DNA of 64,000 bases, taken from positions 47,653-111,652 of IMG/VR virus record IMGVR_UViG_3300031227_000017. One strand, written 5' to 3'. The position numbers and the translations under genes were made by a program. The notes under the pieces were generated by a model. That model was not told the origin of the DNA. It saw only the letters and a program-made list of their open reading frames with translations, and ran no database searches. The stretch comes from a virus. Of the stretch, positions 1 to 64,000 are shown one piece after another (position 1 is the stretch's first letter; every line of letters starts with the position of its first letter).

Positions 1-772
1 GACCGCTGGCCTCTGCGTCATTCCATTCCTGCTTGGCAGACATCACTGCCATGCCAATACCAAGCGTCGTCTTACCGCCGCCGGTCGGGCCTAGCAGCCC
101 ATTAGCGTCACCAACGCGGTCACCGCCCAGCAGATTGTCCAAGAAACTGACACCCGTGAGTCTAAACTCGTGGGGTACAAGCAGTTCCGTGCCAATCTCT
201 GGCATTACCGGCAACACTGGGAGTTCGTTAATTGAGCTGGCACGATCAACTTGTACGTTCATCTGTGTCAGGAACTCACCAATATCGCTAGGGATACCAG
301 CGGGCTGATTCACCACGCGCCGAAGTGGCGCTACAATCGTTCGTTCGTAAACAAAGCGTTGGAGCACCTGCCGACCGAGAGAGATGTTTCCATCATTCAT
401 CTCAGCAGATGGTTCCGCCACGCTGTCCAACATCCCGCCATCGCCAAAAATAGCTCTCTGCTGCTCTGGGCCGAGCACCAAGTTCGGGTTACCACGCATT
501 TGTTCGTGATACGAGAACTTCAAATTCTCCGGCGTAACCTGCCCGTGATGCAAAATCACGTCACATATAGCCAGATAAAGAATGCGAAGAGGCTCTTCAT
601 TAGGAAGAAAATGATGCGATCCGATTAAACGAGACGCATCATCAAAAAGTTGGCGATCCGCGGCCAAGCATATCATCAACCACTCTACCGCTTGCGGTTC
701 GAGTGGAAGCTGTGTTGGCTGCGGGCGTTGAGCTGTAAGCGCAGGGTCAAGGGATTCTCCTTGGAGCGACAT
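1..772 (-). CDS. P-loop ATPase, 3' end cut by window edge
   Basis: I translated this frame directly; it starts at ATG 772 (AGGA about 10 bases upstream) and stays open to base 1, giving about 257 residues. A Walker A motif, GPTGGGKTTL, lies near residue 230, following a long N-terminal region with no recognisable motif. The pattern 'SFLDNLLGG...GLLGPTGGGKTT' resembles RecA/KaiC/DnaB-superfamily ATPases (phage recombinases or helicase loaders), which would fit the downstream position in an operon with a UvsW-like helicase and SbcCD. The Walker B part lies outside the window, so the exact family is open. It follows the neighbouring gene by 29 bases. Confidence 0.8.
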   Translation of the reverse strand, partial: MSLQGESLDPALTAQRPQPTQLPLEPQAVEWLMICLAADRQLFDDASRLIGSHHFLPNEEPLRILYLAICDVILHHGQVTPENLKFSYHEQMRGNPNLVLGPEQQRAIFGDGGMLDSVAEPSAEMNDGNISLGRQVLQRFVYERTIVAPLRRVVNQPAGIPSDIGEFLTQMNVQVDRASSINELPVLPVMPEIGTELLVPHEFRLTGVSFLDNLLGGDRVGDANGLLGPTGGGKTTLGIGMAVMSAKQEWNDAEASG

Positions 773-801
773 AGCGCAAGTCCTTTCCGTACATCACCTG
801 A

Positions 802-1530
802 TCATGCACATCCCAATAGTGACCGTAATTTTCTAGCCTCGGTATGAAGAGTCGCCGGCACGACGTCTCCCCATTCCGCATCGTAGAGATCACACTGGAA
901 CACATACTGTAACAAAGCTGCGTCATGAAAGGAAGCCGAATCTTCGACAAGTCCTTCCCGCAGCGACACTATGTAACGGTACAACGCGGATGCCGAAACA
1001 CCGCGATCCCGTAACGCGTACTGATAAGCTGCCTGTCGTGACAGCTTCAACACTACTATCATAGGCTGGACACCATTGCGTATTGCATTCATGTCCGAGC
1101 ACAATTGACGTCGCACAGCCGCTACGGCGTGCAATTTATATTCTTCCCACCGCTCTACCGCTGCATTGCTCATCAGATAGTTTGGTGCAGGCGCTTTCGC
1201 CCCTGGTATTCTATTACCGTGAAACTGTGCGCGAATGAATTCCATAGGATCGGCCTTCATCGCCAGCAAAAACTGAGCCACCTTAGCCCACACTGACCGA
1301 TGCTTCACGCCAAACTTATCTTCCCCGCCGTCCCAGGACGCCATGTGCTTCTTCCCGTAACTATAGTTACCCGTGGCGTCTCGATGACACAACACATAGA
1401 CTACCCGCACACGTTTTGCCATTCTTTCAAGCAACGCATCTTCCGGCGGAGGAGGTAAATCCTCAACACATTCTACCGCTGGCGGGATCGGGGTATCCGG
1501 CCAGAGGTTAATTTCACGATGTTCACGCAT
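802..1530 (-). CDS. Unknown protein, N-terminal RxIDLD-like tag
   Basis: A 242-residue protein I do not recognise. It begins REHREINLW immediately after the initiator Met, which matches the core R-x-[IV]-x-[LVI] of the tag found in many proteins here, although the final Asp is replaced by Trp. A Pro-rich linker follows (residues about 12-30), then a mixed helical body. It overlaps the helicase gene by 8 bases, so translation is probably coupled. The context suggests an accessory factor in recombination-dependent replication, which is inference from position only. Confidence 0.85.
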   Translation of the reverse strand: MREHREINLWPDTPIPPAVECVEDLPPPPEDALLERMAKRVRVVYVLCHRDATGNYSYGKKHMASWDGGEDKFGVKHRSVWAKVAQFLLAMKADPMEFIRAQFHGNRIPGAKAPAPNYLMSNAAVERWEEYKLHAVAAVRRQLCSDMNAIRNGVQPMIVVLKLSRQAAYQYALRDRGVSASALYRYIVSLREGLVEDSASFHDAALLQYVFQCDLYDAEWGDVVPATLHTEARKLRSLLGCA

Positions 1531-3028
1531 TGCTTATTTGCCTCTTCCCGGATAAGCCCTCCTGGGTCCAGCCGAGGTTCTTGTAATGCCGTTTACGCGT
1601 ATCCGATTTGCGTTTCAACGCAGTATCAAACGCGTCATAACAATCCATCAGCAGTCCGCACTCCTTACCCTCGCAAATACGGCTGACGCGTCCAGGTGCC
1701 TGCGTATCAAGAATCTCCGATTCCCTGGCATCTACACGATACAACACCTCAAGCTGCGCGAAGTCCACACCCGTGGCCCATACGTCCGTGGCTATGACCT
1801 TCTTCAGCGTTCCGGCCTCAAACCCTTGCCGCAGGTGCTCTCGCCTATCTGCATCAGTGGGAATGAAGGTATTTGGTAGCATACCGTTTTTCCGGTAGCG
1901 AGCCAAGTCCTCTGGGTCAATACTACCATAACAAAGGTCGAATTCTGGCAACATATTCCACAGATGAATCGCATGATCCACTGTAGCACAAAGGATTAAC
2001 ACCTGTGTATTCGGATCTCCAAAATTTTCCCGAACATCGTTGGCGACTGTCTGATTCCTGAATTCGTTTCTCCACACACCCCACCGCATGCGGGGTACGC
2101 CACTTTTCCCGCTCGCGGGATTATGCTGCCCGCGAATCGGCAACCACCGCACGTGGATCGGGACAACCAGCCCCAACGCCACCGCTTCATCGTACGGAAG
2201 ATGGAATATCTCGCGACCGAACAGCATCTCAAGCTGCGCGTGCGCTCCATCCATCCGGCCTTCAGGCGTAGCGGTAAATGCGAAATTCCTGGAGAATCTG
2301 TAAGCCCTGCCGAGTTCGTTCGCGGCTGCCCCTGTCATCAGCATGTGGGCCTCGTCTGCCAGCAAAATGTCGCAGTCGCCATCGGACCGGTGCAAGCTGC
2401 CGGCGGTAAAGACCGTAACACGGTCACCAATGAACGACTTGCCACCACCAACCTGTCCAACATTCGGAATAGTTCGAGACAACTGCCGCACGATACGTGC
2501 AGCCACGTCTTTTGGCCTTACCACGATATGTATCTTGGCTCGCGGGTACGCGTGGGCAATCGCCGCAAACATGTACGTTTTACCGAAACCGGTAGCGGCA
2601 TTGATCAGCCCCAGTTCATTCTGCGCTATCAACTGAAGACACTCTTCTTGCCGTGCCCGAAATTCAATATGCCTGCCAGCTGCTACCATGTCGAGTTCGT
2701 AACAGTCAGGTCGCGCCCGTGCCGGGCTCAGATCTAGGTATTGCAGTACGTAACCGTGCTGCTGGAGCCGATGGGTTATCGAGGTGAGAAAACCGAAACC
2801 CGTCGTCAGCCGCCCTTCCTCGATCCCATACATATTGCGAGTCTCAATATCGATCGACCGAGCCTGTCCGTCCGGTCCATATCGTTGATGTCCCTGCAAT
2901 ATTGTCTTGTGATCGTAAGTAAGTAACGGCCGAAGCAACTCTACAACTCGCATATCCAGCGGGCTGTGTCCGTCCGGGCTGATGTCAATCAGCGAGCCAG
3001 ACCGTCGTACGAGTAAAGTTTGTGACAT
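1523..3028 (-). CDS. Superfamily 2 DNA helicase, UvsW-like
   Basis: A 501-residue SF2 helicase. Seen in order: Walker A (NAATGFGKT, near residue 145), motif II DEAH within LLADEAHML, motif III-like FTATPEGR, a second RecA lobe with VIATDVWATGVD (motif V), and PGRVSRIC (motif VI with its arginine finger). Proteins of this build in phages, such as T4 UvsW, unwind branched DNA and R-loops and help switch from origin to recombination-driven replication. Its neighbours SbcC, SbcD and the left-edge ATPase fit that role. The first 120 residues form a separate N-terminal domain of unknown fold. Start ATG 3028 lies behind an AAGGGA ribosome-binding site. Confidence 0.93.
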   Translation of the reverse strand: MSQTLLVRRSGSLIDISPDGHSPLDMRVVELLRPLLTYDHKTILQGHQRYGPDGQARSIDIETRNMYGIEEGRLTTGFGFLTSITHRLQQHGYVLQYLDLSPARARPDCYELDMVAAGRHIEFRARQEECLQLIAQNELGLINAATGFGKTYMFAAIAHAYPRAKIHIVVRPKDVAARIVRQLSRTIPNVGQVGGGKSFIGDRVTVFTAGSLHRSDGDCDILLADEAHMLMTGAAANELGRAYRFSRNFAFTATPEGRMDGAHAQLEMLFGREIFHLPYDEAVALGLVVPIHVRWLPIRGQHNPASGKSGVPRMRWGVWRNEFRNQTVANDVRENFGDPNTQVLILCATVDHAIHLWNMLPEFDLCYGSIDPEDLARYRKNGMLPNTFIPTDADRREHLRQGFEAGTLKKVIATDVWATGVDFAQLEVLYRVDARESEILDTQAPGRVSRICEGKECGLLMDCYDAFDTALKRKSDTRKRHYKNLGWTQEGLSGKRQISNA

Positions 3029-3043
3029 ATCATCCCTTCGTAA

Positions 3044-3553
3044 TTACCAAGCCCGACCCTTTGGTTTAAGGCTTCTAACCGCTGGTCTAACCGACACCAC
3101 CTCGAACGTCCCGTAGGTCTCCCGATCGTCCTGGAACGGTGAGATACCCTTGTAGGTACCAACCACCGAGAGCAGTTCAATGAAAGCATCCACGGACAAT
3201 CCGTAAGGCAGCACGGCATTGACCCCTATCGTGTCGCCAGGACGAAATGCCTCGTGTAAGGCATATCGCTCACGGCCATTTTTGTCGTCGTTGGCTGCGA
3301 CGACCACGCGACGCCACTTCCCAGTGCGTCCATCAATAATTGGGTCCCATGCGATCTCCTGCACCAGTTGCTGATACCGATTGACCACCTTAGCGGCATA
3401 ACGTAACCGCCGTCGCCACCACGACACCAAGAACATAACACGCCCGTTGTTGTCCCGCGGCATCCTGTAGATCACATTATTCCGTACTGTCTGCTGTCTA
3501 GCAAAACCCAAGCATTCGCGATTGAAACGAAGTCGGGCAGTAACCTCCTGCAT
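3044..3553 (-). CDS. Unknown basic protein in recombination operon
   Basis: A 169-residue protein rich in Arg, with start ATG 3553 behind GGAAGGGA. The opening 'TARLRFNRECLGFARQ' recalls small orphan proteins seen in other phages, but I cannot name a family. No cysteine cluster, signal peptide or membrane segment is visible. It sits between the SF2 helicase (15 bases downstream) and another orphan, so it is likely co-transcribed with them. Confidence 0.82.
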   Translation of the reverse strand: MQEVTARLRFNRECLGFARQQTVRNNVIYRMPRDNNGRVMFLVSWWRRRLRYAAKVVNRYQQLVQEIAWDPIIDGRTGKWRRVVVAANDDKNGRERYALHEAFRPGDTIGVNAVLPYGLSVDAFIELLSVVGTYKGISPFQDDRETYGTFEVVSVRPAVRSLKPKGRAW

Positions 3554-3593
3554 GGTATCCCTTCCGCACTGAACGGTTAAAAGCTACACGTGG

Positions 3594-4520
3594 TCAAGCG
3601 ACTGCCCGGGCCTGTGCGTGCTTCTTGTACGCCGGAATCTCTGACCCCTTCAATAGGTTCTCCGGTAAAAACATGTCCCACTTCGCAGACGTGGCAGCCA
3701 CAATTTGCTGCAACCACGTCCTGCCAAGGTAGGATATAAAAGCATGCGACGCCCGTAGGTCCCCCTGCCAGCCTCCGCCGGCATGCTGCCAGCGTCGCCA
3801 CAGAAAATTACTTGGTCGCTCCATATCGCTGTCTGACGGACGCCCTGCGCCCTGCCAGCAGCTACGAACTGTGTTACATAGCGTGTCCCGGTCAGTTACG
3901 ACCGTGCCACGTGACACCCGTTGCATCGTCGACGGCGTCAGGCCTAAGGCCATTCGCAGTTTAGACAACCGCTCCGGGTGTTGCTGATCAACGTACCAGC
4001 GAGGGTCAAGGATGTAGGCGAGTAAACAAGCCACACGATCACGATCGATTGTCGGAATAAATGACAAATCATGCCACGCTGGGTGTATTGCCAGCACCTC
4101 CCGCACGTGATCATCTACTTTCCCTGTCTTATGTAGGATAGCGGCCATTGAGTAGGATGGATAGTCCACCGCGGTAACGCGGTGCCACCCACCCAAACTT
4201 GGTGGCAGTAAACACTGTCTCATGCGATAAAGCGCTACCTCCGGTTGATCCCGCTCCTGCTCCGTCTCACACACCAGTGGGCTGGCCACTTCAAGTATGC
4301 CATCTTTCCTCAATGCGCAATAACGCGGATACAGTGCCGCAATCAACGGAGCATTATTTCGAGTACCCAGCATGCGAATGCGGATACCCTGCCTTGCGTC
4401 CAGTCGGCCTACAAAATCCCTCTCTGCTGCCCGCGGCGTGTCCATGCCGTCGGCATACCACACAGCCCCATGAGGATCTGTGTGAAGTTTCAAAGTCGTA
4501 ATTTCTGTCATCGTACTCAC
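3594..4520 (-). CDS. Unknown protein after SbcC-like gene
   Basis: A 308-residue protein of unknown function. The likely start is GTG 4520, whose GTGA overlaps the SbcC-like stop codon; an alternative ATG lies three codons later. The middle contains an Asp/Arg-rich stretch (FIPTIDRDRVACLLAYILDPRWY) and the C-terminus is basic. No standard motif was found. The 4-base overlap implies translational coupling to the SbcC-like gene, hence possibly a partner of the SbcCD complex, but that is inference. Confidence 0.82.
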   Translation of the reverse strand: MSTMTEITTLKLHTDPHGAVWYADGMDTPRAAERDFVGRLDARQGIRIRMLGTRNNAPLIAALYPRYCALRKDGILEVASPLVCETEQERDQPEVALYRMRQCLLPPSLGGWHRVTAVDYPSYSMAAILHKTGKVDDHVREVLAIHPAWHDLSFIPTIDRDRVACLLAYILDPRWYVDQQHPERLSKLRMALGLTPSTMQRVSRGTVVTDRDTLCNTVRSCWQGAGRPSDSDMERPSNFLWRRWQHAGGGWQGDLRASHAFISYLGRTWLQQIVAATSAKWDMFLPENLLKGSEIPAYKKHAQARAVA

Positions 4521-6649
4521 AGTTGAATCACCGAATCAAATAAGGGTGCTAGGTCCCGTTCATGCGTGACAATAATGCACTGTAGGCCGCGGGTGGCTGA
4601 GAATGTTCTCAACTGCCCTAATACTGGCTCGAACCCACGGATGTGGTGTTCGTCGAGGTACGCTGTCGGCTCATCAAGGTAAAGCGCACCTACATTATCC
4701 GCGAACATCCGGTTCAACGCCATACGGAAAGACAACGCCAATACGACTTTTTGTCCTTCCGACAGCCTTTCAGCCGGTTGTACCGTACCGCTCTCGAATG
4801 ATGCCGTGAACGAGAGTCCCTCGTCCGCAGCCACCCGATATGGCGTACCAAACATCTCCAAATACTCATTCATGCCCACCTGGAGACGTTGCAGATTACG
4901 TTGTGCCACAAATCGCGGAGCCCCGTCTTTGCCGACGATCTCCCGCATGCTCGCAGCATGATCAACCCAGCCCCTGAGCATTTCGGCCTCTTCAGCTACC
5001 TCCGTAGCCCTGGCCAATTCACCCTGGATACGGGTAATCGTGGCCTCTGCGGCCCCAATACTGGTTTCCGCGTCCTGCCGAGTGCGAACCGTTCGCTCCC
5101 ACCCTGCCTTGTTCTCGATCGCCTGCGCGACCTGCTCCGTCGTGTACGGTACCAACTTCACCAGCTGGTCATTGTACCCTGTGAGCTGCTGCTCCATCTG
5201 CTGGTACCGTCCCTGCAATCTTGCAAGTTCCCGATCATGCTCCCCGAGACTTGCCTCGGCGGCCTTAACGCTATCCAGCATAGCCGAATGTTGCGAGATG
5301 GTGGATTCCAGGACTTTCTCGTCCAATTCCTCCACCGGCTCGTCCGGGAGTGACCTGAGCGTCTCCATCGCCTGGGTCTTTCTCGCCTCGATCTGCTGGA
5401 TCGCGTTATTATATACGCCCACAGCGTCATTATACATAAAACTATGGCTAAGTCGATTCGACAACGTGTCCGAATTCGCCCTGAGCGTCGGAAGTCGCCT
5501 GATCGCTTCTTCCCGTTGTCCCTGCAACGCGGCAGCGGCCGTACCGCAAGTGGGGCATTTAGCCGCGTCAGCGTCAAGCGCGTCGACAAATATGGTCAAC
5601 GCACTTATCTCACCACTGAGGTTCTCCTTTTGACGCTGAGCTGCCTCCACCCCTTCGGCGTCCAGATAGTCTGCCCGGGGCGTCGGCACATCCACGGCTG
5701 CTGCCGCATCTGCTGCTTCTTCGATAATCGCAGTCTGGGCTTGTCTCGCCTTCTGGTTGCGTCTCGCCGCACCCATCCTGCTCAGCGTAAGTGACGCTGC
5801 GTGAGAGTCTGCTGCTCCACTGTCACGAATAGTCCGAACAGTTACAAGAGACGCCGCCGTACCTTCCCGTGACCGCCGCTGATAATCAATATCGGCGGCG
5901 GTACCGGCCATCGTCGTCGCCAAGGTATCCCGCTGGGTTTCGATCTGTACGCGACGATTATGCGTCGTAATGACATCGTTGTTCGCGTCAATCTGTCCCA
6001 GGCAGTGCTGAAGCTCGGGCCAGTCAACAAGCGATGCCTGCGCTGCCGCCAACTTCAGCGTTTGTCCTTCCAGCTCCTGCGTGAGTTCGTCAATATCGAC
6101 ACCCACGGACGGGATCTGCACGTCCTTCAGCTGCGTACCGATCGCCGAATGTACGACGCCGGCCTTCTCCGTGTGGAAGAGCTTCTGGAATTGTGCAGCC
6201 CGTTGGGCCGGCTTCTTGTCGAGGAACCCAAAAATATCACTCTGGGCCACAACCACGATGTCGTTGATGATGTCGGTAGACACGCCGAGGATCTGCTCGA
6301 TCATCGCCGTAACTTCCTTGTCACCTTCGATCGTCACACCATTCTGAATTTGTAACGTCGCCACCGGGCGAGACGGTCGCAGGTTTCGCTGCACTGTAGC
6401 GCGCACGCCGGCATGGCTGAACACGAGCTTCACATAGGAGCTCTGTGACGGCTCCGCTCGATCGTAAATATTCGCAGACTTGTTGCCTGCGTTTGGATTG
6501 TCTCCGGTAAGCGCGAAACGTATTGCCCCAAGACAATTACTCTTCCCGCTGCCATTCTGTCCGAGTATTGCCGTGAGGCCGTCCCGTAATGGCAAATCCC
6601 GCCACGCGTGCTGGCAGAAATTCAGCATCGTTAGATGTTCACACTTCAT
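4517..6649 (-). CDS. SbcC/Rad50-like recombination ATPase
   Basis: A 710-residue SMC-family ATPase, the size of T4 gp46-type subunits. The Walker A GQNGSGKS lies at residues 30-37, a long coiled-coil region follows, and a zinc-hook CPTC is near residue 365 at the coil apex. The ABC signature LSEGQK and Walker B GALYLDEPTAYLDE are in the last 80 residues, ending with the switch region IIVTHE. With the Mre11/SbcD-like nuclease encoded just upstream it should form the Mre11-Rad50 type complex that resects DNA ends during recombination-dependent replication. Start ATG 6649 overlaps the upstream gene by 11 bases. Confidence 0.95.
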   Translation of the reverse strand: MKCEHLTMLNFCQHAWRDLPLRDGLTAILGQNGSGKSNCLGAIRFALTGDNPNAGNKSANIYDRAEPSQSSYVKLVFSHAGVRATVQRNLRPSRPVATLQIQNGVTIEGDKEVTAMIEQILGVSTDIINDIVVVAQSDIFGFLDKKPAQRAAQFQKLFHTEKAGVVHSAIGTQLKDVQIPSVGVDIDELTQELEGQTLKLAAAQASLVDWPELQHCLGQIDANNDVITTHNRRVQIETQRDTLATTMAGTAADIDYQRRSREGTAASLVTVRTIRDSGAADSHAASLTLSRMGAARRNQKARQAQTAIIEEAADAAAAVDVPTPRADYLDAEGVEAAQRQKENLSGEISALTIFVDALDADAAKCPTCGTAAAALQGQREEAIRRLPTLRANSDTLSNRLSHSFMYNDAVGVYNNAIQQIEARKTQAMETLRSLPDEPVEELDEKVLESTISQHSAMLDSVKAAEASLGEHDRELARLQGRYQQMEQQLTGYNDQLVKLVPYTTEQVAQAIENKAGWERTVRTRQDAETSIGAAEATITRIQGELARATEVAEEAEMLRGWVDHAASMREIVGKDGAPRFVAQRNLQRLQVGMNEYLEMFGTPYRVAADEGLSFTASFESGTVQPAERLSEGQKVVLALSFRMALNRMFADNVGALYLDEPTAYLDEHHIRGFEPVLGQLRTFSATRGLQCIIVTHERDLAPLFDSVIQL

Positions 6650-7601
6650 TCTTACCTTCCCTCAATTCGACAACTCGGTGTTCTCGGGTCTTCGCCTCCA
6701 CGATCGGAGGATTGTAATTCGTCAATGCCCATTGATTATAATGCCGCTTAATTGCCTGAAGCGGATCAATCCGAAACCTATGGTAATCCGGCACAGCGAC
6801 AGCTACGAGCTGCGGCAACGGATACTTCCAATCCACGCGACACTGCGTGACCGGATTCTCAACAGCCGCCCCGCAGAAGTGACAAGCACGAAGCCCAACA
6901 CCGCCGCCACAATAGGCACAGTTTATAGCCAGTGTTGCCTGCGCCCCACCCAGCCACTCTGCCATGCCTGCGAGATTACTAGACAACCCGATAATCGCTC
7001 GCTCCATCGTCTCAACAAATGGGTGATTAGTGTCTGGGCGTTCTGGGTCATAATCGTCAGATATTAGCTTCTGATCCAGGCCCGCCATGACAGAGCATAT
7101 CTTACGAAAACCACCAACGGTAGTACGGTGATCCGGCTCCACGATTCGGAACTCCACAGTCTGCCGCGAGCTGTCCCACGCCAGTCGACTGCCCCACTCC
7201 ACTTCCGCGTAATTTGCAACACGTTCACGATAATCAAATAACGGCTCCCGGTCGGAACCGACACGTATGTGCTCCCGCGCTGGGCCGTCATCACCGATCC
7301 CGGCTACATACGACTCTTTCCGCCGGTTGGCGTAATGATAGAACAACCTGCGAAGATTGCCGGGGCCGCCGGATCGAAGCCGGAAAACATGCTCTGCACC
7401 CCGTACAGCGATAGGCGGCGAGATGAACGGAATACCACCCACGGTATCCTCCGCCGACTGTTTCCATAATTCCTGCACCTCACTACCCGCAAGATGCGGA
7501 CACAGACACGACAGATCAAGCGGTCCTCGAAGCGTCGAGGCACCTTTATCTATTGCGTCCCGCAATTTTGTTGCGTAAGTCTGAAAGTTAGGTGGCATCA
7601 T
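6639..7601 (-). CDS. Zinc-ribbon protein with C-terminal RxIDLD-like tag
   Basis: A 320-residue protein encoded between the two SbcCD subunits. Residues around 225-245 hold two CxxC pairs (CAYCGG...CHFCGA), a typical zinc ribbon. The C-terminus ends with REHRVVELREGKNEV, matching the recurrent tag (R-E-H-R-V-V-E-L) except that Arg replaces the last Asp; the same REHR opening is used at the N-terminus of the protein at 802-1530. Unknown function; its place suggests DNA binding in the recombination complex. Confidence 0.87.
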   Translation of the reverse strand: MMPPNFQTYATKLRDAIDKGASTLRGPLDLSCLCPHLAGSEVQELWKQSAEDTVGGIPFISPPIAVRGAEHVFRLRSGGPGNLRRLFYHYANRRKESYVAGIGDDGPAREHIRVGSDREPLFDYRERVANYAEVEWGSRLAWDSSRQTVEFRIVEPDHRTTVGGFRKICSVMAGLDQKLISDDYDPERPDTNHPFVETMERAIIGLSSNLAGMAEWLGGAQATLAINCAYCGGGVGLRACHFCGAAVENPVTQCRVDWKYPLPQLVAVAVPDYHRFRIDPLQAIKRHYNQWALTNYNPPIVEAKTREHRVVELREGKNEV

Positions 7602-8254
7602 TGCAGCCCCGTGGGGTTGTGATCGCTAAGATGTAACGTGATCCAATCGTACACTACCTGTGTGACCTCAAACTCTACCCGCTGATCCACAGCAGACGGT
7701 CGCACGGTGAAGGCCTTCTTGCCGTTTGTCAGTTCTACCATCAACGCATTCGCTGCCAGTAGATCACTTAACATGAACGACACTGTCAGCTCTTCTGGTT
7801 CCTTTGCCGCGGATGCGGTAACTTCCCATTTACCGTACATCCCAAGCCATCCGTCATCCAGCGTGCGGTCAAGCACCCGTTTGTAATCATCAGGTAACGC
7901 GTCCAATGGTCTCGAACGCGTGTTCGCCACTACGTACAACTGGTCAGCATTGTCGTTAATGCTGGCCGCCGCTACCTCCAGCGGAATATCCGCGTAAATA
8001 CCGGCAAATGCCCCATTGGTCCACGTCGTGACAATCCGTGGCCCATCCCGGTACATCAAAATCTGATCGTCGCACGTATGCGTGTCATACGACGCGAGGT
8101 TTCGTAACGTGAACAGCTGCGGATCAACGACTTGATGCGGACCCATCGCCCGCCCGTCGCCAGCCTGAAGGTAGACGACTTCGTTGACCCCTACCTTATC
8201 CCAACTAACCGGCCGAAACCCCGCTGGGATCTTCTCCATGTTGTGGCCGCGCAT
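7598..8254 (-). CDS. Unknown protein between SbcD and zinc-ribbon genes
   Basis: About 218 residues. I chose ATG 8254 because an AAGG site lies 8 bases upstream; it sits inside the 3' end of the SbcD-like gene (50-base overlap), and an alternative ATG is at 8239. The stop overlaps the next start by ATGA. The sequence is largely beta-like with no catalytic motif I can name. It is part of the same coupled operon. Confidence 0.8.
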   Translation of the reverse strand: MRGHNMEKIPAGFRPVSWDKVGVNEVVYLQAGDGRAMGPHQVVDPQLFTLRNLASYDTHTCDDQILMYRDGPRIVTTWTNGAFAGIYADIPLEVAAASINDNADQLYVVANTRSRPLDALPDDYKRVLDRTLDDGWLGMYGKWEVTASAAKEPEELTVSFMLSDLLAANALMVELTNGKKAFTVRPSAVDQRVEFEVTQVVYDWITLHLSDHNPTGLQ

Positions 8255-9353
8255 AATTCGCCTTATATTCCTCAAACATATTTGTGATCTCAGCAAGCGG
8301 ATCAGGTGCTGCAAGCAGCCGCTGCACGCCGTGATAGACCGGAGAATCCGTAGGAACAAGCTCACCCACTGCCGTGAGCAGGTTATCGAACGCCCCTTCG
8401 GGCGTATTCACCATGTCCACCTCCACCGTCTCCTCGTTACCGAGATTTCGTGGTTGGTGGAACAGATGGAACTTGTCCCCGAGTGCCGCTATCAAGCGAG
8501 TGTAAGCCTCCGGGATCATGTCATAGTAAGTTGCGCGTAGCATAGGCTTCGCTATGTGCGGTGGCAGATCGTGCCGCTGATCCACGGGCAGCGCCAACTT
8601 CCTAAGACACTCCGCGAACGCTTCCTCCGTCGTGACCGTGAATTCGGTGTACCCACGAGTAGCCAGCTGGACCCGCTTCGCAATGAACTGATCCTTGGCC
8701 TCATCAACCTCCAGAATGTAGAAATACTTGTGAGGCGGCTCATCGATAGCCTGCATGCTCGTGGAGCCCGGCGAATACAGCGTGACAGGGTCTCCATTGG
8801 CTGCTACGCCCGCGTACTGCTTGGTGACATGGAAGTCGCCAGAGAACACCGTGAGCTCACGGGGTAGCTGCGAGAGGCTTCCATCAGTGTGCCCAATAGG
8901 CTGCACCTCCGACCAAGACTGATGCGATAGCAAAATCTCCGCGTCAGGAGGTATCACCGCCAGCTTTTCGCCCAATTTGTCAGATGGGCAGTAATCCAGC
9001 CCGTAGAATTCGACCCCGTTGACCTCGAACATCTGCTCGTTCACGTGACACGGCCACGGATGAGCTGAACACCACGGCGGATCAGCCTTGTCATGATTAC
9101 CTTGAATAAAGTACACAGAGAGCCTCGCGTGCTCCATGCGGTTCATTTCCGTCGTAAAAGCAGTCACAGACGCAGAATCAGGACGATCCTGGTCGTACAT
9201 ATCGCCGAGAAGTATCAACGGCAACGACTGATGCACGCACGCGTCAACGAGCTGCGTCAGACTGTAAAAAGCATCCCCGGCGAGTTCCGGGTGCTTCGCC
9301 CACGTGTGGAGCCGGAGATGATTATCCCCAGAAATCAAGGCAATTTTGATCAT
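8205..9353 (-). CDS. SbcD/Mre11-like exonuclease subunit
   Basis: A 382-residue calcineurin-like phosphoesterase. The metal-binding series is visible: SGDNH (motif I, residues about 8-12), LLGDMYDQ (motif II), QGNHDK (motif III), LLSHQSW (motif IV) and SGDFHVTKQ (motif V). It is the probable nuclease partner of the SbcC/Rad50-like protein encoded downstream. Start ATG 9353 is preceded one base upstream by a 17-base leader motif that also occurs before the gene at 24050-25195. No strong purine-rich ribosome-binding site is seen at the usual place, so this leader may matter for expression. Confidence 0.93.
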   Translation of the reverse strand: MIKIALISGDNHLRLHTWAKHPELAGDAFYSLTQLVDACVHQSLPLILLGDMYDQDRPDSASVTAFTTEMNRMEHARLSVYFIQGNHDKADPPWCSAHPWPCHVNEQMFEVNGVEFYGLDYCPSDKLGEKLAVIPPDAEILLSHQSWSEVQPIGHTDGSLSQLPRELTVFSGDFHVTKQYAGVAANGDPVTLYSPGSTSMQAIDEPPHKYFYILEVDEAKDQFIAKRVQLATRGYTEFTVTTEEAFAECLRKLALPVDQRHDLPPHIAKPMLRATYYDMIPEAYTRLIAALGDKFHLFHQPRNLGNEETVEVDMVNTPEGAFDNLLTAVGELVPTDSPVYHGVQRLLAAPDPLAEITNMFEEYKANYARPQHGEDPSGVSAG

Positions 9354-9354
9354 T

Positions 9355-9371
9355 TTGGTTTCTAAGTACCG
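9355..9371 (-). promoter_or_regulatory. 17-base leader motif, copy 1
   Basis: On the minus strand this reads CGGTACTTAGAAACCAA, directly before the start codon of the SbcD-like gene. An identical 17-mer lies at 25219-25235 upstream of another minus-strand gene 16 kb away. The identity across two unrelated leaders suggests a shared promoter part, RNA-processing site or translational signal. Confidence 0.5.
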
Positions 9372-9388
9372 CTTGGGTGTTAAATTTG

Positions 9389-9712
9389 TTATGGTATAAA
9401 CCCTGCATCCTTGAGCGCCTGTACGAGCGACGGGGAGAGAATCGTAACCGGGACGGCCCCAGTACAATGCGAGAGCCCGCAACACGGGCAACGCATTTCT
9501 GGACTGTTTCGGAGCATGTCATTGCGAACTGCTATGCCGTGGATCGTGTCCTCGAATAGCCTGTCGGATTCTACCAACTTATCCGCCAGACCTGCACGTT
9601 CAACCGTGCTACTTACGCCAAGTGACGACGTTAAGTGGTTGACCGTGTGTAACATAGGGCAATCCAACTGGAAAGCCTTGTGATACAGATCATGAAATAG
9701 TTCGGATGCCAT
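9389..9712 (-). CDS. Small zinc-motif protein upstream of SbcD
   Basis: A 107-residue protein. I place the start at ATG 9712 because longer versions would run through the oppositely oriented csrA. Near residue 75 it carries CPCCGLSHC, a likely zinc-binding knuckle. The rest is helical (histidine-rich N-terminus). It is divergent from csrA with only 31 bases between start codons, so that short gap must hold both ribosome-binding sites. Confidence 0.78.
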   Translation of the reverse strand: MASELFHDLYHKAFQLDCPMLHTVNHLTSSLGVSSTVERAGLADKLVESDRLFEDTIHGIAVRNDMLRNSPEMRCPCCGLSHCTGAVPVTILSPSLVQALKDAGFIP

Positions 9713-9743
9713 TTTATTGCAACCATAGGAAGGAGCCAGAAGA

Positions 9744-9959
9744 ATGTTAGTGCTATCTCGCAAACGCGGAGAAAGAATCTTAATTGGTGACAACATAACA
9801 GTCACCGTGGTTGACCTCCGAGACGACAAAGTGCGTCTCGGCGTCGAAGCCCCGCGAGAGGTACCGGTTAATCGACCGGAAGTTCTCCAAAAAAAGAACG
9901 CGGCCAAAGCTGCCGCCGCGGCTACCCAGACACCGCAGGACCAGTCACAGTCGGACTGA
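9744..9959 (+). CDS. csrA: CsrA-type RNA-binding regulator (copy 1)
   Basis: A 71-residue protein that starts with the diagnostic MLVLSRKRGERILIGDNITV and continues VVDLRDDKVRLGVEAPREVPVNRPEV, a complete CsrA/RsmA core including the C-terminal R-x-E-V region. CsrA dimers bind GGA motifs in mRNA leaders and change translation or stability. A good AAGGAG site precedes ATG 9744. It is the only plus-strand gene in the left third, wedged between two minus-strand genes and overlapping the next one tail-to-tail by 38 bases. The Ala/Gln/Asp-rich tail (last 18 residues) is an extension. It may redirect host gene expression. Confidence 0.95.
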   Translation: MLVLSRKRGERILIGDNITVTVVDLRDDKVRLGVEAPREVPVNRPEVLQKKNAAKAAAAATQTPQDQSQSD

Positions 9960-10767
9960 ATGGTGTCACCGTCCTCGCGGGCTCGCCACGCTGGCGTTTG
10001 AACAGCTCGCGAATGTCACTCTCGCTATTACCTAGCACCTCTCGAACAGACGAGAACACGAGGAATCGCTGTGCGAGTATTGTAGGTGACGGCAACGGAA
10101 CGCCGGTATTGATGTAAAACGGCGGAAGCGTTTTGTCCGTGGCTCCCCAGCTGACCATGTAGAAGCCAAGCATGGTGCAGAGCCACGACAGATACTCACC
10201 AAAGCCCCCTGGCCACTCGTTACACCGTGTTGGTGTCAGCAGCTTACGTTGGTATAACACGCCGACAAACTGCGGACTCAACGCCATGAACGCGTCGGCC
10301 AGTGCGGGCGGTGGGGTCTCGACATTCTGATGCGGGATCTCCCATTCATAGAACAGGTTGGTTGCGGCATGAAAGGCCTTGGCGTGACCACTGGTAGTGT
10401 CTTGCACTCCCAGCAACCCTACACCCTCCTTGCTAGTCTGATCTAGCAGATACGCATCGAATGGTTGACCCATCACGAGACACGAATCATCCAAGAAGAT
10501 GACCTGCTTGTACGAGATACCCTTATCGATCGCCCACTTGAGCCCGTGCATGCGATGGAACCCGGAACAGGCATCCTTGTCGACGGAGGTATGAATCACT
10601 TCATGAGCGCCCTCGGCCGAAAGAGTTTTGATGGTGTTCGTCTCGTCGACGGCCACCGTGAATGTCGAACCACCGGGGCACGACCATTGAATCGAAGAGA
10701 TCAGATCATTCAGGACGTACTCGCCCCGGGCAGAACTGATCACGAATAACGTGTCAACATCGTACAT
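9922..10767 (-). CDS. GT-A-fold glycosyltransferase-like protein
   Basis: A 281-residue protein; I chose ATG 10767 (GGGAG upstream) over longer forms. The N-terminus TLFVISSARGEYVLNDLISSIQW and the FLDDSC acidic motif near residue 88 look like the nucleotide-sugar binding half of a GT-A glycosyltransferase, with FYINTG further on as in other phage and cellular GTs. Donor and acceptor are unknown. It lies immediately downstream of hldE, separated by a terminator hairpin, so a role in heptose or other glycan transfer is plausible but not shown. Confidence 0.7.
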   Translation of the reverse strand: MYDVDTLFVISSARGEYVLNDLISSIQWSCPGGSTFTVAVDETNTIKTLSAEGAHEVIHTSVDKDACSGFHRMHGLKWAIDKGISYKQVIFLDDSCLVMGQPFDAYLLDQTSKEGVGLLGVQDTTSGHAKAFHAATNLFYEWEIPHQNVETPPPALADAFMALSPQFVGVLYQRKLLTPTRCNEWPGGFGEYLSWLCTMLGFYMVSWGATDKTLPPFYINTGVPLPSPTILAQRFLVFSSVREVLGNSESDIRELFKRQRGEPARTVTPFSPTVTGPAVSG

Positions 10768-10787
10768 AACTGCTCCCATTAAAAGCA

Positions 10788-10819
10788 AACAGTCCAGCGA
10801 TGTGACTCGCTGGACTGTT
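10788..10819 (-). terminator. Rho-independent terminator after hldE
   Basis: A perfect 13-base-pair hairpin (arms 10788-10800 and 10807-10819, six-base loop) is followed on the minus strand by TTGCTTTTAA. It would end transcription coming from hldE just before the GT-A-like gene, which then needs its own promoter or read-through. Confidence 0.75.
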
Positions 10820-10912
10820 GCCGATCAGGTAATGTGCGCTCGTAAAAACGTGCCGGGCTGAGCGCGAGAACTTCCATCATTCACTGCATAATAGGCAATT
10901 ATGCAATGGTTG

Positions 10913-12370
10913 TCAACTCTTCTTCGTAGAGTTCTTTGCATTATCGTCCCCGAGCCGTGACGAGCTTAAATTGAAAATAATAGGGGTCAACGACAGTTTT
11001 CCGCCGTGTGACGCCACATAATCTGCACCTGGGATAGGTTCTGCGGCCGCGTCTTGCCCCTTCACCAGAACATCTGGCTTCAACTGACGCACAAGCGATT
11101 CGACATCCCCATCGAACAAAAATACGGTGTCCACAACATCCAACAACGCCAGATGTGACAGTCGATAGCTCTCGCCAACGAGCGGTCTATTGTCGCCTTT
11201 GAGCTCCCGCAAACTGGTGTCATCATTACACGCCACCACAAGACAGTCGCCTTGCCGTACTGCTGCGCGGAGCAGTTCGATATGTCCAGCATGCAACCCG
11301 TCGAAGCAACCATTGGCTAATACGATTGACTGTCGTCGCCGACGCCGTCGCCGTACAAAGGCCAAGGCGTCATCACGATCCATACATTTGGCAGCCCATC
11401 CGGTAGCCTCGTATCGAAATTCGTCGACGGCGTCACGATGAGCCGGCACGACACCGCGATGACGCACCACCATGCCCGCAGCGTACATAGCAAACTGCAC
11501 GCAAGTATCAAACGACTTGCCTTCCAAGTACCCGACGGCCATCGCCGCCATCACAGTATCACCAGCGCCGCACACATCATAAATCTGTTGCGGACTGGAC
11601 TGAAAACTGTGGATCTGGTTATCCCAGGGATTGAAATACATGCAACCGTCCGACCCCTGCGTCATGAGCACGGAGCCAAAGTTACCAGCTCGCCTCAACT
11701 CCTGCAAGATGGACTCAGGCTCCCCAGCGAACACACCAGGATGCACGACGTTGTAGCGATCCACCATATCACGCGCTTCGTTGCTGTTGGGCTTCAGCAA
11801 ATCCACGTTCTCGTATTGTTCAACGCAGTCCGGGCGGCAGTCTACGAAAATCGGTATGGCGAGTTCCTGACATCGCTGCCGAAGCGCACTCCACACCGCG
11901 TCCGTCATCACGCCTTTCGCGTAATCTGCCACACATACCAATCGTACGGCCGTGCCCTCTGCGAGCCCGTAATTGAGCCCCGCTATCACGGCTTTGTCAT
12001 TGCTCAATGGCAGCGTCTCATCATCCGCACGACACAGATACTGACCACCGGCCATGATCCGCGTCTTCACGCTCGTGCGTGTACCGTCCGGCCCTTGCGG
12101 CAAACACGACACTACACCAGCTTCGTTGAGGAGTTCCCCAACCCTTCGCCCGGCAGCGTCGTCGCCTACCACGCCAAGCAGCTTCGCATGTCCGCCGAGC
12201 GTAACTATGTTGTGGGCGACGTTACCCGCACCACCTACCGATTCCGTGAAGTCGTCTTGGGCTACGACAGGAGCCGCTGCCTCGGGCGATACACGGGTCA
12301 TTTCCCCGCATACCGCCCTATCCAGCATCACGTCACCGATCACCAATACCGTAGGTTTCGGATCACTCAT
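10913..12370 (-). CDS. hldE: Bifunctional heptose-7-P kinase / heptose-1-P adenylyltransferase
   Basis: A 485-residue two-domain protein the length of cellular HldE (RfaE). The N-terminal ribokinase-type domain shows GGAGNVAHN and the anion hole DVCGAGDT (near residue 265); the C-terminal nucleotidyltransferase domain shows ANGCFDGLHAGHIELL with the HxGH signature. Together they phosphorylate D-glycero-D-manno-heptose-7-phosphate and, after a phosphatase step, form ADP-heptose. An Arg-rich linker (RRRRRRR) joins the domains. I chose ATG 12370, which overlaps the upstream stop by 8 bases. In a phage this supplies ADP-heptose for the GT9-type enzyme at 58000-60180. Confidence 0.95.
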   Translation of the reverse strand: MSDPKPTVLVIGDVMLDRAVCGEMTRVSPEAAAPVVAQDDFTESVGGAGNVAHNIVTLGGHAKLLGVVGDDAAGRRVGELLNEAGVVSCLPQGPDGTRTSVKTRIMAGGQYLCRADDETLPLSNDKAVIAGLNYGLAEGTAVRLVCVADYAKGVMTDAVWSALRQRCQELAIPIFVDCRPDCVEQYENVDLLKPNSNEARDMVDRYNVVHPGVFAGEPESILQELRRAGNFGSVLMTQGSDGCMYFNPWDNQIHSFQSSPQQIYDVCGAGDTVMAAMAVGYLEGKSFDTCVQFAMYAAGMVVRHRGVVPAHRDAVDEFRYEATGWAAKCMDRDDALAFVRRRRRRRQSIVLANGCFDGLHAGHIELLRAAVRQGDCLVVACNDDTSLRELKGDNRPLVGESYRLSHLALLDVVDTVFLFDGDVESLVRQLKPDVLVKGQDAAAEPIPGADYVASHGGKLSLTPIIFNLSSSRLGDDNAKNSTKKS

Positions 12371-13709
12371 TTGCCTTGACTTCCACGTTGATGACACCGT
12401 CAGGTGTCGTGAAATTGTAGGTACCGATAATATTCTCGCGGGGCGGAAGCTCCGCTACCGGATGCTCCATGTCCTCGCCACGAATGACGAACGGATCAAC
12501 GTAAGGACCCTGCTCGCCATTCACCACGTCGATACGTGCCATCAGCCCTTCCGCGACGGGCACGGAGAACGGATAGATTGCATCGCCAATCGCGACATTA
12601 CCCATCGGTTGCCCTTTCACGGCAAGTGCCGACATGACCGACTGGTACTCGGCTTTACGGATCGTGATCGATCCAACACCGATCTCCGCCAACGCTGCAC
12701 CTTCCGGCGTCTCGGGCGGTGTCGGCAACGAGTCGTCGATCACCTCGAACTTCTGGATACCGAGCCCCTGCATCTGCTCGCCGGTGTCGGTTGTGAAGTC
12801 CACATAACTCTTGCCAGCCGCATCAGGCGCGGTGATGGCGTCCACGACGCCGCGAAACTGCCGCTCGTTTGGGCCGTCATACCGCACACGTTGCCCGGCT
12901 GCGGACGGTCGAACCGCGTTCGCCGCTTTCTTCTTCCCTCCGCCGCCGCCAGTCTTGCCCGTCCGTGGCGCTCTGGGCGCCGGCTCCTCCTTGAACGCAC
13001 CAGCAAGGAATTGCTCCTTCATGGCGTCATTCACGAGGAACTCCTGCAACGTCATGGGCACGGGCGTATTCTGACTCTCCGCCTCGCGGATGATGTCAAT
13101 ATACAACGCCGTGTACTCGACCACCTCCTTGGCCGACCACTGGTGACAGCTTTGCTCCTCTGCCGCCTTCTTCGTGCGGGGCAGCAGTGCCTTGAGCGCG
13201 TCGTTCGGGTGCTTGAGGTTCTCGCCGTCGAAGTCCGCGATCGTCGCGTACAACGTCAAGAACGTCTCGAACGGCAGCGTGGGCGTCAGCTGACGCATCC
13301 ACAGGTAGTCGACGACGAGCTTGATACGCTCACCGTCACCCTTGTACCGCTCACAGCCGCCCTGTTTCGGGAATTCCCGGAGACATTGCAGGATCGACGG
13401 CTTCTCGTCCGCGATGGCCGCGTGTTGCTCCGCCACGGTCGTCTGCTCCGCCAGCCCGGCCTGCTGCACCTGAACCGGTGGAACGGACGTAGGCTGCGGC
13501 GGCACGACAGCCGCCACGGGGCCTGTAGGCGCCGGGGTCGGCGGCGGGGCCGTCGGCATCGGTGGAACCTGCGTCGGCCCGGAACCGGCCACTGGCGACC
13601 GCGCCGGCGGCTGTGCCGGCGGTTGGGCCGGCGGCTGCGCTGGGGGCTGCTGCCCTGGTGCCGTCTGAGTCTGCGGGGGTACGCCCCAATTCGCTTGATG
13701 CTGCGTCAT
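12363..13709 (-). CDS. Pro/Gln-rich multidomain protein of unknown role
   Basis: A 448-residue protein. Residues 1-90 are low-complexity, with a PPAQ repeat and other Pro/Thr/Val-rich sequence. Residues about 110-230 are helical. A basic Gly/Lys hinge (KTGGGGGKKK) follows, then a short segment (QRVRYDGPNERQFRGVVDAI) that resembles an SH3/Tudor-like barrel, and a beta-rich C-terminus ending INVEVKANE. No enzyme motif is visible. It is translationally coupled to hldE downstream. The DNA in the N-terminal part is strongly GC-rich, and long open frames on the other strand there are shadows. Confidence 0.85.
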   Translation of the reverse strand: MTQHQANWGVPPQTQTAPGQQPPAQPPAQPPAQPPARSPVAGSGPTQVPPMPTAPPPTPAPTGPVAAVVPPQPTSVPPVQVQQAGLAEQTTVAEQHAAIADEKPSILQCLREFPKQGGCERYKGDGERIKLVVDYLWMRQLTPTLPFETFLTLYATIADFDGENLKHPNDALKALLPRTKKAAEEQSCHQWSAKEVVEYTALYIDIIREAESQNTPVPMTLQEFLVNDAMKEQFLAGAFKEEPAPRAPRTGKTGGGGGKKKAANAVRPSAAGQRVRYDGPNERQFRGVVDAITAPDAAGKSYVDFTTDTGEQMQGLGIQKFEVIDDSLPTPPETPEGAALAEIGVGSITIRKAEYQSVMSALAVKGQPMGNVAIGDAIYPFSVPVAEGLMARIDVVNGEQGPYVDPFVIRGEDMEHPVAELPPRENIIGTYNFTTPDGVINVEVKANE

Positions 13710-13800
13710 TCTAAATTTCTCCTTCAGTTGTCATCGTCGGAAACGATGGCCTTCCAAAATAAAGTAAGGTACAGTAAGTTTCTGAGTCCTATCAATTTTT

Positions 13801-14757
13801 CTATATCGGCTGCTCGTTCGTCTGCTTGCGACGACGTAACGCCCCGAAGTCCGCCTGTAATCGCATACGGTAGGTGCGTCTCGCGTCCAACCACTGTAGC
13901 GTGCGATCAACGTCGCCACGCAGCAACAGAACTGGATACCGGCAAACACGCGCTACCGCCCCAAATATTGCCGCCCGCGTGGGGCACTCATGCCGGGTCA
14001 CCTTGCCGTGTATAATGTCTTCGGGTGTCGGGTAATCTGCCAGCACCTTGTATAACCGACGATGACATACCCGCCAGCCCCGCGGCACTGGTTCTACAGT
14101 CGTCAACGAAAACGCGCCATGATGCTCCACCCTGCGAAATATTGCTGCTTTCCGCCGTGATACCAAATCCTTCATATAGACGCCGATCCACTTTGCTTCA
14201 CTCCATTGAGGCGAGAATGTTTCTGGAACCGTCGAAACGTACGTCGTGTGCTTCTGCTCAATCAGATGAAACGGGAAAACAGTATCGTCTATCTCATCTA
14301 ACTGAATTGCCCGCAAATTGCGACCATCGCAGTGCGCGACCACCGCATCCACCTGAGCCTGTAAACCTCTCCGTGTGTTATGAAATAGTGAATCCACACC
14401 CAGCCATACCTTACGCGCAGACCGGGCCCAGCAAAACGGACACAAGTCATTAAGTCGACAAGACCGTGTGAGTGGTTTGACCGCTACAAACGTAGGCATG
14501 CAATTTCTGCAATATCCGACAGCGTGCGGGTTCGCCGTGCCATGCGGTGTCCAACCTAACGCCGCCAACGCCCCCAACCGTGCCCGCCACACAGCCACGA
14601 GCTGTTGAGTCTTCTTCCGAATCGACGCCTGCGCTCTCACCTGCGTCGACCCCTTGGCGGGGCCCACCAACGGATAAAGCACCGTGGCCCGCTGAATCGC
14701 ATCAACGAGTCGCATCGGTACAAATCCGTTAATGGAGAATCTCGTATCACTTATCAT
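13801..14757 (-). CDS. Zinc-finger protein with internal RxIDLD tag, possibly Rep-like
   Basis: A 318-residue basic protein. Cysteines at about residues 76-98 (CRNC...CRLNDLCPFCWAR) form a probable zinc site. The arrangement of that finger followed by a SLTTVEP strand and GWRVCHRRLYKVL is loosely like rolling-circle replication initiators, but I do not see a convincing HUH motif, so the assignment is weak. Near residue 125 it contains DGRNLRAIQLDE, the clearest internal copy of the recurrent tag. It is preceded by a 9-base gap and followed by a 91-base gap with nothing recognisable. Confidence 0.8.
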   Translation of the reverse strand: MISDTRFSINGFVPMRLVDAIQRATVLYPLVGPAKGSTQVRAQASIRKKTQQLVAVWRARLGALAALGWTPHGTANPHAVGYCRNCMPTFVAVKPLTRSCRLNDLCPFCWARSARKVWLGVDSLFHNTRRGLQAQVDAVVAHCDGRNLRAIQLDEIDDTVFPFHLIEQKHTTYVSTVPETFSPQWSEAKWIGVYMKDLVSRRKAAIFRRVEHHGAFSLTTVEPVPRGWRVCHRRLYKVLADYPTPEDIIHGKVTRHECPTRAAIFGAVARVCRYPVLLLRGDVDRTLQWLDARRTYRMRLQADFGALRRRKQTNEQPI

Positions 14758-14766
14758 CAGAATGTC

Positions 14767-15048
14767 CTAACCTTCTGCGGCCACCTGGAGTTCGCGGATA
14801 CGCTCGGCGACGGCATGGAGCTGCTGCTCCGCAGAGCAGCAACGACCCGCAAGCTCATTCATGCCACAGTCATCGTCCTTGTCGCACAGTTCGCGGCACA
14901 GGAACAGAAACAACGTATCACCAATACCGCCCGACTCTGCGTCCGCCGCTTCGATGTCTGCAAGCGTTGTACCACCACCCACACTGATCGGAATCAGGTC
15001 CGCCCCAGGGTAGGCGTCGTAAAGCTGTTTAATTGTCAACATGCTCAT
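14767..15048 (-). CDS. Small Cys-containing protein, unknown
   Basis: A 93-residue acidic protein whose start ATGA overlaps the upstream stop codon. Five cysteines (CRELC, DDCG, RCC) could bind metal. The C-terminal third is helical. No family recognised. It is the last gene of the 15-25 kb operon before the zinc-finger gene. Confidence 0.78.
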   Translation of the reverse strand: MSMLTIKQLYDAYPGADLIPISVGGGTTLADIEAADAESGGIGDTLFLFLCRELCDKDDDCGMNELAGRCCSAEQQLHAVAERIRELQVAAEG

Positions 15049-15419
15049 TCGCCGCGAAGCGGCCCTCCTTTATGTTCAATTGCCACGCCAAACCACGCTA
15101 CCAGCGTAGAGCGCATCTGCTCTATTGTCTCGTAATCAAAACGATGCGAACTGTAACAAACACCGTCCCCGTGAAACCGAAGACGCATATAATACAAGCC
15201 ACGATCGATGTCCTTGGTAATGTCCAGCATCTCAAAACGCCGTAACTTAGCCGTCGACATACCGAGATCAAACAACGGCATGTAGATCACGTCAAGACAA
15301 TCAAAGATATTCGGCGGCTTCCAGGGATGCGGTGATGGTTCTGCTATCTCCACCGCCGACATATCCTCCCGGTCCACGGCAATAACGCGTTCACGTTGCG
15401 AGTTGGTACCTAATGCCAT
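15045..15419 (-). CDS. Unknown protein, tandem paralogue A, N-terminal tag
   Basis: A 124-residue protein beginning with QRERVIAVDRED, the RERV form of the recurrent tag. Beyond the tag it resembles its upstream neighbour: both share an L-F/L-D-x-x-S segment and a YY-hydrophobic-x-LR strand (GLYYMRLRF here, NTYYVQLRC there) with a helical C-terminus. The pair therefore looks like a tandem duplication. Start and upstream stop share TAATG. Function unknown. Confidence 0.83.
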   Translation of the reverse strand: MALGTNSQRERVIAVDREDMSAVEIAEPSPHPWKPPNIFDCLDVIYMPLFDLGMSTAKLRRFEMLDITKDIDRGLYYMRLRFHGDGVCYSSHRFDYETIEQMRSTLVAWFGVAIEHKGGPLRGE

Positions 15420-15814
15420 TACACACTCCTTGCATAAAGACCCCCGCGGGCATCCAGGATTCCGTTAAGTAGTATCACGAGACCGGCTTTGATTTCCTCG
15501 GCTTCTTCACGTGTTTCCACGTCATGATCCGATGACCACGTCATGCAGCCTTCGCCACTCCGCTCGTCCCAGCAACGAAGCTGGACATAGTACGTATTCG
15601 CGTGGACACAGTGCTGGAAAACCGAAAATGTATCGAACAGTTTAAGCCGTTCGATCGAAAACCCGTGAGCGAACCCGGGCAGCTCAAAAATATGCGTATT
15701 CGCCCAATTTCTTGTTGGTGGTTCAGGATTATCCTCAACCGCTGGGGCGTCCACGTCAATCACCCGCTCCCGTTTATCGGTCTGCCGGGTCGTTTCCCGT
15801 TTCTTCTTTGCCAT
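15419..15814 (-). CDS. Unknown protein, tandem paralogue B, N-terminal tag
   Basis: A 131-residue protein with a basic N-terminus followed by DKRERVIDVDAP, a near-perfect copy of the recurrent tag. The body parallels the neighbouring 124-residue protein. Its start lies 41 bases inside the upstream gene. The tag codons differ from those of the paralogue (CGG GAG CGG GTG versus CGT GAA CGC GTT), so the peptide has been kept while the DNA has drifted. Confidence 0.83.
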   Translation of the reverse strand: MAKKKRETTRQTDKRERVIDVDAPAVEDNPEPPTRNWANTHIFELPGFAHGFSIERLKLFDTFSVFQHCVHANTYYVQLRCWDERSGEGCMTWSSDHDVETREEAEEIKAGLVILLNGILDARGGLYARSV

Positions 15815-16268
15815 CGTCGCTATCCTGCCGATTCGTTTCGGCTGCTTTGGTCAGCGGAATAATATGCGTGGGGTCATCGCTATTGATGTCCGCCCACACG
15901 ATAAGCCGGATCTCGCCATCCCAGACCTCCAGCATAACAGGTCGACCCTGCCCTGGGTACGCTTGCGGTTCGCCGAGACCTTCGACACCCAGGTAAATGC
16001 TTCCACTCACCTGCTCGATGATCACATCACGATGCGACGCCCGCTCCGCCTTGGGGCAGCTGCACACAGTCTTGATCGCCATCGTAACAGCTTCAGTAGC
16101 CTGCTCGCAAGCCTCCATCCCCTCCGGGACCCGTGTGTCGCTACGGGCCTCGGTGAGGATCTCTCCGATGTCCACGGCGCTGAACTGTTTGAACGCCGTA
16201 TAATCGTTGGATCTCCCAGGCCGCTTAGCCAGCAGCTCCAGTAATTTCTTCCCAGTTGACACTGTCAT
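15774..16268 (-). CDS. Unknown protein
   Basis: A 164-residue protein with an N-terminal helix rich in Leu and Lys, a CSCPKAERASH segment in the middle, a beta-like region (VMLEVWDGEIRLIVWAD) and an acidic, disordered tail. No family recognised. It starts with an ATGA overlap to the upstream gene and its tail overlaps the next start by 41 bases. Confidence 0.8.
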   Translation of the reverse strand: MTVSTGKKLLELLAKRPGRSNDYTAFKQFSAVDIGEILTEARSDTRVPEGMEACEQATEAVTMAIKTVCSCPKAERASHRDVIIEQVSGSIYLGVEGLGEPQAYPGQGRPVMLEVWDGEIRLIVWADINSDDPTHIIPLTKAAETNRQDSDDGKEETGNDPADR

Positions 16269-16732
16269 GCCTCCTGTTTATCAAGGTTAATCGACCGTAA
16301 GGGCCCCCGCTCGACTTCGGCACTTTCCATGTTGGTCAGTGCCTCCGTCAGTTCGTGTAACTCTTTCCGAAGCTCGTACTCGGACGGTGGGTCTTCCGCC
16401 AGGATGTCACGAAACGCTAGACGCTTCGCGTCATCGATATTGGCCCTGCCGAGTATAACCCGGCAGGCAAGTATGCGCCAGTTCAACTGCTGACGCTGCG
16501 CGATGTCAACGTGTCGCTCCATCACTTCATACTCATCCTCCATGACCTCGATCTGTGTCAGGCCACCCTTAACAAGGTGCAGCCCTGCACTGTAATGAGC
16601 TGACTGCTGCAACACCTGCTCGCGTACGGCAGGTGGTGCAGACGTCGCCAGTCTCGCTGTCGCTTCCATCTCATAATCAAAGAGTTCAACAGCCTTTTTC
16701 AGGCCCGCTTTGATAATCGACGTGTGCTCCAC
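16265..16732 (-). CDS. Helical protein with C-terminal RxIDLD tag
   Basis: About 155 residues from GTG 16732, which shares its G with the upstream TAG stop; an upstream in-frame GTG at 16771 is also possible. The protein is almost entirely helical and likely coiled-coil. It ends ERGPLRSINLDKQEA, a clear C-terminal tag. Unknown function. Confidence 0.8.
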   Translation of the reverse strand: MEHTSIIKAGLKKAVELFDYEMEATARLATSAPPAVREQVLQQSAHYSAGLHLVKGGLTQIEVMEDEYEVMERHVDIAQRQQLNWRILACRVILGRANIDDAKRLAFRDILAEDPPSEYELRKELHELTEALTNMESAEVERGPLRSINLDKQEA

Positions 16733-17442
16733 TAGAGCTGAAGCTCTTGGATAGCCTTCAGCGTGTTCCACGGCATCAGCTTCTCGGGCTTGGTCTTACC
16801 GTTAGCCGGAATGAACGCAACACCGGCGCCCGCCACCCGGAGCGTGCCAATCATGCGACCGTCCTGTGTGAGCTTGAGCTCCGCACCGCCTTCGGGCAGT
16901 TCGATGCCGAGATGCACCTTAGGCAGCGCATCATTGTCCCGCAGAAGCCTGCGAACAGACGCCTTGAGCGATCGCGGATTTTCCGGCCTTACCGCAGGTA
17001 CCGAGAACTTCTTCTCTTTCTGATCCCGCAGCACCTTCTGCACGTAGGTCACCGTGCATTGTGCCTCCAGCGAAAGCTGCGTCGGCGTCTTGTCAGGGTA
17101 ACGCTCGGTGGTCCACAGGATCAGACGCTTCTTGCCGCCGTTTCGTCCATTCACGGGCGGGGACACGGGCGGGGTGGTGATCGTCGTCTTCCGCACCAAC
17201 GGCTTGCGAGGTCTCAACGCACGCAGTATCTTGTTGACGTACGAGCGGTCGCAGCCAACCTTGAACGCGATGTCGTCCTGATCGAGGTCTGGAAACTTCG
17301 TCGCCAGTCGCTCGATCGCTTCACGCTTGCAGCCGCGGGGCTTGCCCGACAAGCTGACCTTCTTCGCCACTTTGCGTTTCGGCACCTTCTTTTTCTTCCT
17401 CGGAAGTGCGGTCTTACTACTTCTCGTCTTTACTCTTGCCAT
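16732..17442 (-). CDS. DNA-binding protein with two helix-turn-helix repeats
   Basis: A 236-residue protein with a very basic N-terminus (KKKKVPKRKVAKK), then two similar helix-turn-helix units: DLDQDDIAFKVGCDRSYVNK (about residues 50-70) and TPTQLSLEAQCTVTYVQKVL (about 115-135). Duplicated HTH motifs joined by a Pro/Thr linker suggest binding to a direct or inverted repeat. The C-terminal 80 residues form a beta-rich domain. It is a good candidate for a transcription regulator or nucleoid-type factor of this phage. Confidence 0.87.
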   Translation of the reverse strand: MARVKTRSSKTALPRKKKKVPKRKVAKKVSLSGKPRGCKREAIERLATKFPDLDQDDIAFKVGCDRSYVNKILRALRPRKPLVRKTTITTPPVSPPVNGRNGGKKRLILWTTERYPDKTPTQLSLEAQCTVTYVQKVLRDQKEKKFSVPAVRPENPRSLKASVRRLLRDNDALPKVHLGIELPEGGAELKLTQDGRMIGTLRVAGAGVAFIPANGKTKPEKLMPWNTLKAIQELQL

Positions 17443-17479
17443 GTCAAAATCCTCACATAAACTTGTTTTGATTCTACGC

Positions 17480-18001
17480 TTAGGTAAGCCGCTCGAACAT
17501 CTCGGTGAACGCCTTACGGCGGACAGCGGTAGCCGCAGTCACGCGACCTTGCTCTTGTAAGCCGGCCCAGAAGACGCGATAAGTAACCGCGTCTCTGTCG
17601 GGGTGTTCGCCCATTTGAGCTATGACGGCGTAACGACTACGCCGGTCAGCCTCTTCAGCGTCAAGGTGTGTATCATGGTAAGCACAACCAAACGGTGAAA
17701 CCGGGTGGATCGTGCAATGCGCGTCAGCGTCAAGAAAGACACAACTGCCGTCTTCTCGCTGAGCTGGTACAAGCGTAGGTACAGAAAACTGCACAATACC
17801 CTGGGGCGTGCGTTCCGCCACAATGGCACCCGACGACGCAAGGAAATGACTGACGAGCCACTCCCACGGGTCTGCCGGTTTAACGTATTCAAGTATGCGT
17901 TCGACGTCACCCGGGATCAAACACCCCGGCATCGTCTTGCATCCAACAGTGCAATGTTTACAATCGCACGTTGTTCGAGCGAATGGTGGGAGTTCGCTCA
18001 T
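17480..18001 (-). CDS. YkgJ-family cysteine-cluster protein
   Basis: A 173-residue protein with the YkgJ-type pattern: CDCKHCTVGCKTMPGC near the N-terminus and CVFL...HCTIHPVSPFGC in the middle. Members of this family are predicted to hold zinc or an iron-sulfur cluster; the biochemical role is not well defined. It overlaps the upstream gene by ATGA. A 37-base gap follows. Confidence 0.85.
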   Translation of the reverse strand: MSELPPFARTTCDCKHCTVGCKTMPGCLIPGDVERILEYVKPADPWEWLVSHFLASSGAIVAERTPQGIVQFSVPTLVPAQREDGSCVFLDADAHCTIHPVSPFGCAYHDTHLDAEEADRRSRYAVIAQMGEHPDRDAVTYRVFWAGLQEQGRVTAATAVRRKAFTEMFERLT

Positions 18002-18525
18002 CTCTCTTCCTTTTTAACCACGACGTTGACCTTGAAGTCTTCGCCCTTCATAACCTGGATTGACTTCTTCACTGCCGCCGCCATTGCTGGCAAAGGCACT
18101 ACGACGGTGTCGCCGGACTTCACGAGCTTCGTGATCTCGGCCGTGCGACCTGCCCACCCCGTCAGCGGAATGACATATTGCCTCGCCGTCCCGTCCTCGG
18201 TATCCGCCCCTAGTGACATATCACCACCAATAGCCTCCGCCGTCAGCGAGTATAACTTCACACGGCGTTTGGCTTCTGCGTGCCACACGCGCGGCGGGTC
18301 AAAGTACATAACCGCGTCACTAATCGTGCTGAGAAATCCAACTTCGTCACCGTCGTGGTTGAAGAAATGGATGATCTCCGTAAACTCTACTGGGATGATT
18401 TCCCTGGTCCACCAGTCTCGCTGGCAGCCGTTGTCGCGAAACACCATGTGCCCGGCGGTGGCAGCCCCTTGGCTTATCAGCGCACGAATATGGGCAATCG
18501 GAAACGCCTTGAGAACATCAAGCAT
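17998..18525 (-). CDS. Unknown protein downstream of nrdJ
   Basis: A 175-residue protein; ATG 18525 has a perfect GGGAGG site, so I prefer it to a longer form. The sequence ends with a basic strand (DFKVNVVVKKEER). No family recognised. It is separated from nrdJ by a hairpin, so its level may be set independently of the reductase. Confidence 0.83.
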   Translation of the reverse strand: MLDVLKAFPIAHIRALISQGAATAGHMVFRDNGCQRDWWTREIIPVEFTEIIHFFNHDGDEVGFLSTISDAVMYFDPPRVWHAEAKRRVKLYSLTAEAIGGDMSLGADTEDGTARQYVIPLTGWAGRTAEITKLVKSGDTVVVPLPAMAAAVKKSIQVMKGEDFKVNVVVKKEER

Positions 18526-18547
18526 GGAGTTGCCTCCCTGACTACAC

Positions 18548-18573
18548 AGCAAGCCGGAGTTATCCGGCTTGCT
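18548..18573 (-). other. 11-bp hairpin after nrdJ
   Basis: A perfect inverted repeat (arms 18548-18558 and 18563-18573, four-base loop) lies 12 bases after the nrdJ stop. On neither strand is it followed by a T-run, so it may be an RNA-stabilising or processing hairpin, or a factor-dependent terminator, rather than a classical terminator. Confidence 0.6.
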
Positions 18574-18585
18574 GCTCACTGCTAT

Positions 18586-20565
18586 TTACTTAACGGGACA
18601 CGTCCCGCCGGAGCACTCCCCGGCAGATACATCGTAGATCCCGTGAAGCTCACTCCAATCAACGGAGCCGAGCTTGGACTGATACGACCGGAATTCATCC
18701 TCGTTCACAACGTCCTGCGGCAGATACTTGAATCCAAGATCGGCAGCACTCTTCGTCGCGTCAATGCGTGTCATCCAGCTAACACCCACGAAGTCTTCCC
18801 AATACTTGTAAAGCCAATCCACAATGTCGTCGAGCTCTGAGATGTCCCAGCTGACTGTGATACTGGTATTATGATCGGTCCACAACGTGTTCCAACGACG
18901 GTACTTATTAAGCTGCTGTACTGCCGTCTCCTGGTTGACCCACTTATCCTCAAACTTGCTGAACCGCACACCCTGCCACTCCACGGGGAAGCAGATAAGA
19001 GTGCTATCATCCTCGGTCGGATGAGGAATCACGGTGTAACCGGAAGCGGCGAGGATTTTAATAATCGGATCGAGGTTATTGAACGAGACCCAGTTGAAGA
19101 TGAACTTGCCCGGAGGCGTGTGAATACCTTCGGTAACATCGATACACTTCGAGCCGGTACCCTCCGGCTTGAGCGTGGTCACCAGCTTCGGCCGAGGCAA
19201 CCCGAGTTCGTCGGCCATCGAATACGTGCCGGCGATCGCGGTATTCCGCATCGTCTTGATCTGGTAGTCGGTCAGCCACGGTGCCTGAGCCAATCCGGTG
19301 AGTGACACGCCGCAAAGCCGCAAGGCTTCGTTCGTTTGATGCCACTCGGACGACAGGACGTTGTCTTCTAATTCGACACACGTCTGCCGGTAATTGGCCC
19401 GAGACATGATATGCAGTGCCCGCAGGAGTCCCGCGAAATTATCACGGAACTTAGGAACCGCTGTGGTGACAAGATTGCAGAACCCATTCGGCGGCAATAG
19501 TATCTCGCCACAGGGGTTCACGCCATCAAACCACGGAGCCCGCCGCCTCGCGGCAGCGCCATTGACGAAACCGGGCTCGCTACCGCCACACTCCCAGATC
19601 ATCTCCATGATGTCCCGGATTTGTCGCTTCGTAGGTTTGCTCCAGAACGTCAGCGAGTTATTGCTCTGCTGCCGATGCTCCTGATCATATAGGAACCAGT
19701 CCTTCTTCGCTCTCGCGAACTGCTCCCATCGCGGGTGACCCCAGTCCATCAGTGAAATCTGGGCAGACCGCCTGCTGGATAGCACTGTGCCAAGATGGTT
19801 GACAATGTCCAACAGATCGATCTCGTCGAGAAGGTCACCAGCCTTGGAGTTCATGATCTTGATGATCGCCCGGAATGCCACTTCAAGGGGTTTGGACCCG
19901 TTACAAATCCAGCCGTAACCCTTGAGACGCTTGCCGGGGCCACGAACATCGCTGAAGTCCAGCGTGAGCTGCCGAATGGCGTGACGCGGCGGATTGACGA
20001 GCTTACCGAGGGCTTTTGCCCACGCTTCAGCACTGTCGCCGATACGTATCGTCCAATACCAGCCATCCTCCTGATGCTCACATTCCTCTTCGTTCGCGGG
20101 ATTACCGTGATAGTCAGCTGGCCGTTCGGACGAGATGATCTTCACATCCGTGATCGGACGCAGGAAACCATGCAACGTGCCGGCGACTGGCCGAAAACCT
20201 ACACCGCAACCGTTCAACAACAACCAGAAGGTGTCGACGAACTGATACACCGTCTGAGCACGTGTGTAAGCGCAGTTAAACTGCGAGCAGGCTCGGTCTT
20301 TTCCGTACGGGGTGCCTCCGAGCCAGAGAGTCCGGCCAGCCACAAGGGCTTGGCGGGATGTTACGAGCTGCTGAAGTTCCTTCAACTCGTCGAGATTAGG
20401 AGTGCAGCCGTTGGTGTTCGCTGACTCCCATAAATGGAGATGATGATCGTAGGTAGCCCGTTTCGCGGTAACTTCCCACGTCTCCAGTTGGTTGCCCTCT
20501 TCATCCAAGGGCCTATTGTATGTTCTGCGTGTGATCGCTTCAGCGCGTGCAGATGGATCTGCCAT
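18586..20565 (-). CDS. nrdJ: Class II (adenosylcobalamin) ribonucleoside-triphosphate reductase
   Basis: A 659-residue monomeric reductase of the Lactobacillus RTPR type. Visible features: CSQFNC at residues 93-98, the finger-loop active site NPCGEILLPPNGFCNL (Cys and Glu of the radical site), the TTLKPEGTGSKC substrate-phosphate region, and a redox-active C-terminal CSGGTCPVK. Class II enzymes make dNTPs independently of oxygen, using vitamin B12, so the host must supply or import cobalamin. A GGAGG site precedes ATG 20565, and a TATAAT box lies 89 bases upstream of the start. It is the largest enzyme of this operon. Confidence 0.96.
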   Translation of the reverse strand: MADPSARAEAITRRTYNRPLDEEGNQLETWEVTAKRATYDHHLHLWESANTNGCTPNLDELKELQQLVTSRQALVAGRTLWLGGTPYGKDRACSQFNCAYTRAQTVYQFVDTFWLLLNGCGVGFRPVAGTLHGFLRPITDVKIISSERPADYHGNPANEEECEHQEDGWYWTIRIGDSAEAWAKALGKLVNPPRHAIRQLTLDFSDVRGPGKRLKGYGWICNGSKPLEVAFRAIIKIMNSKAGDLLDEIDLLDIVNHLGTVLSSRRSAQISLMDWGHPRWEQFARAKKDWFLYDQEHRQQSNNSLTFWSKPTKRQIRDIMEMIWECGGSEPGFVNGAAARRRAPWFDGVNPCGEILLPPNGFCNLVTTAVPKFRDNFAGLLRALHIMSRANYRQTCVELEDNVLSSEWHQTNEALRLCGVSLTGLAQAPWLTDYQIKTMRNTAIAGTYSMADELGLPRPKLVTTLKPEGTGSKCIDVTEGIHTPPGKFIFNWVSFNNLDPIIKILAASGYTVIPHPTEDDSTLICFPVEWQGVRFSKFEDKWVNQETAVQQLNKYRRWNTLWTDHNTSITVSWDISELDDIVDWLYKYWEDFVGVSWMTRIDATKSAADLGFKYLPQDVVNEDEFRSYQSKLGSVDWSELHGIYDVSAGECSGGTCPVK

Positions 20566-20653
20566 TACCTGACCTCCACGGTACGAAACGCGGCCGGCGC
20601 GAACCGGTCGCTAGTATGATGATAAAGTTCCTATAAGTTGGGCACGTGCTTCG

Positions 20654-20659
20654 ATTATA
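20654..20659 (-). promoter_or_regulatory. Candidate -10 box for nrdJ
   Basis: The minus strand reads TATAAT in the 123-base gap upstream of nrdJ. The hexamer 17-18 bases further upstream (TTCTCT region) is a poor -35, so this would be a weak or activated sigma70-type promoter. No gene is seen in the gap. Confidence 0.4.
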
Positions 20660-20688
20660 ACAGCCACACGATCGGGAGAGAAGCCCGA

Positions 20689-20919
20689 CTAGCCAGAAGC
20701 CTTGCCGCCGCACGCCATCAGGAACTCATAAAGTCGCTTCCGCCCACGAATTGGGTCTGAAAGTAGATCTGCCGAATCTTCGTAAAATATCTGCTTGCCG
20801 TCTTGGCTCTCCACGGACAGCCAATCGCCAGCAGGCAAAGCATCAGGATCATCCCCGTCACTCCACCCACTAACAATGACGTTACCGTTTTCCAGCCGCA
20901 GCTCAAAAGGGGATGTCAT
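20689..20919 (-). CDS. Small acidic protein, unknown
   Basis: A 76-residue protein whose start lies 17 bases inside the SSB-tail gene. It has a beta-hairpin-like N-terminus (FELRLENGNVIVSGW) and a helical C-terminus. No family recognised. It is the last gene before the nrdJ promoter gap. Confidence 0.75.
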   Translation of the reverse strand: MTSPFELRLENGNVIVSGWSDGDDPDALPAGDWLSVESQDGKQIFYEDSADLLSDPIRGRKRLYEFLMACGGKASG

Positions 20920-21442
20920 TTTCTCCTATTCCTTCCTCGGGTACGTCAACCTGCACGCTCCGTTTCTGCCGCGTCTCAAAGGACACTTCAGGGTTTTGCC
21001 GCCGCTCCCACATGTCAGTAACCCTGACAAACTCCGCGCGCATGCCGTCAAGTATGTCACGAGCCGGCTCCAAATCCAGCCCTTGGTAATTAGTACCGGG
21101 AATTGTTGACAGAATATCCATATCCGCGGCAGACTCGATCGCGTGCTCCAGCGTTTCGATCTTCGTACGCAGCACCGCGAGCGTCACCCACGGAAGCCCG
21201 AGAGCTGGCCCAGATACCAACTGTACCGAGGCGAGATCGTGCTCGAAGACGATGGCATCCCAGGATTCTTCCCCGAATAGCTTACACGCCTCCCAATCCT
21301 CGATCTCGCAAAGCTCCATACAGTTGGCCACAAGAGCCTCGAACGGCGAAATAGCCTCGTATAGCCGACCTGTCAACGAATCAACGCCGCGCTCGATATA
21401 CTGCGAGGCTATCGCGAATTTGCGTAATTGCTTGGTAGTCAT
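20903..21442 (-). CDS. Protein with SSB-like DIPF tail and tag
   Basis: A 179-residue protein; ATG 21442 overlaps the upstream stop as ATGA. The body is mainly helical and does not look like an OB fold. The C-terminus is remarkable: RQKRSVQVDVPEEG (a tag copy) followed by IGENDIPF. The last four residues and preceding acids match the acidic tip that single-stranded DNA-binding protein (SSB) uses to recruit partners. It may therefore compete for, or borrow, SSB-interacting host proteins. Function otherwise unknown. Confidence 0.85.
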   Translation of the reverse strand: MTTKQLRKFAIASQYIERGVDSLTGRLYEAISPFEALVANCMELCEIEDWEACKLFGEESWDAIVFEHDLASVQLVSGPALGLPWVTLAVLRTKIETLEHAIESAADMDILSTIPGTNYQGLDLEPARDILDGMRAEFVRVTDMWERRQNPEVSFETRQKRSVQVDVPEEGIGENDIPF

Positions 21443-21870
21443 AGGTATTTCGCTTTCAACTCCTGGTCTAGGAAGTACGAACACCGTTGACGCGTCTTGA
21501 CGGTCTGCCCAACATAATACTTCTTGAGCATCTTCTTGAGCTTCGTATCTTTGGATAGATCAACCAACTGCCACGTAAGCCGGGAAGCATCCCAGATACC
21601 GAGCGTAGACATCCACCCGGAATTGCCGTGAGCAGCCATCACCCAGTGCGTCCCGTCCTGGTTATGCCAGTAAGCGTCAAGGAAGAAGAAATCAGCAGAT
21701 GCCGCGTCCCGCAGCTTAAAACCGCAGCCCGGGTCGGCCTCGCAGATCTTCACGACCTCCACCAGAGACATATCATCCCGAGCAAACAACTCCTGCGACG
21801 TGACCGGTTTAGGGATCAGTGTCGGTTGAAACTTCTTCGGCCGAGGCCGCTTCGATTTACTTTTCGCCAT
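21439..21870 (-). CDS. Unknown protein with basic N-terminus
   Basis: A 143-residue protein with a Lys/Arg-rich start (AKSKSKRPRPKK), an aromatic middle (FFFLDAYWHNQDGTHWVMA) and a basic C-terminus. No family recognised. Start is 14 bases inside the upstream gene; stop overlaps the next start by ATGA. Confidence 0.82.
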   Translation of the reverse strand: MAKSKSKRPRPKKFQPTLIPKPVTSQELFARDDMSLVEVVKICEADPGCGFKLRDAASADFFFLDAYWHNQDGTHWVMAAHGNSGWMSTLGIWDASRLTWQLVDLSKDTKLKKMLKKYYVGQTVKTRQRCSYFLDQELKAKYL

Positions 21871-22627
21871 CGTCTACCATCTCCTCGCCCGCGATACTCA
21901 GCTTGTACTGAGCAGGAGGGAGCACCATTTCCATCGCCGGCCGAACGTCGGCAAACGACATCTGAAACACGGTAAGCGTCACACCGCCCAGCGGCAGCTG
22001 CTCCGTTTCGTCGACCGCACTGATGGTCACTTGGAACGGATGGAGGTCTCCCTCGTTGACCCAGTCAAGGACGGGGGAACACGAGGCACTGTCCAACCTG
22101 GAATCCCAGTGCTCGTCCAACAGCTTATCATGTGCCGCCCGGGTATCCACTGCGATCACGGAATCCGTCGCGATCAAGTGACGAGCGCCGCCCGAATCAC
22201 TGTAATAGACGTGTGCCTTGAATCGACGTGGAAACTGGATCATATCGTATGGTACCCATTGCCACGCCATAACGTAAGCCCCAGGCTCGTCACCAGCGCT
22301 GACAACAGTAGGATCTTCGATTTCCAACCTGCCGTCCTCGTGAAACGCCTCCACCGCCGCTGCGATCAACAGCCGCTCACACGGGGTGTGCTTGCAGTCG
22401 CGATTACGCAGCATCACGATCGGATCAGTGTCGACCGTGTCACCAGCGCAGCGGTTTATGAACTCCTCAAAAACCGTGATCGAGATCGCCAACGACGTAA
22501 TATGCTGTTGCAGCAGCGTCGAAACCTCGAAAGTTTCCATGCCCGACCCTTCAGCCAGTCCATCTCTCGCCTCGCACATACCCTCCCGGGCTGTCTTGAC
22601 GATTTTAATAAATTGCCCAATATTCAT
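21857..22627 (-). CDS. Unknown protein
   Basis: A 256-residue protein with start ATG 22627 overlapping the upstream stop (ATGA). The N-terminal third is helical, with a CKHTPC pair near residue 85; the C-terminal half is beta-rich and ends acidic. No family recognised. Confidence 0.83.
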   Translation of the reverse strand: MNIGQFIKIVKTAREGMCEARDGLAEGSGMETFEVSTLLQQHITSLAISITVFEEFINRCAGDTVDTDPIVMLRNRDCKHTPCERLLIAAAVEAFHEDGRLEIEDPTVVSAGDEPGAYVMAWQWVPYDMIQFPRRFKAHVYYSDSGGARHLIATDSVIAVDTRAAHDKLLDEHWDSRLDSASCSPVLDWVNEGDLHPFQVTISAVDETEQLPLGGVTLTVFQMSFADVRPAMEMVLPPAQYKLSIAGEEMVDDGEK

Positions 22628-23268
22628 TGAACATACTCCATATCCCACTCATCGTGGTCCTGCAACTGATCCTTGAACTTCCAGTAAGCGTACCGTCTCG
22701 CCAACTCTCGCTTGACGTACTCAGGTAGTCGGACCTGTGCAACACGCATGTCACGGACCCGTAGATCCCAGATATGATCGGTCGGACGCCGCATCTTCAG
22801 AAAATCGACATCCTTTATGAAAGCATTGTCCGGCGGCACCACGTGCGGGCACTCCGGTACTTCGACGTCGTTATCCGACGCCTGTAGATAAGCAGCGGTG
22901 GCCCAAGCCTCAGCCGCGTACTGATGGGTGGCACACCACCCCGTGATCGTTTCCAGCGGGATGTGCGGTATATCCACAAGCAGCAGCAGATCAGACAGCG
23001 TCTCGGGGTCTACCGAATCTTCAGTGTCACACAGCCCACCAGCATTGAGTACAATCTGCCGAAGCTGCTCCTCCGCGAAAGCCGCGGAAGCCATAAGTTC
23101 CTGGGCGCAGGTGAGCAGAAAACTGTCCTCCTCCTGCCCGCCGCCGTTGGACGCGATTTCATCCAACGCGCTAGCCACGTAAACCTGCTGAGCATCTCCG
23201 CTACCCAGCATCGAATCCAGCAGGTTGTACGTCGGCTGGCTCAGATTACTCGCGTTTGGTCGTTGCAT
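22624..23268 (-). CDS. Unknown acidic protein
   Basis: A 214-residue acidic helical protein. ATG 23268 is preceded at the ideal distance by GGAGG, a ribosome-binding site that lies inside the tiny tag gene at 23246-23341. Asp/Glu are frequent throughout and the C-terminus (DHDEWDMEYVQ) is acidic. No family recognised. Confidence 0.84.
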   Translation of the reverse strand: MQRPNASNLSQPTYNLLDSMLGSGDAQQVYVASALDEIASNGGGQEEDSFLLTCAQELMASAAFAEEQLRQIVLNAGGLCDTEDSVDPETLSDLLLLVDIPHIPLETITGWCATHQYAAEAWATAAYLQASDNDVEVPECPHVVPPDNAFIKDVDFLKMRRPTDHIWDLRVRDMRVAQVRLPEYVKRELARRYAYWKFKDQLQDHDEWDMEYVQ

Positions 23269-23341
23269 CCGCACCGCCTCCGTCTAAATCGACAGTTCGC
23301 AAATTGCGACCGTCTGGTTTCCGTTTATAGTCAATGGCCAT
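23246..23341 (-). CDS. 31-residue tag-only mini-protein
   Basis: A short frame translated by hand: ATG 23341 sits in the last codons of the upstream gene and TAA is at 23246-23248. The product contains DGRNLRTVDLDGGG, a perfect copy of the recurrent tag, and little else. It overlaps the upstream gene by 11 bases and the downstream gene by 23. It is either a free tag peptide or, if ribosomes shift +1 near the end of the upstream gene, a tag extension of that 240-residue protein. Such a short gene would be missed by ordinary gene callers. Confidence 0.55.
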   Translation of the reverse strand: MAIDYKRKPDGRNLRTVDLDGGGADATTKRE

Positions 23342-24053
23342 CCGGGATTTCGCCCTTTTCGATCGCGACGACCTTCAGACCGTAAGACTTGAGCGTCTCC
23401 ATCAACAGCTCTGCATAAGCGAGAGCCGCCTCGTCCTGCGTCACCTCGTCGCGGAGGAACTGGGCGAACAGAATACGGGTCCGTTCGCGGACGTTGGTGA
23501 TCGTGCTCGCGTCTTCGCCCATGACGCCGTCCGTCAGCGGTGTTGTCACCAGCTGCTTGACCGGTAACTTGTTCTCCCCCGCTGGTTCACTGGCGGAGAT
23601 CCAGATCGGCACACCGTCATACGGGCTGACGGGGCCGTCGATCGCGGGATCATTGGAGAGCGTCTCCAGATAAGCCGTATCGAACCCGACGAGCGGGCCG
23701 CCGGCCAACCGGCGAATCTCGACGAGCTCCTCACCGCCGCCCGCCGCAATCGTGGCGGTGCCGACATAGGAGGTACTGGTAACACACGCGTTGGGCGTAC
23801 GTGGCTCAGCCGCCGGCGACGTGCCATAGCACCCCACCTTGCGAACACTGGCCTCCCGTGGGATGCGGAAAAGGTCAAAAGACCCCTGACACGGTTCGTC
23901 ATCGATCCGCTCCGCCACACGGTTACGACAAACCCGCAGCTCACCGCTCACAACAGCGACACCGTTGAGAAACACGAACACGTCGTGTATCAGCAGATCA
24001 CCAAACTGGCAGTCATGATGCTGCCCCGCGGGGAAAATAATTTTCTGCATCAT
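23331..24053 (-). CDS. Unknown protein, possible recoded tag at its end
   Basis: A 240-residue protein with an N-terminal beta-rich region and a helical C-terminus (ERTRILFAQFLRDEVTQDEAALAYAELLMETLKSYGLKVV). It ends just before a tag-encoding frame in +1 (see 23246-23341). Start overlaps the upstream stop as ATGA. Function unknown. Confidence 0.84.
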   Translation of the reverse strand: MMQKIIFPAGQHHDCQFGDLLIHDVFVFLNGVAVVSGELRVCRNRVAERIDDEPCQGSFDLFRIPREASVRKVGCYGTSPAAEPRTPNACVTSTSYVGTATIAAGGGEELVEIRRLAGGPLVGFDTAYLETLSNDPAIDGPVSPYDGVPIWISASEPAGENKLPVKQLVTTPLTDGVMGEDASTITNVRERTRILFAQFLRDEVTQDEAALAYAELLMETLKSYGLKVVAIEKGEIPDGH

Positions 24054-25195
24054 TCGTCTTCATCTCCATAATTGAGATCAATAGCGCGTAGATTCCGGCC
24101 ACCATGCTGCGGCGGCGGAACAGGAGGACGCTCAATGGTATCACCCCAAAGGGCTAAACCGTGAGCGCCGAGTCGCCGCCGAAAGCCGGCAAGCGTGACC
24201 GGGCCAATATCTGGACAACCCAAGAAATCCGAAGCCGTGAACAGCAAGACGTCACGAACAGAACGAGGCGACTGAGTTTTTCCAAGACCAAGCCGCCGCA
24301 TGGCATCAGCCACGCGGGCCGGTATCTTGTCACCGTAAAGGTTCGTCCACGGCTGACTCAAGATCGTTGCATCCTCGATACCGAGGCGGTCTTCGGGATC
24401 TTCCCCGAGGAACTCAAGCTGCGCGACCTCCAGGTCACTATGGGTCACCCGCTGGTGGAAGGCCACGGCCACATCATGCACCGCGTCAATTACCGTCTCG
24501 TGTGAGGCACCGGGTTGCAACAACAGCCTGTCGTAACCACCCGAGGCGATTACCTCCGTCACCAGCGCCCGGTAGGTTTGCGAATTGTCAATATACTGAT
24601 CCCGCCACGCGATGGCGTCCAGCATCGCCTGCACCCACGACGCCTTATCCGTGACATAGCGGACGGTCCAACCGTGGTCATTCAACCGTTGGTGGTTATA
24701 AGCAAATGCCCGCCGCTTCAGCACACCCTCGGCGACAATTCGCACGTTAAGCCAACCGCGTCGCGTGTCGCGAGTTTGATAGATATTGGCATGCGACTGC
24801 GCAAGCGAGGCATCCGTAACATCCGCACCGTCCGGGACCGCCGGGAGATCCGTCACGAGCAACCCAAAGCGGGAAGCAACCGCCAACCGCGACTCTTGCC
24901 GCCCGGTCGCACGACCTTCCGTAAGACCCTGAAGCAGCCCAGCATCGAAGCCCGCGGCGTGCCCCTTATCATGACCCTTCTCGACGATCTCCTCGATCGA
25001 CTGCTCCGCCTGCCACTTCATCTGTCTGACCTCTTCACCAGCCACCTCGACCAGAGAATAAGCCTGGCGCGCTGCGTCATCTATCGCTCGCGTCCGCAGC
25101 TGTTTGGACTTCTTCCAACCGCTCCGATAACCGGCCAAATAACCGATCGGATGGATGACCGCCTCGTGGAGCCATCTCACAAATCTTCCAAGCAT
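24050..25195 (-). CDS. Tagged protein with an alpha-CTD-like HhH domain
   Basis: A 381-residue protein; ATG 25195 has a perfect AGGAGG site. Residues about 1-120 are helical with repeats of Gln/Glu/Lys. Residues about 310-365 (VRDVLLFTASDFLGCPDIGPVTLAGFRRRLGAHGLALWGD, given here only by its layout) follow the pattern of the RNA polymerase alpha-subunit C-terminal domain: a D-L/F-L helix, a C/P-D/N-I/L-G turn, an R-R-R-L helix and a G-L-x-L end. The protein ends GRNLRAIDLNYGDEDE, a model copy of the tag. It is the first gene of the operon that runs leftward to 14.8 kb. Confidence 0.85.
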   Translation of the reverse strand: MLGRFVRWLHEAVIHPIGYLAGYRSGWKKSKQLRTRAIDDAARQAYSLVEVAGEEVRQMKWQAEQSIEEIVEKGHDKGHAAGFDAGLLQGLTEGRATGRQESRLAVASRFGLLVTDLPAVPDGADVTDASLAQSHANIYQTRDTRRGWLNVRIVAEGVLKRRAFAYNHQRLNDHGWTVRYVTDKASWVQAMLDAIAWRDQYIDNSQTYRALVTEVIASGGYDRLLLQPGASHETVIDAVHDVAVAFHQRVTHSDLEVAQLEFLGEDPEDRLGIEDATILSQPWTNLYGDKIPARVADAMRRLGLGKTQSPRSVRDVLLFTASDFLGCPDIGPVTLAGFRRRLGAHGLALWGDTIERPPVPPPQHGGRNLRAIDLNYGDEDE

Positions 25196-25218
25196 ATTCA
25201 CCTCCTGTGAGTGACTAA

Positions 25219-25235
25219 TTGGTTTCTAAGTACCG
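25219..25235 (-). promoter_or_regulatory. 17-base leader motif, copy 2
   Basis: The minus strand reads CGGTACTTAGAAACCAA, identical to the copy before the SbcD-like gene. Here it ends 23 bases before the start codon and is followed by an AGGAGG site. Confidence 0.5.
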
Positions 25236-25269
25236 AAAACCCGTAATCCTAGTGGGTATCAAATACGCT

Positions 25270-25329
25270 GCTGTGAAACGTCTCACAGCGTTACGTGTGT
25301 GTTTACCTCGCTGTGAGACGTTTCACAGC
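25270..25329. promoter_or_regulatory. Paired 20-bp operator-like dyads
   Basis: Two 21-base arms (25270-25290 and 25309-25329) are exact reverse complements separated by 18 bases. Each arm is itself nearly palindromic: GCTGTGARACGTYTCACAGC. That gives two oppositely oriented binding sites or a long cruciform. It lies about 75 bases upstream of the gene at 24050-25195 and fits an operator for a dimeric repressor or an origin element. Confidence 0.7.
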
Positions 25330-25635
25330 AAAAGCAGGTCAAAGACATCCTCGCCTGCCAAAATGGCAAAAACCACCCTTAATGGGTACGAAAAACACCG
25401 AAAATATGTTAAGCTGGGTAGTTCAGAGACATAACTTTTCGAGATTCTCGTTGTAACTCCTCGCTGTCAAGGGTGTTATGATTTTAGGCTACAGGTTAAA
25501 GGGACATGTTCGTTTAACCTATTAACATATCTAAAGATATGTAGTCTCTTACGAGGAGGGCCGCCCTGACGGACGTCCGCCTCGAAGAGTGACGGTACGA
25601 GGAGAGGAAAACTGAGCCGCGGCGTGTACCCTCAT

Positions 25636-25905
25636 TTATAGTGTAGGCACGCCACCCGAGGCCGGTTCGACCTCGTCTTCGTCGTCATCTTCTTCGATGT
25701 CGTCGATGTCGTCAACCGAGATCACGGGCGGGTTGAAATACACGTTGACGTACTGCGCGTCGTCCGAGGGTACCACCGGGACATGCTCTGGCAGCAGCGC
25801 TTGGAATTGTGCTACCGCCTCTTCGGGCGAATCGGCGGTTACTTCGCCGCCGAGACCAACCGGTCCTTTACTGCTGTCGCCAAGACTGAAATGATATTTG
25901 GGCAT
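25636..25905 (-). CDS. Small protein with acidic tail, paralogue of 25933-26175
   Basis: An 89-residue protein. The first 60 residues (YHFSLG...VTADSPEEAVAQFQALL...YVNVYF) match the next protein in spacing and key residues, so the two are duplicates. A DDIDDIEEDDDEDE stretch forms an acidic tail, followed by a Gly/Pro end. Function unknown; small beta-alpha-beta fold likely. A good AAAGGAAA site precedes ATG 25905. Confidence 0.82.
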   Translation of the reverse strand: MPKYHFSLGDSSKGPVGLGGEVTADSPEEAVAQFQALLPEHVPVVPSDDAQYVNVYFNPPVISVDDIDDIEEDDDEDEVEPASGGVPTL

Positions 25906-25932
25906 TTGGATTTCCTTTCTGTCACACTGGGC

Positions 25933-26175
25933 TTACTCTTGGCCCTGTGTCTGCGCTGTTGGTTTCATTTTCGTAAGTCCTTTTTCGCTGAACAGCACCG
26001 TGACAGCGTCCACGGGGCCTTCCGGCGAGTCAATGCGGACCTCGACGACGAATGACGCCCCAAGCGCTCGGATCGCCGCAGCGGCGTCCTCAGGCGTGTC
26101 AGCCGTGACACTCACAGCGACGGTCGCGCTGGTTTCCTTGTGGCTTCCGGTAGCCTCAAATTTGTAATCTGTCAT
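25933..26175 (-). CDS. Small protein, paralogue of 25636-25905
   Basis: An 80-residue protein from ATG 26175 with AAAGGAAA upstream. It shares with its neighbour the Y-x-F opening, the VTADTPEDAAAAIRAL helix and a following beta strand, but lacks the acidic tail and ends PTAQTQGQE. Function unknown. Confidence 0.82.
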   Translation of the reverse strand: MTDYKFEATGSHKETSATVAVSVTADTPEDAAAAIRALGASFVVEVRIDSPEGPVDAVTVLFSEKGLTKMKPTAQTQGQE

Positions 26176-26193
26176 GATTTTCCTTTCGGTCAC

Positions 26194-26226
26194 ACTGGGA
26201 GTTGACTGGGAGTTGACTGGGGGTTC
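26194..26226. repeat. Tandem 11-base repeat, locus 1
   Basis: Three head-to-tail units of ACTGGGAGTTG (the third degenerate) lie upstream of the 25933-26175 gene. The same array occurs at 27251-27283. No gene covers it. Confidence 0.8.
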
Positions 26227-26240
26227 GTTTTGGTAAGAAA

Positions 26241-26261
26241 AACTGCGTACGGATTTCCACC
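26241..26261. repeat. 21-base dispersed repeat, copy 1
   Basis: The segment starting AACTGCGTACGG is identical to 27066-27086, about 0.8 kb away and in the same orientation. It lies in a gene-free gap. Confidence 0.8.
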
Positions 26262-26294
26262 CGTGCTTTGCCCCGATTGGGGTAAGTGGGCCGG

Positions 26295-26573
26295 CTAGGC
26301 CTCCAGGTATTCAAGCGCTTGGCGCCGCGCGTCTGCGAGCTCCTTCCGCTCTCGCAGCAGGCCGCGAAGCATGTTGACTTCCCGGAAGGCATCACGCAGC
26401 GAGTGATTCTCTGGCAGCGCCTCGATCTCCGAGGCGAGCTTATCCAGCTCGTCCATCCGGTACTTGGTACACATCAGGTGGTTACGCAGGGAGTTCCGAT
26501 CGCCCCAGCCGTCCCCGGTATCCTGGATGCAACACTTTACGCGTGTTCGCATTTCTTCGATTTGTGGCGTCAT
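26295..26573 (-). CDS. Small helical protein
   Basis: A 92-residue protein, probably a helical hairpin (GLLRERKELADARRQALEYLEA at the end), with cysteines in VKCCIQ and HLMC. An ideal AGGAGG precedes ATG 26573 and a TATAAT box lies at 26597-26602, so it is expressed in its own right. Its codons for SLRDAFREVNMLRGLL lie within a 49-base segment that recurs, inverted, inside the RNase H gene where it encodes a different peptide. Confidence 0.82.
   Translation of the reverse strand: MTPQIEEMRTRVKCCIQDTGDGWGDRNSLRNHLMCTKYRMDELDKLASEIEALPENHSLRDAFREVNMLRGLLRERKELADARRQALEYLEA
26355..26403 (+). repeat. 49-base inverted dispersed repeat, copy 1
   Basis: The plus strand here matches the minus strand of 35243-35291 at 48 of 49 positions. 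Both copies are inside genes, but the coding strand differs, so the encoded peptides are unrelated. Its core contains the near-palindrome CTTCCCGGAAG. Confidence 0.85.
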
Positions 26574-26596
26574 ATGTCGCCTCCTTTCGTTTTGTG

Positions 26597-26602
26597 ATTA
26601 TA
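26597..26602 (-). promoter_or_regulatory. Candidate -10 box for 26295-26573
   Basis: Minus-strand TATAAT between the tRNA-like element and the small helical gene. Its -35 would fall in the T-arm of the tRNA-like element and is not a good match, so confidence is modest. Confidence 0.4.
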
Positions 26603-26603
26603 G

Positions 26604-26726
26604 TGGACCCGACGGGGCTCGAACCCGCACGGCAGTTGCGCCTCATCCGCTGCTAGGGAAAAATAACCCTGCCCGCGGTAGTGGCTCACCTCGCATTACC
26701 GGCTCTGCCAGTTAAGCTACGGGCCC
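26604..26726 (-). tRNA. tRNA-like element with oversized centre
   Basis: The minus-strand RNA begins GGGCCCGTAGCTTAACTGGC and ends with a T-arm (stem GCGGG/CCCGT, loop TTCGAGC) and the acceptor strand CGGGTCC plus discriminator A; CCA is not encoded. Acceptor (7 bp with one G-U) and D-arm (GCTT/GAGC) also pair well. The centre, however, is about 72 bases and offers CGGTAATG/CACTACCG with a 10-base loop plus a long GGCAG/CTGCC arm instead of a standard 7-base anticodon loop. It could be a tRNA with an insertion, a tRNA mimic or an integration-site remnant. It overlaps the 3' end of the HTH gene by 41 bases. Confidence 0.5.
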
Positions 26727-26901
26727 GTTTCGCAAGTGCTTTGCGTATCTTCGTGACGTTCGCGGCTGTAAACAACCGCCGGCCAAACATCTGGTAAGTG
26801 GCCCCAGGAATGACCTTTCGCCGAATTAGGTAATTCAGCTTCCATCGTGGGATACCAAAAATCTCAGCCACTTCGCGGCTCTGGTAGAGTCGTGCCGTCA
26901 T
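26686..26901 (-). CDS. MerR/AlpA-like helix-turn-helix protein
   Basis: A 71-residue DNA-binding protein. YQSREVAEIFGIPRWKLNYL is a typical winged-HTH start of excisionase/AlpA proteins, followed by GRRLFTAANVTKI. The start ATG 26901 has GGAG upstream. The last 14 codons are shared with the 5' half of the tRNA-like element, which is unusual. It may control the adjacent repeats or promoter; an inverted repeat 32-52 bases upstream is a possible operator. Confidence 0.85.
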   Translation of the reverse strand: MTARLYQSREVAEIFGIPRWKLNYLIRRKVIPGATYQMFGRRLFTAANVTKIRKALAKRARSLTGRAGNAR

Positions 26902-26932
26902 CTTTTTCTCCAAAATAAAGGATTTTGTTGCG

Positions 26933-26953
26933 GCGGTAATTGATGTTTACCGC
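26933..26953. promoter_or_regulatory. Inverted repeat upstream of HTH gene
   Basis: GCGGTAA and TTACCGC are separated by seven bases. The position, just upstream of a small HTH gene, fits an autoregulatory operator. Confidence 0.45.
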
Positions 26954-27035
26954 TCAACCTTTAAGGGAAAAGCAACGAAGCTCGCTCTAACGCGTTGGTG
27001 TTTAAGGTGTTACGACGTCCCCGGTTTCTTTCAGA

Positions 27036-27058
27036 CAAATCGTCCGGTTTTCCCAGGG
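27036..27058. repeat. 23-base direct repeat, copy 1
   Basis: The segment beginning CAAATCGTCCGGTTTTCCC is identical to 27283-27305, 247 bases away in the same orientation. Confidence 0.85.
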
Positions 27059-27065
27059 TAGGCGA

Positions 27066-27086
27066 AACTGCGTACGGATTTCCACC
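27066..27086. repeat. 21-base dispersed repeat, copy 2
   Basis: Identical to 26241-26261, same orientation. Confidence 0.8.
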
Positions 27087-27250
27087 TGAGTGGTCTTTTT
27101 GGTACGCTCGTTGAAACATTTGCTCGCCCGCGTAAGATGTCATAGTGTTATACGAAACATTTCACGAAACTGTAACTGCTTTACCTGTAACAGGTTAGCG
27201 GGAAACAGGGCAGCCAACGGGCGTACCAGCCTACCCACGCTGAGGGGTAG

Positions 27251-27283
27251 ACTGGGAGTTGACTGGGAGTTGACTGGGAGTTC
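27251..27283. repeat. Tandem 11-base repeat, locus 2
   Basis: Three units of ACTGGGAGTTG (last base of the third differs), matching the array at 26194-26226. The 23-base repeat copy begins on its last base. Confidence 0.85.
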
Positions 27284-27305
27284 AAATCGTCCGGTTTTCC
27301 CAGGG
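27283..27305. repeat. 23-base direct repeat, copy 2
   Basis: Exact copy of 27036-27058; it ends five bases before the stop of the gene at 27311-27874. Confidence 0.85.
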
Positions 27306-27310
27306 ATGGT

Positions 27311-27874
27311 TTATCCGCCGCCGTCCAGATCGATCACTCGCGGCTGCCGTCCAACCTCCCGCACGGGTCGGGATACCACGCCGGCAATTTCCACACGCGG
27401 TAGGCCGAGTATGTTTGCGAACTGCTCCGCGTTCTGCTCGGCGTCCGCACCGGCCTGCCGCATCAGGCGACGCCGCGAGGCCGCCTGTAACGCGTCGGGG
27501 CTCTCCGCCCGCGAGGCCGCAAACACCGCCACCCACGACGTCGGGGGGTTAGGTAATTCAATGACTTCCATCGTGTCAATATCGAAAGGTTCGCCGGCGT
27601 TGCCGAGGAAGGAGCACGTAGGCTCGCCTTCGTCGTCCTTGTAGTCTTCGAGGTCCTGCTCTGACACCAAGTACCTGTCGAGCTTGTCGGCGTCTACAGC
27701 GGCATCTAGGGCCTCCTGGAGCGAACTCCCAAAAACCACACAAACGGGGGAGCCGTGGTCGTGTAACAGCCACGGCCGGACGTTGTGAGGGTTCGACTCG
27801 TTGGACGGAATCCAATCGTCGAGCTCCGCAACGTCCTCGTCACTGAACGTGATCATGCCGTAGGTGAACTCCAT
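27311..27874 (-). CDS. Unknown protein with C-terminal RxIDLD tag
   Basis: A 187-residue acidic protein ending GRQPRVIDLDGGG, one of the best tag copies. The first half (ITFSDEDVAELDDWIPSNES, then PWLLHDHGSPVCVVFG and a helix ALDAAVDADKLDRYL) recalls short orphan proteins I have seen in environmental bacteria, but I cannot name a family. It overlaps the upstream gene by one base. Confidence 0.84.
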   Translation of the reverse strand: MEFTYGMITFSDEDVAELDDWIPSNESNPHNVRPWLLHDHGSPVCVVFGSSLQEALDAAVDADKLDRYLVSEQDLEDYKDDEGEPTCSFLGNAGEPFDIDTMEVIELPNPPTSWVAVFAASRAESPDALQAASRRRLMRQAGADAEQNAEQFANILGLPRVEIAGVVSRPVREVGRQPRVIDLDGGG

Positions 27875-28602
27875 CAGACAGAGAGCTCCTCAGGTGGGGA
27901 CACGGCGAGCCACCCAAGGACCCGCAGCGCTTCCACCAGCATCTGGCCGCAGTAGTCATCGCCGTGCTCCGCCTGCAATTTCTCGCGGGCCGTGATGACG
28001 TGAGCATGGAATGAGTCCACGGCGTGTGCCGGGATCTGGAAGGCCCCGACCGCCAAATGTTCGCCGTGCGCGACCGACTGCGCGTCCATGAGTACCACGG
28101 ACTTGTAGGCGTCGAGATTCTCGATCGTGCCGATCCCGATAGCGACATCGGCAGCGAGCGGGTGAGCGAAGCCAGACGCTTCGGCGTCCATCACCGCGTG
28201 GGTGATCGCATTACGCACCGCCAGCTTGACCTTTTGCAGCATGTGCGGCAGCCCGGTCATGTCCACCTGACACGTGACGAGTATCTGCTCTTCGTGCGAC
28301 TCGTCCGGTCCGAGCAGCGTCGGGTACGTGTGTGGGTAGATGGTTTCCTGATCCATATCGTCCCAGCCAAGCTGCTGTGCGACATCATCAAAGCCCTGCT
28401 TGGTGTGATCGCACACCAGCTTCGTGAGCATCCTGGCACACTTCCGGCAAAACACGTAGGGGACATCATGGTCCATCGAGTCGATTCTGGGCACGCGACT
28501 GTGCCGCAGCAGTTCGATGTTCTCGCCGCACGATACGTAGGTCGGCGAGAGTTTGGTGGTCCCACAGCTGTCGCAGCATGGGATCTTAGTGAGTGTGGAC
28601 AT
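27874..28602 (-). CDS. Zinc-binding protein of unknown role
   Basis: A 242-residue protein. CCDSCG near residue 9 and CRKC near residue 52 could form one zinc site. The rest is mixed, with a QVDMTG strand and long helices. Unknown function. It shares the last base of its stop with the next start. Confidence 0.83.
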   Translation of the reverse strand: MSTLTKIPCCDSCGTTKLSPTYVSCGENIELLRHSRVPRIDSMDHDVPYVFCRKCARMLTKLVCDHTKQGFDDVAQQLGWDDMDQETIYPHTYPTLLGPDESHEEQILVTCQVDMTGLPHMLQKVKLAVRNAITHAVMDAEASGFAHPLAADVAIGIGTIENLDAYKSVVLMDAQSVAHGEHLAVGAFQIPAHAVDSFHAHVITAREKLQAEHGDDYCGQMLVEALRVLGWLAVSPPEELSV

Positions 28603-28614
28603 TTACTGCCTCCT

Positions 28615-29496
28615 TCATTCTTCGGATCTTCGGTTGTAAAAGGCGTCAACCAGTCGGTCGACGTCAGTAGCACCCGCCGGGTGGCAAATGTCTGCTTGGT
28701 AGACGAACGCCGATATTTGCGTACCGTTCGCGTCTGTTGCACACACGAGCTCTTCCTCTGCCGCCGTCTGAGTGTCGCGGTCAACCACGAGAAACGTCGT
28801 CAACGGTATCATGTCGTACGGGCAGCGGATGTCCTGGACTGACCCGCCGTGAACTGAAACCACGACAAGGGGATTATCCAACATCGCGATGACCCGATCG
28901 GCGAGAGTCTCGGTCTGGCAGGTGGCGAGCAGGTCCTCCGGTTCCCCGGGGATACGTCGCTCGACACGCCATCGGTCGTTCGCCCGGTTGTGCCGCTTCA
29001 CCAGATTGCCATCTTCCTGTTCGCCCGACACGGCTGGGCCGCGGACCGGTAGGACGTCAGTAATAGGCCGAGGCATCTCAGTAGGCCCCAGCGGTATCTC
29101 GCTGCACGGGTTGTTGGTACGCGGTACGTCAAAGAGCGCCCCCGGCGATGACACGTATTCCGTAACAGCCCACGTGATCACTGTCGGAACCATTCCGCTG
29201 TTGGAATCCGGGACGCTGTTGCCCCGCATCTCTCGCTGTATATCGCCGCGGGTGTACCACTCCTGCCCGTGGGTCGTATCACCGCGCTGTAAATAGCCTT
29301 GTATGAGTTCGCCGATGCGGTTTTGCCCGACGTAGCAGCTAAGTCGCTCAGATATGGCAGCCACCGGAACTACTAAACCTTCCGGTTCGCGCGACACCCG
29401 TATGTGGTTGCCGGCGTTATCCAACTGCACGATTGTCCGATGCCACTGATCGTCGTCGCCGAGCCGATTTGCGTGCAAGATCAAGTGCCATGCCAT
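28615..29496 (-). CDS. Unknown protein with a reductase-like NPCSEIPL motif
   Basis: A 293-residue protein. In the middle it contains TNNPCSEIPLGP, which closely matches the active-site finger loop of ribonucleotide reductases (NPCGEIPL type). No other reductase element is present and the protein is far too short, so this is either coincidence or a peptide mimic. The rest shows a beta-rich N-terminus and an Asp-rich C-terminus. Function unknown. Confidence 0.82.
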   Translation of the reverse strand: MAWHLILHANRLGDDDQWHRTIVQLDNAGNHIRVSREPEGLVVPVAAISERLSCYVGQNRIGELIQGYLQRGDTTHGQEWYTRGDIQREMRGNSVPDSNSGMVPTVITWAVTEYVSSPGALFDVPRTNNPCSEIPLGPTEMPRPITDVLPVRGPAVSGEQEDGNLVKRHNRANDRWRVERRIPGEPEDLLATCQTETLADRVIAMLDNPLVVVSVHGGSVQDIRCPYDMIPLTTFLVVDRDTQTAAEEELVCATDANGTQISAFVYQADICHPAGATDVDRLVDAFYNRRSEE

Positions 29497-29759
29497 TATT
29501 TAGGTTTCCCCTCCCGGGTTCGACCGAGCTCCTGCAACTCCCACATCCGTAACGCTTTCCGCATCCGCCAGCTGAGCGGCACGATTACGCATGCGCCGAC
29601 AATGGACATGATCCGTGTCGGTAGCGGTGTCTCGGGCAGGCAGATCAATAAAAGCAACAGCCCCGTAACGAGGCCAGTCAGAAAGTACGCGAAATGCCCG
29701 AGGCATCGCATCCGACCCACGCGTACAGCTCGCGATTGTTCTGTTTCTTGCTGTCTCAT
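29496..29759 (-). CDS. Small membrane protein with two segments
   Basis: An 87-residue protein with hydrophobic stretches at about residues 24-41 (FAYFLTGLVTGLLLLLIC) and 48-63 (IMSIVGACVIVPLSW) joined by a short loop, and positive residues at both ends. This predicts a two-helix inner-membrane hairpin with both termini in the cytoplasm. Unknown role. Start and stop share one base with each neighbour. Confidence 0.8.
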   Translation of the reverse strand: MRQQETEQSRAVRVGRMRCLGHFAYFLTGLVTGLLLLLICLPETPLPTRIMSIVGACVIVPLSWRMRKALRMWELQELGRTREGKPK

Positions 29760-30007
29760 TATTCAGGTGTCCTCTCCAGGCGCCGTACCAACTCCCACCC
29801 AGCGGCGGTGTCGGCAGGATTCACCTTTCGTCGCCAGATCATAGCGAATGTTGGTTGTAGTGACCCAGACCGCGCGTCGTCGAGGAGCCGCATGGCGTAC
29901 GCCACCAGCGGCTCCAGGTTCTTGCGGTACTGGTAGCCGTAGTCCACACCTGCTCGCCGCAGCTGTAGACGGTAGTTGGTCGAGCCCCGAACGGTCTCGT
30001 TAGTCAT
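29759..30007 (-). CDS. Small basic protein, unknown
   Basis: An 82-residue Arg-rich protein. I chose ATG 30007 (8-base overlap with the upstream gene) because the longer form would run entirely through that gene. YRLQLRRAGVDYGYQYRKNLEPL suggests nucleic-acid contact but no family is recognised. Confidence 0.72.
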   Translation of the reverse strand: MTNETVRGSTNYRLQLRRAGVDYGYQYRKNLEPLVAYAMRLLDDARSGSLQPTFAMIWRRKVNPADTAAGWELVRRLERTPE

Positions 30008-30212
30008 CCTCGTCGACATAGAAATTCTCCCCACCCTCCGGGCAGTTCTCGCGAAGCAGTGCGAGGCTTCGCTTGATCGAATTGTCTCCGGTGCCGAAAC
30101 TCTCTTCGGAATGGCCACATTCTTTACAGGTGACACAAACACCGGGAATCATATTACCTGAATCGTTTTCGAGCTCAACGAACTCGACAGTGCATTCAAT
30201 CTTTTCCCGCAT
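30000..30212 (-). CDS. Small zinc-knuckle phage protein
   Basis: A 70-residue protein with CVTCKECGHSEESFG and a C-terminal CPEGGENFYVDED. This layout (a strand, a CxxC..CxH knuckle, a Leu-rich helix and a C-P-x-G-x-NFYV ending) is common in small phage proteins of unknown role. Start overlaps the upstream stop by 17 bases. Confidence 0.82.
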   Translation of the reverse strand: MREKIECTVEFVELENDSGNMIPGVCVTCKECGHSEESFGTGDNSIKRSLALLRENCPEGGENFYVDEDD

Positions 30213-30912
30213 TGGGATCTTCCTTTGCTAGTCTGCGCGGCCCCTCGTTGTCTGCCAGGAGCGGGGCCATGCTTGGGTGAATCGGCTCATCGCCGGTAAC
30301 TTGGTAAATCTGTCGTTCATCCGGGACCATTGAGGCCTGCTCGTAGCCGGCCTTGGTGATGTGCCCGAGGTCGATGTTGAAGGCCACGAGCTGGGCAGGG
30401 TGATCGCCTGGGTGCATCGTGTGGTAGTGATCTTCGACCCGCGGAGAGTCACCGAACTCATCCAGCTCGTCGATGTCGAAGACGTCTTCCTCGGACCCGT
30501 CCCAGATGTGTGGCGACATCGCCACCATGCAGGTCGAGAGACAGTCGTCATCCTTCTCGGCCCAGTACACGGAGATCCCGTTGTGGGTGACGAGCAGGCC
30601 CTTGTCTTCGTCGGTTTCTGTGTCGATGATGTCAATGCTCGTATCAAGCAGCAGGTCTGGTACCGGCGGAGCGGTGTGCGGTCTGGTGCCGGTGCCGAGC
30701 AGAATCAACGCCAACAGGTGGCGGCGGCTGCCCTTAGCGGCTTCCGTCACGACGTGGAGCACCGCCGCATTGTCGCTGTCAAACTTGGCGTCTTTTCTGG
30801 TGCGTGTGAGCTGAACTTTCCCGTAAGCATCATTTGCACCGAGTACCCAGCCCTCTCCTCGCGACGCGTCGTCATCGTCCGTTGTCCAGTATTTAGAGTA
30901 ATTAGTTAGCAT
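30196..30912 (-). CDS. Unknown acidic protein
   Basis: A 238-residue protein rich in Asp and Glu with a beta-type core (GLLVTHNGISVYWAEKDDDCLSTCMVAMSP). No family recognised. It abuts the upstream stop with no gap. Confidence 0.82.
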   Translation of the reverse strand: MLTNYSKYWTTDDDDASRGEGWVLGANDAYGKVQLTRTRKDAKFDSDNAAVLHVVTEAAKGSRRHLLALILLGTGTRPHTAPPVPDLLLDTSIDIIDTETDEDKGLLVTHNGISVYWAEKDDDCLSTCMVAMSPHIWDGSEEDVFDIDELDEFGDSPRVEDHYHTMHPGDHPAQLVAFNIDLGHITKAGYEQASMVPDERQIYQVTGDEPIHPSMAPLLADNEGPRRLAKEDPNAGKD

Positions 30913-31347
30913 TCAGATTATCTCCCTCAACTCAATACAGCATTGATGTAGGATGGCCATGTATATCCACCACGTGGTCTGTACGTCGTCCGGCAAAAAC
31001 ACCGGAAGCGGCGGGTACTGCATGCGACACAAGCGATCAACTGCCAGTGTCATCACACGTTTCTTTAGATCCGCCCAGTTGCGGATCATTTGCGAACGCA
31101 GCATTGAATCCTGCTCGCAGATGTAATCTCGCAACTCGTCGAACGTGTTGCTAAGAGGTCGCTCCCAGATGAAGAAGGAATCGTGGACGGCCCACGCCCG
31201 CGACTCGCCCGCATGTCTTGCGAGTTCAGCGAAGAACGGCGTGAGCGACTCTCCACGTTTCTCTGCGTCTTCGGCAGCTTCCGCCACGGTAATATCACCG
31301 TAGCGGGTTAGCATGTCGTCAATACGACGGTGGATAAATTTACCCAC
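30913..31347 (-). CDS. Unknown helical protein
   Basis: A 144-residue, mainly helical protein ending in an aromatic and Cys-rich segment (QTTWWIYMAILHQCCIELREII). No family recognised. Start shares a base with the upstream stop. Confidence 0.82.
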   Translation of the reverse strand: MGKFIHRRIDDMLTRYGDITVAEAAEDAEKRGESLTPFFAELARHAGESRAWAVHDSFFIWERPLSNTFDELRDYICEQDSMLRSQMIRNWADLKKRVMTLAVDRLCRMQYPPLPVFLPDDVQTTWWIYMAILHQCCIELREII

Positions 31348-31736
31348 TATTCTGTACGCGTGAAGGTAAAACAGTCCGCACCCTTGATACGGTTGCCGAC
31401 GAAGGTTCGACCATTACGCCGGAACGTGATTCGGCGACCGGCGACCGTGACGTCCTCGCTGACAGTCAGACCGGTCCACGTCCGCACTATCTGCATTTTT
31501 CCCATATTCTTCAGGTAGAACATACCCTCTTGGCCGATCTCGCAGCGGTCGTCCAGCCCGGCGATCAACGCTTCGTCCAACAGTTTGTTGTGGATCTTGG
31601 CGTTCTCTTCCGAGACGTCGACTTTGCCGAGATTTGGTTCGTAAGTACCACGCTCCTTGAACACCATCAGGTGTCCGAGGAGCTGATCATCAGCGGTCGT
31701 GATCAGTGAGCCCACATGCTTGAGTTCAGTCGTCAT
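31347..31736 (-). CDS. Unknown beta-rich protein
   Basis: A 129-residue protein from ATG 31736, chosen because GGAG lies nine bases upstream (the upstream ATG 31754 contains that site). The N-terminal half mixes strands and helices; the C-terminal half is a run of strands (VRTWTGLTVSEDVTVAGRRITFRRNGRTF). No family recognised. Confidence 0.8.
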   Translation of the reverse strand: MTTELKHVGSLITTADDQLLGHLMVFKERGTYEPNLGKVDVSEENAKIHNKLLDEALIAGLDDRCEIGQEGMFYLKNMGKMQIVRTWTGLTVSEDVTVAGRRITFRRNGRTFVGNRIKGADCFTFTRTE

Positions 31737-31772
31737 CAGTTCATTCTCCTTCATGGATTGAACGTGTAGAAA

Positions 31773-31979
31773 TTAAGACGGGTCTTCCGTCAGTCTTACT
31801 GTGATAACATGATCGTCTTCGACCACAGCAGGCGGCACGGCCATGTGTGCCATGTAGAGCAGGGAGAGGCCAAGGGCCGCGGCCCACATGGCGAGATGAA
31901 ATCGACCGGCGTGGATCGCGCAGAACGAGATACCGACACCGAGACCGCCAATAGTTCCTAGAATTTCACAAAGTAACAT
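31773..31979 (-). CDS. Small membrane protein
   Basis: A 68-residue protein from ATG 31979 (AAAGGAA upstream) with two hydrophobic segments, about residues 2-22 and 29-47, and an acidic C-terminal tail predicted outside the membrane. Unknown role. Confidence 0.76.
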   Translation of the reverse strand: MLLCEILGTIGGLGVGISFCAIHAGRFHLAMWAAALGLSLLYMAHMAVPPAVVEDDHVITVRLTEDPS

Positions 31980-32016
31980 AGAGATTCCTTTCATGCAGTT
32001 TCCTTACACCGTCCGA

Positions 32017-32202
32017 CTAATACCGTCCGGCGGTAGCGTCTTCCCAGTCTAATTCCGGTCGACCTTTTAAGCACCATAACGCGTGCAGTGCGTCGTACCG
32101 ACCGTGGATGTAATTGATAGCATCCAGGAATTCCGGGTGGTGGAGCTGTGCCCACTCCACTAACTCAAAAATACTAGGTTCATACGTAGTCTTGTCAGCC
32201 AA
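32017..32202 (-). CDS. Small acidic protein, TTG start
   Basis: A 61-residue protein. The start codon is TTG at 32202, supported by a perfect AGGAGG six bases upstream. Aromatic and acidic residues dominate (EWAQLHHPEFLDAINYIHGRYDALHALWCL). No family recognised. Confidence 0.78.
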   Translation of the reverse strand: MADKTTYEPSIFELVEWAQLHHPEFLDAINYIHGRYDALHALWCLKGRPELDWEDATAGRY

Positions 32203-32216
32203 TTGACACCTCCTAA

Positions 32217-32774
32217 CTAGGGCATTGCGTCGTAGTCCACGATATTCTGCGTGGGCGGCGAGACAGCTAAGACCTCAACAAGCATGTACCGTGGCTGGAA
32301 AACACCCAGACACGCGGAACACGTGTAATCTGCGAACGCTGCACCACCCTTCGTGAGCAGCCGCCCGCCCGTGATGTCGTCACAACCGCAATGCGGGCAA
32401 CGTACACCGCCGCCGCGAATGAAGTCTTCAGCGTGGGTAGCTGTCAACTCTTTGTAGGCGCCGCGCTCGATCGTGAGCCGATACACGTTCTTGGCGTGTT
32501 CGAGCTCGTACTCCTGATCAATGGGGCTCGGCCAGCCGCACGAGTGTCGCAGCTCTTCGCCTTTCTTATTCAGCAAGTACAGATCCAGCACCGGGCAGCC
32601 GCCGTCGGCGTGTGCTTTGACCGTCAGACGCATCCGTGTGCCGTCCTTGAAGGACTCGTTAAATTCATGTACAACCTCGCCGGGTCGACGGGGTTCACTT
32701 AACCCGTTGTCAAGATCATCGTTGATTCCAGTGACCTGACGCCCTTCCAGGTGCATGGTTTTACTATACAGCAT
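32217..32774 (-). CDS. Zinc-ribbon protein
   Basis: A 185-residue protein. CPHCGCDD and CSACLGVF near residues 130-155 form a zinc ribbon. The N-terminus is beta-rich. I prefer ATG 32774, which overlaps the upstream stop by 11 bases; ATG 32756 is possible. Unknown function. Confidence 0.79.
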   Translation of the reverse strand: MLYSKTMHLEGRQVTGINDDLDNGLSEPRRPGEVVHEFNESFKDGTRMRLTVKAHADGGCPVLDLYLLNKKGEELRHSCGWPSPIDQEYELEHAKNVYRLTIERGAYKELTATHAEDFIRGGGVRCPHCGCDDITGGRLLTKGGAAFADYTCSACLGVFQPRYMLVEVLAVSPPTQNIVDYDAMP

Positions 32775-33993
32775 GCTGTTTCTCACTTTCATCATGCGGC
32801 TTGTCCACCTCGATAACACGCTGCCGCTCCACCGGGAGGCCGGCGGCTTTTGCAACGAGTTGCATCGTGGCGTCCATCTTAGCCGCCTTGCCATTGGTTC
32901 CGTGAATATCGTCTCGCGTATCGATCATATCCTGGAGGAACTTCGGTGTCGGCATGGCGTCATTCTTGCCAGCTTCCTGCACGCGTATGGCTGCATCCAG
33001 CAGCTCACGACATGGAAGCATAGGCCGCGACGGAATCATACTGACCGAGGTGCCATACCAGTTAATGCCATGCTCCCGAAGGAGCACGTGGGCCCGCTCC
33101 TCATAGAAGCATACCTGACCATTATTGGCCCGGTACGCCTTGACGAAGTCGCGTTGCCACGGCTCCATGTGCTGCCTTTGCAGCCACTGCTTAGCTCGCC
33201 GGAAATCAGCCACCATAGACCAGCGACGTAGGAAACTGTCGATAAACTCGGCGGTCATCCAGCCTGTTTCCCACTTATGTTTGCCGCCCGGCTTGGGGGC
33301 AGGCCGTGGTTGGTACGCATCCTCAACTCTGCGTGTGAACAAGCCTCGTAGGATGTCATGAAATGACATATCATTAGCTCGGCCGACGTCGTACGCGTTG
33401 AGCCCATTGCTCACGCCCTCGCTGATGTCCGCGAAATGCTCGAACGCGTGGTCTTGCAGGTTGTAATCCACGTGAGGGTCGGTAGCGAGGTAATCCGCGG
33501 CTTCGAGCCCTACGTCCGACATACCGTTCTCACGACGCCTGCGTCTTTCAGCACCCAGCCGGTCGCAGAAATCATCTGCGAGCCCTTCCAGGTACTCTTC
33601 GTCTGTCAGGTACTGACGATCGTCCATCGCATCACCAGCCGTAACGATCCTATCGCCATGCCAGCTGCCGGCAAACGTCGGCACGATGGTACGACACATA
33701 ATCATCTCGTCGTCTTCGGTACGCTCATGCCGATGGTTGTAGGGGCCAGCCCACTCTGCATGTATCATTTCCCACGGTTCCGGGTCGAACTTGGTTTGCT
33801 TATCCGACTCGTACACAGTGCGGCAGAGGTCTCCCATGCCTTCGCCGTTGCCGCAAGCAGTCAGGACGGCGAGGGCGGTCATAATGCCGTCGCTTGAACA
33901 TCCGAATTCCAGCAACTTACTGCCGTCCCCAAACGGGTGCGGCGAGATAAATTCCTTCTTGTCGAGGTTCACGATCACGTAATACTGGCCCAT
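32764..33993 (-). CDS. MGQYY-type protein with C-terminal RxIDLD tag
   Basis: A 409-residue protein. It opens MGQYYVIVNLDKKEFISPH and continues FGDGSKLLEFGCSSDGIMTAL, a start that I recognise from widespread bacterial and phage orphans of unknown role. A long helical region follows. Near the C-terminus lies VERQRVIEVDKPHDESEK, a tag copy set about 15 residues before the end. Start shares a base with the upstream stop. Confidence 0.85.
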   Translation of the reverse strand: MGQYYVIVNLDKKEFISPHPFGDGSKLLEFGCSSDGIMTALAVLTACGNGEGMGDLCRTVYESDKQTKFDPEPWEMIHAEWAGPYNHRHERTEDDEMIMCRTIVPTFAGSWHGDRIVTAGDAMDDRQYLTDEEYLEGLADDFCDRLGAERRRRRENGMSDVGLEAADYLATDPHVDYNLQDHAFEHFADISEGVSNGLNAYDVGRANDMSFHDILRGLFTRRVEDAYQPRPAPKPGGKHKWETGWMTAEFIDSFLRRWSMVADFRRAKQWLQRQHMEPWQRDFVKAYRANNGQVCFYEERAHVLLREHGINWYGTSVSMIPSRPMLPCRELLDAAIRVQEAGKNDAMPTPKFLQDMIDTRDDIHGTNGKAAKMDATMQLVAKAAGLPVERQRVIEVDKPHDESEKQHAV

Positions 33994-34826
33994 TATTCAG
34001 TCCAGTTCTGCATTTCTTTTTTGAGATTTCTGTAAACGTAACGTGCCGTCACGTCTTCGCGTGCTGGTGTGTTAATCACCGAGTATCCGACAGCTTCCAG
34101 CGACCAGACCACTTCACTCGCAACCTCGTGACGCGCCTCATTCTGCGCGTACACGTAGTCGTCAATGCCGCCGCAGGAGCTTTCATATTCGTTATCATGC
34201 TTAATGACGAATTCACAATGCACCCGCCACCACTCCCAGCCGTTGAGATACCACTGGGTCAGCTGCGCAACGTAGCGGCGTTCCCAGAGTGCTGTCATCT
34301 CAGCAGCTACTTGCTTGCTGGCGCCGTTATATCGCATGTGCTGGAAGAATCCAGCTTTATTATCCTGCGCATGATCGCAGTCCTTGATATGCACACGAAA
34401 CGTCTCGCCGTCAGAGTGGGCGTAGCCCTGACACTCCTGAAACTGATCAGACGTCGTGCGACTGTAACCGACGTTACATTTATGGCACCACTCTGTGAAC
34501 ATTTCGCGACTGTGGTCCCAGCCGTCATTCTCCACCCACGGAGCGGTCATCCCCTCATCTTGCGACACGAGCGTGGCTTCAAACACGTCGTCGTATTCAA
34601 TAAAACACGGCATGGAGACCTTACTAGCCTCCTCGACCGTTACTAGACCGTGCGTACCTGTGTTAGTACACGAAGTTTTCGTCTCAATATGCAGGGTGCT
34701 GTCTTCACGCCACCGCGATTCGGTGGTGTGAAAACCGCCGCCCTCCCGTTCCGTTACTGTCCGAAACTCCTCTTCCGGGGCATCCGGGGTGAGGGGATCT
34801 AAGACGATGGAACGCAGTTGCCGCAT
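33993..34826 (-). CDS. Unknown protein with N-terminal RxIDLD tag
   Basis: A 277-residue protein beginning MRQLRSIVLDPLTP, a tag at the extreme N-terminus. The middle has cysteine and histidine pairs (WCHKCNVGY, HIKDCDHAQ) that could bind zinc, and the C-terminal third is helical. No family recognised. Start shares TGATG with the upstream stop. Confidence 0.84.
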   Translation of the reverse strand: MRQLRSIVLDPLTPDAPEEEFRTVTEREGGGFHTTESRWREDSTLHIETKTSCTNTGTHGLVTVEEASKVSMPCFIEYDDVFEATLVSQDEGMTAPWVENDGWDHSREMFTEWCHKCNVGYSRTTSDQFQECQGYAHSDGETFRVHIKDCDHAQDNKAGFFQHMRYNGASKQVAAEMTALWERRYVAQLTQWYLNGWEWWRVHCEFVIKHDNEYESSCGGIDDYVYAQNEARHEVASEVVWSLEAVGYSVINTPAREDVTARYVYRNLKKEMQNWTE

Positions 34827-35146
34827 CAGCTTTCGTCCGCGTTTTCGTCCGCGGCTTCGCCCTCGGCCGACTCCGTACCAAGATCAAAAGTCCGATCCTC
34901 TTCGTCGTCATCGGATGAACCTTCATCCGGGGATGGTGGTGACAGGTCTTCCGCCACGCTGTCCCAGAAATTTTTGATCCGATCGGCAACCGACCCGTCG
35001 AGGATCTGTTCCTCTCCGCTGTGATAGCAGATGCGGATACTCACGTCGCCCGCGTTCTCCGGTTCCGCGTCAGCGATATACGCTATCGAGAACATGTTAA
35101 TTCGGATGCTGCTGGCCGGTATCGTTATGAATGGCATTGTTGACAT
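34826..35146 (-). CDS. Small protein with acidic tail
   Basis: A 106-residue protein from ATG 35146, with GGAG ten bases upstream; it lies partly inside the RNase H gene (50-base overlap). A beta-rich N-terminus (MFSIAYIADAEPENAGDVSIRICYHSG) is followed by an Asp/Glu/Ser tail. Unknown function. Confidence 0.78.
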   Translation of the reverse strand: MSTMPFITIPASSIRINMFSIAYIADAEPENAGDVSIRICYHSGEEQILDGSVADRIKNFWDSVAEDLSPPSPDEGSSDDDEEDRTFDLGTESAEGEAADENADES

Positions 35147-35834
35147 TTTCCGTGTGCTCCTCTGATGGATTGATGTGATAGATGTCGATCGCCTCACCCG
35201 TCTCCGGGTCAGCAAATCGAATCTGGGCAACGGCCTCCAAGGCTCGCTGCGTGATGCCTTCCGGGAAGTCAACGTGCTTCGCGGCCTGCTGGAGCTCCCG
35301 CCGGGCCATGCCGGCGATCAGATCCGCAGTCCAGTTAAGCTGTGACGTCGAGCGGTTGGCCCAATGAAAGTGGCAGTGGTAGCCGAGCCGCCGAAACTCT
35401 CGCATGGCGGACCAGTACGCAATGTTAGCCCGTGGCAGCTCGCCACTAGGCATCATTGCTTTCGTGCCCCAGCGGGCGACGGTCTGGCTGTCCGTGATAA
35501 TATGGACGTTGATCAGCCCACGAGTACGCAGACGCTCACGGCCATATTTTGCGTCAAACCAAGACAGGGCCTGAAGATACGGCATCGACTCCGCGGAGTT
35601 GATTGAGCCGAGATTCATCGCGCCCCACACGATCTTGCGGAAGCGGGTCTGGCTGTCTATGAGCACACCAGACCAGCCGCAAGCAGTGTTCCAGCCTGCG
35701 CCGCTGCCATCGCCTACAATGAGCAAATCCCACTTGGGTGAGCCGATACGCTCAAGAACCGCCTGGAGTAGCTCCACCTCCGGGACTCGGTGTTTGTCCG
35801 GCTTCGAGCGACTGGAGTTCCTGCTTTTTGCCAT
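35097..35834 (-). CDS. RNase H-fold nuclease
   Basis: A 245-residue protein with an RNase H layout: VGDGSG with GWSGVLID (first Asp), AESMPYLQAL (Glu), VHIITDSQTV (second Asp) and ADLIAGMARREL (last Asp). It would remove RNA from RNA-DNA hybrids or process primers. ATG 35834 has AGGAG at the right distance although it lies 83 bases inside the upstream gene. A 49-base segment (35243-35291) that encodes AAKHVDFPEGITQRA is nearly identical, inverted, to part of the small gene at 26295-26573. The disordered tail is His/Asn-rich. Confidence 0.85.
   Translation of the reverse strand: MAKSRNSSRSKPDKHRVPEVELLQAVLERIGSPKWDLLIVGDGSGAGWNTACGWSGVLIDSQTRFRKIVWGAMNLGSINSAESMPYLQALSWFDAKYGRERLRTRGLINVHIITDSQTVARWGTKAMMPSGELPRANIAYWSAMREFRRLGYHCHFHWANRSTSQLNWTADLIAGMARRELQQAAKHVDFPEGITQRALEAVAQIRFADPETGEAIDIYHINPSEEHTENVNNAIHNDTGQQHPN
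35243..35291 (-). repeat. 49-base inverted dispersed repeat, copy 2
   Basis: Matches the plus strand of 26355-26403 with one difference (C for T). It lies in the C-terminal part of the RNase H gene. Confidence 0.85.
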
Positions 35835-36192
35835 CGATCTGCTCCTGGAGATTTGCAATTTCCAACTGCATACCTCCCATGTGTTTGTCAATCTCCCGAA
35901 TCGTCTCAAACGCATTTTCGAGCTGGATGCGGAGACAACCATGCAGCTGCATGCTCATGTGCATGATCTCGGCCGGCTGTCGAAGCGGCCCGTTGCGTCC
36001 CATGATCACGCCGAACGGCAGACGATCTTGTGGTATTTCGTAACTGGGGACGATCGCGACCCCTTCGAGCTCTGGCACCAGTTGCAGCAGATCACCAGCG
36101 AATTGCTGTGCTCTCTCCACAACTTCATCAGAGAATGCCTTGCGTACCGGAATGATAGGCTCCGTCGCGGCGGTAGGTTCATCACTACTCAT
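35752..36192 (-). CDS. Coiled-coil protein
   Basis: A 146-residue protein. Residues about 75-130 (AFETIREIDKHMGGMQLEIANLQEQIDGKKQELQSLEA) form a heptad-type coiled coil; a Pro/Gly tail ends it. Start overlaps the upstream stop (ATGA). Function unknown, possibly a structural or assembly factor. Confidence 0.8.
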   Translation of the reverse strand: MSSDEPTAATEPIIPVRKAFSDEVVERAQQFAGDLLQLVPELEGVAIVPSYEIPQDRLPFGVIMGRNGPLRQPAEIMHMSMQLHGCLRIQLENAFETIREIDKHMGGMQLEIANLQEQIDGKKQELQSLEAGQTPSPGGGATPGGS

Positions 36193-36611
36193 CGATCATA
36201 CCTCGCATCTGGGAATAAAGCGTTAAGAAGCGTACCCGCCCTACTCGCGGCGAGCGAGTAGACGGGCAGCTTCAAAAGAAAAACAGCCCAGGTCGCAGTT
36301 ACGAACAGGGCTGGGAAAAAACACAACAACGCCAACAAATACGGCGTATGATGGGAAAGGCAGAAGCTGCACGACACCAGCTCTGCTAGGATCGGTGGTA
36401 CGAGCTTGTCCGCGACACGCATAAGAAACGGAAGTTTCTCTCCGCCATCGTCGTCGTCGATGGGTGTGTCGTCAACGGGGATACTGGTGGGCGGTTCATC
36501 AGCCTTATCTTGAAAGAAGGCTCGCCAGTCGGCGAAGATGCTACCGTTTTTCCACACGTCTACCAGCCCGGAGGCGGCCAAGGTCAAAACTAGAAAATCA
36601 AGAAGACTCAT
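36189..36611 (-). CDS. Membrane protein with Cys motif
   Basis: A 140-residue protein with a hydrophobic N-terminal stretch, an acidic periplasmic or cytoplasmic loop, and CSFCLSHHTPYLLALL followed by a second hydrophobic region (FPALFVTATWAVFLLKL). The Cys/His group next to a membrane segment recalls small phage membrane proteins but no family is certain. ATGA overlap with the gene upstream. Confidence 0.76.
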   Translation of the reverse strand: MSLLDFLVLTLAASGLVDVWKNGSIFADWRAFFQDKADEPPTSIPVDDTPIDDDDGGEKLPFLMRVADKLVPPILAELVSCSFCLSHHTPYLLALLCFFPALFVTATWAVFLLKLPVYSLAASRAGTLLNALFPDARYDR

Positions 36612-36886
36612 GTTCTCGCTCTTTTTCTCTGTCGAGGGTTAGCGCGAGAGATTCTACGCGGCTGTGGTTGGGGCTGTGGTCGCGGTTGTCCCGCTTTCAC
36701 TGCCGCCGCCGCTTCCTCGCTGTCGATGTCTTTTTGATCTAGTTGGTTGCAAAAATGCGACACAAAGTAAATTGCGACTCCGCACACGATTCCCGGTACT
36801 ATCAAACCCGTGACGACCATGAAAAGTCCCACGGCGGGTATCGTAACACTTGCGTAGCCTGCGAACGTCTCTTCGCCTGTTCGCAT
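36608..36886 (-). CDS. Small membrane protein with basic tail
   Basis: A 92-residue protein from ATG 36886 (AAAGGA upstream). A single long hydrophobic region (about residues 14-38) precedes a cytoplasmic tail rich in Gln, Pro and Arg (RPQPQPQPRRISRANPRQRKR). Unknown role. Confidence 0.76.
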   Translation of the reverse strand: MRTGEETFAGYASVTIPAVGLFMVVTGLIVPGIVCGVAIYFVSHFCNQLDQKDIDSEEAAAAVKAGQPRPQPQPQPRRISRANPRQRKRART

Positions 36887-36921
36887 GGTAATCCTTTCAC
36901 CGGCAGCCCTCGGGCTTTCCG

Positions 36922-37167
36922 CTAGGTGATCTCCTCCTCGCCTATTCCCCAAGGCCAGGGCGAAGTGTGACCCGCGTCCGGCGGGTGATCGTTCTCACGC
37001 TGGAGAACGTCTGGGGTAGGGAACGGCGGTGACAGCGGAATTGTATGCACCAAATTGTCACATAGGTTCGATCGAGGCGTGGGGAGACGCCGCGTATTTC
37101 GCCCAGCTGGCAGCCTGCGCTCTTGATAAAGTTTGGCTGATCCACTCAAATTAGGTGTTTCTGGCAT
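36922..37167 (-). CDS. Small Pro-rich protein
   Basis: An 81-residue protein from ATG 37167 with GGAG eight bases upstream. It is rich in Pro, Arg and Thr with no hydrophobic core, so it is probably disordered; its reality rests on the ribosome-binding site and tight fit between neighbours. Confidence 0.5.
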   Translation of the reverse strand: MPETPNLSGSAKLYQERRLPAGRNTRRLPTPRSNLCDNLVHTIPLSPPFPTPDVLQRENDHPPDAGHTSPWPWGIGEEEIT

Positions 37168-37187
37168 GGTTCTACTCCGTTTCGCAT

Positions 37188-37217
37188 TTGCAATAAAGCT
37201 CGAACTATGCCTATAAT
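37188..37217 (+). promoter_or_regulatory. Candidate plus-strand promoter for the terminase
   Basis: TTGCAA and TATAAT are 18 bases apart on the plus strand, in the gap between two minus-strand genes. On the minus strand of the same gap TTGCGT and TATTAT are also spaced about 18 bases, so the gap may be bidirectional. Transcription rightwards would pass antisense through the small gene at 37245-37484 and reach the terminase. Confidence 0.45.
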
Positions 37218-37244
37218 AACCGCTAACACCCAGGTAACGCAAGG

Positions 37245-37484
37245 TTAGGGCGTCGGACTTTGTGGCTTCCGAGCCACGGGACCGCCTTCTACCGCGGGTG
37301 CTGAGGACGCAGGGGACCGCAAAGAACCGAGTCCCTTGCAGATCGCGACACAAAGACACCACAGTGCGGTAAGTAGGCCCACGACTACGCTCCAAGCGTA
37401 GGTAGCCAATGTTTCACAGCCGTTTTCAAACCATTGAAATCCCGGCTCTTCCGGCGCTTCGCCAGATTTTGTATCATAATCCAT
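37245..37484 (-). CDS. Small membrane protein, start shared with terminase
   Basis: A 79-residue protein with one hydrophobic segment (AWSVVVGLLTALWCLCVAIC, about residues 30-49) and a Pro/Ala/Ser tail. Its start codon and that of the terminase share the palindrome CATG, being read from opposite strands. Role unknown. Confidence 0.75.
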   Translation of the reverse strand: MDYDTKSGEAPEEPGFQWFENGCETLATYAWSVVVGLLTALWCLCVAICKGLGSLRSPASSAPAVEGGPVARKPQSPTP

Positions 37485-39414
37485 GTCAATAATAACTCCA
37501 AATCCTTTGCAGGATCATCGTCGCTCCGCACTTTCCAACAGAGAAGTAAGTTCCATTCTCTCAGATCTGGAAGCCCAGAAAGTATCTGGGAGGACGCAAG
37601 GCAACGTCGATCGAATTATCCAGCTACGCAGGCTGGCCGAGGCGGGGGCAGTTCAAACGCTAGAACCGCTGTTACCCCTCTGTCTTACTCTTCAAGGAAA
37701 ACCATACGAATTAAGCGATCACTTTCCGTTTTCGCCGGTTTTCAATGTCTCGATGCCGTCGAACCTATTGCTCAAGACAGGGCGGCAGGTATCTAAGTCG
37801 ACATCGCTGGCCAGTCACGGTGTGATGTTAGCCAACGCCATTCCGTTCTTCCGCACACTTTATATCACGCCGCTCTACGAGCAGATTCGGCGATTCTCCA
37901 ACAACTACGTGCGACCGTTTATCGATCGTTCTCCGATCAAGTCGCTGTGGTCTGGGACGAACACTGAGAACTCGGTGTTACAGCGGTCGTTCAAAAACCT
38001 ATCGTCGATGCTGTTCAGCTTCGCGTTGATGGACGCCGATCGGGTGCGTGGTATCTCGGCGGACAAGATTTGCATTGATGAAGTCCAGGACATGGACCCC
38101 GATCACATCCCCATTATCCGAGAAGTTATGAGCCACTCGGATTGGGGCCTTATGCAGACAACTGGAACGCCAAAATCCCTGGATAATCCAATCGAGGGCA
38201 TCTGGCGTCGTAGTTCGCAAGCGGAATGGTTCATACCGTGTTACTCGTGTGGGGCTTGGAATATCCCGTCGCTGGAGTTTCATGTTTACGATATGATTGG
38301 GCCAGTACATGATGACATATCTGAATCCTGTCCTGGTGTAATCTGCCACAAATGCAGACGTCCGATCTTCCCGCGACACGGACACTGGGTACACCGGTAT
38401 CCGCAACGTCGTTGGCAGCTCGCCGGCTTCCACGTCCCGCAGATCGTTATGCCGTTGCACTATGGCAGGCGGGATAAATGGGCGGAACTTGTTGCGAAGC
38501 AGGGCGGCTGGGGAAATACCACAGCCTCCACGTTCGCCAACGAAGTATTAGGCGAGTCTATCGATGCTGGTCAAAAACTAATCTCGGAGACAGAGCTGCG
38601 AGCGGCTTCAACACTTGAGTGGCGTAACGACCCAGACAGGCCATGCGACGCCGTGATAAATCGCTTGCAGCATTACGAACAGCGAGTGTTGGCAGTAGAC
38701 TGGGGCGGCGGTGGCCAAGACGGCGTATCCTTCACCACGGTAGCGGCGCTAGGTTACACGTCGGCCGGACAGATTCACGTGCTGTGGGGCAAGCGGATGA
38801 TCGCCTCGCAGGAACACCTTCGGGAGGCCCGAGAGATCCTGCATTGGCTACAAGTATTCCGCTGTGACCTAATGGCCCATGACTACACTGGCGCTGGTGT
38901 CGTCCGCGAGACCGTAATGGTTCAAGCTGGTTTCGACCTTGAGCGAGTGATGGCCATTCAGTATGTCCGAGCCGCCGCCAACAATCTAATGCGGTTCGTA
39001 CCGCCGTCCGTGCTGCACAACCGCGCACATTACCGCTTGGATAAAACGCGATCGATACTTTATATGATGCAAGCAATCAAGTTACGACTGCTGCAATTTT
39101 TCCAGTATGATTACAACAACGATGATGACGCTGGGTTGATCAATGACTTCCTAGCGCTCGTTGAAGAGAAGACCGAAAGCCGGCTGGCAGGTGACATCTA
39201 CACCATCACACGCAACCCGATGCTCTCGGACGACTTCGCCCAATCTGTGAACATCGGGTGCTCTGCCATCTGGCATGCGAACAATAGCTGGCCAAATTTC
39301 GCTGAAGCTGCCTCGATAGGCCGTATTAACTCCAGCCAAATTATAGCCACGGGTTCGCGAGAGTATGGATGGGACGAAGATCAGACGATGCGAGGCTTCT
39401 TCAATCAGCCTTAA
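37483..39414 (+). CDS. Terminase large subunit (DNA-packaging ATPase-nuclease)
   Basis: A 643-residue protein of plus orientation. Evidence: GRQVSKST (adenine/Walker A region, near residue 105), ICIDEVQDMD (Walker B and catalytic Glu), a coupling-motif area TTGTPKS, a four-cysteine finger (CYSC...CHKC, about residues 258-290), and a nuclease half with VLAVDWGGGGQDG and LMAHDYTGAG as metal-binding aspartates. The zinc finger between ATPase and nuclease parts is seen in some large-terminase families. No ribosome-binding site is evident before ATG 37483, and the upstream frame is closed, so translation initiation may be unusual. It ends tail-to-tail with the next gene, sharing TTAA. Confidence 0.92.
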   Translation: MSIITPNPLQDHRRSALSNREVSSILSDLEAQKVSGRTQGNVDRIIQLRRLAEAGAVQTLEPLLPLCLTLQGKPYELSDHFPFSPVFNVSMPSNLLLKTGRQVSKSTSLASHGVMLANAIPFFRTLYITPLYEQIRRFSNNYVRPFIDRSPIKSLWSGTNTENSVLQRSFKNLSSMLFSFALMDADRVRGISADKICIDEVQDMDPDHIPIIREVMSHSDWGLMQTTGTPKSLDNPIEGIWRRSSQAEWFIPCYSCGAWNIPSLEFHVYDMIGPVHDDISESCPGVICHKCRRPIFPRHGHWVHRYPQRRWQLAGFHVPQIVMPLHYGRRDKWAELVAKQGGWGNTTASTFANEVLGESIDAGQKLISETELRAASTLEWRNDPDRPCDAVINRLQHYEQRVLAVDWGGGGQDGVSFTTVAALGYTSAGQIHVLWGKRMIASQEHLREAREILHWLQVFRCDLMAHDYTGAGVVRETVMVQAGFDLERVMAIQYVRAAANNLMRFVPPSVLHNRAHYRLDKTRSILYMMQAIKLRLLQFFQYDYNNDDDAGLINDFLALVEEKTESRLAGDIYTITRNPMLSDDFAQSVNIGCSAIWHANNSWPNFAEAASIGRINSSQIIATGSREYGWDEDQTMRGFFNQP

Positions 39415-39674
39415 AAGTCTGTAGGCCGTACCGTTTCACATTCTTCGTCGTCCTCGTCGTCATTCATGGGAATGATGGCCATGTGCAGCCACATGCCATT
39501 GTGTAGTTCTGAAGCGTTCGCGACGTTTTGCCATCGCTCCGGGACACCAAAATCGATGCTACGGAGTTCAACGGTATACTCGTCGGGACCTTCGTCGACG
39601 TCGATCGAGATGATCGCATCGTCGGGCAATTCAGCGATTGCTTTTCTGATTTCTCGAATGGTTATGTTTGGCAT
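39411..39674 (-). CDS. Small acidic protein after terminase
   Basis: An 87-residue protein that converges on the terminase with a 4-base overlap of stop codons. The pattern (IREIRKAIAELPDDAIISID) suggests a helix followed by strands. It contains ELRSIDFG, a weak resemblance to the tag that I do not count. Function unknown. Confidence 0.8.
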   Translation of the reverse strand: MPNITIREIRKAIAELPDDAIISIDVDEGPDEYTVELRSIDFGVPERWQNVANASELHNGMWLHMAIIPMNDDEDDEECETVRPTDF

Positions 39675-39686
39675 TACATCTCGTCG

Positions 39687-39986
39687 TCATTCATGGCCGA
39701 ATTCGTCGTCGTCTTCTTCGTCGTAGTCTTCGTCGAAGTCGTCGTCGAAATCATCCTCGTCCCATTCCTCTTCGTCCTCGTCAACCGCGTCGGTCGATTG
39801 CTCGATAGGCAAGATCACTGGGTCGAATTGTGGTACGATAGTGTCAGCGCGTGTGGCTGCTTCCATCGCGTGGCCGTCAAGTATACCAAAAGCCTCAGGC
39901 AGCTCCTCGGGACAGAGATCGTCTTCGAGGTTAGGATAGAGGCAAAATGGGACGTCGACCACGGGAATCATCAAGTCGCTTGACAT
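39687..39986 (-). CDS. Small protein with extremely acidic tail
   Basis: A 99-residue protein; ATG 39986 has GGAG at the right spacing. The last 30 residues are almost all Asp and Glu, the densest acidic tail in the window. Such tails often mimic DNA or bind basic partners. It overlaps the primase-like gene by 16 bases. Confidence 0.8.
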   Translation of the reverse strand: MSSDLMIPVVDVPFCLYPNLEDDLCPEELPEAFGILDGHAMEAATRADTIVPQFDPVILPIEQSTDAVDEDEEEWDEDDFDDDFDEDYDEEDDDEFGHE

Positions 39987-42718
39987 TTGGATCTCCAATT
40001 CGTTAGTTCTTGGTTAAACCACGGCTCGGGTACGAGCCATCCTTGTTCATCCTTGTATGGCGACTCACCCACGAGTACGCCTAGTTCTTCCAACGAACGT
40101 GTGATTAGTAAGAGATCTGGACGTAGGCCACCCGCCTTATGCACAGCATCGCTGAGCATGTTTTGGGATACCCATATCACCGGCACGTCACGCGTCTCGC
40201 TAGACACGATGGCGTGCTGTCTCTGCTTTGCGTCGTCATGAGACGCTCTTGTATAGTCCAATTTTCCGTCACGGTGAAGCCGGAAAATGAGATGCAAGAA
40301 GTGACTAGCCGGCGGGCCGGTAGCCGGTGTGACCAGTACGGATTTTGCGGCTTGCACCGCGTCACTGTTACCGCCAACGCTGTAAAACCATTCTGCCATG
40401 TCATCCAGCACGTTGATGATCAGATCATCGCAGTCGTCTGCCAGCAGCAGATTCCGCTGGTATATGTCGCGAAGGTAGTTTGGCAGCACGTAGGGTGCGG
40501 CGTGTTGGGATAGTTGCATCGACCCGAGTTTTCGGTCGCAATGAATCATATTCCACCCGCCGCGGCTGGCCAGCACACGATTTGCTGCCCACGGTAACGC
40601 CACGATAATATTCTGAGCTTCTGGGGAGTCCAACCATTCTCCACACTTGTTTACGTCACACAGGATCGTAGGCCAGAGATACTGGTTGACCTGCGAGCAG
40701 ATCCCTGCCAGCGGTGCGTGGCCTTTTGCCGCTGGCACAGACACGCACCCGAGCCGGGAGGCCGCCGCTGCTCCGACTGACTGACCCCCATCCCCGTCAA
40801 GCAGTAGCCCGACAGGTTTACGGCGCAGCGCCGGAGCTAGTAAGTTAGAACCTACTGCGGCCGCCGTTGCCCAGAACAGAGCTGTTTCATCATTCACATC
40901 ACTGAGCGATTCCATGTGCTTTCTCGGGAAATTGCCCGGTTTCGGGATGTCTTTCGCCGGCACGCGTTCATTGTCAAACAGGCAAGCATATTTGTCCGTA
41001 ACCTCGCCGTTTCGGCATATTGAGAATTGCGGAAAATTAAACTGCCTATTTCGTTCGTCCCAGCCCACCACCTCAACGCCATGAATGAATTCAGGCGTGT
41101 GGAACGCGATAGCCAGCTGGAATGATTTAGTGTTCCATGATGGGTAATATTCCAGCACACCAACCTGTAGCTCGTCGCGGAGATAGTCATGTGCCCACTT
41201 GAGCAAACCCTTCTCCACAACGTCGGCCCGCGCGGTGAACGGGTACACATGACCGTGGAATTTGATCGTGCCACGGTGATAACTTCTATGGTCCGCAGTA
41301 GTTAGAACCTGTTCGACACGGATAATCGCGTTGCAGATGCGATCATTCCCGCGTTCGACATACCACCCGTCATTCTTCTCGAATAACCAACGGTTCTCGA
41401 ACCGCACCCTGGCACCGTGCGAACGGTTACGTTCGATGTACTCCAGGCGTTCTCGAAGCTCCGGGTCACAGCCTTTGATAAACTCTGCGAGGTCACGACC
41501 TTGTAGCTCCATGTCTGTCAAAAGTATTGACTCGATTTCAGCTTTCGGCATGTCACGCAGCAGTTGCCGCAACGCGGTGGCCCACGGCTGGGCGCTCCAT
41601 TTCATCTGGTCCAGCCACTCTTCCGGCCCGCGGTGCCGCATGTCCTTCGCTATTTCCTTCCCGGAAACGTCGATGAGCGACACCTTAGCGTTGGCCCGTT
41701 TGGCGTGAAGAATTGCCGCGACAGCGTTGTCATTCCCCCAGCAAACTAAATCTTCGTGGCCTAGCCAGTTCCAGACGTCTGCTGTTTCATAATTCTCGTC
41801 CTTGTAGGCTACCGCGATCGGGAGCGGGCGGAAATGATCTTTCATGTACCGCATTTGCAAGCGGATGGCGAACTCGTGATCGGTAAATATAAAACCGGTA
41901 TGCCCCAACCGGGGCAGCGGGGGAAGCATCAGTGAGTCGAGCATCGCGAGCCCTGACTCGTTGCCACATCCAAAATTTGCCAAATGTCGGTAAAAGAAGT
42001 CACGTGACGGATCTCCGTCACGCCCAATTAACATAAATCCGCAGATTCTACCAGGAACATCGTAATGTGGCATGACCAGCATGTCTTGCCACTGGGACCC
42101 CGGCATGAGATGACTCACACAAGACGTGCCGGATCGCTTCCCGCCTTTGCTGCCACTGGCAGCCACTCGGGCGTCAGATTTAGCCACGGTGTGTGGCATT
42201 ACCAGCTCCATGAGCTTCGATCTTGTGCTAGATCCAATAAATTGCCCGCCTTTTCGCGGCCAGTCTTCACTCCACCGGCCCACGCTATATCGCCCCTGGA
42301 GCATGGACAACTCGGGTGAATCGCACTTTACATGGCACGCCTGAGCGTCCTGCCAGAAGGCCGCCACACGCTGTGGGTACTTGACGTGGTCTTTGATATA
42401 GTCCCTAATAACAGATGGTGATAGGACGGCTTCGGAGAGCCCAATTTGGGAATCTACGAGCTTTCGGAGCGTCGCGGGAGTATCGAGCTTCCAAACTGCG
42501 GCCGCAAGCTGTATCATATTTCCAGAGAACGAACACGCGTCACAGCGTGTCCATTCACCACCGGCGGTTCCGTCTTGGTATATTCGGAGTTGTCGCGCAG
42601 CCCCACAGACCGGGCAATTCGTCATAGACGGAAGCGCAGCAGATTTAATGCGTACTCCTAAAAGCGGGAGTACGTGCTGGAAACTAACCTGACGACTTAG
42701 AGAGGACGATCTTCTCAT
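39971..42718 (-). CDS. Zinc-finger primase-like protein with degenerate P-loop
   Basis: A 915-residue protein. Residues about 30-75 form a four-cysteine finger (CPVCGA...CDACSF) as in bacterial and phage primases. A region around residues 200-260 (LVMPHYDVPGRICGFMLIG) fits the start of a TOPRIM-like fold. In the last third GLLLDGDGGQSVG occupies the place of a Walker A but lacks the Lys-Ser/Thr pair, so ATP use is doubtful. This may be a fused primase with an inactive helicase-like domain. Start codon shares CATG with the plus-strand gene that begins at 42717. Confidence 0.7.
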   Translation of the reverse strand: MRRSSSLSRQVSFQHVLPLLGVRIKSAALPSMTNCPVCGAARQLRIYQDGTAGGEWTRCDACSFSGNMIQLAAAVWKLDTPATLRKLVDSQIGLSEAVLSPSVIRDYIKDHVKYPQRVAAFWQDAQACHVKCDSPELSMLQGRYSVGRWSEDWPRKGGQFIGSSTRSKLMELVMPHTVAKSDARVAASGSKGGKRSGTSCVSHLMPGSQWQDMLVMPHYDVPGRICGFMLIGRDGDPSRDFFYRHLANFGCGNESGLAMLDSLMLPPLPRLGHTGFIFTDHEFAIRLQMRYMKDHFRPLPIAVAYKDENYETADVWNWLGHEDLVCWGNDNAVAAILHAKRANAKVSLIDVSGKEIAKDMRHRGPEEWLDQMKWSAQPWATALRQLLRDMPKAEIESILLTDMELQGRDLAEFIKGCDPELRERLEYIERNRSHGARVRFENRWLFEKNDGWYVERGNDRICNAIIRVEQVLTTADHRSYHRGTIKFHGHVYPFTARADVVEKGLLKWAHDYLRDELQVGVLEYYPSWNTKSFQLAIAFHTPEFIHGVEVVGWDERNRQFNFPQFSICRNGEVTDKYACLFDNERVPAKDIPKPGNFPRKHMESLSDVNDETALFWATAAAVGSNLLAPALRRKPVGLLLDGDGGQSVGAAAASRLGCVSVPAAKGHAPLAGICSQVNQYLWPTILCDVNKCGEWLDSPEAQNIIVALPWAANRVLASRGGWNMIHCDRKLGSMQLSQHAAPYVLPNYLRDIYQRNLLLADDCDDLIINVLDDMAEWFYSVGGNSDAVQAAKSVLVTPATGPPASHFLHLIFRLHRDGKLDYTRASHDDAKQRQHAIVSSETRDVPVIWVSQNMLSDAVHKAGGLRPDLLLITRSLEELGVLVGESPYKDEQGWLVPEPWFNQELTNWRSKCQAT
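42651..42674. promoter_or_regulatory. 8-bp inverted repeat upstream of the 42717 gene
   Basis: CGTACTCC and GGAGTACG flank an eight-base spacer, 43 bases before the plus-strand start. It lies inside the first codons of the primase-like gene, so it is a possible operator or mRNA hairpin controlling the divergent pair. Confidence 0.4.
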
Positions 42719-43937
42719 GTCCAATTTGATCCTTGATCACACACGAGACCTATCCGGCACGGAACTACATCGGCTAACGCAGCTGTATCCACCGCCGGAA
42801 TTCGTGAAAACAGCAGACCATGACGCGCTCCACGGAAACCCCGAGGAATTACCCGCGCATGTCTATGCCATGATAGCAGACCGACTGTTCCCATGCCACA
42901 CCAAGGCAGCTACGTGGATGTCGGCTCTGTTCTTCCGGGACCAGTCTCGGAAGCTCCACCCATCTGTGGCGGAAGCCACCGAAGGGCGGTTACGTAAATC
43001 TGCTGGATTTTTCAAGATCCAGCCAGCAGTTGACGAACTCTGGGAAAAAATGGCCAGTGAGGAAGCTCACGGCCAGGAGCGTCTCCCAGACAGCGACTTC
43101 GCTCTCGTCTGGGAAGGCGAAGGAGCCCCGAAGGAACGGCATTACCCGCTCCGTAACGGTGGCGAGGTCAAAATGGCTTCCGACTGGTTCGGAACATACC
43201 ACGGTGAATTCAACTTCGGCGACAAGAACCGGATCGCAACTAAGATCCTGGCAAAAGCCGACGAGCATGGTGCTATGGTAGCCAATTCCGAGCTGCTTAA
43301 CAAGTGTGCCGGCTACGGTTACTGCTCTGCGGAAGATGCCGCGGCAGCCTGGGAGAAGCGAGCACAGCTGCTTCAGCGAAGCCACCCGGATTTTGCCGTC
43401 GAGGCTCAGACCCTCGGGCAATCCATCCGTGCCAACACGTTCGAGGCCCGAGACCAGGGCATGCGAGTCAAAATGGCTTCGCTCATGTCCCAGTTTGACG
43501 GCCAGACGCACTTGGACCAGCTTTATGACGACGGCGGTCTGGAGCGGCCTGAAGATTCGTTGTTCCTGGTAACCGAAAAGGTTGCAGGCGACTTCTTAAT
43601 GGCCCACGCCCAGACAACCACCGGCGCCATTTATGAAAAGCAGGCCCTGGAACGTCTACCGTTGGAAAGCATCCGAGAGTGGATGGGCGACGACTTCGCA
43701 GATGAAGTTGCCGCTGGCGGCGTCATGCTGGATACCGAAAAGCTAGCCGAGATCCTCCCGACACTTCCCCGCGACGACGCGGAGATGTTCGAGAAGATGA
43801 CCTCAGCTTTGCAGGTTCCGGTAGCCGCACGAGAGAAGGCGGCGGCCGACCAAGGCATGTCCTTGGAGGAGATGGAAGCGTTCGCGGAGCAGTACGGCCA
43901 AACGGCCGCACTAAACCCCGAAGCAGCGATTAGCTAA
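42717..43937 (+). CDS. Unknown acidic protein, plus strand
   Basis: A 406-residue protein rich in Glu, Ala and Asp, helical throughout, with HTKAATWMSALFF near residue 60 and repeated KMAS motifs (about residues 110, 152, 243). No enzyme motif is visible. Being, with the terminase, one of only three genes on the plus strand suggests it belongs to a late virion-assembly group, for example as a scaffold or head component; that is inference. A GAGGA sits about 10 bases upstream of ATG 42717. It ends sharing CTAA with the next gene's stop. Confidence 0.87.
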   Translation: MSNLILDHTRDLSGTELHRLTQLYPPPEFVKTADHDALHGNPEELPAHVYAMIADRLFPCHTKAATWMSALFFRDQSRKLHPSVAEATEGRLRKSAGFFKIQPAVDELWEKMASEEAHGQERLPDSDFALVWEGEGAPKERHYPLRNGGEVKMASDWFGTYHGEFNFGDKNRIATKILAKADEHGAMVANSELLNKCAGYGYCSAEDAAAAWEKRAQLLQRSHPDFAVEAQTLGQSIRANTFEARDQGMRVKMASLMSQFDGQTHLDQLYDDGGLERPEDSLFLVTEKVAGDFLMAHAQTTTGAIYEKQALERLPLESIREWMGDDFADEVAAGGVMLDTEKLAEILPTLPRDDAEMFEKMTSALQVPVAAREKAAADQGMSLEEMEAFAEQYGQTAALNPEAAIS

Positions 43938-44287
43938 CCACCATCTAATAGATCTCTCGGGCCGGTTTCGTGTACGTTACCCAATTGGGCGACGTACACC
44001 CAGTCCGGGAGATCTTCTTTTTTCACCTCTTCCAAATTCTTCCCGCCTTCGCGGAAACCTTGAAGCTGGCACATGAATCGCTGCGTCTTGCCGTTAAACA
44101 ACACGCGTTTGATTATGTTATCGAAACCAGCGTCTGGCCCTGCCACATTCGGAACACCAGGAACGTCTGCAAGTAGCATCCGGGCCTGCGGTGTTCCAGG
44201 CAGTGCGGTATCCAGCTCGAACAGGTGAAAACTGCCGTCGTGCGTGTTCACCACGATCTGCCATGTGATGGGGATACTCGGGGTCAT
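43934..44287 (-). CDS. Unknown protein coupled to csrA copy 2
   Basis: A 117-residue beta-rich protein whose start overlaps the csrA stop (ATGA). The N-terminal half (WQIVVNTHDGSFHLFELDTAL) forms strands. I considered a FliW-type CsrA antagonist, but the sequence lacks FliW landmarks. Coupling to csrA still makes a functional link possible. Confidence 0.8.
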   Translation of the reverse strand: MTPSIPITWQIVVNTHDGSFHLFELDTALPGTPQARMLLADVPGVPNVAGPDAGFDNIIKRVLFNGKTQRFMCQLQGFREGGKNLEEVKKEDLPDWVYVAQLGNVHETGPRDLLDGG

Positions 44288-44496
44288 TCTGGCACTTGCT
44301 CCTCAATTTGTACGACGGGCTTCGCCGGTTGGTCTTCGATTTCTTTTCGTACGATGATGACGTCCCGATCGGCCGTGAAGCCCAGCCGCGGCTGCGGATG
44401 CACCCGGCAAACGAGCACTTCAATAACCCGGGGCTCGGTACTCGGCGGTACCGTGATCTTGACAACTTCGTTCTTTTTCCTGCTTAACACTAGCAT
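44284..44496 (-). CDS. csrA: CsrA-type RNA-binding regulator (copy 2)
   Basis: A 70-residue divergent CsrA. It begins MLVLSRKKNEVVKITV like CsrA and has the strand order of the fold, but the central and C-terminal parts (RLGFTADRDVIIVRKEIE) deviate from the first copy; the usual K-V-R-L-G-I is RLGF. An insert in the 15-25 region (PSTEPRVIEVLVCRV) replaces the short loop. It may bind a different RNA set or heterodimerise with copy 1. Confidence 0.85.
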   Translation of the reverse strand: MLVLSRKKNEVVKITVPPSTEPRVIEVLVCRVHPQPRLGFTADRDVIIVRKEIEDQPAKPVVQIEEQVPE

Positions 44497-44499
44497 TGA

Positions 44500-45138
44500 T
44501 TACTCCTCATGAGGGTCATCCAGATCGATGACACGTTCCCTGTTGTTCCCGCTGGCTACGGTGCCACGAGAATCGCTAATCGTTTCAGTAGGCATCGCCG
44601 GGGGCATATTATCCGCCGGCTGAACCGCAGGGTCTTCTGACCCCGAGGGAGCATACTCATACTCCACGAGCACCTGCATGATCCAGTCACACAGCAAATC
44701 AATATTATCGATCAGCTTGTTTTCGAGATCAGGCCCGTCACGGTGCTGCACACGACATCGCCATTTCGCGTCCGCAAGATCCGTAATAGTTCTCGGTGTC
44801 TGTCTGGTCGCGAGTGTGATGATCAATGTGTAATCGTTATCCAACGCCTGAGCAACCTGCGGCGGCTCTTCCATCCGCTCAATGAAGTTGCGAAAGGAAC
44901 TACCGGGAATCACACGAGCCCCGTCTGTTACCGCAAAGCCGCTAGCGTGCAATTCATCGAATATGTCGAACACCGGATCAAAGAAATGGATGATCCCGTC
45001 CCGTAGTGTTACTGCATCCGTCGCTGCACTTGTGGGTGCGTGAGCACGCTCGCGGGCAGCCTCCAGCGACGCCTGGACCTTGCTCCGCCGCGGTGGCGGC
45101 CCCGGTCGGCGCGGGTATCGATGTGCTCGTCTTGTCAT
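44500..45138 (-). CDS. Unknown protein with C-terminal RxIDLD tag
   Basis: A 212-residue protein. The N-terminus is Arg/Pro-rich (HRYPRRPGPPPRRSK); a mixed domain follows (residues about 45-150) and a disordered linker leads to GNNRERVIDLDDPHEE, a perfect tag copy at the C-terminus. The tag is thus displayed on a flexible tail. Start overlaps the upstream stop (ATGA). Confidence 0.84.
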   Translation of the reverse strand: MTRRAHRYPRRPGPPPRRSKVQASLEAARERAHAPTSAATDAVTLRDGIIHFFDPVFDIFDELHASGFAVTDGARVIPGSSFRNFIERMEEPPQVAQALDNDYTLIITLATRQTPRTITDLADAKWRCRVQHRDGPDLENKLIDNIDLLCDWIMQVLVEYEYAPSGSEDPAVQPADNMPPAMPTETISDSRGTVASGNNRERVIDLDDPHEE

Positions 45139-45887
45139 CTTACGCTGATCTCCACGCCGGTTTCTTCAAAGGTTTCTTGTAAATGCTCTTCCCAGCTAGT
45201 CTCCACTGGACCAGTCTGGTCCCAGCAAAGCCCGCAAGCGGAGCAGGTGACCTTAGGGCCATCCGTTATGCCAGTCTCCGCTAGGCACACGGTAACGCCG
45301 TTGGCTTCTCGCATGATCGTATCAGGTCTGTCACGAAATACCAAATCACAATCGTTCGGAGTCAGTTCCGCGTCAATATCGTCGATAGCCATGTAGGCTC
45401 TCCGTACCCCGCGAATAAGCGGGGCCGGGCCAGTCTCTCGGTCGATCGACCACCACATCTGAAAATTCGGAAGGGCGGCCAGTCGAATCAGTTCCGGCAA
45501 CAAGTCCTCTTGTCGCCAAGATCGGGTGTAAGCGAAGAACTGCACATCAGGCAGCGCGGACGCTATGCTATACCACTTATTGATATATTCCGCATCATAG
45601 AAGTCTCCACCAACATGGATACGCATCACGCGGGCGAACGTGGCCAGCAGCGATGCGATCATCCAAGCAACGAATGCCGCTGTCTTGGAAAAGTCGAAGT
45701 TTCTAAGATGCGATCTCTTTACAACCCTCTGGTTGAAATGCCCTCGCTTGGCGTAGCAGCATCCGCGACACAGGCGAGACTCGCCTACGCACGACCACAA
45801 CTTACCACACGGGACAGACCAACTGTGAATGAGGTGACCGAGTTTCACGTTACGTGGCTCGGACAATGTAGCGATTTTGGTGCTCAT
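45135..45887 (-). CDS. Gp88-domain phage protein
   Basis: A 250-residue protein. The order KLGHLIHSWSVPCG, CRGCCYAKRG, RIHVGGDFYDAEYINKWY, FFAYTRSWR, WWSIDRETGP and LVFRDR matches the Gp88 domain known from mycobacteriophages and other phages. The family is widespread and its biochemical role is unclear; the Cys cluster may bind metal or an iron-sulfur cluster. A second cysteine group (CSACGLC) sits near residue 215. Confidence 0.85.
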   Translation of the reverse strand: MSTKIATLSEPRNVKLGHLIHSWSVPCGKLWSCVGESRLCRGCCYAKRGHFNQRVVKRSHLRNFDFSKTAAFVAWMIASLLATFARVMRIHVGGDFYDAEYINKWYSIASALPDVQFFAYTRSWRQEDLLPELIRLAALPNFQMWWSIDRETGPAPLIRGVRRAYMAIDDIDAELTPNDCDLVFRDRPDTIMREANGVTVCLAETGITDGPKVTCSACGLCWDQTGPVETSWEEHLQETFEETGVEISVR

Positions 45888-47048
45888 TTAACCTAGATCG
45901 ATGTCACGGAGAGCTTTCCCGTGTTCGGCCTCTAATCGTTCGAGTTCGGACGGATCGAGAACCTCACGAAGGAAACCCTCTAATTGTGAGGTCTGGTATT
46001 CTGCTCCTGGGTTTTTCCACGGCGGCGTTTGCTGAATCGCGTCAGATGACTTCGATAAAGCATATTGCCGCAGGTAGCTGTAGACATCCTGCGGGAACGT
46101 CAATTCCCGCCTGATCGCTTCTTGGAGCAGTGCGCGAAACGCTGGCTGTGCCCGGAGCCATGACTTAGCTTCCAGTGCCAGCGATCCATTCCCGCGTGTT
46201 GGGGAGTATTGTGTAAATAACTGCGTACACTCTCGCACCAGATAGATAATTGTCTGCCATAGGTGCTGATCTTCCATGTCGGAGATCTGATAGGTCCACA
46301 CGCCACCGGAATCGTCCGGGGCTGGTATGGTCCATTTTTCGGTATCGTACCAATTGACTATAGGAGGCTGCGGCGCATCAGGGGTCGGGACGGCGGCCGC
46401 TTGTTCTTGCTCCTGCTCCTGCCGTCGTTGAAAGCCCTCCCGCTGCCTACGACCCACGCGTTGGGGGTCAAACGTCGTGCGTATTACAGCACGAGCTTGC
46501 GTTGACATGTCGCCAGAGTCCTCGGGTAGATCACTCGCATTCGTACGTCGGCCGAACAGTGCATCAAAATTCTGTCGTTCGTCCTCCTCCGCTTCGGCTG
46601 CCGTGACGACGCGACCACTTCGTAAGTGCATGCGGCCATCTGGTAATCCGGTAAGCGGAATATCAACACAGGATTGAGGCACTGAGACAGTATTGCCCTT
46701 TGCCGCGTTCGCCCACATTGTTGAGAGCTCCAGTAACGCATGCCCCGGCTGGTTCTCCACGCCAAACTGTTCGATGAAATGTGAGAGTCTATCTGCGATC
46801 GCCTCTGTTGCGCGCTGCTGACGACGGCGTCGTGGCAGGTAGACCAACAGTACGACATACGACATCTCCGCAGGGAGCATCGTCCAGCTGGCGATCCTTA
46901 TTAGATCTGATTCCGTCAAGGTCGTCCGCATGCCCGGAGTCATCCCGGACCACTCTATGCTGCCACCAGCCGTGACGATGTCATCACGTAGGTCCATGAC
47001 ACTATGTGCCATTTCGTCGGTCCGAAATAATAAGGCTGCGTCGTTCAT
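45888..47048 (-). CDS. Unknown protein with C-terminal RxIDLD tag
   Basis: A 386-residue protein with N- and C-terminal helical domains joined by a Gln/Glu-rich linker (REGFQRRQEQEQEQAAAV). It ends EHGKALRDIDLG, a tag copy with Gly in place of the last Asp, at the very C-terminus. No enzyme motif. It abuts the Gp88 gene with no gap. Confidence 0.84.
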   Translation of the reverse strand: MNDAALLFRTDEMAHSVMDLRDDIVTAGGSIEWSGMTPGMRTTLTESDLIRIASWTMLPAEMSYVVLLVYLPRRRRQQRATEAIADRLSHFIEQFGVENQPGHALLELSTMWANAAKGNTVSVPQSCVDIPLTGLPDGRMHLRSGRVVTAAEAEEDERQNFDALFGRRTNASDLPEDSGDMSTQARAVIRTTFDPQRVGRRQREGFQRRQEQEQEQAAAVPTPDAPQPPIVNWYDTEKWTIPAPDDSGGVWTYQISDMEDQHLWQTIIYLVRECTQLFTQYSPTRGNGSLALEAKSWLRAQPAFRALLQEAIRRELTFPQDVYSYLRQYALSKSSDAIQQTPPWKNPGAEYQTSQLEGFLREVLDPSELERLEAEHGKALRDIDLG

Positions 47049-47061
47049 AATAGCACTCCTG

Positions 47062-47505
47062 CTAGTCTAACATGATCCCTCGAAGCGGACGTCCGTCGAA
47101 GCGAGGGATCTTTTCCTCTGCTTCCTGGATATTCTGCACCATAATGGGCTCGCGGTCAACAGGTGTGGCATTACATACCGAGATCCCCATCATGGCGTCG
47201 GTGTGCTTGCACCGCCGTAGCTTGCCGGCCTTCGCGAACGCCCAACCCGGGCAGTTGCAGGAGACCCGCTTCTCTTGGGTGGCCGGATCGGTCCACTCCA
47301 CAGTGGTGTAAGTCGAGAGCCCGTTGGTGGACTCCCAATGCTGCACCCGGGCCGGAACCTGCGGGGCGCCATTGACGAGCATGTTCCCTTTCGAGAAGGC
47401 CACGCCGTCCTGGTGTTGGACAGAGGCGAAGTCGGGATCAACGCGATTAGCCGCGTCAGCCCGTTCCCGTGTCTGTGTCCTGGTTGTCTGTTGGGTAGTG
47501 CTCAT
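47062..47505 (-). CDS. SWIM zinc-finger protein with C-terminal RxIDLD tag
   Basis: A 147-residue protein from ATG 47505, which overlaps the upstream small gene's stop. RVSCNCPGWAFAKAG...CKHTDAMMG shows the SWIM pattern CxC...CxH, a metal-binding module that contacts DNA or protein. The protein ends DGRPLRGIMLD, a tag copy as its final residues. Function unknown. Confidence 0.86.
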   Translation of the reverse strand: MSTTQQTTRTQTRERADAANRVDPDFASVQHQDGVAFSKGNMLVNGAPQVPARVQHWESTNGLSTYTTVEWTDPATQEKRVSCNCPGWAFAKAGKLRRCKHTDAMMGISVCNATPVDREPIMVQNIQEAEEKIPRFDGRPLRGIMLD

Positions 47506-47657
47506 TGGAGCCCTTCCGCGTCGCAGTCGACGCATACGGCACTGCCATCGTGCTGCACACGTGCGATCTCCACATTGGATCGCCCGCAGTAATCACACAG
47601 GTCAGGCCACTTTGTCGGGTCTTTCGGTTTGGCGTCAGTATTTTGATCTTCTGCCAT
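47502..47657 (-). CDS. 51-residue zinc-ribbon protein
   Basis: A short gene translated by hand from ATG 47657 to TGA 47502. The protein has CDYCGRSNVE and CVDCDAEG, a four-cysteine zinc ribbon, after a disordered N-terminus. It ends with a 4-base overlap with the SWIM gene, which supports its being real. Confidence 0.75.
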   Translation of the reverse strand: MAEDQNTDAKPKDPTKWPDLCDYCGRSNVEIARVQHDGSAVCVDCDAEGLQ

Positions 47658-47697
47658 TCGGTTTCTCCCGATAGTTAAATGAAATCACAAAGGCGCC

Positions 47698-47716
47698 GGC
47701 GGAGTCAGCCGCCGAC
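47698..47716 (-). terminator. Weak terminator hairpin after 47763-48935
   Basis: CGGCGG and CCGCCG pair across a short loop; the minus strand then reads GCGCCTTTGTGATTTC. The T content is modest, so this may only partly terminate. It lies in a 105-base gap with nothing else visible. Confidence 0.4.
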
Positions 47717-47762
47717 ACCTGTTGTGATAAAGACTGCAACCATCATGGTTTACTAGCAGGAG

Positions 47763-48935
47763 TTACCCGGCGCGACCAAAATCGAGGTCGATCGCACGGA
47801 ACTCTTTGCCGAATGCTTCCAGGTCTTCTTGCTGCCCTTCGGCCGCAGTCACCTCTTGCATGAAACCATCGATAGCCGCCGTGAAGCCCGAGTTCGCAGC
47901 CGTAACTGCGTCGAGACTCTTGGGGGTCGTAATGTTGAGCCTGCGTTCGAGGTCCTCCATCTGGTGGAGCAGGTCCTCGTTCGTGCAAAACTCAAACATC
48001 CGAATCTTTTCGATGGCCCGGCGGATTGGTGTGAATGATTTCTCAGACACGCGTCCGTTACGGTTGATCAGATCGCGAAGATTGGAGAGGGCTTCCGCAA
48101 GCTGGTCGCGAGGACCCCGGATCATCTCTTCGACCGCAGACTCGACTTGGCGGGAGCACGCATCTCTTACGATTTCGTGGTGCTCAGCCAGATCGGAAGC
48201 GGACAGTTCGCTGTTGCCGGTGTTACCAGCCAGTTCGATCGGAACGACATCCAGGAAGAACTTGCCACGCATGGCAGAAGCACTTCTCGGGATCTTCGAC
48301 TCAACCTGCTCGAACACGTCGCTCTCGCGGCGAATCTGGTTCAGGATGTCATCGAAATCCGCCACGAACTCGTCGGCCATTTCAGCCAGTTCGTAGGCGA
48401 TGCTCTGCTGGTCCCGGCTAGGGTCACGCACAGGCGTTGACGACGGAAGGTCATACCCAAGCCGCGTTCGCACGTCGTGAATACGTGTCTCGATCTGCTC
48501 CGCCATGAGGATGCTGTCCGCGTCACGGTATCGCTGGGCCTTGTGGGTCAGCGTACCGATCGTGTCGCCAAACAGCTCATACATGAGCGCCGCACCTTTG
48601 TTCTTCGGCACAACACGCACCCCAGTGATGGGAAACTTGACCGAGAACATGTCCTTGACTCGCTCCAGCCGGCTATCAAGCCGTTGGAATCGTTTCTTCC
48701 ACGACGTGCCAAGACGGTCGACCGGGTACCGGTCATTGATCAGCTTCGCACGGGGCGTCGTAACGTCGTTCTTCGCGACAGAGATATTGTCAACGGTGAC
48801 ATCCGTCGTCTGCCGCGGCAGTTGGTATTGCCCCTTCCACCAGCCGATGGAGGGAGCGAGGAGAATCACATGCTCCTCAAGCGCGTCTTGACGCGTGGTT
48901 ACGGGCTGACTCTCAGTCATAGGAATGGTACTCAT
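47763..48935 (-). CDS. Unknown protein with C-terminal RxIDLD tag
   Basis: A 390-residue helical protein. The layout IGWWKGQYQLPRQ, then LGTSWKKRFQRLDSRLERV and FPITGVRVVPK, resembles the build of DUF3150-type phage proteins, but only loosely. A coiled middle and an Asp/Glu-rich C-terminus lead to FGKEFRAIDLDFGRAG, a clear tag copy. Transcription comes from an upstream terminator-bounded unit (see 48975-49009). Confidence 0.84.
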   Translation of the reverse strand: MSTIPMTESQPVTTRQDALEEHVILLAPSIGWWKGQYQLPRQTTDVTVDNISVAKNDVTTPRAKLINDRYPVDRLGTSWKKRFQRLDSRLERVKDMFSVKFPITGVRVVPKNKGAALMYELFGDTIGTLTHKAQRYRDADSILMAEQIETRIHDVRTRLGYDLPSSTPVRDPSRDQQSIAYELAEMADEFVADFDDILNQIRRESDVFEQVESKIPRSASAMRGKFFLDVVPIELAGNTGNSELSASDLAEHHEIVRDACSRQVESAVEEMIRGPRDQLAEALSNLRDLINRNGRVSEKSFTPIRRAIEKIRMFEFCTNEDLLHQMEDLERRLNITTPKSLDAVTAANSGFTAAIDGFMQEVTAAEGQQEDLEAFGKEFRAIDLDFGRAG

Positions 48936-48974
48936 TTGCAGGCCTTACCTGAATGGAAAATGTAGAAAGAAAAA

Positions 48975-49009
48975 CCCCGGGGGCCGCCCAGTACGGCTAG
49001 ACCCCGGGG
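48975..49009 (-). terminator. Strong rho-independent terminator after 49035-49508
   Basis: CCCCGGGG at 48975-48982 and 49002-49009 form a GC stem that continues inward as GCCG/CGGC; the minus strand then reads TTTTTCTTTCT. This is the best terminator in the window. Confidence 0.85.
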
Positions 49010-49034
49010 CTGTCGGAACGTGACGGTGGAACAC

Positions 49035-49508
49035 TTACCGCCATGCGACAATCGGGTTCGGAGATACGTCCTCGGGCTGCGGGCTGTAATGTAGCTGCGG
49101 TTTCGGAACCGTCGAACGGCGGGGTTCGACAGGTGCGTCATATCTCAATGGTTTGATCGTAGGCGACTCCGGGAGCTTTCGCGGTGCTGGCATTGGTGCT
49201 GCTGGCGAGCTGACAACAAGGGCAGGCGTCGCGTACCTCGTAGTCGTGGGCGGGCATCTGTATTCATAGTTGTTCGGAATGCCGTAAGTGACGCCATAGC
49301 CCCAGTTATTGGGCGCCGGACGGATATACGTCGTGTTGGGGCACTCGTAGAAGTCACCGTAGTACGGAGCGACGATCTGTCCTTGTTGGAACGGCTGACA
49401 CGGTTGCCAGCACTGGGCCTCGGCCGGAGCCGCCATCTGTGCGAGAACGATCCCCGCCAGCAGGGCGAAGACCAGGATGAACGCGCGTTGCGTGTAAAGT
49501 CGAGTCAT
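49035..49508 (-). CDS. Secreted Pro/Tyr-rich protein with signal peptide
   Basis: A 157-residue protein from ATG 49508. A positively charged start (MTRLYTQR) is followed by AFILVFALLAGIVLAQ and a likely cleavage after AEA near residue 31. The mature part is rich in Pro, Tyr, Cys and Asn (CWQPCQPFQQ, YECPNTTY), with repeats of Pro-Asn-Asn. It is the only secreted-looking product here and is bounded by terminators on both sides, so it forms its own transcription unit. It could act at the envelope or in lysis, but no enzyme motif is seen. Confidence 0.82.
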   Translation of the reverse strand: MTRLYTQRAFILVFALLAGIVLAQMAAPAEAQCWQPCQPFQQGQIVAPYYGDFYECPNTTYIRPAPNNWGYGVTYGIPNNYEYRCPPTTTRYATPALVVSSPAAPMPAPRKLPESPTIKPLRYDAPVEPRRSTVPKPQLHYSPQPEDVSPNPIVAWR

Positions 49509-49538
49509 GATTTTTTTCCTTGTGTGTGTGAATGAAAA

Positions 49539-49569
49539 GATCACCGACAACATAATGCCGCCGGTGATC
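49539..49569 (-). terminator. Terminator after 49599-49979
   Basis: GATCACCG at 49539-49546 and CGGTGATC at 49562-49569 pair; the minus strand then reads CTTTTCATTCAC. It separates the DUF2997 unit from the secreted-protein gene. Confidence 0.65.
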
Positions 49570-49598
49570 ACGAAAGCGATCGGTAGATCAACCAGCGG

Positions 49599-49979
49599 TT
49601 AATCGAACTGCGGTGTTGGGATGCTGTGCGCGTGCAACCAATCCGCTTCGGCCTCCAGGGCCAGTTCGCGGGTGTCGAACGGTCCAAGCACGGGACCTTC
49701 GGACGGCAACAGATCAGCGAACCATTTGTCCGGCGGGTACATGAGGGCTGCCGTCTCCGTCAAGGTGGCGGCGGTTTCGCCTGTGTAATTGCGGTAAACC
49801 CAGTCGCGTGCATCGTCAGAGATGCCGCTACCGGGCTCCACGTGGGAAGCGCGAGCGATTTCCTTCTCCCCGAGTGCCGAAGCGACTGCGTTCACCGCCG
49901 GGCCGTAAAGACCACGGGGTGAGGCTGCTCCAGAACTGATACCGTCTCGCGGGATGATCATGCGTTCTTGCTTCGCCAT
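49599..49979 (-). CDS. Unknown protein downstream of DUF2997
   Basis: A 126-residue protein from ATG 49979 with a mainly helical sequence and several Gly/Pro turns (GISSGAASPRGLYGPAV). A 7-base gap separates it from the DUF2997 gene, so they are cotranscribed. Function unknown. Confidence 0.8.
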   Translation of the reverse strand: MAKQERMIIPRDGISSGAASPRGLYGPAVNAVASALGEKEIARASHVEPGSGISDDARDWVYRNYTGETAATLTETAALMYPPDKWFADLLPSEGPVLGPFDTRELALEAEADWLHAHSIPTPQFD

Positions 49980-49986
49980 ATTACTA

Positions 49987-50196
49987 CTACTCGCCTTCCC
50001 GTAGAAACTCTTGACGTTCTTCGGTGCGGTAATAGTCTGAGGTGAGTTCTTCGTTTTCCACCGAACCAATGGCGGCCTCGAAAGCGGCACTGGCCGTCTG
50101 GCATTCACTGCCCGTGAACCCCTCGGTCGTGATCGTGGGTGTGCGAGTGCCTTTACTGATCCCCTTCAGCGGGACCATCATGCGAATTACTTTCAC
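49987..50196 (-). CDS. DUF2997-family small protein
   Basis: A 69-residue protein. TTEGFTGSECQTASAAFEAAIG followed by LTSDYY matches the conserved centre of DUF2997 (G-F-x-G-x-x-C-x-x-A...L-x-x-x-Y). This family typically occurs beside Ycf35-like (DUF1257) genes in Cyanobacteria and Planctomycetes, as it does here. Role unknown; it may be a small partner of the Ycf46-like ATPase. Confidence 0.82.
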   Translation of the reverse strand: MKVIRMMVPLKGISKGTRTPTITTEGFTGSECQTASAAFEAAIGSVENEELTSDYYRTEERQEFLREGE

Positions 50197-50232
50197 GGTT
50201 ATGTCTCCAAAGTTTATTGACGGACGTAAAAA

Positions 50233-50268
50233 AACGATAGCCAGAGATGCGGCTCCCTGACTATCGTT
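50233..50268 (-). terminator. Terminator after the Ycf35-like gene
   Basis: AACGATAG at 50233-50240 pairs with CTATCGTT at 50261-50268, with further pairing inward. The minus strand then reads TTTTTTACG. It separates the Ycf35-like gene from the DUF2997 gene. Confidence 0.75.
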
Positions 50269-50291
50269 CGGCGACGCGAGGATGCGAGGTC

Positions 50292-50660
50292 CTACGTTGA
50301 TGCGAGTTGGGTCATGATGACCTCAACGTCGCCACCTTCTTGGTCGACCGTCTCGACGGTGTAACCTTGTTCGGCCGCTTCGATCTTCGCAGTTTCGATC
50401 GTGTAGCTTTGGACCAGCTTGTCCAATTCGATCTGCTTGCCCCACGACCCGCCGTAGTTGTCGTAGTGGGCGACGCCCTTTTCGTCGATGACGACGGGAT
50501 ACTGCCAATCGGGCAGCTTGAAGCCGACACCTTGGACGTGCTGGCCGCCATACATCTTGTGGTTGCCCACGCCAAGACTGGTGAGGCCCAGTTCGCCGAT
50601 CGCGGTGTTGAGAGCGTCGGTGTTGGTCAGATTGACCTTGCATTTTACAACATGACTCAT
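50292..50660 (-). CDS. ycf35: Ycf35-like protein (DUF1257)
   Basis: A 122-residue protein that begins MSHVVKCKVNLTNTDALNTAI and ends YTIETAKIEAAEQGYTVETV...GDVEVIM, matching the DUF1257/Ycf35 family in order and spacing. Ycf35 is conserved in cyanobacteria and some chloroplasts and is of uncertain function. Its presence beside DUF2997 and a Ycf46-like ATPase in a phage is unusual. A 115-base gap lies upstream. Confidence 0.85.
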   Translation of the reverse strand: MSHVVKCKVNLTNTDALNTAIGELGLTSLGVGNHKMYGGQHVQGVGFKLPDWQYPVVIDEKGVAHYDNYGGSWGKQIELDKLVQSYTIETAKIEAAEQGYTVETVDQEGGDVEVIMTQLAST

Positions 50661-50775
50661 TGAGATCTCTCCTGTAAAAGGGAAATTGGTCGGGCCGTCG
50701 CCCGAGACACGTGTCAGATACTAAGTGTAAACGATGCTGCCCGGGATACGCAACCCCGGACAGCCAAGAAGAAGC

Positions 50776-52434
50776 CTAATTGTCGATCTCGACCGAACGC
50801 TGAGCGCGTCCATGCTGCTTACCACTACTGATAGTCAGCGGCGTCGTTACGGGCCTCGCTTTGTCCTTACAGAACTTACGGATGGCCTCAACACCTTCGC
50901 TATCCCGCTGGCTGATGGGTACGATGCTGGCAGCCGCTTCGATAATCTCCTCGAACGTGGGATCGCCCGTGTGGCGTTTCTCAAACGCGATGTACCGGGC
51001 TTCCCGGACAGCTTCCTCGATCTCAGAACCGACGAAACCGTGGAGTTTCTCCGTGATCATCGTCCAGTCGTCGGTGTCCAGCCCCATACTCAGCATATCC
51101 ACGCCACGCTTCTTGAAGTGGATCTCCATGATCTGCTGGCATTCGACCGAGTTCGGAAGGTCGGTGTACCACATGGCGTCGAAACGGCCGGCCCGCGTCA
51201 GTTCAGGCGGCAGGCCTTCGGTGCGGTTCAGCGTCATGATGCAGAACGTCTTCGACTGGTTTTCAGCCAGCCACGTCAGGATCGTGCCGAACACACGCTT
51301 GGTCACACCCGAGTCACCTTGACTGGTGTGGGCGTGCCCCAGGGCCTTGTCCGCTTCATCGATCAGCAGCACGCAGCCTTTTTGGGCGTCGATCTGCTTC
51401 AAGACGTCGTGAGTCCGCTGCTCCGACTCTCCGACAAGACTGCCGAACAGCGAGCCGATGTCGAGGATGTAGCCGGGCAAGCCCAGCAGCTGGCAAGTCG
51501 CCTTGCCCACCATCGATTTTCCGGTACCGGGAAGTCCCAGCAGCACGACACCACGAGGGTAGTCGATGTTCATCGCGCGGGCGGACGGGAGGTACGCCTG
51601 CTTACGTCGTTCAAGCCACGTCAGGTACTGGTCGAATCCGCCGATCTCCTCACGAGAGGCGATGGCACCTTCGGGAATGTAGGTCAGCACCTCACTCTTC
51701 TTCACGATGGCCGCCTTCTCGTCTTTGATCGTCGACAGCATCTCCGGGGAGAACCCACTGTGACGGACAAGGCAGCGTGCCAGACAGTTCTCCGCCTCGT
51801 TGGCGGTCAACCCGAGAAGGTTCGTGACCAGCTGTGCTCGCAGTTCGTCAGTGCATTGCGCCTTCTCCGGGTCTTTCGACTCGATACTTTGGCGAACGAA
51901 CTCGACGGTGCGGGCCAGCTTGGCCTCGCCTGGAAGCAAGAATTCCACGACAGAGATGTTAGCTTTCACCTTGTCGTGGATCGAGAGCTTCGGCGACAGG
52001 ATGATGATGGGCCGCTTGTGCTTCTTATTCACCAAGCGGTTGCCTTCCGTCAACGTGCGGATGCGCCGGCGGACATTAGTGTCCACCATGAAGTCATCCA
52101 AGTCACGGAAGATGAAGACCTGATTGCCGTTGAACAAGGCCTCATCGTTGAGAGCCTCCAACGCCGACACCGCGTTCTTGTACTTGTTGTTCCCCGACAG
52201 CGCGTCGCAGGAGAACCCCTCGTAACAGTCCCACGTGACCACGCCCATATTCAGGCGACGGGCCACACGCGTGATCTCGACCTCGGCTCGCGCCTCTTCG
52301 GCCGTATGCACGTAAAGAGCTTGATAACCAGCACGCAGATGTTCGTCCAACAGCTGGGCGAAATCGTTATCCTCGGTGACGAGGCCGGTATTGGTATCTT
52401 CCGCGGGGGCTGGTTTCGTCGTTTTCTTAGCCAT
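50776..52434 (-). CDS. ycf46: Ycf46-like AAA ATPase with C-terminal RxIDLD tag
   Basis: A 552-residue AAA protein. The N-terminal domain (residues about 20-220) with DDFMVDTN and a Walker-like IFRDLDDF precedes the AAA core: Walker A GLPGTGKS (near residue 297), Walker B VLLIDEADKAL (near 360), sensor FCIMTLNRTEGLPPEL, and arginine-finger region RAGRFDAMW. This two-part layout is that of Ycf46-type ATPases from cyanobacteria and plastids. It ends QHGRAQRSVEIDN, a tag copy as the last residues. It is the leading gene of the Ycf35-DUF2997 unit and may remodel or unfold tagged proteins. Confidence 0.88.
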   Translation of the reverse strand: MAKKTTKPAPAEDTNTGLVTEDNDFAQLLDEHLRAGYQALYVHTAEEARAEVEITRVARRLNMGVVTWDCYEGFSCDALSGNNKYKNAVSALEALNDEALFNGNQVFIFRDLDDFMVDTNVRRRIRTLTEGNRLVNKKHKRPIIILSPKLSIHDKVKANISVVEFLLPGEAKLARTVEFVRQSIESKDPEKAQCTDELRAQLVTNLLGLTANEAENCLARCLVRHSGFSPEMLSTIKDEKAAIVKKSEVLTYIPEGAIASREEIGGFDQYLTWLERRKQAYLPSARAMNIDYPRGVVLLGLPGTGKSMVGKATCQLLGLPGYILDIGSLFGSLVGESEQRTHDVLKQIDAQKGCVLLIDEADKALGHAHTSQGDSGVTKRVFGTILTWLAENQSKTFCIMTLNRTEGLPPELTRAGRFDAMWYTDLPNSVECQQIMEIHFKKRGVDMLSMGLDTDDWTMITEKLHGFVGSEIEEAVREARYIAFEKRHTGDPTFEEIIEAAASIVPISQRDSEGVEAIRKFCKDKARPVTTPLTISSGKQHGRAQRSVEIDN

Positions 52435-52449
52435 TTTCTTTTGTCTTTC

Positions 52450-53136
52450 CTACTTTTGCTCGAAAGATCGTAGCATATTATTCACTACATCTTTCGCGTT
52501 GCCATTCCGTAGCTGCAACTGATCCAGCTGCTGCGACATGCGAATTAGGTTCTCCTTGACCAGACGATTGATCTCTTCCGTCTTCGATGCTTCGAGATCG
52601 TAGATGGCGTTGAACATTGTCGGGTCATCAGAGAAGTCACTCTGCACGAGTGCGGCGGGATTGCTTTCGCGCACCGCTATCTTGAGCACGTCAGGTGGCG
52701 ATATGATGCCCTCGGCGTCGAGAGCAGCTCCAATGTAGGCGACGATCTCATCACTGAATGGATTCTCGTCGTCCTCATCAGGCTCCGCCAGTAACATAGC
52801 CTCGGTAATTGCCCATGCGACTTCAGCGGCGTCTGCGGGTTCCCATGCGCGGGGATCGTACGTGTCCCCGGACAAGATATTCGCAAACTCGTTGAAATCA
52901 GGGAGGTTCTTGTAAAACGCGTCTGATACGACGAGATTGATACCCGTCATCAGCCGGTCAAATACCCGGTTAGGTATCTTGGCTTGGAAATCAGCTTCGA
53001 TCTCCAGCTTCAACGTCTCGGGTAGCCACTCGAAGCACTCGGTGCCGAAGTGATCGACAACCGCGATAACGAGCGTGGTAGCGAAGGATTCGCCACTTTG
53101 GAAAGCATCACGGTAACTGCTCTGTACTTGCGGCAT
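52450..53136 (-). CDS. Unknown protein upstream of the AAA ATPase
   Basis: A 228-residue acidic helical protein. ATG 53136 has GGAG upstream. 'SSYRDAFQSGESFATTLVIAVVDHFGTECFEW' followed by TLKLEIEADF is a pattern I associate with conserved phage orphans; the C-terminal half is coiled (MSQQLDQLQLRNGN). A role in assembly is possible. It precedes the ATPase by 15 bases, suggesting co-transcription. Confidence 0.83.
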   Translation of the reverse strand: MPQVQSSYRDAFQSGESFATTLVIAVVDHFGTECFEWLPETLKLEIEADFQAKIPNRVFDRLMTGINLVVSDAFYKNLPDFNEFANILSGDTYDPRAWEPADAAEVAWAITEAMLLAEPDEDDENPFSDEIVAYIGAALDAEGIISPPDVLKIAVRESNPAALVQSDFSDDPTMFNAIYDLEASKTEEINRLVKENLIRMSQQLDQLQLRNGNAKDVVNNMLRSFEQK

Positions 53137-53599
53137 CGTCAAGTCTCCTTTGTAGCTGCCTACAGGCGAGCGTGTTCCGACCGAAGAGTACGGCCAGATT
53201 GTATGCCACCGTCTCCATTGGTGGCTGCTCCGGGGACAATACAATGTCACCCGTAACAAGGTCAAGCCAACCGGTGTTCCCGGTCCACGTGACATACTGT
53301 CCGTCGGCGATGACCAACGCCAGTGGGGCAGGTGCCCGCGTCTTCCTCATCGCTTGCTCCAACGCATGACCGTGGTCTTGCAGGCCAGCCGTGAGCTCCT
53401 CGAAGATCGCGGTCCGCTGTTCGGGCGCTAGAAAAGCTAGCCGCCCGAGCAGCATGATCACCCACAGCCGCAAGCAGTCATCCGCACAGATAACAGTATC
53501 TGCCGCAGGCATTTTCGCGTGGCCGAGTTGTCGGAACGCGTTGCGCTGCTGGAGCGGAGTGAGCACTTGATCGTGTGTGAGGACCTGAACCGTGAACAT
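53108..53599 (-). CDS. Unknown protein
   Basis: A 163-residue protein overlapping the next gene by 29 bases. It is helical in the first half (with CADDCLRLWVIMLLGRLAFL) and beta-rich later. No family recognised. Confidence 0.81.
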   Translation of the reverse strand: MFTVQVLTHDQVLTPLQQRNAFRQLGHAKMPAADTVICADDCLRLWVIMLLGRLAFLAPEQRTAIFEELTAGLQDHGHALEQAMRKTRAPAPLALVIADGQYVTWTGNTGWLDLVTGDIVLSPEQPPMETVAYNLAVLFGRNTLACRQLQRRLDDAASTEQLP

Positions 53600-53872
53600 C
53601 TACAGTCCGCCCGTGATATTGTAATCACAACGGTAGGCCGCAACAACAGTGCCGTTACGCCCGAGAATTAGGTCGTCGCTCGTCTCGCCGTTGCAGTCGA
53701 CCGGATAGGCTACCTCGTTGCCCGAGACGCCCGCACGGGTGATCTGCTTGGTCGCAGCAGTGATCGCAGCCTGCTTGGCGGCCGCCGACATCACTTCTTC
53801 TTGCGAATCCCCTTGAACCGTGACAGTACCCTGGCGGTCGCCAAGGTCCGTACTCACTACAGTAATGGCCAT
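53600..53872 (-). CDS. Unknown small beta-rich protein
   Basis: A 90-residue protein with strands (TVVSTDLGDRQGTVTVQG) and a helix (SAAAKQAAITAATKQI) then a Gly/Asn C-terminus. No family recognised. It abuts its neighbour with no gap. Confidence 0.81.
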   Translation of the reverse strand: MAITVVSTDLGDRQGTVTVQGDSQEEVMSAAAKQAAITAATKQITRAGVSGNEVAYPVDCNGETSDDLILGRNGTVVAAYRCDYNITGGL

Positions 53873-53923
53873 CTGATACTCCTTCTGGTTAGTGTAACGG
53901 CCTGATCAAAAAATATCTGATTG

Positions 53924-54487
53924 CTATATCGTACCCTCTATCGATGTTTTAATCAATGCGATCGGTATGGCAATGCTTCTATCTACGTCGCTGGCACGGC
54001 CACGGTAGAGTGTCAACTCCGGGGCTAGCTGCGGGATCTGCGTGCCACCTTCTGTAATGACCTGGGCCCACCCCGCTCGTTTGAACGCGAAAGCCACGCC
54101 GCAGTGGGAGCCGGTGAGCCGGTGCTGGCTGAGGTCCACATGACTCAAGTCCATCTCTGCTGGGATATACATGGCACACGGCACAATTTGCGTGTCGCCC
54201 ACTACCGGCTGCTTCGCTGCTTCGTTCAGCCGCCGGAAGTGTGCATGGTCTGTGTATACCCTGACAATCGATCGTTGCCCAAACAGCATATTAGCGTCAT
54301 ACATCACCTGACACATGCCAGGAACCTGCGGATGGGCCACTTTCTCCAACCATTCCGCTGTGTCGAGAAGTTGGCAACCCACCCGCCGGGTGAGATCGAT
54401 AACGTACCACTTGGCCTCACGACGCGAGACTGTCGGTCGAGCCGGTATGAGCCAGCTACCCAGTGTTAGTTTATCTATGGAACTCAT
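53924..54487 (-). CDS. Unknown protein with structured leader
   Basis: A 187-residue protein with mixed strands and helices; no catalytic motif. Its upstream gap (54488-54636) contains a long stem-loop that may regulate expression. 51 bases without a gene follow its stop. Confidence 0.82.
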   Translation of the reverse strand: MSSIDKLTLGSWLIPARPTVSRREAKWYVIDLTRRVGCQLLDTAEWLEKVAHPQVPGMCQVMYDANMLFGQRSIVRVYTDHAHFRRLNEAAKQPVVGDTQIVPCAMYIPAEMDLSHVDLSQHRLTGSHCGVAFAFKRAGWAQVITEGGTQIPQLAPELTLYRGRASDVDRSIAIPIALIKTSIEGTI

Positions 54488-54552
54488 TGTTCTCTCCCAA
54501 TAGCTAAGAAAAATCGGAGAACTTCCACGTCTGAATGTGCTGTAGCAAACCC

Positions 54553-54612
54553 CAATAGGCGTGAGAAAGTACCGTGTTGAAAGTCACACAGGTAATCCCT
54601 CACAGCCTATTG
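54553..54612 (-). promoter_or_regulatory. 60-base structured leader upstream of 53924-54487
   Basis: CAATAGGCGTGAG pairs with CTCACAGCCTATTG (one bulged A), and inside the loop TACCGTGT pairs with ACACAGGTA (again one bulged A). The result is a single long hairpin of two helices with matching bulges, 65 bases before the start codon. No T-run follows, so a riboregulator, protein-binding site or RNase site is more likely than a terminator. Confidence 0.6.
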
Positions 54613-54636
54613 AGGCTGCTAAGCGGGGTGTCGTTG

Positions 54637-54822
54637 TTACGACATGACGGCTGGGCAGATGATCTGCCCGTTGACGTCGTACTCGATCTCGTCGACTGAT
54701 TGGCTGACCACTTGGCCGCCAACGACGAAATGAGCATAGCGGGGGTTCGGTCGAACGTCAGTTAATTTGACGACCGGGGAGCCCGTAACCTGGGCAGTGG
54801 GGGTGGCTGTTGAAGCGACCAT
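54637..54822 (-). CDS. Small beta-rich protein
   Basis: A 61-residue protein from ATG 54822 with AAGGAG at the right distance. It is mostly strand-forming with Val and Pro. No family recognised. Confidence 0.74.
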   Translation of the reverse strand: MVASTATPTAQVTGSPVVKLTDVRPNPRYAHFVVGGQVVSQSVDEIEYDVNGQIICPAVMS

Positions 54823-54863
54823 GAGAAGTCTCCTTCGTGGAGGTAGTGCGAGCACAGGTTGAT

Positions 54864-54893
54864 ACCCGGCTGCCGCTCGCGTGGCAGCCGGGT
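54864..54893 (-). other. 11-bp GC-rich hairpin
   Basis: ACCCGGCTGCC and GGCAGCCGGGT are perfect complements with an eight-base loop, in the gap between two minus-strand genes. No T-run follows on the minus strand. Confidence 0.6.
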
Positions 54894-54913
54894 GTGTGTT
54901 CCGTGGTAGCAGC

Positions 54914-55465
54914 CTACGTGGCCGCTTCCTCTTTCGTGAGTGGCAGACTCGGCACGTCGCGATCGTCCGTCATGTTGGTGCGTCCTTCCGGCCTAGCATC
55001 GCCTTCCGCTGCCGCAGCTTCTTCGGCTTCCAACGCCTCGATCTCTTCCTCGGTGAGCCCGCGGGCTGCTCGCCGCAGATGCACCCCGACCGGGCAACTG
55101 AACTCTTTAGTCCCGGGTGCCCGCTCTCCATGAATGGCTGTCGACACTTTGAAGGCTACCTCGATGACATCTTCGTTGTAGTCGTACGGCCCCTCCTGGA
55201 TCTCGGTGTTCATCACCAAGGCATCACCGCAGTCGGCGACTTCTTCTCCGTAATACTTCCGTACGACCGACATCTTGTGATGCCGGCAGACCAGAAGCAC
55301 ACCGCTGAACGTGACGGCGGCTACGAAGAACGATTGATACGGCAACGCCTGCCGTATCTCCATGCGCTGCTTGAACGTCGGTAGCCAGATCCCGCGACGG
55401 ATCAGCGTGACGCGTTCGGCGATGTGACGCCAAACCAAAAGAATCATCGTGATGAGGTTCGACAT
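54914..55465 (-). CDS. Unknown protein with hydrophobic N-terminus
   Basis: A 183-residue protein from ATG 55465 (AGGAAGG upstream). The start contains a hydrophobic segment LITMILLVW and a further one in SFFVAAVTFSGVLLVC; the C-terminus is acidic and disordered. A single- or double-pass membrane protein is likely. Confidence 0.78.
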   Translation of the reverse strand: MSNLITMILLVWRHIAERVTLIRRGIWLPTFKQRMEIRQALPYQSFFVAAVTFSGVLLVCRHHKMSVVRKYYGEEVADCGDALVMNTEIQEGPYDYNEDVIEVAFKVSTAIHGERAPGTKEFSCPVGVHLRRAARGLTEEEIEALEAEEAAAAEGDARPEGRTNMTDDRDVPSLPLTKEEAAT

Positions 55466-55505
55466 TGAACCTTCCTCCTCGTGAGGGTGACAAGTGCAAC
55501 CGGGT

Positions 55506-55521
55506 GTCAGCGATCGCTGAC
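55506..55521. promoter_or_regulatory. 16-bp perfect palindrome
   Basis: GTCAGCGATCGCTGAC is a perfect palindrome and is flanked by CGGGT/ACCCG, which can extend the stem. It lies 40 bases upstream of the gene at 54914-55465 and could be an operator or an RNA hairpin. Confidence 0.5.
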
Positions 55522-55539
55522 TAGGACCCGAAAAGATAC

Positions 55540-55576
55540 AACACGAACCCCAACTGATAAAGCTGAGGTTCATGTT
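55540..55576 (-). terminator. Terminator-like hairpin after 55611-56078
   Basis: An AACATGAACC/GGTTCGTGTT stem with one mismatch; the minus strand then reads GTATCTTTTC. It would end the gene at 55611-56078. Confidence 0.5.
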
Positions 55577-55610
55577 ATATGCCCGAAAACGAAGCTGAGT
55601 TTAGTTTGGA

Positions 55611-56078
55611 CTACGACACAAATGTCGTGTCATCGTAACGTGACGTCATGCCTTCCGGCGGTAGCGAGGCTACCCCGATAAGACACTCTTCAGCGGCCCA
55701 CCGTACGGTGGACGCCATCGGGCGGCAGTAGCCTTCGGCGTTGTCCTTTGCCCATTGGACAGCCTCGGCTCGGTCGGTGTCACGGAAGACGTGACATACC
55801 GTCTGTCGGAATTCGTGTGACGTCCGAAGTTCTTCACGAACCGCATCCGTCACACCCGTGTGCTCCACATCCATGATGCGGTGTAACGGACTCTGGGCCT
55901 CGGACTGGTGGATGCCGCCCTCGCGATGAAGCGAGGGACATCCGATCATTCCTTCGGTGAAGTAATCACCGGGGAGCGTCCACGCCGTAACAGCCATCGC
56001 CATAGCCCTGGTGAACACCAGTGAATGCTCGTTGGCTTTATCGATCGTGTCCTTCTTCGGGAACAATTTACGGAACAT
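55611..56078 (-). CDS. Unknown protein with basic N-terminus
   Basis: A 155-residue protein starting MFRKLFPKKDTIDK; mixed helical sequence with Cys and His residues (RQTVCHVFRDTD). No family recognised. An AAGGAGG site precedes the start. The 200-base gap upstream contains a terminator and no gene. Confidence 0.81.
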   Translation of the reverse strand: MFRKLFPKKDTIDKANEHSLVFTRAMAMAVTAWTLPGDYFTEGMIGCPSLHREGGIHQSEAQSPLHRIMDVEHTGVTDAVREELRTSHEFRQTVCHVFRDTDRAEAVQWAKDNAEGYCRPMASTVRWAAEECLIGVASLPPEGMTSRYDDTTFVS

Positions 56079-56225
56079 ACTGCACCTCCTTGTGATAGGG
56101 ACCGTGTTCCAGCAGTGCGGCCGGGGTCCATGAAATAGACCAAAAATGGCCCAAAACGTGGGTTGTGAATACTACATTACAACCTCATCTTATATGACGT
56201 GTTTTTGGGCTGAATTTAGACGAAA

Positions 56226-56251
56226 AATGGCGGGCCAAATGACCCGCCATT
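56226..56251 (-). terminator. Strong terminator after 56279-56590
   Basis: AATGGCGGG at 56226-56234 pairs perfectly with CCCGCCATT at 56243-56251; the minus strand then reads TTTTCGTCT. Confidence 0.8.
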
Positions 56252-56278
56252 CTAAGATTTCAGATTGTGGTAGCCGAA

Positions 56279-56590
56279 CTAGATCGTGTACTTCACACGC
56301 TGGCCACGCCCGTTGCTCGCGATTATCCGCAACTGTCTCGCACCAAGCAACTGCTTGAGCTTCGTCAGTCGTGAGCCCCGGAGCGACCGCACCGCCGTCT
56401 TGGCCTGATTGATTGCGTCAGTCGCGATCTGGGTTTTCTGGGACCCGCACCGGTGGCAATTCTTCTTACCCTTCTGGACAGACTCCAACTGCTTCTTCGC
56501 AGCAGTCAATCCAGGGAGTATTGCCACGACACGCGGATCGGCCATCATGGCCTTGATCGTGCTGTCTTCAATCACAAGTAGGTTTATCAT
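56279..56590 (-). CDS. Small protein with CxxC
   Basis: A 103-residue basic, helical protein. KKNCHRCGSQK may bind metal with another residue. No family recognised. It overlaps the upstream stop (ATGA). Confidence 0.8.
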   Translation of the reverse strand: MINLLVIEDSTIKAMMADPRVVAILPGLTAAKKQLESVQKGKKNCHRCGSQKTQIATDAINQAKTAVRSLRGSRLTKLKQLLGARQLRIIASNGRGQRVKYTI

Positions 56591-57633
56591 ACCACCTCCC
56601 GGTAGTATACCGTGAGCTCCACACCGTCGACTTCGATCGGCGCCGTCGCGGGTAGATCATTGAGAAGCACCACGATCGACATGCCGAAGGCTCCGCGTTT
56701 CAGATCCTTACCCGTCATGCTGGGGAGACCCCACATGTCGCTGGAGCCGCCATGCAGCAGCGACTGCCACGCGGGACCCTCCACAGCGTCATTGACCGCG
56801 GCGTTGCTGCCCAGGCCGTATTCAGGGTGCTGAATGGCCAGGAACACCAGCCGGGGGCTGTAGGACGGTTCAGAGCTCATTGAGCTCGTGGACGACTCAG
56901 ACGTCGTCGTGGCGTCCCGTAGGACGGTCAGGGCGCTGATCCCTTCGATAATGGCGTCATCATCCAGCGCGCTGAAGTCGAAGCCCTGGACGAGCAGCAG
57001 CTGGCTTGTCTCGCCGTTCAGCAGTGCGACCCGCGATCGGTTCAACCCGGCACTGTCGGAATCCAGGACAGGCGAGCCTGATCCGGTCCCGATCTCTTCC
57101 CACGCTACCCCGCCACCTACAGACTGGGCTGTGGTGCCTTCCGCTGTAGCTGACAGCATGGCACTGAGGGAAATGGAGCTTAGACTGCCGGAATCCGCGC
57201 TGCTTGACGACGTGAGGTCCGGGTCACAATCTGCCCCGAAAACATCCTCCCCGTCTGGGAAGACGGTATCCATCTTATCCAGCGTCCGTTTGATGCGATA
57301 AACATCACTACGCACGGCGGCGATGAAATCTTCGGCCTCCTCGACCGAGCGGAGTAGCACGTCCACGTAAGATAGGCGGAACCACTCGGGCGATGACGCC
57401 GGGGTTGGTCCGTCCTCTGGATATTCCTCAATGTCTGGTGGAGAGCAGACGTGACTGAAGGTACCCACGGCAGCGCCGGTTTGCGGGCTGAGCGGCAGCA
57501 GTCGATAGGCGAAGATCTTTGTTGCCATGCCAGTAGCACATACAACATTGAAACGCACTCGAACGCCGTCGTCTTTACCGTAAACGTAGTGGCTAGCTGC
57601 CCAACTGATTTTGATGCTGCGGTTGGCCGACAT
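56587..57633 (-). CDS. Ser/Thr-rich probable virion protein
   Basis: A 348-residue protein with an N-terminal strand-rich domain (IKISWAASHYVYGKDDG), a Ser-rich stretch near residues 140-165 (TSSSSADSGSLSSISLS) and a C-terminal beta domain (IVVLLNDLPATAPIEVDG...LTVYY). The beta, Ser/Thr-rich build is like tail or neck virion proteins, but I cannot name one. Confidence 0.8.
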   Translation of the reverse strand: MSANRSIKISWAASHYVYGKDDGVRVRFNVVCATGMATKIFAYRLLPLSPQTGAAVGTFSHVCSPPDIEEYPEDGPTPASSPEWFRLSYVDVLLRSVEEAEDFIAAVRSDVYRIKRTLDKMDTVFPDGEDVFGADCDPDLTSSSSADSGSLSSISLSAMLSATAEGTTAQSVGGGVAWEEIGTGSGSPVLDSDSAGLNRSRVALLNGETSQLLLVQGFDFSALDDDAIIEGISALTVLRDATTTSESSTSSMSSEPSYSPRLVFLAIQHPEYGLGSNAAVNDAVEGPAWQSLLHGGSSDMWGLPSMTGKDLKRGAFGMSIVVLLNDLPATAPIEVDGVELTVYYREVV

Positions 57634-57646
57634 CCCTGGGCCTCCG

Positions 57647-58003
57647 TCAGAATTGAAGTTTTGCTATTTTCCCTTGCCGCTTTGACCGACGATAGTATAT
57701 CACAATCGGCCGACAAGGGTAACCTTTGCGGCTTTCGATAAATGCCCGGACATCTTCAAGTGCCGGGTCCTTCGTGCGTTTCAGCTCCAGAAGTTTAATG
57801 AACAGGGCATCTACGCACCCGCTCATAAACTTCCACTCGCTGCCACACGTTTTACAATGTCTATTGTCCAGATACGCCTGCCATGACGCAAGGGCAACCT
57901 CGCGAAGATAGGCAAAAGCCGGGGCCTTGACATAAAAGTCGGGAGCCTTCAGCAGCCCAATCATGTGCTGGCGATCTAGCTTCAATCGTCTGTTTTCACT
58001 CAC
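57647..58003 (-). CDS. Small zinc-binding protein
   Basis: A 118-residue basic protein. HCKTCGSEWKFMSGC provides three cysteines and a histidine for zinc. It starts MSENRRLKLDRQ, a marginal resemblance to the tag that I do not count. It overlaps the upstream glycosyltransferase stop by ATGA. Confidence 0.8.
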   Translation of the reverse strand: MSENRRLKLDRQHMIGLLKAPDFYVKAPAFAYLREVALASWQAYLDNRHCKTCGSEWKFMSGCVDALFIKLLELKRTKDPALEDVRAFIESRKGYPCRPIVIYYRRSKRQGKIAKLQF

Positions 58004-60180
58004 AGTTCAACTAATTTGAGGGCTGGAGGAGCCACTACCCGAGGTTGTCGCGGCGGTACGGGCGGTGGTGTGGCTGTGGGCGATACCAGCGGTGGAACCT
58101 CCATCACACGCGTATTATTGCGTGGTGCCGGCTGCGGGGGCTGCGTCGCCGGAGCTTGAGCTGGAGGCCTGGGTGTCATGCCTTTTGCGACCGTGTCGAT
58201 CAGCGGCATGGTGGACCCGCGGCGGTCCACGGAGCTGGTACGAACAAACTGCTTGCTGCCATTGAACTGCTTGATGGCGAAACCTGCTTGATATACCTGC
58301 TCCCCGATCTGCCAATCCCCGCCCGTGTGTGACAGGCCTGTGCCGAGATCGGGAATATCCGCTGTCTTGATACACTCGTGGGTGATTGCCCAGAACCCGC
58401 CGGTAGCAAACAGGATTTTCGTGCCGTTCGGGCTAGGCTTGTCGTTGTGCATCCGCCACGGACGTCCCTTGTACCACGGTCGCGAGGACAGGACCTCTCG
58501 CTGCGTCGGATTGGTCGTCCACACAAACTTCGCTCCGAACATGTGAGCGTTGTTTGATTTATGGTGATTTACGATATGCTGCGTGAGTATGGACGCCCAG
58601 TTCGGGTTGACGTCGCAGACCGAGTCGTCGTCGAACCAGAGAACCCACTTCGTTTCGATCGGACAGTCAGGGTCAAAGAACATCTCGCGCATGACCGGAT
58701 ACTTGTAGACATTCTCGGCGTGCTGGTAATGCTTCCGAATCACACCCTTTTTCACATAGTTCTCGATCATCGCCAACGACTTTGAATTCAACGCGTTGGA
58801 ACCAACACGCAGATCCATGCGGCCCGCGGGCATGGTAGCTATCACAGATTCAAGACATCGCTTGTGCAGGTCATGGAATTCCTCGCCGCCGTAGAACAGA
58901 ATACAGACGGTGTACTTCCCACCCACGTCCTCATTGTCGAAGGCCGCCTCGCTCGCGTATTCTCGTGTGCCGCCAGGACGCACGGCCACCCCATGCTTGG
59001 CTGACCGCCCACGTGTCTCCAGTTTCGCCTTCGGGCTACCACTCATCCGAATGTTAGCATTGGCTGGCAATTTTACGGAAGTGCGGGCTGACACATGCTG
59101 GCTGCCGCGTTTGCATGCCTGCTTAGACGGTACGACTTCGAGCAACTTGGGCTCCTGCAATTCGGGAGGCTGGACGCCGCCAAGGGGCGGGAGGCTTTGG
59201 TCGGTGTAATATTTCATGACTGCTTCCAATACAAGTTCAGGGGTTATCATATTCATGCACTCGGCCACTGCCTGTCCTGGCAAGTAAATAGGCCGATGAC
59301 ACAGCAATTTATCATCATTCAGCGGTGTCACTTTGTTCCTCCAACAGCCGTGATGCTTACAGCAATCCAGCATACCTATCGTGTGCAGATACTGATGGGG
59401 CACCAAGATGTTTCCACTGGCTGTCGGACCAAAACCTTTGTTCTCGTTGACGTAGGCTTCCCACCACCACGCCTCGCGACCACCGCCGAGCACCACCGCG
59501 GGACGCTGTAACGCGGCGGCTATGTGCATGGCTGCTGTAACGCCGCAGATAACACCATCTGCGTGGTGGATCAGACGTATGAGATCGCGTAGGTTTGTCT
59601 GCCCCACAAGATCCAACACTCCGGTGAGCGGCGGATGCCAGTGTCCGCCATCGTTTCCGCCAGCCTGCACAACGCCGAGACCCCTTGTGGTCAGGGCGTC
59701 AACAACGGTTTGAAAGTAATCGGGTCGCCATACCTTGACCGTGGCATCACTCTTCCCACCTGACAGTATAACCCAATAACGACCATCAACCAATGACACG
59801 TCACGCTCAGCGTCGGACAAGTGCAGATCGCCATACGGATGGTGCATCGGTACTTCTATACCAGTCTGCTTCTTGAAGTCACGATGAAAATATCCACAAA
59901 AATGAACGGTCTCTATGTTCTGCACACGAATGCCAGCACCGTACGAGAGCTTGATAAACTGCACGCCGGGCTTCAACGCCTTCGGTTTCTTTGATTTATG
60001 ATTCCACAATTCGGTGATATATGGATTGTGCCGCCACAAGTCTGGACACGTCGTATCGATGTCTATCTCGACCTCGTCGCCGTACGTCAAATGAATGTCG
60101 CGTACCAACGCGGACATGCAGACAATGTCGCCGGGAGATCGGTGGTGTGCTAGCACAATTCTCTTGGGATTAACCGCCAT
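58000..60180 (-). CDS. Two-domain glycosyltransferase, GT9 plus GT-A
   Basis: A 726-residue fusion. The first 320 residues look like GT9 heptosyltransferases: RSPGDIVCMSALVRDI at the start, then RDLIRLIHHADGVICGVTAAMHIAAAL and RPAVVLGG in the donor-binding half, as in WaaF/WaaC. Residues about 425-640 form a GT-A domain with VLWFDDDSVCD as metal-binding aspartates. A disordered Pro/Thr tail (residues about 650-720) ends it. The donor of the first domain is plausibly the ADP-heptose made by HldE. The protein lies directly before two further glycosyltransferases and the fibre. Confidence 0.85.
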   Translation of the reverse strand: MAVNPKRIVLAHHRSPGDIVCMSALVRDIHLTYGDEVEIDIDTTCPDLWRHNPYITELWNHKSKKPKALKPGVQFIKLSYGAGIRVQNIETVHFCGYFHRDFKKQTGIEVPMHHPYGDLHLSDAERDVSLVDGRYWVILSGGKSDATVKVWRPDYFQTVVDALTTRGLGVVQAGGNDGGHWHPPLTGVLDLVGQTNLRDLIRLIHHADGVICGVTAAMHIAAALQRPAVVLGGGREAWWWEAYVNENKGFGPTASGNILVPHQYLHTIGMLDCCKHHGCWRNKVTPLNDDKLLCHRPIYLPGQAVAECMNMITPELVLEAVMKYYTDQSLPPLGGVQPPELQEPKLLEVVPSKQACKRGSQHVSARTSVKLPANANIRMSGSPKAKLETRGRSAKHGVAVRPGGTREYASEAAFDNEDVGGKYTVCILFYGGEEFHDLHKRCLESVIATMPAGRMDLRVGSNALNSKSLAMIENYVKKGVIRKHYQHAENVYKYPVMREMFFDPDCPIETKWVLWFDDDSVCDVNPNWASILTQHIVNHHKSNNAHMFGAKFVWTTNPTQREVLSSRPWYKGRPWRMHNDKPSPNGTKILFATGGFWAITHECIKTADIPDLGTGLSHTGGDWQIGEQVYQAGFAIKQFNGSKQFVRTSSVDRRGSTMPLIDTVAKGMTPRPPAQAPATQPPQPAPRNNTRVMEVPPLVSPTATPPPVPPRQPRVVAPPALKLVEL

Positions 60181-60181
60181 A

Positions 60182-61264
60182 TTAGTCCTCTAACTTCACG
60201 CCAAGTCGTTTGGCCTTTGCCACAAGCACTTCATTGTCCGGGGCCAGCTGCACGGCTGCCAGCAGGTGTCGCTGCATGCGATCCGTCAGTTCCATTTTGA
60301 ACGCTATCAACCCGGCAAGATCATGCGGGTGATAATCCCACGCTTCATCGCGCGTCATATAATGCTGCGGCCGTGCAGTGATCACCAACGCTTGGCACAC
60401 AGCACCGTACGCCTGCGGCCACATTTCATGCTTCATGTGATACTGCGACAGCACGAGCCAAGGCTCTCGCTGATTCGGGGCCACGTGACACGCCGTCATG
60501 TAAGCGGCCAACGCCTCGGCGGGTTGTCCGAGAGCCTCATACGCTCTTGCCATGTAACCATGAGCATTCGATCGTTCGATGCACCAAGCGTCAGGATACG
60601 TCGTAAGGTACTTATGTGCCGTGTCTAACACGTCCCCCCAGGCTTCCGCGTAGACGTACTCGCGAGCGAGCCAGAAAAGATGCCGGTCGGTACCGGTAGG
60701 TGACGTGCACTCGCGCTCCATCAGCTCGGTGTAGACTCGACTTTTTTCGCTATCTTGTCGATGTTCACACACCATAGTTGCTGCGGTGGCCATCGACTCG
60801 TCGCTGGCACCCGTCCAGTAAAGATTCTCATGCACGGTGTGTCGCCACTCGTAACCGGCCCGTTGGTGCGCGAAATCTTTGTAGCCAACTGTGCCGTAAC
60901 CGCCATCTGCCTTGAACGAATGGATGTAGCGAAACTTCAAACGCGTGTGCGCGCCCGGCCGGAAATGCTGTTCGATCGGTTCTCGCCAGTTTCCGACAAG
61001 CACCTCATCGAGATCCAATGCGATGCACAGATCAATGTCGGTCGGCAAGCAACTGAGTACCACGTTTCTTGCCATGTCGAACCGCCACGGGTCCACGCAG
61101 ATCGGTATGACGGTGGCCCCGTGGTCTTGTAGAATCTCTGCCGTGCGATCCTGACTGGGTGACAGCCCTACGGTCACGCTATCAGCGTACAGGTTGCACG
61201 AATCCATGAAACGCTCGGCGAACTTCTCTTCGTCCTTGGCAATTGTGTAAATAGCTATTTTCAT
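60182..61264 (-). CDS. GT2-type glycosyltransferase with TPR region (A)
   Basis: A 360-residue protein from ATG 61264 (ATGA overlap with its neighbour). MKIAIYTIAKDE is the usual GT2 start and LDLDEVL the metal-binding acidic motif. However, where its paralogue has TDTGSTDGT, this protein has GLSPSQDRT, so a nucleotide-binding Asp is missing. Residues about 200-340 are TPR-like helical repeats (AYEALGQPAEALAAYMTACHVAPN). It may be a weak enzyme or an acceptor-binding subunit. Confidence 0.83.
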   Translation of the reverse strand: MKIAIYTIAKDEEKFAERFMDSCNLYADSVTVGLSPSQDRTAEILQDHGATVIPICVDPWRFDMARNVVLSCLPTDIDLCIALDLDEVLVGNWREPIEQHFRPGAHTRLKFRYIHSFKADGGYGTVGYKDFAHQRAGYEWRHTVHENLYWTGASDESMATAATMVCEHRQDSEKSRVYTELMERECTSPTGTDRHLFWLAREYVYAEAWGDVLDTAHKYLTTYPDAWCIERSNAHGYMARAYEALGQPAEALAAYMTACHVAPNQREPWLVLSQYHMKHEMWPQAYGAVCQALVITARPQHYMTRDEAWDYHPHDLAGLIAFKMELTDRMQRHLLAAVQLAPDNEVLVAKAKRLGVKLED

Positions 61265-62346
61265 GCTGCTCCGTCCCAACGATGGAGTATCGCTAGGCCT
61301 TTCTTGTTCTGCGGATCGAGTTCCAACGCTTTGAGCACTAACGCCCGTGCTTTGTCATTATCGCCGGTTTCGATGCACGCCTGCGCGGTAATTAGAAACG
61401 GATCTGGACCCCAGGCAGCCCCATCATTTGTGGTAAACCCTGGGTCGCGATCCACCACCAGCAACGCCTTAGACCCAGCCCACTTGGCGCCTTCAAAGTC
61501 CTTTTGATCACTGAAATACCTTGTGAGCGCGAACCATATCTCTCGCGTCCCTGGGTACTCTGCGGTCGCACGCATGAGCCAGGACAGGGCCTGATTCGGG
61601 GCATTGGTGCGAGCGTAGACGTCACCCAGCATTCGCATGGCTTCGGCACGCTCGGCCTTCCAGTGTGACTTTGGGTGCTCCAGATACTTTGTGAGTGTCT
61701 CAGCACTCTTCAGGTCCATCCGGCGGAAGAAATACTCTCGACCGAGATAGAACAGCGTCCGGGGGCACTCACACTCAGCCACGGCCAGCTCCAGGAGCGA
61801 GATGTAGTTTGGCCGGGCCTTCGAGACCATGTAATGATGGATCTCGATGTCTTCGAGGGCGAGCACCTGGGTTGATTTGTTAAAAGAGGTAAGAGCAGCA
61901 TGCCCTGGGTGTCGCCAGTGGAACCCGCTACGATCGTGGATATTCCCGGTGCGGAAACGCACGGCTGGGACCTTACCTGGGACAGCCCATTTCCAGGTGT
62001 ACCAGTAGAGAAACTGCTGAGCTATGCCGTCTTGCCATTTCCGTTCCAGTTCGTCCCGCCAATGGTTACCGCTGTGGGTGAACAGCACCTCGTCGAGATC
62101 GAGCTTGATGCACAAGTCCGTATCCTCGGGGACGTTACAGAGTGCCACGTTTGTGGCCGTGTCAAACCGCCACGGCATGATCCGGGCAGGTACCACGGTA
62201 ACACCAGCAGCGGTCAATCGTTCCTGCGTACCATCCGTGCTACCCGTGTCTGTGACGACAACGTAGTCTGCCCCCTGCGTGGTCTCGACGAAACGGTCGA
62301 CGTGGTCCGCTTCGTTTTTGGCCATCGTATAAACTGCTATTTTCAT
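61261..62346 (-). CDS. GT2-type glycosyltransferase with TPR region (B)
   Basis: A 361-residue protein with a full GT2 signature: MKIAVYTMAKNE, VVTDTGSTDGT and LDLDEVL, followed by TPR-like repeats near the C-terminus (ARALVLKALELDPQNKKGLAIL). Glycosyltransferases with TPR repeats often act on proteins or repeating polymers. It lies 3 bases downstream of the collagen-like gene, so it is a good candidate for modifying that fibre. Confidence 0.88.
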   Translation of the reverse strand: MKIAVYTMAKNEADHVDRFVETTQGADYVVVTDTGSTDGTQERLTAAGVTVVPARIMPWRFDTATNVALCNVPEDTDLCIKLDLDEVLFTHSGNHWRDELERKWQDGIAQQFLYWYTWKWAVPGKVPAVRFRTGNIHDRSGFHWRHPGHAALTSFNKSTQVLALEDIEIHHYMVSKARPNYISLLELAVAECECPRTLFYLGREYFFRRMDLKSAETLTKYLEHPKSHWKAERAEAMRMLGDVYARTNAPNQALSWLMRATAEYPGTREIWFALTRYFSDQKDFEGAKWAGSKALLVVDRDPGFTTNDGAAWGPDPFLITAQACIETGDNDKARALVLKALELDPQNKKGLAILHRWDGAA

Positions 62347-62349
62347 TCC

Positions 62350-64000
<1,651 letters not shown>

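Follow-up and report, generated by a model that had tools for sequence, protein, structure and literature searches.

Ycf35, Ycf46 and DUF2997 proteins are retained in cyanobacteria and in many red-algal plastids. Ycf46 (Slr0374 in Synechocystis, ycf46 in plastids) is a COG0464-type ATPase. Its loss in Synechocystis lowers the activity of the carbonic anhydrase EcaB (Jiang et al. 2015, cited in PMC7496141), and a CO2-utilisation phenotype of Ycf46 is reported for Synechocystis only (PMC7496141). The system as a whole is poorly understood, as the first-pass annotation of the present locus had remarked; neither Ycf35 nor DUF2997 has an established function. In cyanobacteria, the ferredoxin gene fed7 is clustered with the two small genes as duf2997-ycf35-fed7 (PMC4284462). 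AAA+ ATPases with dedicated partners are likewise found in the MoxR-vWA systems, e.g., RavA-ViaA and the p618-p892 pair of the two-tailed virus, and some of them are viral. The MoxR-vWA pair is needed for tail development in the Acidianus two-tailed virus and has been proposed for some jumbo phages (PMC7824862). These systems differ in that they belong to another AAA clade and have unrelated partners, and they are likened here by analogy.

The locus described here lies in the final 64 kb (64,000 nucleotides, hereafter the window) of the 111,652-bp IMG/VR virus record IMGVR_UViG_3300031227_000017. Genes of the record include those for a phage DNA polymerase, primase, topoisomerase, UvsX, ribonucleotide reductase, an SbcC-like protein and tail-fibre proteins. 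The ATPase of the phage has the Walker motifs and the SLVG pore-loop region in common with Ycf46. In the cyanobacterial genomes checked, ycf35 adjoins the DUF2997 gene and ycf46 lies elsewhere, whereas the phage ATPase gene is linked to both partners. Cyanobacterial Ycf46 also differs in being separate from the deep clade of the window protein and, at the loci examined, in having no C-terminal ending of the kind found on the phage ATPase. As in the duf2997-ycf35-fed7 cluster (PMC4284462), the DUF1257 (Ycf35) and DUF2997 genes of the phage are adjacent, but no ferredoxin gene stands beside them and the cluster takes in the ATPase gene. Other carriers show that the window phage is not alone in having the cassette. 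The phage version of the cassette is a variant of the known, unexplained Ycf46/Ycf35/DUF2997 system.

The three genes and their surroundings

The genes are clustered on the minus strand and would be read in the order ATPase, DUF1257/Ycf35, DUF2997 (Table 1), as the first-pass annotation had placed them. Its three family assignments were upheld by the profile searches, that of DUF1257 with the help of relatives at the same position. A plausible ribosome-binding site precedes each gene. The three genes are not simply one transcript, because a strong intrinsic terminator with a 16-pair stem, a 6-nt loop and a T tail (fold z-score -4.54) parts the DUF1257 gene from the DUF2997 gene. The latter would therefore be reached by read-through or from its own promoter. 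No convincing promoter was found.

Table 1 Features of the cassette and its neighbours, in positions of the window
Feature	Position	Strand	Basis
Ycf46-type AAA+ ATPase (by sequence), 552 aa	50776..52434	-	Pfam, PHROG, Ycf46 identity, profile comparison, catalytic residues
RSVEIDN at the C-terminus of the ATPase (R-x-hydrophobic-[DE]-hydrophobic ending)	50779..50799	-	Sequence
DUF1257/Ycf35-like protein, 122 aa, conserved MSH start	50292..50660	-	PF06868, iterated profile, confident model
Predicted intrinsic terminator between the DUF1257 and DUF2997 genes	50232..50269	-	Stem-loop and fold z-score
DUF2997 protein, 69 aa, GTG start, invariant Cys at residue 32	49987..50196	-	PF11211, alignment
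126-aa gene adjoining the DUF2997 gene	49599..49979	-	Profile comparison with phrog_38408-type neighbours
DUF3150-family protein, 390 aa, C-terminal motif FRAIDLDFGRAG	47763..48935	-	Profile comparison, L013 orthologue

Judged by its sequence, the ATPase is almost certainly of the Ycf46 type, and the identity of the cassette families is equally secure. It matches the Pfam AAA family PF00004 (E 7e-24), the phage family phrog_8638 of "unknown function" over its full length (E 7e-109), and cyanobacterial Ycf46 with 33-35% identity over residues about 25-527 (E down to 2e-88). The active AAA domain carries Walker A (GLPGTGKS), Walker B (LLIDEAD), the sensor Asn403 and Arg414/417, followed by the lid and a short tail; the Walker A/B, sensor and Arg columns are invariant across the alignment. 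The N-terminal domain (about residues 20-235) is degenerate and AAA-like, without a Walker A motif. In a profile comparison, the N-terminal half matched the AAA domain and lid of the same family (probability 89, E 2e-6), and the protein is therefore a chain of two AAA domains of which the first is dead. The pore-loop region reads SLVGESE and has no aromatic residue; an aromatic pore-loop residue is typical of processive unfoldases. The Pfam scan found no peptidase domain in the ATPase. An FtsH protease was considered and rejected: no zinc metalloprotease domain follows the AAA module, and the chain stops some 25 residues past the Ycf46-like region.

As for the DUF1257 protein, its own score against PF06868 is marginal (19.3 bits, E 0.0013, slightly below the cut-off of 22.2). 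The assignment is made because relatives at the same position pass the cut-off, namely those of Rhizobium phage L338C (36.8 bits), Aeromonas phage HJ05 (34.6) and Pseudomonas phage FBPa45 (24.3), whose adjacent DUF2997 genes also exceed their Pfam cut-off. Across the other phages, the positional equivalents score 24-37 bits. An iterated profile gave E 4e-29 with a seed alignment that already contained the window protein. Moreover, the N-terminus MSHVVKCK and the C-terminal Q-x-Y block LVQSYTIETAKIEAAEQGY align with the relatives. A tblastn search with the window protein against the named phages gave no match because the sequence is too diverged; the relatives were obtained by position and profile. 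In Deltaproteobacteria the His of the MSH start is replaced by Phe. The DUF1257-like protein of Planctomycetes was not leaned on, since only its C-terminal half is kept and its N-terminus is a hydrophobic segment.

The structural model of the DUF1257 protein is confident (pLDDT 87.7) and predicts the order strand-helix-four strands-helix-two strands. Sequence and profile searches of DUF1257 and DUF2997 against solved structures gave chance-level matches only. Nothing significant was found when the model was compared with PDB folds, where RnlA came out best (E 0.046) and TBP-like folds reached E about 1; a TBP-like topology is thus a hint from the model, not evidence. In a viral structure library, the sole clear match was A0A125SJ50 (128 aa, E 4e-6), which is equal in length to gp09 of the Acidianus tailed spindle virus.

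The DUF2997 protein passes the PF11211 cut-off by itself (43.9 bits against 24.1, E 2e-11), and its cysteine is invariant in the 25 aligned sequences. Two strands and one helix are predicted; modelled alone, the protein gave a poor model. Next to it, the 126-aa gene is probably related to the phrog_38408-type small neighbour of other cassette phages, as judged from a profile comparison with that neighbour cluster (probability 91, E 1e-6). Matches to phrog_38408 occur at the equivalent place in the Rhizobium and Aeromonas phages. Further downstream, the 390-aa protein scores 16.2 bits alone against Pfam DUF3150, below the cut-off of 24.9. Its orthologue in the IMG/VR contig L013 lies above it (30.8 bits, E 2e-7), and the comparison with a neighbour cluster of nine loci gave probability 100 and E 1e-64. 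The DUF3150 gene is thus a recurrent neighbour of the cassette. Cassette-less viral ATPases have companion families of about 280 aa and 114 aa, and profile comparison found no kinship of these with DUF1257, DUF2997 or DUF3150.

Distribution and origin of the gene set

Relatives of the ATPase were drawn from IMG/VR, named phages, and bacterial and archaeal genomes. A scan of viral contigs with the single protein returned no relatives, and an alignment-based scan did recover them. Among 64 viral loci with a Ycf46-like ATPase and at least 2.5 kb downstream, DUF1257 was found in 13, DUF2997 in 13 and both in 12. Since 12 loci hold both small genes and each gene occurs in 13, the arrangement is not due to chance. 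Many viral Ycf46-like ATPases occur without both small partners. All three genes are present in 19 of 69 cellular loci. Furthermore, in 20 whole genomes with such an ATPase searched with the Pfam models, DUF1257 and DUF2997 were both present in the same 16 and both missing from the same four.

At least seven records of named tailed phages and about a dozen IMG/VR contigs have the three genes in close proximity. The named carriers include the Rhizobium phages RHph_I4 and L338C, Aeromonas HJ05, Rhodobacter RcTiptonus, Agrobacterium JP1 and the Pseudomonas Samunavirus FBPa45; in RHph_I4 the depositors' annotation already gives DUF1257 and DUF2997. These six phages share with the window the order ATPase, DUF1257, DUF2997, phrog_38408-type neighbour. 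Unlike the window, they carry one more gene, of about 200-240 aa, between the ATPase and DUF1257 genes (two more in JP1 and FBPa45), and they lead into replication genes where the lineage of the window has the DUF3150 gene downstream. An archaeal virus, the Acidianus tailed spindle virus, carries the set as gp08-gp09-gp10. Its two small genes were found by a model blind to them (E 5e-4 and 8e-7), and its DUF1257-like protein begins with MSH. Cellular carriers are Deltaproteobacteria, Planctomycetota, Chloroflexota, Omnitrophota, Riflebacteria and one Asgard-type archaeon, Candidatus Borrarchaeum. The co-occurrence in cyanobacteria, plastids and Planctomycetes noted at first pass is therefore correct as far as it goes, but too narrow, for the three genes also form a tight cluster in other bacteria, many of them non-photosynthetic, in an archaeon, in phages of several bacterial groups and in an archaeal virus. 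Among the open-access papers searched, none naming both ycf35 and phage was found. The module is compact and mobile, and its presence in phages that are cultured on genetically tractable hosts (Rhizobium, Agrobacterium, Rhodobacter, Pseudomonas) offers small systems for knock-outs and assays.

The comparison with cellular homologues proposed in the first-pass annotation was made with an unrooted maximum-likelihood tree of 63 viral and cellular ATPases. The viral proteins fall into several groups. The window ATPase and those of the IMG/VR contigs L013 and L015 form a deep, all-viral clade (support 100/100) outside all cellular sequences. The L013 ATPase is 56% identical to that of the window, and L013 keeps the gene order around the cassette, including genes of 90, 150 and 230 aa on the upstream side and, on the downstream side, those for DUF3150 and GP88. 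Because the clade is deep and the gene order of L013 is conserved, a long residence in phages is indicated, and the claim that the set is established in phage biology holds. Judged from tree and gene order, the cassette represents a long-standing phage branch of the system and no recent acquisition from a host. Pairwise distances of the three proteins correlate with r 0.56-0.60 over 39 loci and 0.35-0.52 over 20 viral loci, values from which shared ancestry is not removed; none of 2000 permutations was as high. Such correlations are expected if the three proteins travel together.

The C-terminal ending

The phage-wide tag described in the first-pass annotation exists. The pattern R.[ILVM][DENQ][ILV] occurs within the last 14 residues of 12 of the 117 minus-strand ORFs, with 0.7-0.9 expected. 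The ATPase comes in addition to this count, as the gene picker took an antisense frame there. A slightly wider motif in the last 25 residues is found in 17 ORFs (about 1.8 expected). The same annotation had the ATPase acquire the tag from the phage, and this part is unsupported because the ending is common on the Ycf46-like ATPases of other viruses: 52 of 80 on other viral contigs carry it (4.5 in shuffles). At less than 70% identity the count is 28 of 48 (shuffles 2.2), and at less than 50% it is 5 of 17 (shuffles 0.9). Among non-cassette cellular ATPases, mostly cyanobacterial Ycf46, one of 59 has it. Spread from the ATPase to the phage genes is as possible as the reverse.

Close partners of the ATPase end in a similar way. 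DUF3150 proteins finish with FRKLSV, TRRLDLEL, SRVMDVE or TRGIDL, and the partner of roughly 210 aa in alphaproteobacterial phages with RKLKL or RAVKL. A genome-wide spread of the ending was not seen in Catdawg (ATPase only) or FBPa45 and was slight in RHph_I4. Its distribution among these proteins marks the ending as characteristic of viral Ycf46-type ATPases together with their close partners, and in the window phage it is unusually widespread. The sliding clamp was considered as its receptor and rejected, as the record has no DNA_pol3_beta_2 match. The common ending offers a directly testable idea of client choice.

Proposed mechanism and alternative readings

The set is read as a remodeller because an AAA+ ATPase with a dead domain is combined with two small partners and no protease. 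It is likely to be an ATP-driven, non-proteolytic remodeller of protein complexes. The ATPase would form a ring in which the second AAA domain hydrolyses ATP, and the inactive first domain would be structural or regulatory. DUF1257 and DUF2997 would act as dedicated adaptors or cofactors, and the machine would pull apart or rearrange protein complexes without degrading them. Replication/recombination proteins would be the most likely clients in the window phage. This choice, suggested by neighbouring genes, has somewhat less than an even chance of being right. The weakest step, rather doubtful, is that the C-terminal ending might serve as a docking peptide that recruits partners, the DUF3150 protein for example, to the machine. 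Still more speculative is its extension to a docking signal by which the viral AAA+ machine would gather the whole tagged set, about a tenth of this phage's proteins. Taken together, a phage-resident Ycf46-Ycf35-DUF2997 system that remodels complexes with two adaptors and has replication/recombination clients may as easily be wrong as right.

The link to replication comes from several carriers. In RHph_I4 the cassette runs into genes for a DnaB-like helicase, DNA polymerase, primase and RecA, and in L338C the equivalent neighbour matches an O-like initiation profile. In Borrarchaeum, Mre11/SbcD-like and Rad50/SbcC-like genes directly follow the cassette, and the same SbcD cluster lies close by in four phage contigs (L026, L052, L075 and L081). 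The window phage has its own genes for an SbcC-like protein, DNA polymerase, primase and UvsX. In the window, the cassette is not adjacent to the replication genes. The neighbours are radical SAM and Hsp70-like genes in Deltaproteobacteria, radical SAM, TPR and T2SSE genes in Planctomycetes, and a ferredoxin gene in cyanobacteria. Because neighbours differ between lineages, a replication client is one of several readings. The system probably has a general core activity whose client varies with the lineage.

A virion-assembly chaperone, in which the ATPase and its adaptors would fold or assemble head or tail proteins in the manner of the MoxR-vWA pair, is a possible but rather unlikely reading by analogy. 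Several named phages have the cassette immediately after their tail/lysis block, and in the tailed spindle virus the gene adjoining the archaeal relative is annotated as a virion structural protein; the MoxR-vWA precedent (PMC7824862) also speaks for it. However, the opposite flank of the cassette is the replication block, a vWA partner was not seen, and the operon-borne cellular homologues have no virion to build. Less probable again is a role in redox or iron-sulphur maturation, where the DUF2997 cysteine and DUF1257 would build or repair a metal or sulphur centre and the ATPase would chaperone the process. The single invariant cysteine of DUF2997, the fed7 cluster (PMC4284462) and the radical SAM genes adjoining the cassette in Deltaproteobacteria and Planctomycetes fit such a role, and the retention of ycf35 and ycf46 in red algal plastids has been linked to iron-limited marine habitats (PMC5940233). 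Nevertheless, just one cysteine is conserved, the His of MSH is lost in Deltaproteobacteria, and in most carrier phages neither a ferredoxin nor a radical SAM gene adjoins the cassette.

That the small proteins are unrelated phage genes with chance Pfam matches is barely credible. The score of the window DUF1257 protein by itself would allow it, but the DUF2997 E-value, the same gene order in many independent loci and the relatives above both cut-offs do not, and the linkage data already contradict it. It is also very improbable that the genes are an auxiliary metabolic set of cyanobacterial host origin which tunes carbon use or photosynthesis while the host is infected. The nearest abundant cellular homologues are cyanobacterial, and the effect on EcaB cited in PMC7496141 would suit this origin. 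Yet the window ATPase belongs to a deep viral clade outside cyanobacteria, and phages of Rhizobium, Agrobacterium, Rhodobacter, Aeromonas and Pseudomonas, as well as an archaeal virus, carry the same cassette. A photosynthetic core function is unlikely because the three-gene viral cassette exists outside photosynthetic organisms. The set looks like a general protein-remodelling machine, not a pick-up of host photosynthesis genes.

The antisense frame and viral ATPases outside the cassette

The entire ATPase gene is covered in antisense by an open frame of 579 aa, which is probably a by-product of codon composition. A longest-ORF picker prefers this frame over the real gene.

A larger group of viral Ycf46-like ATPases, resembling that of phage Catdawg and found on viral contigs without the cassette (among L017-L091), has its own conserved companion genes. 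One encodes a protein of ~280 aa (44 loci), several copies of which end in RALEL-like motifs, and the other a 114-aa protein starting with MPCDT (33 loci). Neither companion showed kinship to DUF1257, DUF2997 or DUF3150.

Cellular loci

In Deltaproteobacteria, a five-gene operon (loci L146, L149, L152, L157, L163, L168 and relatives) comprises the ATPase, DUF1257, DUF2997, a radical SAM protein (Fer4_12) and an 890-aa Hsp70/MreB-like protein. In Candidatus Borrarchaeum (L119:4256-10690), the cassette order is DUF1257-DUF2997-ATPase, followed by Mre11/SbcD-like and Rad50/SbcC-like genes.

Tagged proteins and other phage genes

Many proteins of this phage, unrelated to each other, end in R-x-[ILV]-[DENQ]-[LIV]. 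In two more genes, a similar motif (MRDRIIDLDG, TERNRIVQLD) occurs at the N-terminus instead. One tagged protein has an SSB-like acidic tip, GENDIPF, with the tag-like RSVQVD before it, and had no match in Pfam or PHROG. The gene following that of the SbcC-like protein possibly encodes SbcD; its product has the tag-like RVVEL in its C-terminus. A gene of the phage family GP88 lies close to the cassette in the window and in L013 and L015, the IMG/VR contigs whose ATPases group with that of the window.

Coordinates of phage features (W, window; R, whole record)
Position	Feature
W 4517-6649	SbcC-like
W 6639-7601	320 aa
W 16265-16771	C-terminal tag
W 20903-21484	C-terminal tag; SSB-like tip
W 24050-25201	C-terminal tag
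W 27311-27874	C-terminal tag
W 44500-45138	C-terminal tag
W 45135-45887	GP88 (PF17338, E 2e-33)
W 45888-47048	C-terminal tag
W 47062-47535	C-terminal tag
W 47763-48935	C-terminal tag
W 50734-52473 (+)	Antisense frame
R 2941-3354	N-terminal motif
R 8941-9993	C-terminal tag
R 13727-15844	C-terminal tag
R 16069-17196	N-terminal motif
R 28782-29366	C-terminal tag
R 34813-35763 (L095:3014-3964)	Tag; DUF1016 N-terminal domain (PF17761, E 3e-9)
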